64,000 nt of DNA from Mesodorylaimus sp. YZB2_4 (taxonomy: Eukaryota > Nematoda > Enoplea > Dorylaimida > Dorylaimidae): assembly GCA_030248295.1 (NCBI GenBank), contig JASANH010000328.1:1-64000 (forward strand), read 5' to 3'. The translations under genes were made by a program, and so were the position numbers. Each line of letters begins with the position of its first letter. Within the stretch, counting starts at the first letter, position 1. Positions 1 through 64,000 of the stretch are shown piece after piece. The notes under the pieces are model-generated. The model made no database searches. It worked only from the letters and a program-made list of their open reading frames with translations, and was not told the origin of the DNA.

Positions 1-399
1 ACTCACTGAGACATGCCACGTTTCCTCACTGAGACGATTTCCCCACCATGTCGTTTCCCCATGATCAGTTTTGAGAAACTGCGGCTATTCAAATTTTGAG
101 CCTTCGTATGGGAATAAGTACTCATCCAGAAATCTTCGTCGCTTGTCCTAGAAGACATGAAATATGCCTCAAATACTCCACGATTTTGTTGAATCATTGT
201 TCGACTGCCGTGCTCCAAAAGCCATGTTGTGATAGCAGCCTAAAGTGCTTGCTTCACGTTCGCTCCGCCACGCTCGCCTGGTTCAATGAGAACGTTGAGA
301 ACTGGACTCCATGAGAACGTTTTAGCCAACCAAGCTGGGCATACCCTTGCGTGATTCTGGGCCTGTTGCAGCTGTGTATTCAAACCAACCCGAATTAAG

Positions 400-918
400 C
401 CCGCAATATGCTCCTACAAAATCCGCAGTTGGCATACGCTTTGCTTCAAGCGCAAGTGGTGATGCGTATCGTCGATCCGCAAGTGGCCATGACCATGCTA
501 CATGGAGAGACGGAACAGGTGCCGCCGATCATGCCTCAGGTAAGGCCGCGTTTAGGAGTGATGGGACTTTGAGTGGTTATGAAGATTGTTTCAGGGCATG
601 GTTGCACCGATGAGCTGTGGCACTGTTGCGAGTGGGCCCACTATGGCACCTTCGTCGATGCTTGGAGGACTGATGCGACCTCCGGCGGGCCCAGTAGCCA
701 GTGCTCCTGCGGGTGGTGGTGAGTAGACAATTTTGAGTGATCATTCGTGTGTTGGCATTTTCTTCTATTTTTAGATATTGATTATAAAAGCGGATTTCCA
801 CCAGCGATGGGGGCCGGTTTTATGGGGATGTCGGGAGCTGGTGCATTCATGCCAGGTCAGCAAGGGCAGCCGCCGGAACCGCCAGCTCGGGCGCCGTTTG
901 GGGCCTCAGGATCTATTC
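400..918 (+). pseudogene. CSTF2: Cleavage stimulation factor 64 kDa subunit fragment (left arm)
   Basis: CstF-64 binds GU-rich elements downstream of poly(A) sites during 3'-end processing. Three exon-like blocks (400-539, 595-718, 775 to about 910) join in phase. The first encodes the end of the hinge domain, with the diagnostic run QNPQLAYALLQAQVVMRIVD; the next two encode the Gly/Pro/Met-rich region typical of this protein. The N-terminal RRM is not in the window and the C-terminal helical domain is absent: after about 910 the reading runs into a 24-bp duplication and then an unrelated gene. It therefore looks truncated at its 3' side. The acceptor before the first block (ending TTAAG) is weak. 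Confidence 0.75.
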
Positions 919-961
919 TCGATCTTAACAGTAATACGATTCTCGATCTTAACAGTAATAC
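915..961. repeat. 24-bp tandem duplication
   Basis: Two head-to-tail copies of a 24-bp unit containing 'tctcgatcttaacagtaata'. They sit exactly at the junction where CstF-64 similarity ends and the opposite-strand Cys-rich ORF region begins. The same pair is mirrored at about 3647-3694. Confidence 0.85.
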
Positions 962-1002
962 ACATGGAACTTGTACAATACTCTTTATCTTTCCTTTTTA
1001 CA

Positions 1003-1528
1003 TCACTTATCATAGGACACGGTACCATCAGCCAGTGTTTTAAATTTACACACGCATCCATGTTCACACAACTTTACACGTTCGCGCAAACCTTCTAAAT
1101 AATCTGAATGCCCGTAGTTCATTTCATTTTTATATTTTTTACAAAATTTTTCTCTCAATTCTATTTCTTGCTTATTTCGCTCGCAAATAGGGATCCCGCT
1201 ATATTTAAGCTTATCAAATGTGTGATAAGCCGTGTGATCTTTGTTTTTTTCGTTCCAATGAGCATCGCACCATTGGTACTCCTCTCCATTGTTTGGAATT
1301 TCTTCCAAGCAGTCTGTGGCGTCGCATATCCTGGGCGCTGGTGGAGCCCGTTCTGAAAATCCGAAATATCCAAGTCATCTCTGCAGTACTTTTTCCCGCA
1401 CTTTTTAACAACGACAAGTCCTCCACGTGATTTAGAGTATGTTCACCGTTACATCCTAATAAACAAAAGAGACCACCACGATTGGCAAGGTTATATCGGG
1501 TTTTGTTAGGCGGCAGTTCTTTTCTCAA
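1003..1528 (-). CDS. Cys-rich ORF of unknown function (left-arm copy)
   Basis: Mirror of the right-arm ORF at 3050-3605; see there. The same frame changes are present, so they are not private errors of one arm. The 5' end differs slightly: the start codon seen in the right arm is not in the same frame context here. Confidence 0.45.
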
Positions 1529-1682
1529 AAAATGTACGAGTCAATTTGAAAAGTCATCTTATAGTAGGTGGGTTGGTATCGGAAAAAGGACTCGTCTTTA
1601 CTAAAGTTACTACGTTTACCAAATTTCTCCTTAGAAAGGATTTGCTTCTGATTTTTAAATTTTATTTCGTTTTTCTGTGATC

Positions 1683-2035
1683 ATGTTTCATAATCAACCT
1701 TATTTATCAGCTCCTATTCAACCTGCAGGCGCCGTCCAGACGTCCTCCTTGACTTCCCTTTCACAAGGCTCGACTAATTACCCGACTCCAGTATCTGGGG
1801 GATACTTTAGATTTAATGAAATCTCGAGTTGCACGCTTCCTACGCACGCTCCATGTTTCAAGAAAGTGAATACCCGAATTCGATTCCACGCAATCTCCGA
1901 AAATTTCGTAAAATCACGAGAAAAAAACGAGTCCATACTTTAATCGAAACCTTTTCGAAAATGAAAAATCTAGTTGGTGGACGAAGCAAGCAAGAAATCC
2001 TAGAAAACGCTATAAAACGGTTACCGACTCAATAA
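1683..2035 (+). pseudogene. bHLH gene, left-arm copy broken by small deletions
   Basis: Same start and first 60 residues as the intact copy at 2924-2508, then several one-base losses between 1860 and 2035 (in runs such as those flanking the basic region) shift the frame through and past the bHLH domain. The losses cluster next to the palindrome turn, which suggests consensus error as much as true decay. Confidence 0.75.
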
Positions 2036-2120
2036 ACATATTGGTCCAGCTTCAGCGACATATTTTCCTTGGACGAAACTAGTGAGTGATTGAATTTTAA
2101 AAAATTTCAACTTGTGTAAA

Positions 2121-2475
2121 ATGTGTTCCTTCATTCCTTCAGTGCGCACTGCGTTTAAAGTTAAAAGTTTTTTTAAGGCTATTTTCCAACCTCTCTTTAT
2201 TATATACACAAACATACTAACCCAATAACAACCCAATTTTATATAATATATTACCCTCTTAATACTTCATTATCTATATCTTATTATAATTTTTTTTTTA
2301 CTTTCTTTATTCTTTCTCTTTATCTATACCTACATTTCCTATTAATCACACACATTTATATTCAGATATTAATACATACACAATATTATATTATTTCTCT
2401 TATAAGGTCAGGATTGGGTCAGACAAAAAACACTGTTCGGGTCGCAGGAACACTAGCGAGGGTATAGGACCGTCA
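2121..2475. other. Palindrome spacer with a strongly G-poor tract
   Basis: The spacer between the arms. From about 2200 to 2410 the + strand is almost free of G (so the - strand is almost free of C) and looks like unstructured A/T/C text. The first 40 bases resemble the dispersed element seen at 25.55 kb (the words around 'gtgttccttca' and 'agtgcgca'). No gene is seen. The base depletion resembles the C-depleted tracts of the other palindrome in this window. Confidence 0.7.
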
Positions 2476-2507
2476 GTTACACAAGTTGAAATTTTTTTAA
2501 AATTCAA

Positions 2508-2924
2508 TCACTCACTAGTTTCGTCCAAGGAAAATATGTCGCTGAAGCTGGACCAATATGTTTCATTGAGTTCGGTCAACCGTTTTATAGCGTTTTCTAG
2601 GATTTCTTGCTTGCTTCGTCCACCAACTAGATTTTTCATTTTCGAAAAGGTTTCGATTAAAGTATGGACTCGTTTTCTTTCTCGTGCATTTTTACGAACA
2701 TTTTTCGGAGCATTGCGTGGAATCGAATTCGGGTCATTCACTTTCTTGAAACATGGAGCGTGCGTAGGAGGCGTGCAACTCGAGATTTCATTAAATCTAA
2801 AGTATCCCCCAGATACTGGAGTCGGGTAATTAGTCGAGCCTTGTGAAAGGGAAGTCAAGGAGGACGTCTGGACGGCGCCTGCAGGTTGAATAGGAGCTGA
2901 TAAATAAGGTTGATTATGAAACAT
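2508..2924 (-). CDS. Small bHLH transcription factor (right-arm copy, intact)
   Basis: An uninterrupted 138-residue ORF. The N-terminal half is Pro/Ser/Thr/Tyr-rich and low in charge. A basic helix-loop-helix follows at about residues 74-118: basic region NARERKRVHTLIETFSKMKN, a short loop (LVGG), then helix 2 (RSKQEILENAIKRL). The ER-x-R core of the basic region fits E-box DNA binding. The ATG at 2924 follows the stop of the preceding frame closely. It ends soon after the domain, in an acidic tail. Closest type would be a single-exon neural or mesodermal class II bHLH, but I cannot assign an orthologue. Confidence 0.7.
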   Translation of the reverse strand: MFHNQPYLSAPIQPAGAVQTSSLTSLSQGSTNYPTPVSGGYFRFNEISSCTPPTHAPCFKKVNDPNSIPRNAPKNVRKNARERKRVHTLIETFSKMKNLVGGRSKQEILENAIKRLTELNETYWSSFSDIFSLDETSE

Positions 2925-3049
2925 GATCACAGAAAAACGAAATAAAATTTAAAAATCAGAAGCAAATCCTTTCTAAGGAGAAATTTGGTGAACGTAGTAA
3001 CTTTAGTAAAGACGAGTCCTTTTTCCGATACCAACCCACCTACTATAAG

Positions 3050-3605
3050 ATGACTTTTCGAATTGACTCGTACATTTTTTTGAGAAAAGAACTGCCGCCT
3101 AACAAAACCCGATATAACCTTGCCAATCGTGGTGGTCTCTTTTGTTTATTAGGATGTAACGGTGAACATACTCTAAATCATGTGGAGGACTTGTCGCTGT
3201 TAAAAAGTGCGGGAAAAAGTACTGCAGAGATGACTTGGATATTTCGGATTTTCAGAACGGGTTCCACCAGCGCCCAGGATATGCGACGCCACAGACTGCT
3301 TGGAAGAAATTCCAAACAATGGAGAGGAGTACCAATGGTGCGATGCTCATTGGAACGAAAAAAGAAAAGATCACACGGCTTATCACACATTTGATAAGCT
3401 TAAATATAGCGGGATCCCTATTTGCGAGCGAAATAAGCAAGAAATAGAATTGAGAGAAAAATTTTGTAAAAAATATAAAAATGAAATGAACTACGGGCAT
3501 TCAGATTATTTAGAAGGTTTGCGCGAACGTGTAAAGTTGTGTGAACATGGATGCGTGTGTAAATTTAAAACACTGGCTGATGGTACCGTGTCCTATGATA
3601 AGTGA
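3050..3605 (+). CDS. Cys-rich ORF of unknown function (right-arm copy)
   Basis: I do not recognise a family. Three overlapping open stretches in different frames together look like one Cys-rich protein: 3050 to about 3175 (Cys pair in FCLLGCNGEH), about 3178-3285 (CGGLVAVKKCGKKYCRDD), and about 3240-3605 (WCDAHW, then a charged Lys/Glu/Tyr-rich region and a closing CEHGCVC). The Cys spacing suggests metal binding or disulphides. No GT-AG introns explain the two frame changes, and both palindrome arms share them, so the choice is between an old frame-shifted pseudogene, unusual splicing or frameshifting. The last stretch ends in a clean stop before the CstF-64 fragment on the other strand. Confidence 0.45.
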
Positions 3606-3689
3606 TGTAAAAAGGAAAGATAAAGAGTATTGTACAAGTTCCATGTGTATTACTGTTAAGATCGAGAATCGTATTACTGTTAAGATCGA

Positions 3690-4208
3690 GAATAGATCCT
3701 GAGGCCCCAAACGGCGCCCGAGCTGGCGGTTCCGGCGGCTGCCCTTGCTGACCTGGCATGAATGCACCAGCTCCCGACATCCCCATAAAACCGGCCCCCA
3801 TCGCTGGTGGAAATCCGCTTTTATAATCAATATCTAAAAATAGAAGAAAATGCCAACACACGAATGATCACTCAAAATTGTCTACTCACCACCACCCGCA
3901 GGAGCACTGGCTACTGGGCCCGCCGGAGGTCGCATCAGTCCTCCAAGCATCGACGAAGGTGCCATAGTGGGCCCACTCGCAACAGTGCCACAGCTCATCG
4001 GTGCAACCATGCCCTGAAACAATCTTCATAACCACTCAAAGTCCCATCACTCCTAAACGCGGCCTTACCTGAGGCATGATCGGCGGCACCTGTTCCGTCT
4101 CTCCATGTAGCATGGTCATGGCCACTTGCGGATCGACGATACGCATCACCACTTGCGCTTGAAGCAAAGCGTATGCCAACTGCGGATTTTGTAGGAGCAT
4201 ATTGCGGG
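3690..4208 (-). pseudogene. CSTF2: CstF-64 fragment, mirror copy (right arm)
   Basis: Reverse-complement twin of the left-arm fragment, with exon blocks 4208-4069, 4013-3890 and 3833 to about 3698. Sequence and reading frames are the same as in the left arm, so the truncation at the 3' side predates, or was copied with, the inversion. It lies tail to tail with the Cys-rich ORF on the + strand. Confidence 0.75.
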
Positions 4209-4539
4209 CTTAATTCGGGTTGGTTTGAATACACAGCTGCAACAGGCCCAGAATCACGCAAGGGTATGCCCAGCTTGGTTGGCTAAAACGTTCTCATGGA
4301 GTCCAGTTCTCAACGTTCTCATTGAACCAGGCGAGCGTGGCGGAGCGAACGTGAAGCAAGCACTTTAGGCTGCTATCACAACATGGCTTTTGGAGCACGG
4401 CAGTCGAACAATGATTCAACAAAATCGTGGAGTATTTGAGGCATATTTCATGTCTTCTAGGACAAGCGACGAAGATTTCTGGATGAGTACTTATTCCCAT
4501 ACGAAGGCTCAAAATTTGGATAGCCGCAGTTTCTCAAAA

Positions 4540-4700
4540 CTGATGATGGGGGAAACGACATGGTGGGGAAATCGTCTCAGTGAGGAAACGTGGCATGTCT
4601 CAGTGAGTCGTTTCTCCCACCAGACGAGGTGGGGGAAACGACACATTGGGGGAATCGTCTCAATGGGGGAATCGACCAAGTGGGGGAAACGTCTCACAAC
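4540..4700 (+). repeat. Degenerate short tandem repeat (gtgggggaaacg type)
   Basis: About eight imperfect copies of a 12- to 22-bp word built on 'gggggaaacg' and 'gggggaatcg', alternating with 'tctcaatg' or 'tctcagtg'. It straddles the outer end of the palindrome's right arm, so repeat-mediated joining is possible. Confidence 0.6.
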
Positions 4701-5723
4701 CTACAAAGCTAAGCCCTTGTCAGAAACGTAGCGAGCCCGCACCGCTTTATTTCAAAGTTCTGTACAGTAGTCAGGTTTTGAGCAGGAAAAAAGTATTCTT
4801 GATCACTTGAATTGTGAAAAATCGCGACGATACTGCTGATCAGAGCCTAGTGCCGAACAGTTGATCGGGATCGATTTTCCCAGATCTCGGAAAGATTAAG
4901 GGGCGCGGGTGACCAGCCACTTCTGCCCCAACATTTACCTCTGGAAAATGTCAAAGTCGTGATCTCCTTGCTGATTGGCGCAGTAAGCTCTAACAATGTC
5001 GAGACATGGCGCCAGCCCTATTTCTCGGCATTTTTTTATTAGTCCGATTGAAAAAATTTATTTTGTTGCAATGGCGCCTAACACTTGAAGTAATTAGTGC
5101 AGAATCGATTTATACTAGCGATTCTTTCTTAAATTTGACTGGGTTCGTATCTTTTAAAATTCCTGCGGTTTTCGGAATTCCAAACACACCGACAATTTTA
5201 AAAAACCGCATTTTACCCCTAATTACTTTACTTTAGCGGGTTTGCGCAGGTACGCTAATTCCTAGGTAGATGACTTTAAGATACACCCTATAAAAAATTA
5301 CATCTACCTTATTTTCACGGAGAGACATCAATTGACAGCTTAGGTGTTCGGAATCAGGGTACTTTACCCTAGACCTATGATGAAAAAGACGAAGATTTTA
5401 GAAAACTGCTGATCAACTTCAATAATCGACTCAACTGGACGGTGTCGGTTGAGGAGAAAACCAAGCGCCCGCGTTTGAGCTTGGCAGGTAGCTGTCACAA
5501 ATATAGCACAAAGCGCTAAATTTAAAAAGGAGCTCTACATAGTCGGCTCGACTCTCGGCTTCTGCTGGGCCATCAGTTCGATACTAATTTACACAAGGCC
5601 GCAAACTAATACAGGACTTGTCAATAGCAATAGCTTGTGAGTGTCACATCCCACAGTAGAAAAGACTAGAATCGAAAGAGATCACACGAAAAAGCCGCAA
5701 GAATCGCCCAGACTTCATCAAGA
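4701..5723. other. Intergenic, no gene seen
   Basis: No ORF with recognisable domain, no RNA gene and no clear transposon termini. It is the 3' flank of the kinase gene. Confidence 0.5.
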
Positions 5724-8465
5724 TTACAAGACCTTTTTTGTGTTTTTCGTCTTGCCTATCACTTTGGAGACGTATGGATCGTAGGAGCAGTCTTGCTCGT
5801 AGAATGCGTTCAGGTAGAAAAAAATGGCTTCGAACGATGGGCGCGCCATTGGCGAATGGTCACAGCAATTGCCCAGCAGCGTGTACATTTTATCGGGCAT
5901 CTCGGGAGGCTTTTGCAACTGGCCGTTTTCTTCCACCACGTACTTCCTTGTTCGCTTAGTCGTCATGTCTGAAAGATACATCCACTGCGCGTGGTCGAAT
6001 ACTGTAGACCCCTCCTGGATTCACCTGAGGTAATAGGATCCACTTTGACCCCCCAGTTGGACGGAATGGCACCATTAGAACAGTGGAGGGCACTATCCAC
6101 ACCTACAGTAATCCCCCTGTGCATGGTCCTGGCTCGGACAATGCCTTTCTGACGTTCCGCGTCATATTGGAATATCGAAGTGACCCACTTGTGACCCTCG
6201 TCAACAATTGCGGGCTATTTCTATTTTACTCCTGGCTAGTCCTCGGCCACGATTAGTGGGCAAGGATTATTGGTCTTCCCTTGCTGGGAGACGTCCACCC
6301 CTCGGGTTCATGTTTCAGCCGCAGGCAAGACTCGCCCTGCTCCAGGTTTTGACCTTTGTGGCCTCTCCCACGCCCGCCTATGGGAGGGTTGCAAACTACC
6401 CAAGACCGACTAGAAATGCAGACTACGTTACCTTCGTCTAGAAATGCAGACTACGTTACCTTCGTCTAGAAATGCAGACTACGTTACCTTCGTATGGTTC
6501 CCGACCATGTGTGAACACCTCGTAGAGGAGAATGCCGAATGACCACACGTCCGAGGCAGCTGTGACAATAAACTGCCATCATATCATCAGAGCGAAATCA
6601 ACTTGCACTTACTAGAGAACGTGGCCGTCATCAAAGCCTCAGGCGCCGTCCACTTGATTGCCACATTGATGCTTTCACCTGAAAGCAAACCCAGATGAGG
6701 AGACATGACCCAGATGGACCCAGATGAAAACCAGGCAGCCGCAGAGTCCTACTTTCTTTCATAAAATTGACATTTTTCAACATCCGAGCCAAACCGAAAT
6801 CGGCCACTTTCACATCAAATATCTGAGCAGTCAAGAGGCCAGATTTGGTTTTCTTGTCTAATTCATGGATCAGCACATTTCGAGCCGCCAAATCACGATG
6901 GATCACATTCTTCTGTTCCAAATACATCATCCCGTCAGCGACCTAAAACACCAAGAAACCAAACCCTGATCCACAGAGGGTACGTCGACCAAACCTGGCG
7001 CGTAATCTCGACCAATTGTTCTTCGGGCACCAACCGATTTTCCTTTACTCGTTTCCTGAGATACGATTGCAATGAGCCATCCTTAACGAACTCGGTGATG
7101 ATGAAGAACGGCTCGTCGGCACTGACCACTCCGAGCAACTTGACCAGGTGGTGGTGGCGGAGGTTCTTCATGGCGACTGCTTCGGCCAGGAAACTCGCCT
7201 GATTGCTCAAACCCGGCTTCAGCTCTTTGATAGCAACTTCCAACTTGACGCCTGGAGTTGGCTCCCAGGTGCCTGAACGAATAGAGTATGTCAGCAGTGG
7301 TGATCAGGAGTACCATTCTCTACTAACCTTGGTACACCACGCCGAAGAAGCCCTTCCCAATCTGCTTTTCGATTTTGATCAAGCTGCGCGGAATTTCTCG
7401 CCAACGCTTTTCGATTTCGGCCGAGATGACGCTCGTTGTAGGCATTGGTTTGGGAGGTGGCGAGGTCAAGGCGCAGCAGATGCCACCACCACCAGCCGTC
7501 GCTGAGGAATAAGTGGTCTTGGTGACACAGCTCGAAGAATAGGTGGGGACCTACAGTACCTCGAAAATGTTCGACCAAAGCCATAACGCTGTCGAATTGG
7601 GTGCTTCCGATAGAATACTTGAACTTGCGCTGCTTGCAGTCGCGGGAATTGATGCGATAATGCTTGACATATTTTCCATTCGATACTGACAACGCTAACT
7701 GAGCCTCTGAAACGGCGCGAAGCTGTATCCTTTTTCAGCACAGATGCTCCACCCTGGGATCCCACAAAAAATGACCACTCACTGATGTCAGATACTCGGC
7801 CACGAATCAAGAATGTTCCAACGGGATGACCCTTCAAGATCAGTTCTGCGTCAGCGCGGGAAATTCCACCAAACCAGAACCTAAAAGTCTCAATTCCATG
7901 TACGGTATGTGTAGTACCTTATGTAAAAACTTCACCTCTTATGTAAAAACTTACGGCTCTGCTTTCAATGATCCTACAAGAGCAACGCAGTTTCGAGGAA
8001 TGTATCCGGTCGTGCCAAGACCGATGCTTTTGCGATCATCGCCAGGTTTGTCCTCCAGCTTGCGGGTCACAAACAACCATTCTGGGCCCCTGAAACACAA
8101 AAGTCAAGTAAAGTGCGATACTTGGCGAGAGGTATGCTGCCTGCTTGAAATATGCACAATGTTGACTTACGCATCGCACTCGTCACCAAAGTCCACGAAC
8201 TGGTCACCTTTGGAAAACGAGAGTTCCGCCTGACTACGTTTCTCGTAATTCCACAAGGCCACGTAGATCCGGTTTTCGGCTGTAGAGGTAGAAAACGGAA
8301 TGCTAGATCAAAGCTGACGAGAGAGAGCATGCCTCACTTACCCTTCTTCTCGCGATGCGCCCGAGCTGCAGCTACTGCGTAAGGAGCCATGTCCGTATCC
8401 TTCGATATGCGATGTCGTTGAGCCCTTTCGGCCATTTTACCTCCACTTGAACAGCAGCACCCCAT
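5724..8465 (-). CDS. Myristoylated SH3-SH2 non-receptor tyrosine kinase
   Basis: Ten GT-AG exons (8465-8342, 8279-8171, 8089-7955, 7881-7783, 7706-7328, 7272-6995, 6942-6753, 6678-6613, 6559-6488, 5968-5724) close in phase to 564 residues once two extra bases in G runs (7858-7861, 7545-7548) are discounted. The start [10 protein letters not shown] is a textbook N-myristoylation plus palmitoylation signal. SH3 spans about residues 43-118 ([22 protein letters not shown]), SH2 about 124-215 ([25 protein letters not shown]), kinase about 265-545. Catalytic parts are present: GKGFFGVV loop, VAIK lysine, [25 protein letters not shown]. Oddities: HRDLAARN is Csk/Abl-like rather than the Src HRDLRAAN; the activation segment has no tyrosine; an insertion of about 11 residues separates NVLIH from the DFG strand; the tail is short and Lys-rich. 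Membrane-attached signalling kinase near the Src/Csk/Frk group; exact subfamily unsure. Confidence 0.88.
6410..6493. repeat. 28-bp triplication carrying the kinase exon-9 splice donor
   Basis: Three identical head-to-tail 28-bp units. Read on the - strand each contains ACGAAG, then the donor GTAACG, then CTGCATTTCTAG, which reads like a short 3' splice site. The most upstream copy provides the real end of the PYE-encoding exon (donor at 6487). The other two lie at the start of the following intron. Confidence 0.92.
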
Positions 8466-8749
8466 TGTCGACCGCGATCACACAATTGCGTTCCCGACCA
8501 CTCACCTGACCAAGCGAACACGAATGACTTTGTGAGGGTGCACAAGGAGGGCAGTGGTAGTTGGCAGTGTGAAGTGGACTGTGCTGCGGCACCACCATCT
8601 TCAATTACCCACGGCATAATATCGATTTTCTGTTTATGGATTTTTTGGATTATTATCTTGGGTACCAACTTTTTTAAAGCTAGTCACATTCCAGTCTTTG
8701 CATGTGAGCATTGTTAGGGAAGTCTCTGGAGCTTTGCGATTGTAGGGGG

Positions 8750-8865
8750 ACCCTGCGACTAAGCCACCAGGCACATGCCGTGCCCGTGGCCTGGCGAGTT
8801 TAGGCGTCTGCCTCTCACGCTAGGTGTGCAGTACTGGCCAGCGGCTGGGTATTTCGAGTGATATG
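8750..8865 (+). mobile_element. tRNA-derived SINE fragment
   Basis: Contains a tRNA-like run 'gtttaggcgtctgcctctca' (A-box and anticodon-arm region resembling tRNA-Glu) followed by a degenerate B-box around 'gggtatttcgagtg'. A related copy lies on the - strand at 12.47 kb. Confidence 0.5.
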
Positions 8866-8930
8866 TCCCTGCACCCTCGGGTGCGTGTTTCTGTGCTGTG
8901 CTGATGACGTGGTAAAACATGAATATGAAC
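8866..8930 (+). repeat. Short dispersed element (…cttcaccct…gtggtaaaacatga), copy 1
   Basis: Shares the ordered words 'gtccctgcaccct', 'gggtgcg' and 'gacgtggtaaaacatga' with copies at 12.15-12.46 kb (expanded), 25.55 kb, 30.85 kb and 31.53 kb. No coding content. It is too short to tell whether it is a MITE. Confidence 0.6.
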
Positions 8931-9014
8931 GTGACTGGAATCCTGTGAAATCATTAGCGGCAAGTTCCTCCTTTTGCCGTTTACAAACTGTAGAGCTGTG
9001 TGCTGTAAAGCTGG

Positions 9015-9142
9015 AAGTATAGTTCGATGCGATGCGTCAAATAAGCTTGCGATGCGACGTTTTAGGCACCTTATTACGTTGTCATTTGACCCGAAAGTGT
9101 CGCATCGCACGCTTATTTGACGCATCGCATCGAACTATACTT
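9015..9142. mobile_element. 128-bp MITE, near-perfect hairpin
   Basis: Terminal inverted repeats of about 44 bp beginning 'aagtatagttcgatgcgatg' flank a central stretch of about 40 bp. There is no coding capacity. The arms are almost perfectly complementary, so the insertion is young or the hairpin is maintained. Confidence 0.85.
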
Positions 9143-9574
9143 TGGGCTTAAGTTCCCAGATTCCTCGTCCAACGTAAGTCCATATGGCATCACACGGATC
9201 CCATCTACAGCCTGATTTTCTGACATGGGTTGCACACGGCTTGCTTCTCCACGTGGGTTGGTGTGGACTGTTATGGTTTCCATATGTTTCCACGCCTTGT
9301 TGTGTGTGCTCCATGTGGTTTGTTTGAACTGGCCGCAGGTTATTTATTTCCTAGATGATGGATGCATGCATGGAAAACCTTGATAGCTAGCAAGAGCACA
9401 AAACTTGATTCCGAAATCATTAGTCATGCTCGAAACAAAAAATCAGTGGCAGCAGGTTATCGGTTTTGTTGCCTTTATCTGAGCTTCTAAATAAAAAATT
9501 GCTAACTCGAACATTACACACGTTAGGTACGGAAATTCGAAATTCCAAGTCCGGCTGTCAGTTGTCGCGGTTGT
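9143..9574. other. Spacer, nothing recognised
   Basis: No domain-bearing ORF or clear repeat; ordinary mixed-composition spacer between two MITEs. Confidence 0.4.
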
Positions 9575-9756
9575 GTAACCAGCATCCCTGGCGGTTGGGA
9601 GTAATCGATACGCCCCCCTGGCTGGGAGACGTCAACCTCCTCGGTTGATGTTTCTAGGGCAGGTATAGTCGCGAGACTTGCCTTCCTCCAGTCGGAGGGT
9701 TTTTGCCTGGAGACCTCGGTCTCGACTATCTCCCGCCGCCTGGGTGCGCTGGTTAC
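9575..9756 (+). mobile_element. 180-bp hairpin MITE family (gtaaccagc), copy 1
   Basis: Ends gtaaccagc and gctggttac are inverted, and the inverted similarity extends about 27 bp inward (core ggcgg..ggag). The interior contains 'cgggttgatg'-type and 'gagac-ctcg-gtctc' stem loops. Other full copies in this window are at 10997-11176, 15222-15416 and 20340-20518; core-only relatives lie near 6.28 kb, 42.70 kb, 56.82 kb and 63.0 kb. Confidence 0.85.
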
Positions 9757-10996
9757 AGTTGTTATGTATAAGACCTCGCACTGTGACATTGGTTGCAAGC
9801 ACAACATTGTGCAGATTCACCCCGCCTCCTCTTTCCCGCCACAGCAATCTATACTGGCGCAACTATGTGAGCATCAGAGCTTGTTTCTAGCGTCACAGGC
9901 TCCATTGGGATTGTTGCGCCTAAAAGACTGACGTTGTACAGCAAAGTTGAAGGACTGCGAAACCAGCAACAAACCTCACTTACACCATCCAGTCTCACTG
10001 GATCGTGATCAATCTCATGGCTGGCTCGCTTCCCTCCAAAAATCCTGAGCTTTATCCTCAGGTTTCGAGAGTGCGATGCGTGTGACAAGCGTTGATGTCC
10101 CCATCTGCGCTGGAGCTGGCCCGTTTCTTACGATTAGTCGAAGTCGAGTGACTGGATTGGTTGGCTGGCTGGAAATAGATTATTGTTTTGTTTTTGACCG
10201 GTCCTTAAATTGGTTCCCTGGTCAGAATTGCTCCATCATGTGACTTTGCCAAAAACCTGTCAGAACCCTTCCTCCGTGGGCGCAACGCGGCCGAATAACG
10301 TGATACAGTAAATACATTGCAAACAGAACACGGCACAAGATATTGTGGAGTGCGAGGGCTTCGTTCCTGTGCCTCTTCAATAATCAATCCTGCTGCAGTT
10401 GGACGTAAATGGCAGAGGGTCAAGGAGCGTGAAGGCCCGCAACAGGAAATGTCCACTCAACTCTACGGAACAGCCTCTAATCATCCGCTTGACAGAGCTG
10501 TGGTTCTGACGACGCTGCCATCTGAATATGATTCTCGATAATAAGACGATCTTGGCTCGCCCTGACTGAACGGAACAATCGCATCCCTATATTCCAAAAA
10601 ATTGTCATTGGCTCATTTATCGAGCCGATTTTCTAGTTATCGTTTTTTGACCGGAAGAAAAGGCCGCCTGATCGGTTTGATGTCCTGACATTTTTGGTTC
10701 TACCCTCGCCGATGACAAAAAGCCAAAATAGGTCAGCACTTCGTTAAAACATTGGAACATTGACTGATTAGATGGCTTTTGTTTGCTAAATTTTCAGCGA
10801 ACTGACAGCAGCTGTAAGCAGCGCACCCAGGAGGCAACCCAGACCGAAGTCTAGTAGGGAATACACCTGCAGGGAGCCCCAGGCCACAGCAAGCGCAAGA
10901 CGCGCCAGTCCGGCATTCACCACTACCACCTGTGCTCACCCACTAGTCCATAAGGGGCTTACATCCGAAGAAGGCCCTTAGGTTCGTGACGCCAGT
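9757..10996. other. Spacer, nothing recognised
   Basis: Short ORFs on both strands show no domain, no splice context and no shared composition with the neighbouring genes. Confidence 0.4.
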
Positions 10997-11176
10997 GTAA
11001 CCAACGCACCCAGGCGGCGGGAGATAGTCGAGACCGAAGTCTCTAGGCGGTAAACTCCATCTGGAGGCAGGCAAGTCTCGCGACTATGCCTCCCCTAGAA
11101 ACATCAACCAGAGAGGCTGACGTCGCCCAGCCAGGGGGTGTATCGATTACTCCCGACCGCCAGGGATGCTGGTTAC
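10997..11176 (-). mobile_element. 180-bp hairpin MITE family, copy 2
   Basis: Same element as 9575-9756 in the opposite orientation, with both inverted ends and the 'gagaccgaagtctc' inner stem. It lies just downstream of the small membrane-protein gene. Confidence 0.85.
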
Positions 11177-11283
11177 ACAACACCGTTTTATCAAATTTGT
11201 TTAAGTCGGGAGTACTTAAACCTAATGTCACGTCAACCAAGCGAATCAGCACGACATGAAACTACATCCCTATCTGTGAGGAA

Positions 11284-11935
11284 TCAACTAGGTTTTTTCA
11301 TTTTGGTCACTTCCATGGCCGTTTTCATTCCCATGAAGCTAGTGGCCGTCGACACATTCGGCGCTTTGGTTATCGTTATCGAAGCCCCAGTCGAAGTTCC
11401 CGTCTTCGCCGCAGAGGAGGCAGGTGCCACTTGCTTGTAGGGAGCAGTACGGGGCGAAGTGGTGGCCATGGTCAAACTCTTGGCAGTATTCGTCATGTTG
11501 CCGGTTGACAGGGATTTCGAAACTGATGTGTCCGATTTGATCACCGACGCTTTCGGGGCGTTTGATTTACCGTACATGGCCGTCGCTTTCTCGAGCATTT
11601 GTTCGGGCAGCGAGGCACTCATGGCCATGTCCATCATCTACGTTGTCAGGTACATTGCTCGCGTACTTCCGAAGTGGGGACAGTCTTACCTGCTTGGCCA
11701 GCTTCTCAACTGCGGTCAGTTGACGCCAGTACACGAACACGCTCAGCCAGGTCACCGATGCGGCCATCACCAAGGCCACCATGGACAGGGCCATGGGTAC
11801 GATTAGCAAAATGTACTTCCAGACGGCGAGATTGTTGCCGACTTGAGCAGCATCAGCGAAGCATGAGCCATTCGATGCACCAATCGATGGAGGCGATATC
11901 ATTACAGCGACAATGAGCACCAATGGTTTGAACAT
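11284..11935 (-). CDS. Small single-pass membrane protein with Ser/Thr/Ala-rich tail
   Basis: Two exons (11935-11690 and 11637-11284) join in phase 0 through a 52-bp intron to give 199 residues. The start MFKPLVLIVAVMISPPSIGA is a good signal peptide. A short ectodomain with one Cys follows, then a hydrophobic span at about residues 44-70 (YILLIVPMALSMVALVMAAS, extended by VTWLSVFVYW). The remaining 125 residues are Ser/Thr/Ala/Met/Lys-rich with repeated S-K and T-x-T words and no predicted fold, ending MKKPS. Topology would be type I with a basic, phosphorylatable tail. I do not recognise the family; it may be lineage-specific. Confidence 0.72.
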
Positions 11936-12156
11936 GCTTATTCTCTCAACAGAGACCAAGTAGTTGTTGTTCCCCCGATGATTGAATGGCACGCCCTTGC
12001 TTCCAAATGTAACTCGATAACGTTCGTCGCCGCAACCGCACAGCCAGCCGCTTGTTAGAACCACTGGCAGCTCGAGGCTACTTTAGCCACATAGTGTAAA
12101 GTACAGAACCGAACCGATCGATGACACACCTCGTTTGTAATATTAGAGCATACCAC

Positions 12157-12419
12157 ATGTTTTACCGCATCATGTTTTACCGCATCGTGTTTTACCGCAT
12201 CATGTTTTACCGCATCGTGTTTTACCGCATCATGTTTTACCGCATCGTGTTTTACCGCATCATGTTTTACCGCATGACCTCTTTACCTCACCGCATCGTG
12301 TTTTACCGCATCATGTTTTACCGCATCGTGTTTTACCGCATCATGTTTTACCGCATCGTGTTTTACCGCATCATGTTTTACCGCATCGTGTTTTACCGCA
12401 TCATGTTTTACCGCATCAT
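12157..12419 (+). repeat. 15-bp minisatellite (catgttttaccgcat), about 17 units
   Basis: Alternating 15-bp units differing at one base (catgttttaccgcat and cgtgttttaccgcat) form a 30-bp higher-order pattern, with one degenerate interruption near 12280-12295. The right flank (gaagggacacatt in this orientation) matches the reverse complement of the short dispersed element at 25.55 kb, whose own 'gtggtaaaacatga' word is one unit of this satellite. The array is therefore an expansion inside a copy of that element. It is open in one frame but encodes only a repeated five-residue word. Confidence 0.93.
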
Positions 12420-12469
12420 CAAACTTCTGCTCACTGGAGGGTGAAGGGACACATTACACTAGACATGAT

Positions 12470-12725
12470 TTACTGGAACTCGAGTCGAACACTCGCCCGT
12501 AACTGCGCACCTGGCGTGAGAGGCGGACACCTAACCCACCAGGCCATGATCAGCCTGCCAGGAAGTGGGCACAAACTTTTTAAAAATATTTTTTGAAAAT
12601 TTTTGTGGGTTGGGTCTCGTGTCGCCCCAGTTTCCCACTGGACTTCCAATCCGTTTTTCCCAGCAGCCGTGATATGATAAGCGAGGCCGTGAGGTGACCA
12701 GCTCTCATGGCAGCTTCCCTCTAAT
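12470..12725 (-). mobile_element. tRNA-Glu-like SINE
   Basis: Read on the - strand, 'gtgggttaggtgtccgcctc' followed by 'tcacgcc' matches the A-box and anticodon arm of tRNA-Glu, and 'gagtgttcgactcgag' fits a B-box about 45 bp later. A body of about 170 bp with an A/T-rich segment follows at lower coordinates or is rearranged. Other copy: 8750-8865. Confidence 0.6.
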
Positions 12726-12727
12726 CG

Positions 12728-12925
12728 TGAGTGTCTCCACTGGGAGCAGCTCCACATGAGGGCATCCTGTGCCCGCACCAGCGTCCCAGGATGATACTGG
12801 GCGAGAAGGAAGGGACCTTCCCGACTGTGTTCAAGAACCAGTTTCCTGATTCTCTACTGGCGTCCGCCACTTGGCGGTACCAGGTGAGTCGCCCAGAACC
12901 AGGCGTGCAAGGCCAGCGACGGACT
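12728..12925 (+). repeat. Dispersed repeat shared with 43.03-43.20 kb
   Basis: The words 'cggtaccaggtgagtcgccc' and 'ccaggcgtgcaag' here and their reverse complements at 43035-43075 mark one repeat family of about 190 bp. In both places the adjoining text (…gagggcatcctgtgc… / …gccttcgtgtgc…) is also related. No coding role is seen; ORFs on either strand are incidental. Confidence 0.55.
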
Positions 12926-14215
12926 TACGAGTGCTCGTACTAAACTGTCGTCGAAGACTGGTTTCCACTCTGAGAACAGGCTTACTAAACTGCTGTCCCT
13001 CCAGTCAGGTTTGCTGCTCCAAGCAGTTGCATCTGCATGTGCGATTGATCGGATTGAACTCTGAGCGGCTGGTCGTGGCCCATCATCTGGTCTGGTCGTG
13101 GTCCGAAGAATCATCGAAATGGTGCTGGAGGTGCTCCTGGATATCCCACCCCCAATGGCCGCATCGCTGTGCGCGTGCTGCCACGGTCTGGGCTTTGAAG
13201 AAGCTGCAGGGAAATGGTTGGTCACACTAAGAGATGAAAAAGAAAAGCCTTTCGAAAACTCTGGAGGAGAAAGACATTAGTTTCGTCTCCGAACGTCTCT
13301 TCTCAGGTCGGGATTACTTTTTTGGGATTGGGACCAGAATCAGGGCAACCGCAATCGCGATAAGGATTCTTTGCATTTTTATGTTTTTTGCCCACAAGCC
13401 TATTTTCCTCATTACTATAGCACACTTAGTCATACTGGTTTTTTAAAGCTTTTTCTCAGGCCGATTTTCAATCATTATATATTGGCTTAAATCGATGAGT
13501 ACATTTGCAGTTTCGATGCAAGTCCATCGAGGTCAGCCTAGGCTTAGGCAAAATCAGTATCGCTATCATTATCATCGATTTGAGCTGATGTTGATGTTGC
13601 CTCTTCATCGCAAATACAGCGTGGATCAGAGTGTACCTAGCGTGCTTATGCCTATACATATGCAGAATCCTGATGCCCCAATGCTGGTATTGAGGGGTCA
13701 AATCCCGACGGGATCGGGCCGACGTATCCCTACAGCTCTCATGTCACCCCATCCGAGCGACCGAATCCAAGCAAGTGTCCAAAAACCTTTAGTGACCACT
13801 TGACTTGTAAGCTAGCTGTTTGCGTCTCGTTTTGTAGAGGTACGAAATGCTCGAACGGCATGATCAGTTAAAAGTGGGCATGATCAGTTAAAAGAAAGTA
13901 CCTATGTAAAGTAAATACCCAGTACGGCAGACACTGCCTGTCGTTTAGGCCAACATGGCAGTCAAGTGGGCTCGTCATATCTGAACAAACTATTGCATAT
14001 GCAATGTCTTCCATGCGTAGATGCTTCCAAATATGCAGTTAACTCGTGATTTGTGCATATTTGTGACGAACGTTATTCACTCAGTGGCTGTCTCTAATTC
14101 GATCGAGAGCTGATCAAACATTCACAGGCGCGAGAGGCAAGTTCAGGTAGGATAATAGCGGGGGACAACGACTTAGTAGTCGTTTCTCAAAGAGTCGGGT
14201 TCAGACAGCCCAAAC
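12926..14215. other. Spacer upstream of the protease gene, no gene recognised
   Basis: Several short ORFs, none with a domain. A local duplication of 'catgatcagttaaaag' occurs near 13859-13893. The last 150 bp before the protease ATG are probably its promoter and 5' UTR, but no TATA box is evident. Confidence 0.4.
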
Positions 14216-16712
<2,497 letters not shown>

Positions 16713-16779
16713 AATGTACAAGACTAGGCTCTTGCCTAGTGCCTATCACACGTGCGTTATAAAGAATCGATGGCATTCT

Positions 16780-16785
16780 AATAAA
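16780..16785 (+). terminator. Polyadenylation signal AATAAA of the protease gene
   Basis: Canonical hexamer 68 bp after the stop codon, in an A/T-rich 3' UTR. Confidence 0.7.
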
Positions 16786-16789
16786 TTGA

Positions 16790-18000
16790 ATCAATACGTC
16801 GTCCCATTGGCATAAATCTTTTTCAAAATACACTTCGTAAGGCCATTTTGGCCGTACATGCACAGGACATTTTATGCACCCATGGTCAATTTATACAATC
16901 TATAAGCACTCACGAATATGCTGGCGAGCCCACGACGCTGAATCTTGAAAATGCAACTTGTTGCATCAAAATGCGAGGTCGGGGTGAAAACTTGCCTCAG
17001 GTTTTCTGAGGAGACTTTATTCTAATAAAACAGTGCGGGTCTCTTGGTGAATCCCCAAAATTAGCTCCTCCTCCTAACTCATATGGCATAGAGCCCGCTG
17101 GGTTCACGATCAGTAATAGTTCAACGTGAGGGGATTAAGCCTAACCTTGGCCAACAATGGCCTGACCAACCAGGCTCGACTCGAAGCCGTGTCAGTCGAT
17201 AGTCCTTGTCCGTAGTAAACGGTGGGTGGCCTTTTCTCCGGTCTGCCTTTTATCGCGTGGCAGTGTTGGCAGGTTGACGTGTGGAATGGCCAGCAACGAA
17301 GAATATGACCGCCGCATCAGCACTCGTTGTGCGCCCTCTCACAAGCCGCCAGATCGAGCCAAGAAGAGGTGATTCATTTCCACCTCGAAGGTAGGCAGAT
17401 TGAGGAGATGGACGCAGAACATGTAGAAGCTGTGATGGTCCCTGATGCTGGAAGCGGTCGAGAAGCAGAGCAAGTTGGGCGAGCAGGCCCTGGGTAGAGG
17501 AGGGGTTTTGGAAGGCTGAGGAAACAGAGCAGAGGCGAGAAGGCTGAAATGAAGAGCCTCGGATGGTCGTGTGTTTTTAGAAAAGCACAACAAAGATTGT
17601 CTAAAGATCGATAAAATTTGAGTTTTGAACAAATGTTGACACTGGCGTACAAAAAATGTTTTTCCATACCTGCACACGCCACATTGCCCGCGCATTTGGC
17701 TGCAGGAAGGCACTGTGCGACTTAATCATTCCTCCAGCCCATGCCCAGGAGTTCTCCCTTCGCTCACTGTCACTGTGAGATGTCGCAATTCAGCTAGCTG
17801 GGCCCAGCCCCGCCGAATGGCGAGTCGAGTCATTCTTGCGTCATCTGCAGCAGCAGCTGGGGTGCAGACGGGCTGATCGTGAGATGTAACTCGAACGAAA
17901 CGCTCATTGTTGTTTTTTGTCGAGCATCTGGTTGGTGGTTGGATTTCGTAGGTTTTCGGAAGCAATTTAATCAACTGCACTGGCGAATTCCAAGGTGGTC
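16790..18000. other. Intergenic, no gene recognised
   Basis: Short ORFs on the - strand at 17.3-17.7 kb lack domains and splice context. The stretch just before 18001 should contain the promoter of the eIF4A-like gene. Confidence 0.4.
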
Positions 18001-21000
18001 ATGGCTCAGCGGAAACGAATTGATCCGTCGATTTCATCGGCCGATAGTTACTGGGCGTATAAAAGGTACACACTCCGATGCTTTTTCGCGTGGATAGGGG
18101 CTGACAAGCATGCTAGCGTTCGGCCGGGGATGACTTTTGGGGACGGGGGCAACGGGCCTAGTCTTCCCCGTTCCTGGTCGGGGGCCAGGATGGGGATGGC
18201 CATCGGGGTGTTTCGGGATTGGAGATAAGCTTCAATGGAGAGAAAGCTTATACTGAGTGTCAAAATCCGCCCATGCAGATCGATGGTGTATTTGAGATTT
18301 TGTTTCAGCTGTGTCAGTACCAACGACAGTGAATCGGACGACGATGCATCGTCAGAGTATCACACGGTTGCCGAAGATGTCGATGGCGACATTATTGAAT
18401 TGGTAAGTGAAATCTGACTGGTGGCCTTGCGGGTTAGACCCTCTCAAACTAACGATAATTTCGCAGTTACCTGAGAGTGTTCGACTTGCACCAGGAGAAA
18501 TCATTTCTGTGGAATGCCTCTTTTTGCTTTCAAGTGCGTGTACCTACGGATCTGATCGTGAGTTTGTTAATACTTCGCTTGAAATCTCATCGTTTTTAGG
18601 ATCCTATCGAAATTGCAAGATTTGAAGAAATGAAATTGAAAGAACAAGTGTTAAAAGATATTTTGTCGTACGGGTTCGAAAAACCGACAGGATTCCAGCA
18701 ACGCGCCTTGGTCGCTTGTTGTCGTGGTAAATGATCTATAGCAGAATGTCTAGCGTGCGGAATGGGAAGGGGTTCTGCTGGTGTGGACAGTCGTCGGGGT
18801 CACACACACAAGAGCAGGAAGTTTGGAGCGACACGCGTCAAGGTGATGTTTCAACCATGGGCTACTGTAGGTCAGATTGCCTAATTACAATGGAGTCTGG
18901 GTCGGAGTATAGCGATTACATCATGTTCTATGGTTTAGGCAAGGACGTAATTGCGCATGCTGGATCAGGAACTGGAAAGAAAGTGGCGTGTGCCATAGCT
19001 GTGTTACAGCGTATTCGAGCGAGTATCACGTACGCGTGCCAAGCATTGATCCTGGTAACGGATAATCATCTGGTCCAAGAAGTAAAACCATATTTTCTGT
19101 TTTTATTGAATATTTTGATCTCCAATAACTATGATATTTTGAAATCTGGTTTTTCTTTAGTTCTCCGAAACGATCACTGGCATGGGAGCTGGAAGAAAAA
19201 TAGCGGTAGCTGCTTTCTTTTGTGGAAAACGCAAGAAATTGGAGAAGAAAATGCACGTTGGAGTGCATATCGCTGTGGGTGGCCCTGAATTTATGAACGA
19301 AGCTATCAAGCGCGGATGCTTTAGTAAGTGGTAGATCTGTGTTGCTGGGTGGACTTGAGCTTGATTTTAGCGGCTCAATGGGTCACTGGGATCGGGGTAG
19401 CGTTCGACCGGGGCCCTGAATCTGACCCGCGGGGTTTTTCCAACCCCGGCCCCATCCCCGACCCTGAAAAATTAAGGACGGGGTCGGGGTCCCAAAACTT
19501 TATGCCAACAATAAGGGCAACCAGATAATTTTCTTGAGTTAGCTAGCAAAAAAGTATGTGTATCAGGAAAATTCTGACAAGGAGGAAAATTTCGAACCTG
19601 AGCCAGAGAGTGTATCTTATAACGATGAAGAAGAGGAGTGAAGGTGACTCTGCATGGACCTATTTACATATAACTCGGATGCTCTGACGCTCGCTCATTT
19701 TGTTTTCATTTAGTAATAAGACATGCATTGTTGCCCGTATAAAATATAGCTTTTTCCCAAGGACAAAAGTAAAAAAATACTCTGCATCCCAGCATCGACC
19801 GATCCCTTGATCCAGCCGAACTGATCCGCCGATCCGAGGGGTGGATCGGTTCCCGATCCGATCCAACTTCTGGATCGGCAACTGATATTTTTCGCGCTTC
19901 ATCTGCTTGGAAATGATAAAATGTGACTAAATATATGTAACGAGAAAATCCCGTTTTTTTTCTCAAATCAGTCTTAAATCCCGCTTTAGGCGCTGATTAT
20001 CTCTCTTATGTCCTTTGGAGTGATCTAACAGAGAGTGACAGCGAGGAATCTTGGCGAGTTGGTGAGGACGCAGGGCCAAACACGTCATCCCCATCTACAT
20101 ATTTTTCTATTCTTTGGAGTGGATCGGGCCGATCCACACCCTGGATCTGATCAGGATCAGGATCGGGATCCAGGCCTAAGGTCGGATCGGTCGATGCTGG
20201 TCTGCATCCACAAAAAGTTCGATGCACGTCTAGCCCACGCACTAGCCCAAATTTGGCTTCGATACTCAGTCAACCCCGACCCCGGAAATAGTTGACCCCG
20301 GTCGAACACTAGTTGGGGGGGAGATCACTGGTCACTCATGTAGCCAGCACCCCTAGCGGTTGGGAGTAATCGATACGCTCCCCTGGCTGGGACGTCAACC
20401 TCTTCGGTTGATGTTTCTAGGTCAGGTATAGTCGCGAGACTTGCCTACCTCCAGTCGGAGTTTTTTGCCAAGAGACTTCGGTCTCGACTATCTCCCGCCG
20501 CCTGTGGGCGCTGGTTACACTCACTATGGTAGGTACTCCTCTCCATTACCAGACATGATAGCTTACAGGATGTGCAGGTTTTACTGCTGCATAAGGCTAG
20601 CAGCCCTAGTGTGCTGAGTGACGTTTGCGTAGATTCTCCTCGTGACTCCTGAAAAGGATATAAGAGCTGGAGCTGGGCACTGCTGACCGTCAGTTTGTTC
20701 AAAACATGTCAGTCAGTGGTCCTTAATGCAGCATCCGAAACCTAGCGCTCGGCCAGAGGGGGGGTCTAAAATTTTTTGGGGCCTTATAAGGTGGGGGGTC
20801 CAGGAAGCAAAAAAATTTTTTTACCAATGCGTTATAAACTTGTTTCATTAATAAGGTTCACACACGGCGCGTAAGATGATTTTTCCAAACCCCAGGCAAA
20901 AATTGAAATTTTCTTAATTTCCAAGTTTGAAACCTCGAAATGCAACCTTAAAGTTTTCCTTGGATGATTATTTTTCCCCCTGATTTTTACATGTTTTCTA

Positions 21001-23967
21001 GACAGAAATCAAAATTATCCTTGGAATTTTAACGACTTGAACCCTGGAATGCAATTTTTTTAGTTTTTGCTGATTTTGGCTCAGATTCTCATTTTCCCTG
21101 ATTTTCGCAGGTTTTTCGCACATTTTTCAAACTGTTTTTAAGGTTTTTAAACCGGAACCAACCCTGCTCAGCCTGAGCCCTGTGATCGTACTGCATTCCG
21201 TTGCTTGCGCACACGGTTTGGAGGCAGCAATATTCAATCGACAGAGAAGGTCTCACGTTGGTTGCAGCGTCCCCGTTTTCTAGCAGGGGCACAAGTTTTT
21301 TAGTCTGACAGCCTGGCCGGCACTGGAGTTCAGTCCTCCATGATAATGTTGTTACAGCTCCTTGAATATCGGTTATTCCGCGCAAGCAAAACTCTTGCAT
21401 GTGTACCATGCTTACCCTTCGACGCTCCGCTGGGGTATACCACGCCCCATCCGATAACGCGTGGTAACTCTGTTGCACAGAGAACAAAACTCAATGAGAG
21501 GCGTTTCGCGCAAACCTCCCACTGCGCTAGCCAAGTTTACCTCCCGACTGTCATAAGGTTTTTGCACCTGAGCATCAGTGGGCGCGGCAAATTTAAAAAT
21601 ATTTGATTATCAGCAAGCTGACTCCTATAAAGTTACCGAGCAGCCTCTGTTCGCTGATTTTTCTTCAATTCGAGAATGTGACTTGTACTTTGTAGCTTGA
21701 CCCTGTATACTTGCTCCCTTGGTCCAGAGGCGCGGCTGGGTCAGGATTGCGGTGGGGCTCACCAACTTTTGGCTCATCGAGGATGGGGGAGGGGGGTCGG
21801 GATTTTCTTAGCTTTTCCATAGGGGGGTCACTAATTTTTGGCTTGTTTAGAGGGGGGGGTCAGACCCGTTTTTAAAAATTTTAACATTACAAAATTGACA
21901 ATTTGTCTAGCGTAGAGGGGGGTCACGGGGGCTACACCCCGCAGTTTCGGATGCTGCCTTAATGGATGTGCTTTGTACACTGATGAAAAAAACGAGCACT
22001 GTGCATAAAATAAAGCCTGCTGCACTGTCAGCACTGGACTACATTCAACAGTGGTCTATTTGAATTAGTCCTCAGCACACGATTTCTTACTTCAGAAACT
22101 AACGCACTAAAATTGGTGGTGCTTAACAATTCGACCAAATTGTTGCACAAGCAATACGACGTTATTACGCAAATTTTTGGTCGTATTAAACAGAAATTAC
22201 AGGTGAAGTGGTGTTTTCTGTCATTTGTCCCAAGCAATTATAAAAATTTTTGCATCAGGTAATTTCGTTCTCGGCGAATTTGCCTGCCGAAACACGAACG
22301 CGCGTAAAAAATCTTATGCACCGTCCGCTGCTTATTAGCATAGACAAAGAAAATATCGGGTTCGGGTCGGTCAGACAATTCTTCCTGCTCGAAAAAAATG
22401 AAGTGAGTGAGCAAAGTTTTATTATATAATTTTAAGTTTCCAGAAATCTCTTTTTGTAAACTTAGGATGAGAAAGTCCTGAGCGTATGCAGGTTGGTCCA
22501 AGAGGTGCAAGAAAAATGTGTCAAATCGGTCATATTCTGCAATACGCGTGGTCAGGTGGAGAAATTGAAGCAAGAAATAAAAGGAAAGTTGGGTAGTGGT
22601 ATTAAAGTGGAAGGTCTGGTAAGTAATTGGCAGTCTGGGTCTACTGTGGGCCCTGCGTGTAGCGTTCGTTAGGGATCGGGATCGGGACTTGCTTAATCCC
22701 GACTGGAATCAGGGGCGATCAGGGATCATCAGCCTGAGTAGCCAGCAAATACAGAGCCAAAAACCTCCATTTCCTTCGATTATTTTTTTGTACAGTATTT
22801 ATCATAGCATTCGAAATCAGGCAAGCAAAAAAGCGGAGAACCAGTCACAATCAGCAAACAAATCCTTTCTTTTTTCTTAATCAATTTAATTATCAGCCAA
22901 AGTTCAGCTTTCCCTTCTGGAATTCCCATTCCATTGCTCTCCCGTTCCCCTCCTGAAAATCTCCACAGCATTCAATCCCGATCGGGATCCTGAACGAACG
23001 CTACCTGCGTGAGGGGTGATGGTTGGAGCTTCTCCCCGGTTCAGTGTGCTCGAACTTATCACCTTGAGAGTTGTCCCGTGAGGCCTTCGTCTTACCGTAA
23101 GTGTAACTCCTGTGGTCGGCGGGTCTGTCGAGGATGGCTGCGGAGAATGGTGGCAAGTAAAGCAGTCGGGTTGATGTTTCACTGGTCTCTGTGAGATTCC
23201 AGAGTTTGCTGATTCGAGTTACAAGAAACTTGGGTGGGTGAGTGAGGTCTTTGGGATCTTGTCGATTTCGGACTCGCGGAGATGCGTCGTGGGGATGGGG
23301 CGGGATGTTACATGGACAACCCCCTAGTCAAGGAAGCGGCTTCATTATTTTGTAACGGCCTAGGTGGCAAGTTCCGAGCACCAGGGGGTGGCTTTGCGTC
23401 ATCTTTTGTAAGAAACAAAGGCGGCAGGCTCCAAGCACCATTGTGGGCGTGTCACTCAGAGAATCGTGCTTGTAAGGGATGATCATCCAAGCCCCCTCTG
23501 CCTCACACGTCAGGCGCCCAGTTACTGGTGAATGCTCACTCTAAAATCTGACCCCCTAATCTTCCCAGTCTACTCCCGTCGTTCACTACCATTTTCGTTA
23601 CAGCACGCGGGAATGACATCGGAAAAACAGCGATTGAGTATGGATGGGTACCGCTCCGGATCAATCGATGTATTGATCGCGACTGATCAATCAGCAATGA
23701 AGATCGAGATGGAATCGGTGCGTTTTATCATCAATTACGATTTGCCATCAGTTCCATCTTATATTACCTGGTAGGATAATAGTTCAGCCCTATAAAACAC
23801 GGTTAGCAAAGAAGCTTTTTAGTGTTGGTCGAAAGAGTCGCACGGATGAAATCTCGATCGTGATCAACATTGTGACGGCATCTGAAATTCATCATTTGAG
23901 GGAAATTGAGCAATTCTACAAGGTCAATATTGGGCGAATGCCTCAGGGTGTGTTTCGCATGTTGTGA
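18001..23967 (+). CDS. eIF4A-derived protein with lost helicase motifs
   Basis: Ten exons (18001-18065, 18318-18402, 18600-18726, 18939-19081, 19161-19323, 22096-22202, 22259-22402, 22466-22618, 23604-23770, 23823-23967), all GT-AG, make an open 432-residue protein. Exon number, order and all nine intron phases equal those of the true eIF4A at 26.8-29.5 kb, so it is a DNA-level duplicate, not a retrocopy. The fold is traceable end to end, but catalytic motifs are replaced: GSGTGKK for SGTGKT, VTDNHL for PTRELA, GGPEF for GTPGR, NNST for DEAD, SAN for SAT, TDQSAMKIE for [17 protein letters not shown] for HRIGRSGR. The Q-motif (GFEKPTGFQQ) and motif IV region (VIFCNTRG) survive. The N-terminus is acidic (SESDDDASSE). 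Such a protein should not hydrolyse ATP; it may bind RNA, eIF4G or another eIF4A partner. A decaying pseudogene is the alternative, but no stop or frameshift was found. Intron 5 (2.8 kb) is full of transposons. Confidence 0.88.
19398..20312. mobile_element. Inverted-repeat element with nested insertion, in intron 5
   Basis: Outer inverted ends: 'agcgttcgaccggggcc' near 19400 and its counterpart 'ggtcgaacact' near 20300, both followed inward by C/G-rich 'ccccgacccc' text. Inside, at about 19789-20200, lies a second inverted pair (ccagcatcgaccgatccc and its complement ending 'ggtcgatgctgg') with GATCGG-rich arms. No transposase ORF is present. Confidence 0.65.
20340..20518 (+). mobile_element. 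180-bp hairpin MITE family, copy 4
   Basis: Same orientation as copy 1 (9575-9756), in intron 5 of the eIF4A-like gene. The inner stem 'gagac-ttcg-gtctc' is perfect here. Confidence 0.85.
20723..21962. mobile_element. TTAA-flanked element (piggyBac-type non-autonomous)
   Basis: TTAA at 20723-20726 and again at 21959-21962 flank inverted ends containing GCAGCATCCGAAAC. The interior of about 1.2 kb is G-run-rich ('ggggggtc' repeated near both ends) and A/T-rich in the middle, with no transposase. TTAA target duplication is the hallmark of piggyBac-type elements; the family assignment is inferred from that alone. Confidence 0.65.
22660..23006. mobile_element. MITE with TAGCGTTCGTT ends, in intron 8
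   Basis: Starts 'tagcgttcgttagggatcgg' and ends with the complement '…gatcctgaacgaacgcta'. The arms are G/GATC-rich and the centre is A/T-rich; no ORF of note. Sister copy at 31114-31521. Confidence 0.8.
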
Positions 23968-24339
23968 TCAGGGGCTCGCATGAATCGAAGGATCTCAACT
24001 GGTTAATACACTTTTTCTGATGGTTTGTTATCACTGCAGCTTTCCATTGAGATGTACAGTATATGTAGCCATCCTTGATCGAAGTCTTTTTCTGATGGTT
24101 ATTGGTCCGTTGATTTACCGAGCATAGTCAGCAATGACTGGCGTTTGGGATCAAGTTATCGTGTGTGTATCTGCAGTCAAATAAATTTGAATTCTAATTT
24201 CCCGCAGTTTTTGTTTGCTGGTGTAAGCAGTTTGAGTGTGCTCTAAACACGGTATGCAAATTTTTGACATTTTCGAGCTTTTCGAGTGAAGAGAACACGA
24301 ATCGATATAGATCAAATCAACATAAAAAAGTCGATTAAA

Positions 24340-26493
24340 ATGGATCCGTCTCAGTCATCTTCACTGTCCACTTCACCTTCATCTGAGCTTCGTCCAATGA
24401 CGCGTTCAAGAAAAGACAGCGATGTTTCGGACGACACGAATGTTCAAGCCACGAATGACGACGCCAGCGAAAGTAAATATTCGGCTGTTACATTGGGATA
24501 TTGGAACGATCCTTACATCACCTATTTCGTGCGTCGTGCTGAACGTAAATCACCCGAAATTCATCGCGGTTATTTTGCACGAGTCAAAGCTGTTCGAATG
24601 ATTGTCGATAATTTTTTGGAATTGTTCGAAAATAAATCGACTCAAATTATCAATCTCGGATGCGGATTCGATACATTATTTTGGCAATTGAGAAACGCTA
24701 ATGATCCTCGATTACCAAATTTATTCGTTGATGTCGATTTTTCGACTGTTACGGCAAAGAAAATTCATCACATTTTAAAACCATCATCGCCGTTACGAAA
24801 AAGTATCGTGGATGAAAGTAAGAGTGATTTGTAAATGGATGGCAGTGAAATTCTGTTTCCTCTGAGTCCACTGCTTTTGTATCCTACGACTGCTGACTTT
24901 TGCTCTGTCATCCTGTATATCACTTTGAAACTTGTTTTCAGTCGGTTCCAGTCATTGCAGGTGACAAAGTTCGTGAAATTGGGCACAAGTGTTTATACGG
25001 TCTCATTTATCGATTGGTCGGTGCCGATATTCGTAACGTAGGAGAACTGAACCGCCAATTGATCGAAGCAGGGGTCGATTTTGAACGTCCCACATTATTC
25101 ATCGCCGAGTGCGTTTTGGTCTACATGACTCCCGATCAAGGAAATGATTTGATAAAATATGCTGCTGATCGATTTTCTCGTTCGTATTTCCTCAATTACG
25201 ATCCAGTAAGGAAGCAATACCCGTTTCTGTTTCCTTGCCACTGAATGTGTACTTTTTATTGTAGGTCAACATGAAAGACAAGTTCGGCGATATTTTTAAA
25301 GAAAATATGTACACACGAGGGCTTCTGTTGGCCGGTGTCGATGCTTGCGGGTCTTTGGATGATCAAGGGCAACGGTTCCGTTCGAATGGTTGGTGCGAGG
25401 CGCAGGTTTGGACTCTTCGAGATGTTTATTCGAAATTTCTGCCAAGGGAAGACATAATGAGGTAAGGCAGGTCCATTGAACTAGCGTTCGTTCGGGATTG
25501 CCCGTCCTGAACACGATCCCGCGATCCCACCCCTGAACGAAATCATTTCGTGTAAAATGTGTCCCTTCACCCTAGAGTGCGCATAAGCGTTTGATGATGT
25601 GGTAAAACATGATCATAAACATCCCGACGAAAAATGATTTTTCAGATCGATTGATTTTGACTCTTGTATCCCCCATTCTATCAATTGAATCCTGTCGCCA
25701 GTCCCTAAGCATCAGAAAAGGCCGTCTTTGCTGCATGTACATTACCACGTGTGTGTGTGAGGACCAAGACCAATAGAAAGGCTGGTGGGCAGGAAGCCGG
25801 GGCCTGCACGGGTATGAAAATCGTACCCGCTGGACGGCCTCTGTACCCGGACCCGGCGACTCTTACCCAAACCCGTACGCATACGCGGCGGGTACGGGTA
25901 TTGGTAACCATGCAGGGGTTTGGAAGGAAGGCAAGTACGGTTTTCGAACGTCGATTGTCAATTACACTTGTTTTGGTTTAGTCCAGACGTACCAGGCGCA
26001 TTTTGTATGTGCGCCTGTTTTTCCTTTAGCCAGGATTAGTTTCTGCTCAGATTTCTGCCGGCATTGCTGGCGCCAGATAACTTGGACTCTTTCCTGACTC
26101 GTGGATCGACTGGTGCTGGCTGTAGCCTAGCTTACAGTGCTGTAGGCTGTGCAGATACTTGGGGATCTTGGCTGGGTATATCCTTTTGTGGCCCTCGACG
26201 TGCTATCGTCTATCGACATACAGCACGTTCTGGGCTACAGCAGATGATCAGTCAGGTGAGGAAGCCAATGGGTGGGGGCCGCTGATTGTAGCAGGAGTCC
26301 CTCAGTTGCAGTGACTGCTGATTGCGGATGTGAAGAGACATACTGTATCACGTGCATTTTTTCACTCATTCTTTTCAGAATCGAGCACATCGAACCACTG
26401 GACGAGAAGGAACTATTGGATCAATTGCTCGACCACTATTCTATCGCCATTGCTCGCCGAGATTCGAGTTTGCCCCTCGTGCAGTTCCCTTGA
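24340..26493 (+). CDS. LCMT1: Leucine carboxyl methyltransferase 1 (PP2A C-terminal methylase)
   Basis: Four exons (24340-24817, 24961-25205, 25265-25461, 26379-26493) close in frame to 344 residues, near the 334 of the human enzyme. LCMT1 methylates the terminal leucine carboxylate of the PP2A catalytic subunit using S-adenosylmethionine, promoting holoenzyme assembly. Family blocks are clear: VQATNDDA, LGYWNDPYI, APEI-like SPEIHRGYFARV, the SAM loop NLGCGFDTLFW, VGADIRNV, the signature AECVLVYMTP, LNYDP, LLLAGVDACGSL and the C-terminal acidic helix (DEKELLDQLLDHY). The N-terminal 30 residues are Ser-rich and poorly conserved. Intron 3 (0.9 kb) carries dispersed repeats. It starts 372 bp after the eIF4A-like gene on the same strand and ends 311 bp from the convergent eIF4A gene. 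Confidence 0.95.
25485..25550 (+). repeat. Solo fragment of the TAGCGTTCGTT family
   Basis: 'tagcgttcgttcgggatt' followed after about 45 bp by 'cctgaacgaa'; an internally deleted copy of the elements at 22.66 and 31.11 kb, in LCMT1 intron 3. Confidence 0.6.
25551..25625 (+). repeat. Short dispersed element (…cttcaccct…gtggtaaaacatga), copy 2
   Basis: Cleanest single copy: 'aaatgtgtcccttcaccct', 'agtgcgcataagcg', 'tttgatgatgtggtaaaaca' in order. It shows the unexpanded form of the unit that makes the 12.16-kb minisatellite. Confidence 0.7.
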
Positions 26494-26804
26494 CGCACTG
26501 TTGTACTCATTATCTGTTCGTCTCGATCGTTGATGTGTGCCAAGGGCCAGGTGCAACCAGTATTTCATTTTTAACAAAAGACGTAAACCGTTACCATTGG
26601 AAAGGCGATACAGGATAGCGGCCAAAGAGCATACATCAAAATTTCATTTTTTTCTGGTCAATATTTTAGTAAAATTTTTCGATCTTCCACAATGAAACAC
26701 CAAAAAGAAAACAATTATTTTGAAAAAAGTTCGCGCCTAGTATGGACCAACACACACCGGCAACGCCTCGGTGACAACCCCCTCTCTGCCCAGCCCTCTA
26801 TCGT

Positions 26805-29549
<2,745 letters not shown>

Positions 29550-30298
29550 ATTGACTCCGTTTTGAAATATTGAAAAGTATCTTTAAGAAAAAGAATTCTT
29601 TGAAAACGCGGAAATCAAGCGTTGCTCAACGTGAGTGAAGCAAAACGAGTTTTGCAAAAGAATGTCACGAAATACATGGTGTGGGCCGTGGCGCGCACAG
29701 GAGGCAACCTGAAAATCAGTTCCTGTTTGTCATAAGTATTTCGACAGGTTTACGTTATGATCCTCCTTGAACCTGAACATCGCTCCGCTTACTTCAAATA
29801 TTTTTAATGAAGAGTGTAAAGTGAAACTCTGGTTTGGCAGGAATCATGCGAGAAGTGCCAAACAGAATGAGAATGTCAGAACCACACTTTGTACTTGGAT
29901 GTTTCAGACTAAATCAAGAGCTCGTAAATATATCAGGCGTGATTGTGCAGGTGAATGTGCAAAGTGAAATGCGCGGATTTTACAGCATTTTTGGAATCAA
30001 ATACACGCCCGCTGGTGAGTGTACCTACGCTGATTTTCAGTCAAATCTCCCATTTTCTCATACGCAATCGGAGCATGCGCTAAACCAGGGATAAATAACT
30101 AGAAATAACAAAGCTGATTTTAAAACCACCTAAAACAGCCAAAATCAAAACAAGATGTCACTGCTAATGAGTAAAGCTGAGTAAAGCAATTAGCTCAAGA
30201 AGGAATGCACGAATGCATATCAAATCATTGCCCATAAATCAAGAATATCGCAAGTAATGAGAATGCTAAAACGTAAAGTACATTAGAATGGAAGACAT
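29550..30298. other. Intergenic between eIF4A and LIN-7
   Basis: Should hold the eIF4A promoter. A + strand ORF near 29834-30094 has no recognisable domain and is not called. Confidence 0.4.
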
Positions 30299-33200
30299 CT
30301 AAGAACTGGGACCAGCTGGCGACTGGGGAGTTGGTGTTACGCGTCGATTCAACGATCCAGTACCCCCTGCACCTCCAGCACCGGCAGCTGCAGCAGCCGC
30401 AGCGGCAACTTGACGTTGGCGATCGAATCGACGTTCCATTTCTTCCAATAATTTAGGTGTATAGCGTACGACCAATTTGACAGTGCCGATTGCATTCTTT
30501 AGTAGTTCGACTGCCTTCTCGTGGCACTCGCCTTCCACGTTGACCCCATTGACTACGATTAGCTGATCACCACGACGAAGTCCCCCATGACGATCAGCAA
30601 CACCGCCCGGTATGATTCGACTGATATAAATCGGACTGTTTTGCTCACGACCGCCCATCACATTGAAACCGAGTCCTTCGTCCGTTTTTGGTAATTCGAC
30701 AACTCGTGGATGAGCATGCCCTTCAGCTGCAGCAAATGCTGCGACAGTTGCCTAAAATATCGCTGATGTAAATCAAACCAGCACTTTCAAAAATGCATTA
30801 AACGCAAAAACATTGTGTTGTGGGTCAAGAAGTGGGACTTACAGTACATTATGCATGAGTAACCACAGGTTCTTGTTTTACCACATCACCAAATGCTAGC
30901 ACACTCCAGACAGTGCTCACTGAACGTGACCGCGCGCGTGCAAGGAGAACGCCGATATATTTGGCCACAGACAGGCCGAGCCACAACCAGCCATCCACCA
31001 ATAGGAACAACCAAGCGCGCCCAGGCCGCGGGACAGAAGTACCAGGTAACGAGAAAGACAATTACAGACTTGAGCCTCTTGGACCAGGCGAATCATTCCC
31101 TGTACATATATGTATTAGCGTTCGTTCGGGATCCCGAACCCGATCCCGATCAAAAATGGTCGGGATTGAATGTTGTGGAGATGTGTGAAGAAGGGGAAGG
31201 GGAGAGGAAGGGATCGGCAAGGGAGTGTTCCCGAAGGGTAAGCTGGAAAAACTTTGGTGGATGATTGAACTGGTAAAGAAGAAGTGAGGGATTTGTTTGC
31301 TAATTGGTGACTAATTCTAGGTCTTTTTGCTTGCATGATTTTAAATGCCATGATAAATACTGCGCATAAAAGTTTTTAGCTCTATATTTGCTGGCTACTT
31401 GGGGCGGGTTGTAGGTTACCTACAACGGAGTAAAAGTGAAAAAATAACACTCTAAAAATCCCGATCCCGGTCCCGATCCCGGCCGGGATTGAGCGAAACC
31501 CGATCCCGAACGAACGCTAATACGTATGCCCCTTCAATCTTGAGTGCGACTATCATGTGGTAAACATAGGATAATCACGCCAAGCAGAAGTACTTTGAAT
31601 TAAAGCAGATGGCTTCAAAATCAAAATGACTGACATCAGGCCTCCCAGTCGGGAAATAATATCGACCTCCCCATCGCACAGGGATAGGACAGAATGGGGT
31701 AATAAAAAACGGTTATTACATCGTTTCCAAACTTGTCACCCACTCACCTTCGCGGTCGCATTGGCCCGTACTTCGGGGCTTCCCTCGATATCCACCGTTT
31801 CGTAAACGTGTTCGTAAACTTCGCGAACAGAATTGAAAAAATCACTTTGAAGCACTTTTTGTAACGCGGCAAGTTTGGGTGACTGGATTTCTCCACCTGT
31901 AAACAAAAAGTATCTGAAGATAGCGCGCAGGTCGGGGCCCACCGTTGCTTCTAAATATACGTCCAGAATGCCGTTAAATAGATAATTTGGGTATTTTCGA
32001 AATAGGGCCCATTCAAATACGACGTCGGCGCTAGGGGGAGGAAGGAGGGGATGGGAACAGCATCAAAATGAGGAAAAACAATACGAAAAATGGGACGATC
32101 AAAGCTAAACCGAGGTGGTTTTTTACACTAGATATATTCCAACGTGTTATCTTTCTCAGGCTTCTCCTGTCAGGGTCTAAGTGTAGTCTTGTGAGCTCTC
32201 AAACGCCTACTACTTTCAGGCAATCTTTTTCGAATTTTTTAGTGATATCGTGGGTTCATGTCAGTGACCATCTTGTAGAGGCTGTGTGCTCTATCAACTG
32301 AATGTATAGGTTTTGCTGCTGCTTTTATTGGATCTATATTTTTTCTTTCCGAGTTGCTAATAGCTTTCTATTGCATCTCAAAAATTCAAAAAACGTCGAG
32401 AAGAATCAAGAATCAAGCTGTGAAGCCATGTTTGCATTATAGAGCACATTTTTCTCAAAAAACCTCTTCTAATACTGTATTGACTTACGTATACAGTCGA
32501 GTCCACTCATAGTCACACCCGATAATGTCACACCCCAGTTATTATCACAGGTTGTCAAAGTCCCGAATTTTTCCCCCACACTTTGTGTATATTTTGAGTT
32601 CGCTTATAATCACGCTGAATTTAATCCAGTCCGCTTATTGTCACATAAATTTCTTGGCCGGGCGGGATAAGTATTCAAAAAAGCGTCACATTTACAGTCT
32701 TGGCAGTCCGAAACAAGTGCAAAATCGTCAAAAAAAAAGATTTCTCGCAAGAAAACTCTTGCATGAAGGCACCTCATGCTTCAGCTTCGATAAGACTGAT
32801 CCTCAAAATTTTGATCTTTCTGATTACAAAGACTGTCTGAAAAGCGTTTCGCATTTCAAAAGGTACAGTAGAATACACACGAAAATGGTCTGAAACGGCG
32901 ATCAAACTCAAAAAAGTAAAGTTTTGGCCATGCTAGTGCGTACTTCGGTTTAAGTCACAGTCCGGATATTGCCTTATTTTCCTCCCGTCCGGAGCTGATG
33001 ATACTAAGCGGACTCGACTGTATAGGCCCAACGTTAGTCACGGAAACTTTTGAAAAAATTACCGAAAATGGCGGTGGTGATATTAACATAGGATGCTAAC
33101 ATAAGCAGCGGCGCAGTCAGGTGCGCCGATAAGGGTTTTACATCAGTTAAAATGTCTTTACTCCCCTTTGAATTTCACATAGAGGGTATCGGATTGTACA

Positions 33201-33517
33201 GCATCGAAAGGGGGTCACTTGCAAGACGATAAAAAAATAGGGGGGAGAGGGTCAAAAATTGCTAATTTGCATAAGACGTCGTATGTGAACGGCTTTATAC
33301 TCAGAATTAAGGCTAGGGTACAAGTGTGAGAGAAGGTTAGGCCTAGGCCAATACAAACAACGAAGTAGGAAAATCTACAAGGCCTACGTACAGAGTGTGT
33401 CTAGATCACCTCTCATTTTTTCCTTCTTGTATTGGTACCTAACTTACTTCTTTGCAATGCGTCTAATAGTTGAATTGCTCGATACACATCTCGTTCCAAA
33501 TTTAGTGGTTCTGCCAT
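30299..33517 (-). CDS. lin-7: LIN-7 (Veli/MALS) L27-PDZ scaffold
   Basis: Three exons (33517-33448, 31896-31748, 30751-30299) close in frame to 223 residues. LIN-7 joins LIN-2/CASK and LIN-10/Mint to position receptors and channels at epithelial junctions and synapses. The N-terminal L27 domain is split over exons 1-2 ([46 protein letters not shown]). The exon junction [16 protein letters not shown] and the PDZ domain follow ([19 protein letters not shown] with the carboxylate loop [53 protein letters not shown]). The last 40 residues are an Ala/Gly-rich then Pro/Ser tail, longer than in many orthologues. The 1.55-kb first intron contains a Tigger-like MITE and the second intron other repeats. 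Confidence 0.96.
30846..30906 (-). repeat. Short dispersed element, copy 3
   Basis: Reverse complement of the 'gtgatgtggtaaaaca' end of the element at 25.55 kb, in LIN-7 intron 2. Confidence 0.5.
31114..31521. mobile_element. MITE with TTAGCGTTCGTTCGGGATC ends
   Basis: Inverted ends 'attagcgttcgttcgggat' and its complement enclose about 400 bp of GATC-rich arms and an A/T-richer centre, in LIN-7 intron 2. It is the best-preserved copy of the family also seen at 22.66 kb and 25.49 kb. Confidence 0.85.
31524..31580 (+). repeat. Short dispersed element, copy 4
   Basis: 'gccccttcaatcttgagtgc' then 'atcatgtggtaaacata', directly abutting the MITE end at 31521. The two families may have inserted in each other's vicinity. 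Confidence 0.5.
32494..33020. mobile_element. Pogo/Tigger-type non-autonomous element
   Basis: Starts CAGTCGAGTCCACTCATAG and ends with the complement CTAAGCGGACTCGACTG, each flanked by TA. CAGT-starting ends with TA duplication are typical of pogo/Tigger elements of the Tc1-mariner superfamily. A 122-codon ORF inside is not recognisably transposase. It lies in LIN-7 intron 1. Confidence 0.75.
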
Positions 33518-34730
33518 ATTTGGTGGACAAGTCGGTCAAGCCCTGCCGGTCGTAAGTATGCTATCGGCGGAATCGACGCAAGGAAGATACTGTAGTAATG
33601 CACGATTACGCACCCTGATCTGCAGGTACGCTGTATTTGATTTGTTTGCGCGGGAAATTCTTTAAAGGCGGGGTTGTAAAGATACCTTATTGCGCGCGCC
33701 TTGTGTCTGCGCTGTCAGTCCTTTTTCGCTTTGGGCTGATCTTCATTGCGCAGAAAAAAACTATTTTTTAACATAGCACCTTGTAAAGAGGCATTCCCAC
33801 CAAACTTTGAAATTCAAATCTTTATCTGCATTAGCAAGTATGTTAGATTGTCAGAAAATACAGAATAGTTAAATGTTTTGCCACTAGTTTCCTTGGGTGT
33901 TCCTACATTCTAAAATATATGCATACCTTTTTCTTTGCGTTATACGAGAGGATCAAGATTAGGCAGTACTTTGCCTCGTTCTGCAATGATTTCTCAGGTT
34001 CGACAGCATGAACTATAGGAAATTCTGAAACATCTCGCCTTGCAGAGCGTGAAATGCCCACTGAAATTTGTGTGGTTGTAGGCATTGGCCGAAATGTACT
34101 TAGAGAGATATTGACTCGCAAATCCAACTGCACAATTCGGGCAAAAATTTGGTTTCGGTTTCCCAATTATCTTAATGATAACGAACAATCGAGAGACCTC
34201 ACTTCTGTACTTATTTTACTTCTTTACTAGAAACTTGACATTTCAGTTTTCGACCATCCTTAAAAATTTTAACTGCGGAGTTGGCTAGAAAATTTGATTT
34301 TTTTTCATTTAACTTTTTATCGTCACGTTCACTCAAGCAAAAAAATTTATGCAGCCAAAATTATCGTTTTTCAAGGCCATGCTCGAACAGAAAGTCTGCT
34401 ACCATGAGTGTTCTCCAAAAAAAGTCACACCAAGGGGATAGGAAACAGAAACATCCTCTCCACCGCTAACGCTATCACCCCACTCGACACACGTAAGTAG
34501 TATTTGGAGTTGCCCGTATAACTGGTTTCCCTCAACAAGCATCCCACCCGCTGTGCCTCATCGATCTGTCTACCTGCCTCCCTCATTCTGGAACAAGCAA
34601 GACCGCACTGTCACCTGTCACGTGATCACATGATGCGTGACGCACCCTCAACTACGTCAAAGAAGCATGAGAAACATGGCTGAGTCATGGCATGTGGCCT
34701 GATTCCAGTGTTTACGTCCTTGAGGACTAG
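33518..34730. other. Divergent intergenic region between LIN-7 and the CYSTM-like gene
   Basis: Contains the LIN-7 promoter on one side and the CYSTM-like promoter on the other. A - strand ORF near 33994-34188 has a CPNC word but no complete zinc finger. The overlapping CACGTG / CACATGATGCGTGAC cluster at about 34619-34644 may be transcription-factor sites. Confidence 0.4.
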
Positions 34731-34737
34731 TATATAA
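34731..34737 (+). promoter_or_regulatory. TATA box of the CYSTM-like gene
   Basis: TATATAA followed by GCGGGG, 87 bp before the ATG; the spacing leaves a 5' UTR of about 60 bp starting near 34760. Confidence 0.65.
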
Positions 34738-34823
34738 GCGGGGCAGTATTTGTCACTGGCAGTCTTGTACTTTGAGAGGATCACGAAAAGTCGAATCGAA
34801 GTTTGCGTGGTTTTCTTGAAAGC

Positions 34824-35332
34824 ATGAATTTTCAACAACAACCTGGATATTATTATGGTCAGCAACAACACTATGGCGGGGTAAGTTATCAAGGAGTCGA
34901 TGGACAGGCAATGAGTCTAAATATGGTCTGCCATTTCAGGGACCGTCGAAACAGTATGTTCCACCAGACGCATACGTCCCAGCAGGATATTACCCAAATG
35001 GTGGGCAACAACAACCAGTGATGTAAGTAGCTGCAGTATTACCGTTTGAAATGTGGGATATTTTGTGCAAAATCGTTGCCTTTTGATAGTACTGGTGACC
35101 TGGAAAACCCCTTTTTCTGCCACATGAGCATAGCCATGTGTCATCTACAGTGTGTAAGCAGACAGACTTGGTGCAGAATTTTATGAAGTCAGTATCAGTT
35201 CTATAATGCTCTCAATTTTTCAGGATAATCGAACAGAAGAAGCGCTCATCCTCGTCAAAAAGCAATTGGTGCCTTGCCATCCTGGCTGGTATCTGCTGCG
35301 GCTGCTGTTTGGAAGATGTCTGCTGTGACTAA
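34824..35332 (+). CDS. CYSTM-like Cys-rich tail protein
   Basis: Three exons (34824-34880, 34940-35022, 35224-35332) close in frame to 82 residues. The N-terminal half is Gln/Tyr/Gly/Pro-rich (FQQQPGYYYGQQQHYGG, YVPPDAYVPAGYYPNGG), and a short basic-Ser linker leads to a C-terminal hydrophobic Cys cluster (CLAILAGICCGCCLEDVCCD). This arrangement, Pro/Gln/Tyr-rich head plus a CC-rich membrane-seeking tail, is that of the CYSTM family of small stress-related membrane proteins known from plants, fungi and animals. The clustered cysteines would be palmitoylated or bind metal. The strong TATA box fits an inducible or tissue-restricted gene. Family call is by pattern only. Confidence 0.75.
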
Positions 35333-35716
35333 ACAGTCGTTTCTGTTTCTGATCTACGATTTGATTTCTTGTACACCTGTAATCATTGACGATGCGTGGA
35401 TCATGGCTTCGTGTTGTTCTGATTGGCTGGACCAAAAAGTTTGATATGTAATGCTTTACTGATTACTGTAACTAATGTGATAAAAGTTTGTTACTGACTT
35501 ATTCTTTCTGACTGATTATCACTGTATGTCAAGGTCGGCCTGTCATCCTTCCCCTGTAGCCAAATTTCGCTAATACGCTGATGAAGCACCTGCTCGAAGT
35601 GTTGCGGAAGTGTTTATTAACGCCATCATATATTTTGTGAGTTTGCAGAGCCATCAGAGAAACCTTGTGAGCTAATTTCCCTGCTCGCTTGGTGTGTGTG
35701 CCCCACAGGGTGCCTG
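35333..35716. other. 3' flank of the CYSTM-like gene
   Basis: Non-coding; no repeat termini recognised. Confidence 0.4.
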
Positions 35717-35723
35717 TATATAA
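35717..35723 (+). promoter_or_regulatory. Second TATA box with a candidate first exon downstream
   Basis: TATATAAG is followed about 30 bp later by a start-like region and, at 35774, by a consensus GTAAGT donor, with no ATG between. This could be the promoter and 5' UTR exon of the downstream WH2 gene or of an unrecognised gene. Confidence 0.35.
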
Positions 35724-35774
35724 GCCTCAAACTTACCCCAGATCAAGACTGGATATCATCCCCTCGCCCTGAAG

Positions 35775-37800
35775 TAAGTTTTTCGATGGAACGACTGATC
35801 GTGAGTCATAGAGCATAAGATAGGTGCAACAATGGTTTTGCGTGCGAGTCAGCCTGACACCTGTTGGCCTTCCACCTGAGTAATACCGGCCAGCTAATGG
35901 CAAAAATGTTTATATTGAATCATTGTGTGTAAGTTGAGATGTTGAAGTGGAGGACGAGATCACGGCACCATCATCTTGATCTCCAGACGGACCAGAGACG
36001 AAGCACTTCTTTTGTAAAAATCAGGCCATACACAGTCTCGAGGCGACCTCAAACCTGTCGCCTTTGAAAAATTAAAACTGCTCTTGTTGCTTCGATCAGT
36101 TTTACAACGGGGTCACAATCGGCTGGAATGCTGACTATTAGTGGGACTTGCCAGTTTCCGAAACCATTTCTTGCAGGAAAAGTTGGAAAAAGTGCAAGAT
36201 AAATGAAGTGAAACAGACATGAGCGATAAAATTTCGACCTCAATGAAACTTGAGAGCTACTTTTGTCTTTGGCTTCTCTCAGAGCTGAGTGCGCTTCCAA
36301 AAATATGTCCATCGTGCAAGTTGCACAAGCACACAACTGCGTAAAGTCGCACCGTTGACTTCTCCCCTTGAAAATCCTGACTCTGCATAACCGCCTCTGT
36401 TTGTAACAAGTGTGCAAAGTGCATACAGTAGTCGTCATTACTTATAGGCAACACAAGCACAAAAAAAGTGCCCCCCCCCCCGACCGTCATATTCCTTAAG
36501 AAAAAAATATGAGTTTGACAGAAACGTGGGAAAAAGTGCCAACTTTAGTGACGTCTTGTCTAGGGCTGTAACTGTTATGTCCTGGAGCTAAACCATAACC
36601 ACGGGTGCATGATTCATCAAAAAGTCATCCTCTCTGGCATCAGTTGAACACATGAGGGCGAAACAAGATTCCGTACTGTATCTCTAAAAGGATGGACCCT
36701 TCCTGATCATGTGGACTGGAGATAATCATGTGATAAGTGGACTCCCATGACTAAAGCTCGGCGTTGCCTTGATTAGGATGGTGCATAGTGGACAGGACGA
36801 GATGGTTCTCCAGACAAGAAACACTGTGGTACAGATAACACGATATTTGGACATCGTTGACCACGATCGTCGCGTGACTAGAGGCCCGATGATTGGCTTT
36901 GGCCAGTTATTGCAGAGTAGATGCTCCGCTTGCGCGGCATGGACACTCTGGCGAAACGAGCCCAGTCCGATGCGGGGCTGAGGAACCAGGACATTTATAT
37001 CTTTGCCGACATTTAACGCGATCGAATTCTTTCTTCGAAACTTTATGTGCCAGTTTTATTAGAATTATAGCACAATTTTACTTCTTCGTCCTGGCTACTG
37101 AATGAATTAAATTAATTTGGCGGGAAGCTACTAAATTATTTGTCTTGTTGAACCTCAAAGAGCCACAAGTATGTTTACTAGCATTTGCATCCTGTCTGCA
37201 TGTGAAAATGAATGCACCGGCTGTGAGGACACTGTATGTGCCTCGTAGTTGATGTGCAATCTGATATCTAGTACTTCTGTCATTAACATCTTGATATACT
37301 GTAATGAGCCCCCAAGTAGTCCCTACAACACACTACATAGAAAGTGACATGCACGAATAATCTGCTATGAACTCGTTGACATCACCTTACGTCAGTGCAG
37401 TGACTTACATCGCAACACGTGAGGAATGCGGTGACATCAATGACCATACAGCCTGTGCCCACGCCTTCCTGGGATTCGTCCCCATTGAAAAAGCAGGTTT
37501 TTAGCAATAAAGTGCATACGTCGCCGCGTCTGATAGAGTAAGTCAATCTTGACTATCCCACACATCTTGGCGACAAGTTTCTTTTACAGAAGTGTATCGT
37601 CCTTGATTTTGTATTACACTAAAATGGACAATAACGCACTCTTTCTTGTCTGTTTTCTAATGCTCTTGGTGTAAAGGCCTTTATTGAATATGCGACCTTG
37701 ATGACGACTTTTGCGGACGACACAGACTTTTTGCAATTGCATTGACACCTTCCCATGTCGACGATTCGAACCTAGCAAATTATTTTTCCTTTTGTGTGTA
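35775..37800. other. Non-coding stretch, nothing recognised
   Basis: No domain-bearing ORF. A run of 13 C occurs near 36469-36481. Confidence 0.4.
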
Positions 37801-37857
37801 CTGTTGGCGCACAGTATATGCACAATGATCGTGCCCCGACCTGGCCCACCGTCCAAA

Positions 37858-37956
37858 CGTTACAAAACAGATTTGCGTGTTCCGTGTTTCCATGAATGTA
37901 ACGACCTTACATTTGTATTTTCAGAAGAAGCCGATGCAGTTCGCTTTGTTGATCAG
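37858..37956 (+). CDS. Possible WH1/EVH1-like exon
   Basis: Open in one frame up to a GTTTAC donor at 37957. The text YKTDLRVPCFHECNDL then FVFSEEADAVRFVDQ resembles the last strand and C-terminal helix of WH1 domains (FHxFE…D…F.F..E.EA..F). The left boundary is unknown. If real it would belong to a gene continuing towards the WH2 protein at 39.2 kb, but I could not find exons that connect them in frame. Confidence 0.25.
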
Positions 37957-39246
37957 GTTTACATTTACTTTTGAACACTGATCGTGCCCACAGTTTCATT
38001 GCCAACTTGGTGATGGTGACGGACCTTCAGCAGCCTGCAGGTCGTTTCTAAACTTGTTTTATTGTTCTTTAAAACAGCAAACACAGACACACTCGATCCA
38101 CGTCCAAACTAAAAATCCTGTTATCAGCAGTAAAAAGTCAAGCTGTGTGAATCAGGGCTGTATTCACGCCATAGAGGACTTTCTTATCTCCAGCAATGTA
38201 TTGTTAGGGGTGTCGCTTTATTGTATGATTATTGCTAGACTGCTGCCCCGTGCTCTATATGGCAGGCACTAAATAGGAACAGCTGACTACCCACTGTGAG
38301 TCGTGACTACTCCCGTATATGGTGTCGTATATGATAACACACCCAAGCTGAAGGTCCAGTTGCCATATGCCACAGTCATTTTTGAGTGGCCTGCGAATTA
38401 GGTCTGCTCTTTTCTGTTCTGGTTTTTAGCATGATGGATGCGTGCCAGTTTTGTCGACACGGCCGGATGGAATGTGAATGTGCTTAGAAGATTTCGTGAG
38501 CCGTATAAGGCATGATTTCGTGTATGCGCCCCTCTCGGACAATAGGCTGGCATCGTAGGAAAAATTCGCGCGTATGGACAATAAACGTGTACCAAAAATG
38601 TCGACCCCCAAATAATAGGGCACTTGAAAGTTTTTGCTCCTATTCGTCATAAAACCCGAATGAACAGTCGCCTACGTTTACAGTTTTGTCTGAAGATGTG
38701 GAAAATTATATGTGACCTAGTAGGGTTGAAGAAGGTCGACTAGTTCGTTACCTTGCTAGAAAAAGTGCCAAAAATGGCGTCGATTAATATCGTGGAAATG
38801 GGCGCCGCGGACGGACCCAGCCTCCGCCTCTTTACTATTTAGGTACTTGGCCTTCGCCTTTCACGGTCACGCTGTGTACCGACATGGTGTAGACCAAAAA
38901 CGTACACCAGTTTTCACGCCGGACAAACACACCACATATTTTTTCTTGTGCCATTAGGTTCGTTACCCTCAGCCTCGCCCAGCAACTTCTTTCCGCCTGG
39001 ATGGGTGTATAGCCAGATTTAGTACTGTATGTTTCGCTGATTTCTCAGGCGCCATTCAATTCTTCTCATTGTCAGAGTTGAGCAAAATGGAGAGGACTCT
39101 GATTGTGAGTTTTACCTGCCGTCGAGTAGGCACTTGGAAATAAATATTTCGCGAAATTTGCTAGTGGCCAGATCAAGCGCTCATAGACTAACCGTGTTCT
39201 TACTGGCAGACCCTACATCATACGCCCATGTTTCAGGAAAGTTGGA
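37957..39246. other. Non-coding stretch upstream of the WH2 gene
   Basis: No clear gene. Acceptor-like TTTCAG at 39232-39237 precedes the WH2 exon by nine bases, so the WH2 ORF is the last exon of a gene with an upstream exon somewhere here or further left. A short ATG…GTGAGT candidate at about 39087-39104 does not join in frame. Confidence 0.4.
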
Positions 39247-41496
39247 ATGGATCGAGGCAAATTGATGCGTGATATCCAGTCCGGCGTAGCCAAAGTCAGC
39301 CTTAAGCCAACCAAAACCCTGGACAAAAGCCGTCCAGTCGTATTGGCCGAAGGTGAGCAGTTGAAGATATTTTCTTGCCAGTTAGTCAAGAATGGAATGG
39401 ATACCAGCTTCCCTGAAACACCTGCCCCACCACCACCTCCTCCATTGGCTCCTGAGTTCACGCCAAAATCAAGATGCTCGGTGCCGAATGAAAAATCATT
39501 AAAGGTTTCCCAACTAATGGCGAAACGTAATTCAGTACCCGCGGACAGAGAGGCCTTGTTGGGCGATATTCGGCGAGGAATTACGCTGAAGAAGGTATCT
39601 CGTGACGAATACGGTCCAGGATCCGTGCCGACTGATCCTGTGCAGCGAAAACCTCGATCAATTGAGGATAAGCAAACAGTAATGTATAATCCGATCGTGG
39701 CAGATGTCATAGTGGCGCGCATGGAACAAAGCGAAGTTCATCCTACGGCCTCCTTGACAAGATACGCTGAAAATTTAGACCAAGACCTCTGCGCTCCACA
39801 ATACAATGGGCAGATCCGAAATTTGGAAACAACATGGCCCGATGGGCTCCCGCTACCAGCTCCACCATCGCCATGTCTTCCTCCTCCGCCCCCTCCGCCA
39901 CCACCGCCAGTTCCCAAACTATTAATTTCCGACTGCGATAATGCTACCAGTGTCTTCAAAAGTCCATCGGCGTCTCCTGGCCCGGGCTCCTCAATGACGG
40001 ATATGTTTCGTAACGTAACACTAAAGAAAGCCAAAAGTGAGACCTGTCTTGCTGACGCCAAATCAACCTCTTTCGATGACGAGCTGAAAAAGGCAGTTTT
40101 ATTAAAGCACAAGGAAAGGAAGGAAATGTTTGATCGAATGTGCAACGGAGGAAATCGAGACATTGAAAAAGGAAGCAACGTCGAGCGAGAAGGCGCACCA
40201 AAGAAGCCTCAAATCATAGTTACCGATAATTGGAGCGCCAAGGGCGGTTCTGCAGCACCAGACCACGATGCCCTGATGCAGGAGATTCGTCAGGGGCTCA
40301 CATTGAGAAAAGCCAATGAAATGAGCCGCGCGGATGATAGCTGCCACACTATTGATAAGCCGTCAACATCGCCCAGAGCATCGATATTCGTTGACCGACC
40401 TTGCGTTCAAAACGCACTAATGGCAGAACTGGCGCAGTCAGTTGCATTGAGAAAATCTAAAAGTGAAACGGCGCTCAATAAGATTGTCGATCGAAGAGAA
40501 GAGCCAAAACTGGCGACTGCTCAGAAAGAGCAGGTGAAACAAGCCGAAGTGCCCGCCGTTGTGCCTTCATTTGCGGAAGATCGCTGGGAAAGATCGCCCA
40601 TACCAGGTCCTGATGAAACCGCTAGCTTAAACTCCAACTGCACTGATGGCAGCGAGCCCGAACCACCCTCCTACCCGCCCCCGTCTCCACCAGCTGAGGA
40701 CCTGACTAATCCTACGTTCTTCCATGAACAGACAAAGGACCAGATCGGTTCTGCATCACTGTTCTATCTTGGTTCGAACTCGTCAGATGGCGCCATCACC
40801 CCATTATCAGCCCCGAGCGCCGTATCCATGCACATTACTACATCTTATTCTCCCTCGATTCCAAAGGAGTCACTGTCGGCAGTCCGAAATTGGAATCTGA
40901 CCAACGAGACGAATGGAGGTCGCTTCGATGCCACACCAAGTTACTCGCTGCGCACAATGGACCCACATCCACGTCGCTCATTCGATTTCGGTAGATCCGC
41001 ACAAACAGCTCCGAATTTTGGAGCTCTAAAGCAACAGTTTGAGTCAAACTCAAATCCGCAACCAGCCGATCCGAGGCGTGCCTCTATAGCTGTGGTCAGA
41101 GAAACGACCAAAAGCGCGTACACTGCGTCATCGACCGTTCTTCCCAGAGCTTCATTTCCCCAAAACAGAAAATTTTTTGCTTCTGTTTCAGACTCTGCTT
41201 CCAATCAAACTTTTTATTCGGTTGGTGAGAAAAAAACAGCCGCTTCGCATTTGGGAACTGTTCTAAAGAGAAAAATGGATGAAGAGATGGCCCAGAAGCC
41301 GGTCCCTGATAAGTTTGATTTGGATCGTTTGTCGGTCGCGAATTCGAGACAGGCGCTGAATGGACGGAATGAGGAGTCGGAAGTGGCTAAGTTAATGAAT
41401 ATGCCTATGGACGACTTGAAAAATTTCCGCTTCGCCATTGATTTAAATGAGCATAATGGCGAAATTTTACGTATACAAAGCAGATATAATAATTAA
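39247..41496 (+). CDS. Multi-WH2, proline-rich actin-binding protein
   Basis: A single open exon of 749 residues. WH2 motifs, which bind monomeric actin, are visible at about 2-20 (GKLMRDIQSGVAKVSLK), 100-118 (REALLGDIRRGITLKKV) and 340-356 (DALMQEIRQGLTLRKAN), with a weaker one at 388-405 (ALMAELAQSVALRKSKSE) and a half motif at 250-265 (MFRNVTLKKAKSE). Between them lie profilin/SH3-type polyproline runs (residues 60-67, about 212-223, and SYPPPSPP near 480). The C-terminal third is Ser/Asn-rich and probably disordered, ending in a small charged block. No CRIB or acidic Arp2/3-binding region is seen, so it is closer to cordon-bleu-like tandem WH2 nucleators or WIP-type proteins than to WASP. 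The ATG is at the very start of WH2-1; upstream exons may add residues. Confidence 0.88.
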   Translation: MDRGKLMRDIQSGVAKVSLKPTKTLDKSRPVVLAEGEQLKIFSCQLVKNGMDTSFPETPAPPPPPPLAPEFTPKSRCSVPNEKSLKVSQLMAKRNSVPADREALLGDIRRGITLKKVSRDEYGPGSVPTDPVQRKPRSIEDKQTVMYNPIVADVIVARMEQSEVHPTASLTRYAENLDQDLCAPQYNGQIRNLETTWPDGLPLPAPPSPCLPPPPPPPPPPVPKLLISDCDNATSVFKSPSASPGPGSSMTDMFRNVTLKKAKSETCLADAKSTSFDDELKKAVLLKHKERKEMFDRMCNGGNRDIEKGSNVEREGAPKKPQIIVTDNWSAKGGSAAPDHDALMQEIRQGLTLRKANEMSRADDSCHTIDKPSTSPRASIFVDRPCVQNALMAELAQSVALRKSKSETALNKIVDRREEPKLATAQKEQVKQAEVPAVVPSFAEDRWERSPIPGPDETASLNSNCTDGSEPEPPSYPPPSPPAEDLTNPTFFHEQTKDQIGSASLFYLGSNSSDGAITPLSAPSAVSMHITTSYSPSIPKESLSAVRNWNLTNETNGGRFDATPSYSLRTMDPHPRRSFDFGRSAQTAPNFGALKQQFESNSNPQPADPRRASIAVVRETTKSAYTASSTVLPRASFPQNRKFFASVSDSASNQTFYSVGEKKTAASHLGTVLKRKMDEEMAQKPVPDKFDLDRLSVANSRQALNGRNEESEVAKLMNMPMDDLKNFRFAIDLNEHNGEILRIQSRYNN

Positions 41497-43029
41497 TTTG
41501 CATGCTGCTGTAATGGCGAGGTAAAAAATTGATGTGATTGTGTGTGACACGCCATGCTAATGAAATGGTGGCGATTTCTCGAACAGTGCTTATGTTATGC
41601 AGTAGAACGCATAAAGCTATCGCAGCAGGTTGTCTATTGAAACCAATTTACACTACAGTACTTATCAGCCAGCCAGCCAGTCAGCCAGCTTCAGTCAGCT
41701 TATTGCAAACACACTAAAAATCAAGAAAGGGCCATAAGCGAGGTTGAATAAGTCAAAGTCGGTGAATCCAAACTTGCTGAAAATTATTCTAAAGTGGACT
41801 GGACTGGTCCTATCGAGAATAACCTGCAGGTCTTAAGTGCATATGCCGATGGGAGGGGGAGTAAATCTACACACAGTATCTATATCACAGCGGAGCATCG
41901 GCATCTACATAGCTTGCTTTAAGTAAGTAACCGAAGGAATAGAATTTGGTGATGATAAACTATAGAGCTCTCCCTTTCAGCGTAACAGTTTTTATAATTG
42001 GTTAGGTAATTCACACTGCCGTCGTAAAGTGTGTTTTTCCTACCAGTAGACGAACCACTCACCAAAAATAACGTGACTGACTAGAGTCGCAATTCTGACA
42101 CAGAGATGTATTTCTAAAAAAATCTGTGATCAGACAACGATAAGGTTTGCCCTGCCACTGACAGCTGATCATATGCGAAGCGTCAACGCGGTGTGTGGCT
42201 TCGATTAAGCCCCGTTCTGTCTGGAAATGTTATTTTGTGTCATTACAACTTAATAGAGCGCGTCATGCGCACTGCGGGGAAGATAAATGCTGTTAGAGCG
42301 GAACATCGCGGGCGAGTGGGGAATTCACAATGCCATTATGTCGAGCACGTTCTTAACTGTTGTAACTTTTAAAAAACTGTACCTCCCCCCTCCCCCCCCC
42401 CCCAGCCTAGAGGTATGCACATAGCTATAGCGAGTGGGAGAGGATTCTCGATCTCCGATGGCCAAGAAACTTCGCGCCCAAAAGGGATTGAAGCTAGCTG
42501 CAGTTTCAGTCCTAGACTCGATCGGAATTGCAAGAAATGCTCGGGAGCTGCCTAGTGCGAGGAGCGTCTGGTTTTGCGAAACTTAGTAATTGATCATGAG
42601 CCGGAACCGTGATCCCGACTTCAAATCGAGCACATTCAGATGTAATACGACTGGGTCCGTATTACTGGAGAGAGTGACCGGTGGAGCTTTGGCACTACGC
42701 CAAAAACCCAGGGCAGCTTACCAAGTCTCCCGACCTCGTACATGGCTGAAACATCACCCTGACGGGTGACGCTCCCAGCTGCCGGCTCTGTGCAGAGCAT
42801 CAATTGCCAGTCGAGCCTCTACACAGATCCGAAATGTGCGAACGTGGCTATATGATTTCAAGCCAGGTTTCCGTAGTACTTTGGAAGCTACAATCAGTTT
42901 TCGTTCAACTGACCAAGGGTTTTGTCATATATGCTCTTCCTCGCTCTTCGATCGGAAGGTTGAAGCTACCATAAGCTCTCGAACGCTAAGAAAATTATAT
43001 CGCTTTCGTCAAAATTCAACATAAGAATT
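41497..43029. other. Intergenic, nothing recognised except repeat cores
   Basis: A degraded core of the 180-bp MITE family lies near 42700-42800 ('aaacatcaccctgacgggtg'). A C run occurs near 42392-42405. No gene. Confidence 0.4.
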
Positions 43030-43200
43030 GTTGGCTTGCACGCCAGGCCGTGGGTGACTCATTCGGTACCGTCGAGGTGCTCCGAGCGAAGAGACGGAAG
43101 CCAAACGAGGAGAAAGTCTCAAAGCCCACCCGCCATCGTCCGAGGAAGCCGGTGTCCACGCCAGAATGCCTTCGTGTGCAGGTACTCCTAGTGGAGACAC
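43030..43200 (-). repeat. Dispersed repeat shared with 12.73-12.93 kb
   Basis: Reverse-complement relative of the 12.73-kb repeat; the shared landmark is the 'ggtaccg…gtgactc…ggcgtgcaag' string. Confidence 0.55.
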
Positions 43201-44393
43201 GCAGAGGGACGCTGCTATGTGCGCTGGACCCCGCGCAGCCTTACTTAGAAGGTCTGACTGCTCAGCCAGCTATAAGCCAAACGGTTCCTTGCTGTTATCC
43301 AGACTTTTGTTAGGCTGTCAGCTTTTGCGTTGTACATCAGAAGGCTAGCGATGGATCGAAAGATCGTTACTATGCAGTCACCACTGTCTGATCGTACAGT
43401 GTGACCGTAGTAACGTATCAAGAGATATTGAGCAATCCTTGATCCTGGGTGCTTGATATTCATTGAAACTAATCCTTTTTTAGTGTTTTTTAGTGGACCA
43501 CACTCATACACGGGCGCCTCTCCTTCCATATTGGGTCTGCCCTGATCGCGTGGCAGGTTGGCAGGTCTACGGCAATGCACTGACGTGAGTAAGTGTCTAC
43601 CGCGAAAATATGATTGGGTAAATATGATTGGGTACGACGGATCCAACTATAGCTGGCATCCAACTATGAAGTTCGAATTGCTATATCCCCAGCATTACTT
43701 TACCCCAAGGCCTTCTGCCGCCGCAGCTTGATGATCTTTCGTGACACTGTGCGTTGCTTTTGTTCCACTTCTTGGCCAACGACTGTATGTAGACCGGCTG
43801 CATTGTATCTGAACTTCAAAAATATATACTGGTACTGTAAAGCGCGAGCTTTCCCGCAGTGAAGCTGAGAGGATGTAAAGTGGGTCATTTTACAGTCTTT
43901 TCATTGCAGTAGCTTCATTCGCTATCTTTGCGCTAGCTGCGGATGGCCGGTTCGCGTCTTCTCTCTCAACCGCGGCGCCAGGACTGCTCTTCAGGACAAT
44001 TTGAACGACGACAAACGGCGTCAAGTTCGACTCGAATCCAGCAAACATCGTCACGGTGCAGTGCAACTTTAGATCAGCTGGACGATTCCGTCTTTAAACG
44101 GCGAATGCGCATTGTTATTTTCGGGCAAAAGCAGTGGAATCGAGGAAGCCACTCATAAGGTTGGTACCAGAATTTGCTGACAGGGTTGGGCCTGAAGTTG
44201 CTTCTTAGCTTGGCCAGGAGCGGCGAACTGAATCAAGTCAACAGTCCTTGGTTTGACCAGAGTTTCCCTGGTTGAGTCAGAAGTTAAACTTACGAGGTTA
44301 GGTCAGGCCACTAACTGAGTTGGGCCCAAACCGCTCGCCAGGTTGGGTCGGAAGCCTCTTACTGAGTTGGGTCAGGCCGCTCACCAGATCGGA
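43201..44393. other. Non-coding, nothing recognised
   Basis: Short ORFs only, no domain and no repeat termini. Confidence 0.35.
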
Positions 44394-44815
44394 CCAGAAG
44401 CTGTTTCCCAAAGAGTGCCAGAAGCAACGGCTCTTCGGAGCCGTTACAGGCACGATTTAGAAATGGCAGGTCCGATTTGGGGGCAGGCTTACTGGGTCGG
44501 GCCAGAAGCTGTTTCCCAAAGAGTGCCAGAAGCAACGGCTCTTCGGAGCCGTTACAGGCACGATTTGGAAATGGCAGGTCCGATTCGGGAAAGGCTCACC
44601 GGATCAGGCCAGAGGCTGTTTCCCAAAGAGTGCCAGAAGCAACGGCTCTTCGGAGCCGACGGGCACAGAAAAGGGCAGGCCCATCCGGGGGGCCCCCCCA
44701 CCAACAAACCCAAAACCCAAACGGCCAGAAGCTGTTTCCCAAAGAGTGCCAGAAGCAACGGCTCTTCGGAGCCGTTACAGGCACGATTTGGAAATGGCAG
44801 GTCCGATTTGGGGGG
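44394..44815 (+). repeat. Four-copy tandem repeat with a UUCG-type hairpin
   Basis: Units start at 44394, 44502, 44609 and 44724 (period 107-115 bp) and share 'cagaagctgtttcccaaaga', then 'gtgccagaagcaa', then the perfect stem loop CGGCTC-TTCG-GAGCCG, then (in three of four) 'ttacaggcacgattt'. The flanks continue with looser 'ggttgggtc' repeats from about 44165 to 44960. It is open in more than one frame, but that follows from the repeat. Confidence 0.9.
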
Positions 44816-47800
44816 CATGCTCGACTTTTAGGGGGCGACCGGTTTAACTTGGGGGCGATAGGTTCGACTTGGGAGGCGGCAGGGTCCGACTTTGGGGTTT
44901 GACAGACTCAACTTAGGAGACGCCTGGTTTTACTCGGGGGCGATAGGCTTGATTTGGGATGCTGCAGGTTTAACTTACAGTAGATGCAATGACAGGATTA
45001 GCTCGGGAGCAATAGGACCAACTTAAAGGCTAACCCCCTTTAATAGTTCCTTTTCATTTTTTCGGCAACGGATGCAACCACCGCGCTGAAGCCATAGGTC
45101 TACTTACGGACGTCGGATCATCGGACAAGCTGCTCGAGAAGCACGGCATTAGATGCAGGAAGTGCGCGAGTGGACGTCGATGTCGGACTATGGACCTTTG
45201 AGATCCTCATGGACGAGTGAGTCACTCACATGCTCTTTGGTCTCAAGAATGAACTTGCTCCTTTTAGGTGAAAGGCATCGGAAAAAATCTACATCAAGCG
45301 CAATATCTCAGACTGGGGATGGAGCAGTTGAAGAGCGGTTCCCGTCTGCCGCTGCCGACAATCACGCCGAAAGAGCTGGGGCAATCGGCTGCACGATGCT
45401 TGCTGAAAGTTCTCGATCATCCAGCCATGCGAGGTGGTTGTCACAGTCAATACCTACAACACCGGAATGAGCCTGCCGTGAAGACGTCGATGTGATGTTG
45501 ATGCTGATCAGCGTGATGGCCTGCTTCAATGTGCTTCTGAACCGTGTGCTGATGCCGAAGTCTTGCGTAGTAAAGAAATCAAAGTCTGACTGAAGAAATA
45601 CACCTTGGTCTGAGGCCAAATTCCAGAAAGCTTGCTGGAAAATAGTGACATGAAAAAGAAATTCCAGCGTGCTAACTGTAATGTTTGAATGAGGTGACCG
45701 TTGAAAATTCCAAGGAGCTCGCTGTAAAAGTAGTCAATTAAGGTGAGTGTGGAGAGGCCCAAACTTTTTCTACCTATTCCAAAAACAAAGTGTCGTGATT
45801 TTCCACTGACGTTCACATATTACAACGAGCTCCATGTGCATTTGGCTAGCAGGTACATACCAATGCATAGTACGCTGTAAGAAAAGCGATTAGGCTGGGA
45901 TTATGGCTCGGTGTGCGGCGGTAAATAAAAACTTTTCAATCTACAGAACATTTTAGTTCGCCCAATAGTGTTTTTATGTATTTTTAGGGCCTCGTTTTTG
46001 AATATAGTCGAAACTTGAAGGAAAAGGTAAGCTACGACCAGCACCAAAAAATTTAAGCAAACTACGCAGAACAGAACTCTCGTCTCGGCCAGTAATTTCG
46101 AAGGGTATATACGGCTAACGGAAACAGCACGCACACGCAACACGGTTAATAAAAACATTCCGCCCGCTGTAGGCATGTGTTAAAATCCTGTTTTGCGAGC
46201 ACAAAAAATTAATTAGCTCGAATCTTAAAATCACACCCCCAGAAGAATAATTCGCGCTGTGTAAGCTTTCAGAAAAATCAAGCTTTTATTTTGTAGCTTT
46301 TGTGGTTATTGCTGTAGACGTGACCTAAGTACTTCGTCGTCGTCATCTCTGGAACAGCAAAACGGGCATTTCGGATCTCGAGAACGGTGCAGCCATTTCC
46401 AACAAAATTTTGCACGATTATTAGCCATGGCGCTTAACATTGCACGTCTGTGTGGCTGGGCTAAACAGGCAACTACCGTGCCTCTTGATGTAGAGCTGAA
46501 AAACATTTTTCCGAAAGCTACTTCCTAAAAAAATCAGTTTGCGAGGTTTTGGGGTTTTTTTCGTAGAAGCAATATTGCACATGTAGTTGCAAAGTTGCAG
46601 ATGCGATATTTCACACCATGCGCTCCGACAACCAACCTGCGCCTTGTTATCTTGCTGGCCCGTGGAGCCTGCCAGGATGCACCCTGTGCAATATACAAAG
46701 TAATTGAAATTTGCGAAGTACAAAACAGAGGTCGGGTGCATCAACTTTGAGAAATGTCGGGAAATGCAATTAATTAGCAATGTGAAAGACTCATTGGAAG
46801 AGCCACGTGGGCTCGCCATAGGTAGAGGGTTTTGGTTCTTACCTTGCTTGGCCCAGAAATCCGACCGGGAGGCCGCAGTTCTGTTCCAGCTGGGAACGGC
46901 AGTTTCGTGAGCTTCGCTGCCCTTGCACACCGAACTCACCGCCTTGTACCATCGAAAGGCAGACGGCAAACGAGAGGCAAGGGCACTGGTCTTCAGACAC
47001 TAATCGGGAAAGGGCCCTTCCTTCTCACCCCTACTGGAAGACCAGTGCTGGTGCAGGATCCCCTCGGAGAAAAAGATCCAAGTCACGAGGGAAGCTGCCA
47101 CGCCCGTCTCGCAAGCAGAGCCAAAGTTAGGCCACGTCTGCACGCATCTTGGCTGCAGCATTTCCATTCAAGATCGGACCTTTGCCAGGGAGGTACAGTA
47201 TACATACCTCCTGTGTTCTGCAAGACAGGACTTCTAACAAAAGCTACAATGCTCTGAAACTGAATTATGTACAATGTGTCTTGGGTTAGTCATTTAGTTT
47301 GCGCAATTGTATGCTTCAAATACTCATCTAGTTCCCTCTTTTCGTTATCCTTTTTTAGTGTCGTTTCCCTTTGGGCTCTTTCGGTTTGATTTTACCGAAG
47401 TACAGTAGTGTGGGATAGCTGTGTACGTGCTATGATTTATTGTTAGTCCATGGAGATTCTGTTGTGATTTCTGAAATGAAGAAATGCCACAGAAGGAAGT
47501 ACTTTTGCTCATCAAGTGGATTACACGTGCTGCAAAGGGTGTTCGCGCTGATTTTGAGAATATGAGTAATTATCACTCATGAGAAATTTGATGCCGAATT
47601 GAGCGGTACATTTTGACCCCCTTTACTATTTTAATTTCACTTTTACATTTTACGATTCACGATGCAGTTTTGTACAAAGTTTCTCTTCTCAACAAAGATT
47701 GGACGCTGTTGCATAAATGTAGCTGAATCTGACTTCTAAATTCATTTCAAATCACTAGCTTCTATACTATTCAAATTCTAAACTCGTCGTTTACGCAAGG

Positions 47801-48308
47801 TAGCATCCTATACTCTATGTAGAAGGCTGTACCTGAAAAGATCGGCACAATATCTCTTTTACAGAATCAATAGGTCCCGGTTTCTTCAAAGAGAGCGGCA
47901 GCCGGGCAACTTTGCGGAGAATGGATGATAATTGTGAGCGGATTGTTGCTAATGATGGCCGGGTGACAAGGCCGAAACAGCCGTTCTGTCTCTTTGTGCT
48001 ATACCTTGTTTTAGTGTACGCCCTCCAAGACCCAACATTATGGCCGCACAAGGAGCAGCGGGGCCTACTCGGACTGCTTCTTGACAGCTTTGACATGGAT
48101 TATGTACAGATTCTGAAGGATTTGTGCTCTGTCCACTGGTCCTATGTGGCATACATGGTGAGAAAACCAGTACGACAATGAGCGTCATGGGTGCATAGTC
48201 CGTGCGTGTACTTGTCACGTCGCCACCCAGCTTACGGGAAGTACTGTATAATACACACAATCGTCTCTAACCCGATCAGCACACGCGACACTGACAGGCA
48301 TCCTGAAA
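44816..48308. other. Non-coding, nothing firmly recognised
   Basis: ORFs at 45153-45470 (+) and 46421-46969 (-) lack domains and convincing splice context. No RNA gene is seen. Confidence 0.35.
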
Positions 48309-48435
48309 GGCGCATTTGTAGTCGACAAAATTTCTACTCTTACCCCTAGGGTAGGAGTAATGGCCATATACTTAAGCGTATGCTATTACTCCTACCCTGG
48401 GTAGGAGTAGAAATTTTGTCGACTATAAATGCGCC
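48309..48435. mobile_element. 127-bp MITE, near-perfect hairpin
   Basis: Arms of about 55 bp beginning 'ggcgcatttgtagtcgacaa' are almost exact complements, with a short central loop around 'atacttaagcgtat'. Unrelated to the other MITEs here. Confidence 0.85.
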
Positions 48436-49685
48436 TGAAGGGTGGGGGCAGGGGGATGGGTGAGTGGGCCTACCAGTTTGTGGTTTAGCTAACGTCTCTT
48501 AATAAGGATCTACAGTATTACGGACTACATTACCTTCTGATCCTTCTCGTACGCCTAGTCAGCAGTCAAAGCAGTAAAAACGGGGTCAAGGCAGGACTCA
48601 TCGAATAGCCAAACCAGTTCATAAATCCATCCTTTTTCGATTTACGCCCGCGGACTTACGTATACGGGAGCAGTCAAACAGGTTATATCAATCTTTTCTT
48701 GGCCCATGGTCCAGTTCATCTGGTCAGTTTCAGAGGTAGCGCGAGCCTGTTGATGGATGACTTTTGTCTTGTTGTGTCAACTCCACTCTCCCCACCCATG
48801 CGTGTGGCTTGGGTGGAGGGGTGAGTACAAGCCACACACCGTAGCTATGTACTGTACGTCCAGCCGTTCTTCCGATTGTTGGCTGTCTAATGGGGTCTTC
48901 ACAACAACATATCTCTGATTTCTCACGCGAACAAGAAGGGTTCTCTTTAAAAAATCTAATTACCTGCTTACAGACACAAAAATTTGGACGAACGCTTTTG
49001 CAAATACGGCTTCTTTCACGCTGTACTGCCTCAGATTACGACTGACGTGACTATTGCGCATCAGCAGACGGGTGTCTAGCAAAAGAGCCGGGTATGAATT
49101 TCATTTTAGTCATTTTCACAGGTGGTACGTAGCTCGAGGGCACGGAAATCCAGTCAATATTCCAAACATAAAGTACCGCCTATCTGCTCTTGTTTTTTAT
49201 ACATGATGTGCGGTCCAAGGGCCTACAGCACTCGCGAAACCTTTACAGCGGCCAAAACACAGAATATACTGTACGTATACCTAGTCGTGCGGAAGATCTG
49301 CATTCTGTAGAACGGTCTCTGCTGTAAGCCGATCCTGCTGCGCCATTGTTTGCGGCTTCTTAATGCGATATGAAATATACTGCGCACTTCGTGCAAGTAT
49401 TTTGTATACTTTCCGACATCTGTTTTGGGAACATATGTATGCTATATGATGGCAAAGCATAGCGCTTTCATCTCTGCGTCTTGTCTTTCCCTGACAATAA
49501 GCGCGCCCACTCGTGCATTTTATGTGTGAGGTACAGCAGATATTTAGGGGGTTTCCTGAGCGCAACAACGGAGGCACTAAAACATTCATTACGTTCATGT
49601 TTTATACTTAAAACGCAGGCATGCTCTTGAGGAAGAACAGATCCTTTCATCGCCAGCGGTCACTGATTGACAAAAATGGAATATA
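48436..49685. other. Intergenic upstream of ferroportin A
   Basis: No gene recognised; the last few hundred bases should contain the ferroportin A promoter. Confidence 0.4.
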
Positions 49686-51676
49686 ATGCCTGAATATTCA
49701 AAGTACAAATCAGAGGCTCTGTTATTTGCGAAAAGTACAAAGACCAAGCTCATTCTTTACTATGGGATGTCTACTTGGGTGAGGAGCACGAGATGAGCGA
49801 CTTGCTCACGCAGGCAACGATTTTTTACTTTGAAATCCTACTTTTAGAACGAGCAAATGTGGGCATTCGTCGTAGCACTAGCATATGGACAATTGGGTGG
49901 AGACATGAGACTGACTGGTGCTGCATCATTTGCAGCATCGCTGTCAATATTAATTTTTGGACCTGTAATTGGCCAGTGGATAGATTATTCTAATCGACTC
50001 AGCGGTGAGCTGTGGTCGCTATTAAAAATTGATGTTACTATTTAGAGAGCTCCGTGTGGCAACTGATCTTTCACATTCAGCCGCACACCTGGGGGTCTCA
50101 CCCATCAGGTAGTTTCAGTCGGCGTCTAAGACTTGAGTTGCTGCCCCAGCGCCCCATGGTCACTTCCTACAATCATATTCATATTCATATTATCGTACAG
50201 CCCTTTCTCATGCTTTGCAGCCATATCCATCTTATTGACCTGCACGAAACTCTCTGCCGTTGTGAACACACTGTCGATGGGTTTAATCTTGATTTCTGTT
50301 TTTTCCATAACATGGAATCACTCGATATCTGTGATTCTAACGACAATTAGCGTTGCCGCAAATACCACGTCCACTCTGGGAGCTGTTGCACTAAAGATCA
50401 TTTTGACGAAAGATTGGGTCGTTGTGATAAGTCAAAATGACACAGGTCGATTGGCAGGTTAGTAGCGAAACGACTCTGTTATGACTACAAACGGCGCATA
50501 GTTTTGTCCTCCATAGCCGTATTTCAGCATTAAATACAAAATTACTACAAGTTCGACTTTTCGCTTTCTTGGTGTCACCTTTAGTCGCCGGCCAAATCAT
50601 GGATTGGACAAGCATTGCGACCAGTTGCTTCACTGTATCAGGGCTGGCACTTTTCACATTCCCGTTGGAGCTGACAATACTCCATTCTGTCTATCATTGC
50701 GAAATCGGTCTGAAAGAAAAATTATCGCCTCAAAGGCATTCATCGAGTGCAAGCGATAGCGGCAAGGGCACACACGTTTGCGCATTCCTCAGAGGCATCC
50801 TGAAGCATCTGACAATAGGCTGGCGGCTATATTGGCGCCAGAATGTGTTTCTTGCTGGAATGAGCCTCTCATTAACTTACCTTACCGTCCTTGGACTCGA
50901 CAATATCACGGACGTGTATGTGTTCAGTCAAGGGCTGACGGCAAACTGGATCGCATTCGGCAAAGGGTGCGGAGCCATTGCTGGAATTTTAGCTACTGTG
51001 GCTTATCCAATAATGAGACAAAGAATAGGCCTCGTGAAAACGGGCTTGTGCGCCTTGGCACTGGACTTGATTAGCCTGCTGCTGCCGCTTGCGTCCATCG
51101 CGCTGCCTGGCAGTCCATTCGACCCGATCGGTTATTTCGATCATTACAACATCACTACGAAAAATTTCGCCCATTATCTTTCTCAAGGAGTGCGCAGAAC
51201 GAACTGGACGCTGCTGCCAAGGGCCAGCCAATTAAATGATTCAGTATACGAGATCGTTCAACATAAGTTCAGTGACAAGACGTCGGTTTCGGTGTTCTTG
51301 ACTGGAGTCGTGCTGTCCAGATTTGGTAAGTTATGATACCCCGACTCATCCCCTTAGCCGCAACCTTCTTTCAGGGATGTGGATGACTGATCTCGCTGTC
51401 AACCAACTATTCCAAGAGAATGTGGTCGCAAACGAGCGTGGCATTGTGAGTAGTGTCCAGATTGCTGTTAGCTACTCGCTGGATATGATTAAGAATCTCG
51501 CAATCATTGGTTTGCCAGATCCGAAAACATTTGGCCTCCTTATTATTAGTTCATGGCTAGCCCTACTCATGGCTTGTGTTTTTTACGTGCTTTTCATACC
51601 TGGCATCGCTTATGAAGACGAGGAAAGCCGTCTAGGACTGGAGAAGAATGTCAATTACGGATCTACAGTTGACTGA
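49686..51676 (+). CDS. SLC40A1-like: Ferroportin A (SLC40 iron exporter)
   Basis: Five exons (49686-49778, 49848-50004, 50221-50457, 50528-51325, 51375-51676) close in frame to 528 residues; the human protein has 571. Ferroportin exports ferrous iron across the plasma membrane through 12 transmembrane helices. Family landmarks: YYGMSTWNEQMW, LIFGPVIGQWIDYSNRL, LTKDWVVVIS, SPLVAGQIMDW, YWRQNVFLAGMSLSLTYLTV, LPGSPFDPI, DLAVNQLFQENVVANERGIV, LPDPKTFGLL. The large loop between the two six-helix halves is shortened. Residues that in human ferroportin are the TM1 Asp and the hepcidin-contact Cys appear here as Glu (NEQMW) and Asn (LDNIT), as expected for an invertebrate lacking hepcidin; numbering is from memory. 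The C-terminus ends soon after the last helix. Confidence 0.93.
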
Positions 51677-51955
51677 CACGGAACCACTTCGAAATTATGG
51701 AGCTGCCTGTTCTGAGGCTGCTGTATGTAAAATTTTGCTGGTGTTGTTTGTGCTTTGACAAAATGCAATCGGAGGATTTCACTGGTGGTGAATGAAAGCT
51801 TCAAGCGTTTACTGATACGGAGGGAGTTCAAAAAGTTCTTAGCCTGAGTACCTTCCGCATTAGCTGCAGCAGTGAAATTCGTACTTTACACTGCTACACA
51901 TCTCACTAGAATCCCTGCAAAAAATAACGCTGATCCATTCGTGCGTTCTTGAGAT

Positions 51956-52180
51956 ATGGTCATCTACTGTACTTGGAAGTGGGTCAGAGAAATTACAAAT
52001 TTGACAAAACTTGCGCATCAGTATGTCATCAAGTTTTTAATAAAAGAAGGCTTGAAGCCCACAGAAATTAGCGATCGGATGGTCTTGGTGTATGGCAATG
52101 AGGCACCTAAATTGTCGACAGTGAAAAAGTGGTCTGTTTTGCTCAAACATGGGGGAGGCTACGATCTTTTTGAACTCCCC
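51956..52180 (+). mobile_element. Mariner transposase remnant (N-terminal HTH)
   Basis: The open stretch contains QYVIKFLIKEGLKPTEISDR and VYGNEAPKLSTVKKW, the first helix-turn-helix of mariner transposases (HTH_48 type). The catalytic DDD domain is missing; text beyond 52180 is unrelated. 'ggagttcaaaaagttcttag' near 51824 may be the left terminal repeat. It is a dead fragment downstream of ferroportin A. Confidence 0.7.
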
Positions 52181-52764
52181 TCGTACCTTGCTGCTCGCAG
52201 ATTAGTGGCGAGTGCTCAGAGCGGCTTGGTCCTTGGTCCATGTGCACACCCGCATGGACCGAGGATGTGCTGTTTTGGGAGATGAGGAAGCCCACATGCC
52301 TCACGCGCTGCAACAAAGCAGCAGATGAATGAACCTGATGAATGGCTTCGATCAACATGCACAAATATAATACACGAGTGGCTCGCAAAGCGCCATGCCA
52401 AAACCACTTAATTTGTGGTAAGGGTTTCTTCTGTCAAGTTCATCATCATCACGTTTTATTCATTAGACAAAGGCTGAATCTGATCATTAGACAATAGTCG
52501 ATCTTTAAAAAGCACAAAAATTTGCTGCGATGGCAGCTCTTAACAACTGGACATTGTCGTATGAGTCGATGTTGGAGAAACTGAATACCACGTTCTAAGT
52601 GATCGAATAAATCACCTCAAACTCATTCAATTTTATAGATTTTACCACGGGCACGCGTGCTACCCGAACCGACATTTTATTTACTCGGGCATGCGTTATC
52701 GTCGGGTCAACCTGTTTGGCAGCCAGGGTGACTTAGTCACGACGGGTTAGAAGGATCACAATTT

Positions 52765-53485
52765 ATCACCGGATCGGATCGGATCGGGTCTATGCGATTG
52801 GCCGACTCGATCCAATCCGAAAGTTTCCATTGGAGATTTTGCAAATTCCACAATGAAAAAACCTTTTGGGTCGGGTGCATCCGATCGAAAAGTTAGCAAA
52901 AGATTCCAGGCTAGGGGGTTCATGACTGAGAGCCCATTATTGTCATGAGTGCTTTGTTGTCGATAACTACGCCGAGGAAAACAAACATACGGACTCGCCT
53001 GTAGGACGGGCTTTGGACGGAGTTGGCTTCACTTTTATTGTGAACAAATGAGTCGTCAGATAACTGTTTCAAATTGTCAAATTCTTCTGAAAATATACAG
53101 TATAGGATGTGACACGAAGGACGATACTTTCCTATTTTTTGGTCTAGATAGCTTTGCGATGTGATGACTTGGTCACAATCTCAATACAGTCGACCTCGGA
53201 TAATTGCAAAGTCCGGATAATTGCAACAAGTTCCCATTCCCGATTTTTAAGCTACAGTATGTTTTACGTGTACTTTAACCTCAGATAATTGCAACTTTGT
53301 CTAATTGCAACTCATTTTGGCGTCCCGAGCGGTTTCAATCATCCGGGATCGACAGTAGTCCTGCGTCGAAATGACAACTAAAAAGAATGTTCACAGTTAC
53401 TCTGCCAGAGATGTTTAGCGTTTGCGAAGAGGTCGATTTTGATTCGATCCGATCCGACAAACCCCCATCCGATCCTGTGGTGACT
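52765..53485. mobile_element. GGATCGG-rich inverted-repeat element with nested MITE
   Basis: Outer ends 'tcaccggatcggatcggatc' and the looser complement '…gatccgatcc…gatcctgtggtga' suggest an element of about 720 bp related to the GATCGG arms at 19.8-20.2 kb. The interior is interrupted by the element at 53187-53355. Confidence 0.5.
53187..53355. mobile_element. 169-bp MITE, pogo/Tigger-like ends
   Basis: CAGTCGACCTCGGATAATTG at the left and its imperfect complement CAATCATCCGGGATCGACAG at the right, flanked by TA. The motif 'ggataattgcaa' recurs inside. The ends resemble, but are not the same as, the 32.5-kb element. Confidence 0.7.
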
Positions 53486-55862
53486 TATAATCGCCTGTTC
53501 AGTCTCTCGCAGGCCGACTTACTTTGATACTGGCACCAGTCACTCAGGGAGTGGAATGGATTGATGCTAGGGAAATCCAAGTTCCAATACATTTTCATAT
53601 TTTATTCTTGCTAAGACCATTCTCGCACTCGAGAAGCAAGAAACGAGAAAGTGTGTTTTACGCCATTAAAGTTCTTCAACAACGTCAGCCCCCTGTTATC
53701 ATTACGGAAGGTTGTGTTTAGTGAAGCTTCATACATACGTTCTTACACTTAAATACGTACATACGCCCAAACTAGGCACCTGCTAGTTGGGTATTGTGTC
53801 TGCAGGGCACGACTTTGTAGTTGTATCAATATATATTGCTATAAAACTATTTTAGTTTTACCTGCAAGATTCAAAATCCACAATATAGGGTTTCTCTTAG
53901 CGAAGATCAACCTTTTATGCAGCTGTTGGAGGTATAGATGCATTTATTGGACATAAATCTGAACTCCAAAATTGAATGATTATGGATTATTCAAAGTCTG
54001 AACGCATTGGTCCTTTACGCACAATATTTATACATCACTGTACCCGTCTGAGAAGACCGCCACGGCATCTTTTTTACAGCATCACGAGCGAGCGTGGGTA
54101 GCTTTTGCCATGAAATGAACGTTCAGGATCAGTGTACTCTGCTTTTTGTGCGGATAATGGCCACGTGGCCTGTGACCTCTGCGTATTTACCCTGATTTTT
54201 TTCCAATAAACCCCAAGTCATGGCTTTAAGTTTTCCGCTTTTTCTCTGCGCGAATCAATGCATTAAAGATTCGACCGCAGCCGAGATGAGCTAAAAACTG
54301 ATCTGTCTTACGTCATCATTATATGCCTTCGACAGTGCGGTGCGCCCAACTTAAAAACTACATAGCTCAACTTTCAGGGGAACTTCTGCTTTTACGTATT
54401 TCTTCAGTGAGTCTTTGTAAACTGAACATATCCGTGCCCTATTTTTCTCTCGCAAAAAATTTAAATTTTTTTTTCTTATTTGCGCGTGCAGTGATCAGTA
54501 GTGATTCCTGATCGTAGGCCGCCATCAATTTGTTGCTCTGTCTTCCATTTGACAAATTTTTTGCCAGCGGGCAGGTCGCACGTAGTTATGTTTGTACAGT
54601 CCCCCAACTACTGTTTGTGCTTGTACTCGTCTGCGTGTTCTCTACACTTTTGATATGTTTCAGTGTTTGCCAAAGTATCCATGGCCCAAGAGATACCGTA
54701 AATTTCAATTTAGGGTTTTGATAGGAGACAGATTCGAGAGAAGGACTACTGAAAATGGTATAACATATTCTGCGGGGTCTGTTCTCTTGTCTGCTGGGCG
54801 CAGTATATACCTATGTGTCCTATTTAGAAAACTGGTCTTAACGTAATCGAGCAGGTTCATAGCATACAGTATGTACTCTATGCGCTCATTCGCACAAGCT
54901 TCCTTGGAGCTCCCCACGCAGCTAGGGGGCAAATTGAGTAATATACTCTGTGTTCATCCCCCTCTCTAATGCTCCCGATCAGCAAGCCGGTGGTGAGACC
55001 ATCGCAGAAAGCTATCAGGGGATACCAAATGGCAGACGGGTCAAGTGGAAGACGTCCATATACCCGTAACAGTAGAGTGCAAGGATGCTGCACCCGTTTT
55101 TGATATACTTGCCCACTTCAGGCACGATCCGCTCTCTGTGGAATACAACGCATATCGGTGGGCAGTCAGAGAACGTCAAAGGGGTAAAGCCGGATTTATA
55201 TACATACCGGCAGTGTAAGCAATCCTCGGATTACAAAGTTCGTCAGCTTCACTATTGGCTCGTTGATGGTTGGATGTAGATTCCTGGCGCAAGCTGACTT
55301 TGTCGAAGAATATACGCCTTATATTTATCATTTTGGGAGCTGTCAAACAGGTAATATGGATCACAGTTCTCTCTCCTTTTTTGGCAAGGAATAGTCAAAG
55401 AGGTTGAGATCAATTTGATGTGACCATCTCTTATGCATTACGGGTAACTACTGAACACACCCGCCCCAAGGATTCCTCGGCCTCCACTGGAGCCTACACA
55501 ATGCTTACTCAATTTCGAGTAAACCTGGTACTTTGCTGGTGCAGTTTCCTATCCATGTTTTTTCAGCATACCTGCAAGATCTTAGACATAATACACCGGT
55601 TCGTGCAAGAATGTGTTGCCTGCCCCTTGGCGGTTCAGCTTTAAAAGGCGTCTGTAAGGGGCTTGATTACAAGAGCTGAAGCTTGATCACAGCCGTCAGA
55701 GAAGGCGATGAAGATCTCTCTAATTAGCCTTGTCTCTCTAATGCCTTTGGGTTAGCGGCCCTCAAAGAGGCCTTGTGATCCTAACCCGGTCTACTGTATG
55801 ATGGTAAACTATGAAATAGTGACTGACGCGCGATCTTGCCCACACTCTATGCTAGACACCCT
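53486..55862. other. Intergenic, nothing recognised
   Basis: Low-complexity-poor spacer with short ORFs only. No domain, RNA gene or transposon termini were identified. Confidence 0.35.
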
Positions 55863-56217
55863 TGGTCGATCCCGAAAATAGCTAAGACCAATTTTGAAAT
55901 ATAGAGATTAGAATGAATTACAAAAAATATGGAAAATGACGTAGTACGTCGTCTGTTTTGGCTTCCTAATCACTCTATGCATAAGATAGTTCGAGATGCT
56001 TTACTCGTTTTAATTTCTCTCTCTAACCACCCCAAGCGACACTTTCTTCCGTAATGGATGGCCTACATGGATTCAGCTCGAGGTCCCCTCAGCTTTAGGT
56101 AATGGCTTCTATGAAACGTGTCAGCAGCATATCGCGCTTATATTTTACCCATCAAAAGCAGGTATTTGCGAGATGGTGCGAGGACATATCCCTACTTTTG
56201 TCTAGCGAAGAAGGAAT

Positions 56218-58802
56218 ATGACACCTGAATGTATAAAGTACAAAGCAAAAGTCGAGGCAATAGTGAAAAGCGCAGAAGCCAAGCTTATTCTTTATTATGG
56301 GCTGTCCACTTTGGTAAGGAACACGAGATGAGCGATTAGCTCGGGGCGATTAGACGAGCCAAAAACGTCTCACTTTAACTTCCTACTTTTAGACTGAACA
56401 AATGTGGATCTTTGCAGTAGCACTGGCATATGGTCAAGTGGGTGGAAACTTGAGGTTGGCTGGTGCTGCATCATTTGCATCGTCGCTATCAATATTGATT
56501 TTCGGACCTTTAATTGGACAGTGGATAGATTATGCCAATCGACTCAGGAGTAAGCTGTGGTAATCACTAAGCTATATGTCACCCTTGCAGAGGCTGGTTT
56601 TGCTTTGATCTCTCGCACGGAGCAAAACAGCTGAGGCTGCAGGCACGCTACTGTTGATCGAAAGACGTTGTTGGCCAACCTTTTGGGTTTTCGGCGTGGT
56701 GCATACGGTCAACTTCAGCAATACTGACTGACTGTCAGATGTAATACAAGCAGCTCTCATGTTTCGCGTAACCCTCATGCCTGGTGGGTTATCGGCAATG
56801 GGAGGAAATTATTGATCCCCTGGCTGGGAAACGTCAACCCCTCGGGTTGATGTTTCGGCTGCAGGTGTAGTCCTACGCTGGCCCCAGCTGGAGTTCGTGA
56901 GCCTCATTCTAAGCCAAACTAGGTCTTACCAGAAGAAGGTCGAAGCCCTAGGAAGGCTTCATTTAGTCCACGACACCTTGTGCTGACAATGAGTTCATTG
57001 CCAAGCACACAACAGGAGCCTATAGACTCAATTCGGGGAGCGGCTGTGCGGCTCGGTTGTAAGTGGGGTTCTAACGGACCTGCTGGGACTAAAATGCTTA
57101 CAGAGCAGGTCAGACCAGGAGCCCAAACCAGTCACCAACCGATGCCTGCAAACCAAACCAACCCACTCAACCTCGACATCGACCTCGTGCCTGGTCCTGA
57201 CTTACAATAAGGGGGCAGACCGATTCCCTGAACCAGTGCACTGATCGGTGCAGATTAGGACAGTTTATTCGGACATTTTTAAGCCATCCTTATCACATTG
57301 GCCTGCACAAAATTTTCTGCCGTGATAAACACGATAGTACTGGGTTTGACCTTGATTTATATCTCTTCGAAAGCATGGGAATATTCGATATTAGTGGTTC
57401 TAGTGACCATTAGCGTTGTCACGAATACCATGTCTACTCTGGGAACTGCTGCACTAAAGATCATTTTGACGAAAGATTGGGTTGTTGTGATAAGCCAACA
57501 TGACACAAAAGGACTAACAGGTCAGCAGTTTTAAAAACGGGTCTGGCTATATGTACAGCGCATATGTTTGTCCCATTTTTAGAATTCAATACTAAACTTT
57601 TGCAAATTCGATTTTTCGCTTTTTTTGTGTCACCTGTTGTCGCTGGTCAAGTTATAGCTTGGACAAGTATTTCGACCTGTTGCTTCACTGTATCAGTGCT
57701 GGCACTTTTCACATTCCCGTTGGAGCTGACAATACTCCATTCTGTCTATCATTGCGAAATCGGTCTGAAAGAAAAATTATCGCCTCAAAGGCATTCATCG
57801 AGTGCAAGCGATAGCGGCAAGGGCACACACGTTTGCACATTCCTCAGAGGCATGCTGAAGCAACTGACAATAGGCTGGCGGCTATATTGGGGCCAGAGTG
57901 TGTTTCTTGCTGGAATGAGCCTCTCATTAACTTACCTTACCGTCCTTGGACTCGACAATATCACGGACGTGTATGTGTTCAGCCAAGGACTGACGGCAAA
58001 CTGGATCGCATTCGGCAAAGGGTGCGGAGCCATTGCTGGAATTTTAGCTACTGTGGCTTATCCAATAATGAGACAAAGAATAGGCCTCGTCAAAACGGGC
58101 TTGTGCGCCTTGGCACTGGACTTGATTAGCCTGCTGCTGCCGCTTGCGTCCATCGCACTGCCTGGCAGTCCATTCGACCCGATCGGTTATTTCGATCATT
58201 ACAACATTACTACGAAAAATTTCGCCCATTATCTTTCTCAAGGAGTGCGCAGAGCGAACTGGACGCTGCTGCCAAGGGCCAACCAATATGATGATTCAGT
58301 ATACGAGATCGTTCAAGAGAAGTTCAGTGACAAGACGTCGGTCTCCGTGTTTTTGACTGGAGTCGTGATATCCAAATTTGGTAAGTTGGGATGACCCGAG
58401 TAGCCCCCCTCAGCCATAGCGTTCTTTTTAGGAATGTGGATGACTGATCTTGCTGTCAACCAACTATTCCAAGAGAATGTGGTCGCAAACGAGCGTGGCA
58501 TTGTGAGTAGTGTCCAGATTGCTGTTAGCTACTCGCTGGATATGATTAAGAATCTCGCAATCATTAGTTTGCCAGATCCAAAAACATTTGGCCTTCTTAT
58601 TATTACTTCATGGCTAGCACTACTCATGTCTTGTGTTTTTTACTTGCTGTTCATGCGAGGCATTTCTGAGCAAGATAAGGAAAACTTACTTGGACTGGAT
58701 AAAAACAGTAATTACGGATGCATCATCAGCATGAAGTCCCTTTCGTGCTCTGAATTTGCACATTTGAAGTCCAAGACTTTGGATGAATCGAGTCTGCGTT
58801 GA
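56218..58802 (+). CDS. SLC40A1-like: Ferroportin B (SLC40 iron exporter)
   Basis: Five exons (56218-56313, 56393-56549, 57284-57520, 57583-58380, 58432-58802) close in frame to 552 residues. Exons 2, 3 and 4 have exactly the lengths of those in ferroportin A and all intron phases agree. Exon 4 from about 57680 and the shared part of exon 5 are nearly identical to gene A, whereas exons 1-3 and intron 4 are clearly diverged. The TM1 motif reads LSTLTEQMW (Leu for the usual Trp before it). The tail is about 24 residues longer than in A (…ISMKSLSCSEFAHLKSKT…). Intron 2 is 734 bp against 216 bp in A because of an insertion containing a 180-bp-MITE-like core. Both genes look functional. Confidence 0.92.
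56560..57240. mobile_element. Insertion in ferroportin B intron 2
   Basis: Sequence absent from the equivalent 216-bp intron of ferroportin A. It includes the 'ccctggctgggaaacgtcaa' and 'ccctcgggttgatgtttc' core of the 180-bp MITE family near 56815-56870, but clear terminal repeats are not visible. Confidence 0.45.
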
Positions 58803-59929
58803 AGCCACGCGCTGTACGGTGGCTGTAGTTGCAATTTCATACGGTGAATGCTTGTGGCTTGTAGGGGCTAATACCTCAATGCCGTATTTGTGATAAGACT
58901 ACTGTGCCGACGAGTAAATCACTACCGAGGAGTCTTTTCACTGTGATTCTGTGTACCATTCGCATGAAACAAGGGCGACTTGCCGCTCCTGTGGTCACTC
59001 CTTCAGGTGTCTATCCTCTAACTCATACTTGCAGCACTGTACTCTGACCATAAACATGAGAGCTCTGGTAGTAAATTAAGCCTGTAAAGGCAACACAGTG
59101 TCTTTATTGAAGGTATACGTCGACAATAAGAATAGGTACCTTGAAGGGGGTTTTGGGGTGGAGTGTGAAACGTAGCAGCAGTACTGCAATGCACAATACT
59201 GGTAGGTACCTTGTACCTAGGTACCTGGTATATGCCCTTTTGTTATTTGATTCTCATATACTGTATGGTGCACCTAGTGAAAGAGAAAGTCAACCAAGTA
59301 GGCATCGCGCTGACCAAGCGCTTTTCAGGTCCACAGCGATCAGAAAGTGTAATTCGCAAAACTAGTCTCTCTACCCTGTTCTTGCCATTGTATCTGCAGG
59401 ATGCAGTATTAAGCAGGTGACACTTCTTGCTGGTCGTTGAATATACTGCAGATACACTTCAAAATTGCTGACCATTTGATTCAGTGCGCAGCGAGACATT
59501 TGAAACAGATGCAGAACGCTGCTTTGCGACGATAACAAGGTGGATATAATTGGGCTAAAGCGGATGTCAGGATCGCCTGACTGCCCTCACGATAACTAAA
59601 TAAGGAAAGGCACGTTTCAGATGCTAGTTTTGGAGTTCACTCGCCAGACTTTGCGCTCTAATTAACGCAGTTGACTCCAACAACGCCCAGCCCACGCTGT
59701 AAGATTGTATTGACTTTTTATGTTACGGTGTCAAAGTAAGTATATGTGGAGTACAAATGCTCTAATTCAAATGAATTGTAAATACCACCTTTAAAAACGC
59801 CATAACTGCGCTATTTAGGCGGAAGCGCATAACTTTTGACGCCGGCGACTTTAGTTGCGCCTTCAGAAATTGACTGAGAAGAGGTTGCGCCGTGAGGCCA
59901 GTTTTATAACACTGTCGATAATAATTATT
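58803..59929. other. 3' flank of ferroportin B, mirrored at 60.35-61.32 kb
   Basis: Non-coding part of the palindrome's left arm; no gene. Confidence 0.5.
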
Positions 59930-60145
59930 AAGGATTTAGGATTTTTGATAAGGTGGGTTTTGGAAAATGAAAGAGTTAGTATTTATTATGAGAAGATAAT
60001 GATTTAAAAGGTGAGTAGAAGTTTTGTTAGTTGGTGTGTAAAATGAGGAAATTTAGATTAATATTGTCTGTTGGGTTTGGTAAAGAAAGATTAAATATAT
60101 TTATAGTATATGTATTGAAAAATTTGTAAAAGTTCAGCGAGTATT
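59930..60145. other. C-depleted degraded copy near the palindrome turn
   Basis: Aligns to the reverse complement of about 60150-60345 with most cytosines missing; landmarks such as 'aaggtgggttttgg' and 'agaagttttgttagttggtg' survive. It is shorter than its partner (about 120 against 195 bases for the alignable part). Confidence 0.75.
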
Positions 60146-61321
60146 AATATTGAAAATGCTATCAGCCTCATTTTGTAGGCTCCAGGCACCAACTAACAAA
60201 ACTTCTGACACTTTTGCACGCTTGTTCTCTTAAATGGCACAGTTGATCGGGCGTCCTTCTAGTAAGTCAGCCGGTGGCTAACTAGCTTTTGCATTTTCAG
60301 CACCAAAACCCACCTGTGATCCAAAAATACGCTGAAGGATACGCTTAGATGATTTATTATCGACAGGATGTCTAGTAAAATGGCCTCACGGCGCAACTAA
60401 AAACCTCTTCTCAGTCAATTTCTGAAGGCGCAACTAAAGTCGCCGGCGTCAAAAGTTATGCGCTTCCGCCTAAATAGCGCAGTTATGGCGTTTTTAAAGG
60501 TGGTATTTACAATTCATTTGAATTAGAGCATTTGTACTCCACATATACTTACTTTGACACCGTAACCATAAAAAGTCAATAGCATTCGTTACAGCGTGGG
60601 CTGGGCGTTGTTGGAGTCAACTGCGTTAATTAGAGCGCAAAGTCTGGCGAGTGAACTCCAAAACTAGCATCTGAAACGTGCCTTTCCTTATTTAGTTATC
60701 GTGAGGGCAGTCAGGCGATCCTGACATCCGCTTTAGCCCAATTATATCCACCTTGTTATCGTCGCAAAGCAGCGTTCTGCATCTGTTTCAAATGTCTCGC
60801 TGCGCACTGAATCAAATGGTCAGCAATTTTGAAGTGTATCGGCAGTATATTCAACGACCAGCAAGAAGTGTCACCTGCTTAATACTGCATCCTGCAGATA
60901 CTATGGCAAGACAGGGTACGAGAGACTAGTTTTTCGAATTACACTTTATGATCGCTGTGGACCTGAAAAGCGCTTGGTCAGCGCGATGCCTACTTGGTTG
61001 ACTTTCTCTTTCATTAGGTGCACATACAGTATATGAGAATAAAATAACAAAAGGGCATATAAAGTACCATAGGTAACTACAGATTGTGCATTGCAGTACT
61101 GCTGCTACGTTTAATATTCCACCCCAAAACCCCCTTCAAGGTACCTAATTTTATTGTCGACGTATACCTTCAATAAAGACACTGTGTTGCCTTTACAGGC
61201 TTAATTTACTACCAGAGCTCTCATGTTTATGGTCAGAGTACAGTGCTGCAAGTATGAGTTAGAGGATAGACACCTGAAGGAGTGACCACAGGAGCGGCAA
61301 GTCGCCCTTGTTTCATGCGAA

Positions 61322-62285
61322 TGGTAAAGAATAAGTAAAAGATTGTAGTATTTATGTAAGAGTTTATAAAATAGATTGAGAGATTAGCTAAAGAAAGATT
61401 AGTATAAATTGAATAAGAGTAAGGTGGTTAAAGATATTATAAAGTTTATTAAATGTGAATTAGAGAAAAGGGATTATGTATATGATGTAATTATGTTTTT
61501 ATAGTAAGTAAGTTTTTTATTTGTAGAAATGTGATAAAGAAGTAAAAAAAAAGAATGAGAGTGTAGATAAGAATAATAAGAAGGAAATGTTTTTGATTGG
61601 AAATAATATTGAGATTTTAATATATAGAGTAGTAAAGAATTAATATAAATATGTTAATTTTTGAATAGTTGGTTAAGAAGATAGTATAATTTAAAAAGAA
61701 TATGGTAGGGGGGTATTATAATTAAAATTTGATATAATAGTAAAAAAATTTGTATATTTTTAAATTGTATATAATATATATTGGTTTTGAGAGTAGTTTT
61801 GATTTGAGAAAAAATAAATGGAAATTTTTGTAGTATGTTGTAATATAAATAAATGTAATGATAGAGATGAAAGAGAGAGTAATAAGTAGTAAGAAAGTTT
61901 TAAGTATTTCTTTTTGTCTATTATTGGATAAGAAGTAGTAAAATTAGAATGGCTCGATTTGGAATGGATAGTTTGGTAGTTTGGTGAAAATAAGTGTGAT
62001 ATTGTGAGTAAGGAGGTAAGGTAAGTTAATGAGAGGTATTAGAAGAAAAATTTGCAATATAGAGTATTGTAGTTGTTAGGATGTTAGGAATGGAAAGTGT
62101 GTCTTTATTTGATATGAATGTTTGAGGATAATTTTTTTTAGAATTTGAATGATAGAAGAATGGAGTATTGTAGTAAGGGAATGTGAAAAGTGAGATATAA
62201 GTGAGAAAGGTAAATATTGTAGTATAATTAAGGAAAAGGTGAAAAAAAAGGAAAATAATTTGAGTTTAGTATTGAATTCTAAAAT
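61322..62285. other. C-depleted, shortened copy of ferroportin B exons 4-5
   Basis: Aligns along its length to the reverse complement of 57580-58957 (1377 bases reduced to 963). Cytosines are deleted rather than replaced: the partner's 'aatggtacacagaatcacag' reads 'aatggtaaagaataag' here. Islands without C, such as 'agaatggagtattgt' and 'gggaatgtgaaaagtg', are preserved exactly. It cannot encode the transporter. Confidence 0.88.
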
Positions 62286-63639
62286 GGGATATGCGCTGTA
62301 CATATAGCCAGACCCGTTTTTAAAACTGCTACTTGTTAGTCCTTTTGTGTCATGTTGGCTTATCACAACAACCCAATCTTTCGTCAAAATGATCTTTAGT
62401 GCAGCAGTTCCCAGAGTAGACATGGTATTCGTACAACGCTAATGGTCACTAGAACCACTAATATGAGTATTCCATTGCTTTCGAAGAGATATAAATCAAG
62501 GTCAAACCTAATATACTATCGTGTTTATCACGGCAGAAAATTTTGTGCAGGCCAATGTGATAAGGATGGCTAAAAAATGTCCGAATAAACTGTCCTAATC
62601 TGCACCGATCAGTGCACTGGTTCAGGGAATCGGTCTGCCCCCTTATTGTAAGTCAGGACCAGGCACGAGGTCGATGTCGAGGTTGAGTGGGTTGGTTTGG
62701 TTTGCAGGCATCGGTTGGTGACTGGGTTTGGGCTCCTGGTCTGACCTGCTCTGTAAGCATTTTAGTCCCAGCAGGTCCGTTAAAACCCCACTTACAACCG
62801 AGCCGCACAGCCGCTCCCCGAATTGAGTCTATAGGCTCCTGTTGTGTGCTTGGCAATGAACTCATTGTCAGCACAAGGTGTCGTGGACTAAATGAAGCCT
62901 TCCCTAGGGCTTCGACCTTCTTCTGGTAAGACCTAGTTTGGCTTAGAATGAGGCTCACGAACTCCAGCTGGGGCCAGCGTAGGACTACACCTGCAGCCGA
63001 AACATCAACCCGAGGGGTTGACGTTTCCCACCCAGGGGATCAATAATTTCCTCCCATTGCCGATAACCCACCAGGCATGAGGGTTACGCGAAACATGAGA
63101 GCTGCTTGTATTACATCTGACAGTCAGTCAGTATTGCTGAAGTTGACCGTATGCACCACGCCGAAAACCCATAAGGTTGGCCAACAACGTCTTTCGATCA
63201 ACAGTAGCGTGCCTGCAGCCTCAGCTGTTTTGCTCCGTGCGAGAGATCAAAGCAAAACCAGCCTCTGCAAGGGTGACATATAGCTTAGTGATTACCACAG
63301 CTTACTCCTGAGTCGATTGGCATAATCTATCCACTGTCCAATTAAAGGTCCGAAAATCAATATTGATAGCGACGATGCAAAAATGATGCAGCACCAGCCA
63401 ACCTCAAGTTTCCACCCACTTGACCATATGCCAGTGCTACTGCAAAGATCCACATTTGTTCAGTCTAAAAGTAGGAAGTTAAAGTGAGACGTTTTTGGCT
63501 CGTCTAATCGCCCCGAGCTAATCGCTCATCTCGTGTTCCTTACCAAAGTGGACAGCCCGTAATAAAGAATAAGCTTGGCTTCTGCGCTTTTCACTATAGC
63601 CTCGACTTTTGCTTTGTACTTTATACATTCAGGTGTCAT
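62286..63639 (-). pseudogene. SLC40A1-like: Ferroportin B mirror copy (exons 1-3), broken
   Basis: Exon 1 (63639-63544) matches ferroportin B exon 1 in length and frame. Exon 2 (63464-63306) is 159 bp instead of 157 because a T run in the 'tcatttgcatcg' region gained two bases, shifting the frame. Exon 3 ends near 62329, where the donor 'ggtcagcag' has lost bases. Exons 4-5 are replaced by the C-depleted tract. The 734-bp intron 2 with its insertion is mirrored too (about 62570-63300), so the duplication postdates that insertion. Confidence 0.88.
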
Positions 63640-64000
63640 ATTCCTTCTTATTCACTAAACAAAAGTAGGGATATGTCCTTCGCGTCATCTTCGCAAATAC
63701 CTGCTTTTGATGGGTAAAATATAAGCGCGATATGCTGCTGACACGTTTCATAGAAGCCATTACCTAAAGCTGAGGGGACCTCGAGCTGAATCCATGTAGG
63801 CCATCCATTACGGAAGAAAGTGTCGCTTGGGGTGGTTAGAGAGAGAAATTAAAACGAGTAGAAGCATCTCGAACTATCTTATGCATAGCGTGATTAGGAA
63901 GCCAAAACAGACGACGTACTACGTCATTTTCCATATTTTTTGTAATTCATTCTAATCTCTATATTTCAAAATTGGTCTTAGCTATTTTCGGGATCGACCA
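63640..64000. other. Mirror of the ferroportin B upstream region
   Basis: Reverse complement of about 55863-56217 with a few single-base differences; non-coding. Confidence 0.85.

Follow-up and report, generated by a model that had tools for sequence, protein, structure and literature searches.

The window, by which we mean the whole stretch of 64,000 nucleotides that was analysed, contains an eIF4A-like gene (here called the copy) that is probably a lineage-specific, fast-evolving pseudohelicase derived from eIF4A, and that would act as a non-hydrolysing scaffold. The earlier note on this DNA described the gene as an intact, catalytically dead eIF4A paralogue under protein-level constraint, and the open frame, the neutral simulations and a site-class codon model all argue for this description.

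The copy occupies positions 18001-23967 of the forward strand, and its spliced model has 10 exons and 435 codons followed by TGA (Table 1). It had been described as an open gene of ten exons and 432 residues; the exon number and the open frame stand, while the length is three below the codons counted. All nine introns are of the GT-AG type. When spliced, the gene has no in-frame stop in frame 0, compared with 24 in frame 1 and 21 in frame 2, and none of 5000 base shuffles stays open. Further, no frameshift was found relative to the parent gene, i.e. the copy has none of the stops, frameshifts and broken splice sites that mark a decayed unprocessed pseudogene.

Exon 2 of the copy ends at the same intron as the one after DGVIE in canonical eIF4A, the TCVGR of motif VI is split across exons 9 and 10, and exon 7 is where we take RecA domain 2 to be entered. 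A candidate eleventh exon (18467-18508, donor gtggaa) was dropped; without it the gene has as many exons as eIF4A, and its second exon can be aligned with exon 2 of the parent. The best PDB match of the copy is human eIF4A-I (205.8 bits, E 1.2e-59), and in Pfam both DEAD (76.1 bits) and Helicase_C (53.1 bits) are above the cut-off. The query for both searches was a 396-aa draft that consisted of exons 3-10 and 14 residues of the discarded exon, without exons 1-2, and the PDB alignment lies past the discarded piece, from query residue 19 onwards. Among 17 inverted pairs listed there are also MITE-like inverted-repeat elements with a common TAGCGTTCG end, located at 22659-23004 (intron 8) and 19396-20311 (intron 5) of the copy.

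Table 1. Window positions of the exons of the eIF4A-like copy, its candidate poly(A) signal and two neighbouring genes.
Feature	Position	Strand	Basis or remark
Exon 1 of the copy, start codon and N-terminal tail	18001..18065	+	spliced model; phase 2 exit like eIF4A exon 1
Exon 2, acidic tail ...DGDIIEL	18309..18402	+	donor gtaagt
Exon 3, Q motif GFEKPTGFQ, eIF4G-contact position R45K	18600..18726	+	spliced model, motif alignment
Exon 4, P-loop GSGTGKK, motif Ia position TDNHLV	18939..19081	+	spliced model, motif alignment
Exon 5, GG position CG, motif Ib position GPEF	19161..19323	+	spliced model, motif alignment
Exon 6, DEAD position NNST	22096..22202	+	spliced model, motif alignment
Exon 7, SAT position SAN, presumably into RecA domain 2	22259..22402	+	spliced model, motif alignment
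Exon 8, motif IV VIFCNTR, eIF4G-contact positions D265R, E268Q, T298K	22466..22618	+	spliced model, motif alignment
Exon 9, motif IVa and V positions, AMKIE	23604..23770	+	spliced model, motif alignment
Exon 10, most of motif VI, C-terminus, stop	23823..23967	+	spliced model, motif alignment
AATAAA, candidate poly(A) signal, 213 bases past the stop of the copy	24180..24185	+	consensus match only
Leucine carboxyl methyltransferase-like gene, between the paralogues, outside the system	24340..25244	+	PF04072, 39.5 bits for 24340-24831
Canonical eIF4A, parent-side paralogue, 10 exons, 418 aa	26805..29549	-	helicase motifs intact

The parent gene, which is absent from the earlier note, is found in the same window. 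This canonical eIF4A is 76% identical to human eIF4A1 and lies about 3 kb from the copy (23967 to 26805) in opposite orientation; in the methyltransferase-like gene between them the second piece, 24897-25244, was judged by eye. The copy and the parent have all nine introns in common, in order and in phase, and for the 8 introns in the alignable part the alignment positions match as well, indicating that the copy arose by duplication at the DNA level and not by retroposition. A processed (retro)pseudogene is ruled out by the same nine introns. From exon 1 to exon 10 the lengths differ between copy and parent by +42, +6, -6, +3, -3, -3, 0, +15, -3 and 0. Each of the eight differences other than zero is divisible by three; this follows from the shared phases and is the same evidence in another view. 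Outside the exons, DNA similarity between the two genes amounts to five short blastn pieces (best E 0.08).

The copy is closest to its neighbour, with 250 bits and 38% identity over 381 aa, while it reaches 205 bits against human eIF4A1 and 193 bits against the eIF4AIII of the same genome. When residues shared with the copy by one protein alone are counted, the nematode's own eIF4A has 16, yeast Tif1 has 7 and the other three proteins have 1-2 each. In a maximum likelihood tree, which holds six proteins only and has one very long branch, the copy is the sister of its own eIF4A with a bootstrap of 100. Five distinct rival topologies are rejected (AU p 2e-8 to 0.015), and for the two that place the copy with eIF4AIII the AU p-values are 0.005 and 2e-8. 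The terminal branch of the copy measures 1.417 and that of the parent 0.014, with an internal branch of 0.137 to the rest, i.e. the protein rate of the copy is about 100 times that of the parent. Long-branch attraction would not pull the copy towards the parent, which has the shortest branch of the tree. From this placement it follows that the duplication took place after the human lineage had branched off.

Relatives of eIF4A were searched for in the genome (145 Mb, 1067 contigs) with a 380-aa eIF4A draft that lacks the start and a few exon-join residues. The eIF4AIII gene (C16, L029) is 55-76%, mostly 68-76%, identical to eIF4A in eight pieces. An identity of the copy as eIF4AIII, and with it a place in the exon junction complex, was rejected given the lower score (193 vs 250 bits) and the different intron phases of the eIF4AIII gene. 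With a draft query without exons 1-2 and all 47 candidates scored, no second locus of the copy is present among the 20 matches listed. At least 10 matches to MIF4G are also present in the genome. A CAHS fragment, used without a positive control as a marker of tardigrade origin, gave no match, a result of little weight.

The rest of the window shows a few features of its own. A near-perfect inverted repeat at 54-4554 has arms at 54-1532/3076-4554 (1479 nt, 99%) and inner arms at 1527-1871/2736-3080 (345 nt, 99%), so that each full arm is about 1.8 kb long; it is located at the start of the contig (the window starts at contig base 1) and is either a real palindrome or an assembly artefact. Domain matches among the eight window pieces scanned are ferroportin, PDZ, tyrosine-kinase, trypsin and WH2, a set that suggests animal DNA. 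Ferroportin (PF06963) is present in two tandem copies, 50485-51676 and 57504-58802, with a possible third fragment, judged by eye, at 62076-62438 (-). The WH2 motif belongs to a 769-aa open frame at 39187-41496 (+), possibly an actin regulator, with stretches that by eye are rich in proline. Finally, a 15-bp tandem repeat at 12156-12419 (17 copies) is open in two overlapping frames.

When the copy is aligned to human eIF4A1, whose numbering is used here, DEAD182-185 is replaced by NNST, GKT by GKK, TPGR by GPEF, SAT by SAN, ARGID by AMKIE and HRIGR by TCVGR, all as originally described. PTRELA is changed as well; the residues aligned with it are TDNHLV, while the VTDNHL given before is one residue off. 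DEAD, GKT and the HR of motif VI are needed for hydrolysis in DEAD-box proteins, and since they read NNST, GKK and TC in the copy, hydrolysis is predicted to be lost. Walker B, GKT, SAT and the first arginine of motif VI, which an active DEAD-box helicase has, are thus all changed. Retained are most of the Q motif (GFEKPTGFQ), the GTGK of the P-loop and motif IV (VIFCNTR), and in motif VI the second arginine (GR) is still present.

In the core, 83 of the 192 sites that are invariant in five active eIF4A and eIF4AIII proteins are kept by the copy. Within the motifs, whose limits are those we assume, the invariant residues kept are Q 5/8, I 5/7, Ia 1/6, GG 1/2, Ib 1/4, II 0/4, III 2/3, IV 5/5, IVa 0/2, V 1/4 and VI 3/7. 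The catalytic and RNA motifs (without Q, IV and IVa) keep 14/37, compared with 69/155 at the other invariant sites (Fisher p=0.58), indicating that catalysis was released along with everything else and was not singled out. The expression "motifs erased", if taken as a targeted loss, does not fit these counts, and a selective erasure of the catalytic motifs was rejected as unsupported. With a grouping chosen after the data had been seen, the Q and I motifs, which bind the nucleotide in active helicases, keep 10/15 at the sequence level, while the motifs for hydrolysis and RNA keep 9/32 (Fisher p=0.024). Further, the copy retains 53.6% of the invariant hydrophobic residues but 32.9% of the invariant polar ones (p=0.014), which is what one would expect if it is the fold that has survived.

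To assess neutral decay we ran 400 simulations, with indels left out, from the parent to the same identity as the copy (39.3% of 369 codons), which needs 0.47 substitutions per site. On average 12.6 stops are expected, the minimum is 5, and no run is stop-free. At changed sites the mean BLOSUM62 score is -0.10 in the copy and -0.70 (sd 0.11) in the simulations, none of which reaches the copy. Changed hydrophobic sites are still hydrophobic in 70% of the cases, compared with 49% in the simulations. Under four mutation settings the BLOSUM result is the same (0/500 each), and the gap between hydrophobic and polar retention is reached in 2 to 9 of 500 simulations. The view taken before, that neutral decay is hard to reconcile with the open frame, is borne out: at this divergence simulated drift never leaves an open frame, and the changes are far more conservative than drift would make them.

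Synonymous divergence between copy and parent is close to saturation, with differences at 40 of 57 fourfold sites; the fourfold distance is 2.08 with a lower bound of 1.13 and no upper bound. The dN/dS against the parent is therefore nearly unusable. If the synonymous distance is split equally between the branches, we infer an omega of about 0.45, and below about 0.83. A homogeneous codon model gives an omega of 0.28 and does not reject omega=1 (2dlnL 2.96, p about 0.085), while a site-class model rejects omega=1 on the branch of the copy (2dlnL 8.96 with 1 df, 17.4 with 2 df). Oddly, in the two-class fit the omega of the copy is 0.50 in the class with the strongest conservation in the parent, and 0.002 in the class that is less conserved there. 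In these fits several parameters are on their bounds, such as a branch of the parent in the one-omega fit, which takes its lowest value, and the omega of 0.002 in the two-omega fit; we lean towards giving the simulations more weight. Family-invariant sites are kept in 43.7% of the cases and variable sites in 34.6% (p=0.09); as the former are hardly better kept, most of the eIF4A-specific constraint is gone.

It is conceivable that the copy is a divergent paralogue, once constrained, whose function was recently lost, i.e. a young unprocessed pseudogene that does not yet carry disabling mutations. A stop-free frame may be compatible with constraint that was lost recently, if the neutral divergence since then is less than about 2-5%; 29.5% of the simulations are stop-free at 2% and 4.4% at 5%. 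The slight favouring of family-invariant residues points the same way. So does a 59-bp relic of the last exon of canonical eIF4A at C819 (L040) 1137-1205 (-), first met as a 23-residue piece; it is 86% identical to window 26821-26879, has an in-frame stop and illustrates a decayed piece of eIF4A in the same genome. However, an earlier constrained phase is still required, and the absence of stops and frameshifts together with nine of nine GT-AG introns makes this account unlikely. A static RNA-binding protein, in which a new basic surface replaces the lost helicase motifs, is less likely still. The core of the copy has a net charge of about +19 to +20 (pI 9.6), compared with -1 to -2 (pI 6.5) in the parent; the shift is mostly in RecA domain 1 (+17 vs +2), and the N-terminal tail is acidic (net -10). 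The intact motif IV would suit such a protein too. However, the same core charge is reached in 118 of 1000 runs under neutrality, so a directional gain of basic charge is not supported, and the RNA-contact motifs Ia, GG, Ib, IVa and V together keep 4 of 18 invariant residues. The structural RNA binding suggested in the earlier note is weakened by these results.

Another role that had been suggested, sequestration of eIF4G, would make the copy a dominant-negative eIF4A, possibly holding other eIF4A partners as well or serving as a decoy for Pdcd4. The copy is derived from eIF4A with both RecA domains recognisable, and the helicase-dead eIF4A mutant PRRVAA is reported to be dominant negative (PMC7470955). 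In the same study the modelled contacts of human eIF4A1 with eIF4G are R45, D265, E268, D296 and T298, and the mutant D265R/E268K/D296A/T298K is impaired in eIF4G binding (PMC7470955). At these five positions the copy has K, R, Q, G and K. R45K is conservative and position 296 is uninformative, as it varies among active eIF4As and is K in yeast and in the nematode's own eIF4A. At the remaining four positions, R45, D265, E268 and T298, the own canonical eIF4A retains the residues of an eIF4F subunit, while the copy has K, R, Q and K; of the four substitutions in the binding mutant, it shares D265R and T298K. In addition, R110 and R161, which we take to lie on the partner surface of eIF4A, are N and F in the copy. 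Because the eIF4G-contact residues are changed, two of them as in the binding mutant, sequestration of eIF4G is unlikely. A dominant-negative eIF4A in general is improbable as well.

The preferred reading, a non-hydrolysing pseudohelicase, can be laid out as follows. Shared introns and the tree show that eIF4A was duplicated locally at the DNA level, once this lineage and the human one had parted, and that a second copy was left near the parent in opposite orientation. The sequence shows that the copy lost the residues for ATP hydrolysis, for canonical RNA contacts and for eIF4G contacts, while the frame, the splice sites and the physico-chemical pattern of a two-RecA fold were preserved. The product is most likely a translated pseudohelicase that does not hydrolyse ATP. 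It may be a rigid two-lobed scaffold that still holds an adenine nucleotide as a structural ligand, since the GTGK loop, motif IV and most of the Q motif are kept. It would probably act through static contacts between proteins; its partner would differ from eIF4G, and its place of action might be an initiation complex or another RNP. Tentatively, it might even be a neofunctionalised protein with a new surface, in which the contacts of the ATPase, RNA, eIF4G and probably Pdcd4 are replaced but the fold is kept, serving as an eIF4G-independent scaffold or decoy.

Compared with the canonical eIF4A (DDX2) next door, the copy has the same nine introns, the same two-RecA architecture and a similar length. 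It differs in having lost DEAD, most of motifs Ia, Ib, IVa and V and half of motif VI as well as the eIF4G-contact residues, in its longer N-terminal tail and in a branch that is about 100 times longer. With parent and copy side by side and of the same gene structure, the route from an essential enzyme to a protein without catalysis can be followed one residue at a time, and the changes of the copy form a list of residues to test. If the copy is translated, the eIF4A fold can persist once most of its known functional surfaces have been released.

Roles of eIF4A outside ATP hydrolysis are plausible, since eIF4A2 is found in CCR4-NOT (PMC6736043) and a role of eIF4A1/2 needs RNA binding but not ATPase activity (PMC11897408). 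Judged by title and start of abstract, none of the best-ranked matches in the open-licence literature concerns an eIF4A-derived pseudohelicase, and the excerpts of PMC3359775, on the diversity of the translation apparatus, contain nothing on an inactive eIF4A. In platyhelminths eIF4A-a and eIF4A-b, about 60% identical, are an independent divergent duplication of eIF4A; like the copy they have diverged, but all motifs are reported to be kept in the duplicates of S. mansoni (PMC12827517). The PriA pseudohelicase of Deinococcus radiodurans resembles the copy in that catalysis was lost and the protein retained, but it is a bacterial DNA helicase from an unrelated context (PMC4504706, PMC9539457).

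By analogy, Utp25 is the nearest precedent in kind for the copy. Utp25/Def is a DEAD-box-derived pseudohelicase of the SSU processome and, to the knowledge of its authors, only the second pseudohelicase proposed (PMC9539457). Like the copy, it has vestigial DEAD-box motifs, no DEAD box and an N-terminal tail outside the helicase core, and its proposed origin is duplication followed by divergence (PMC9539457). The vestigial motifs by which a pseudohelicase is recognised there are present in the copy, whose loss of function is predicted from its sequence. Utp25 is essential, occurs in yeast and in human and is predicted to have a helicase fold (PMC9539457), while the copy is lineage-specific and adjoins its parent. 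If the tentative reading of a neofunctionalised protein is true, the copy would be a case in which the origin of a pseudohelicase can still be traced from one intron to the next.
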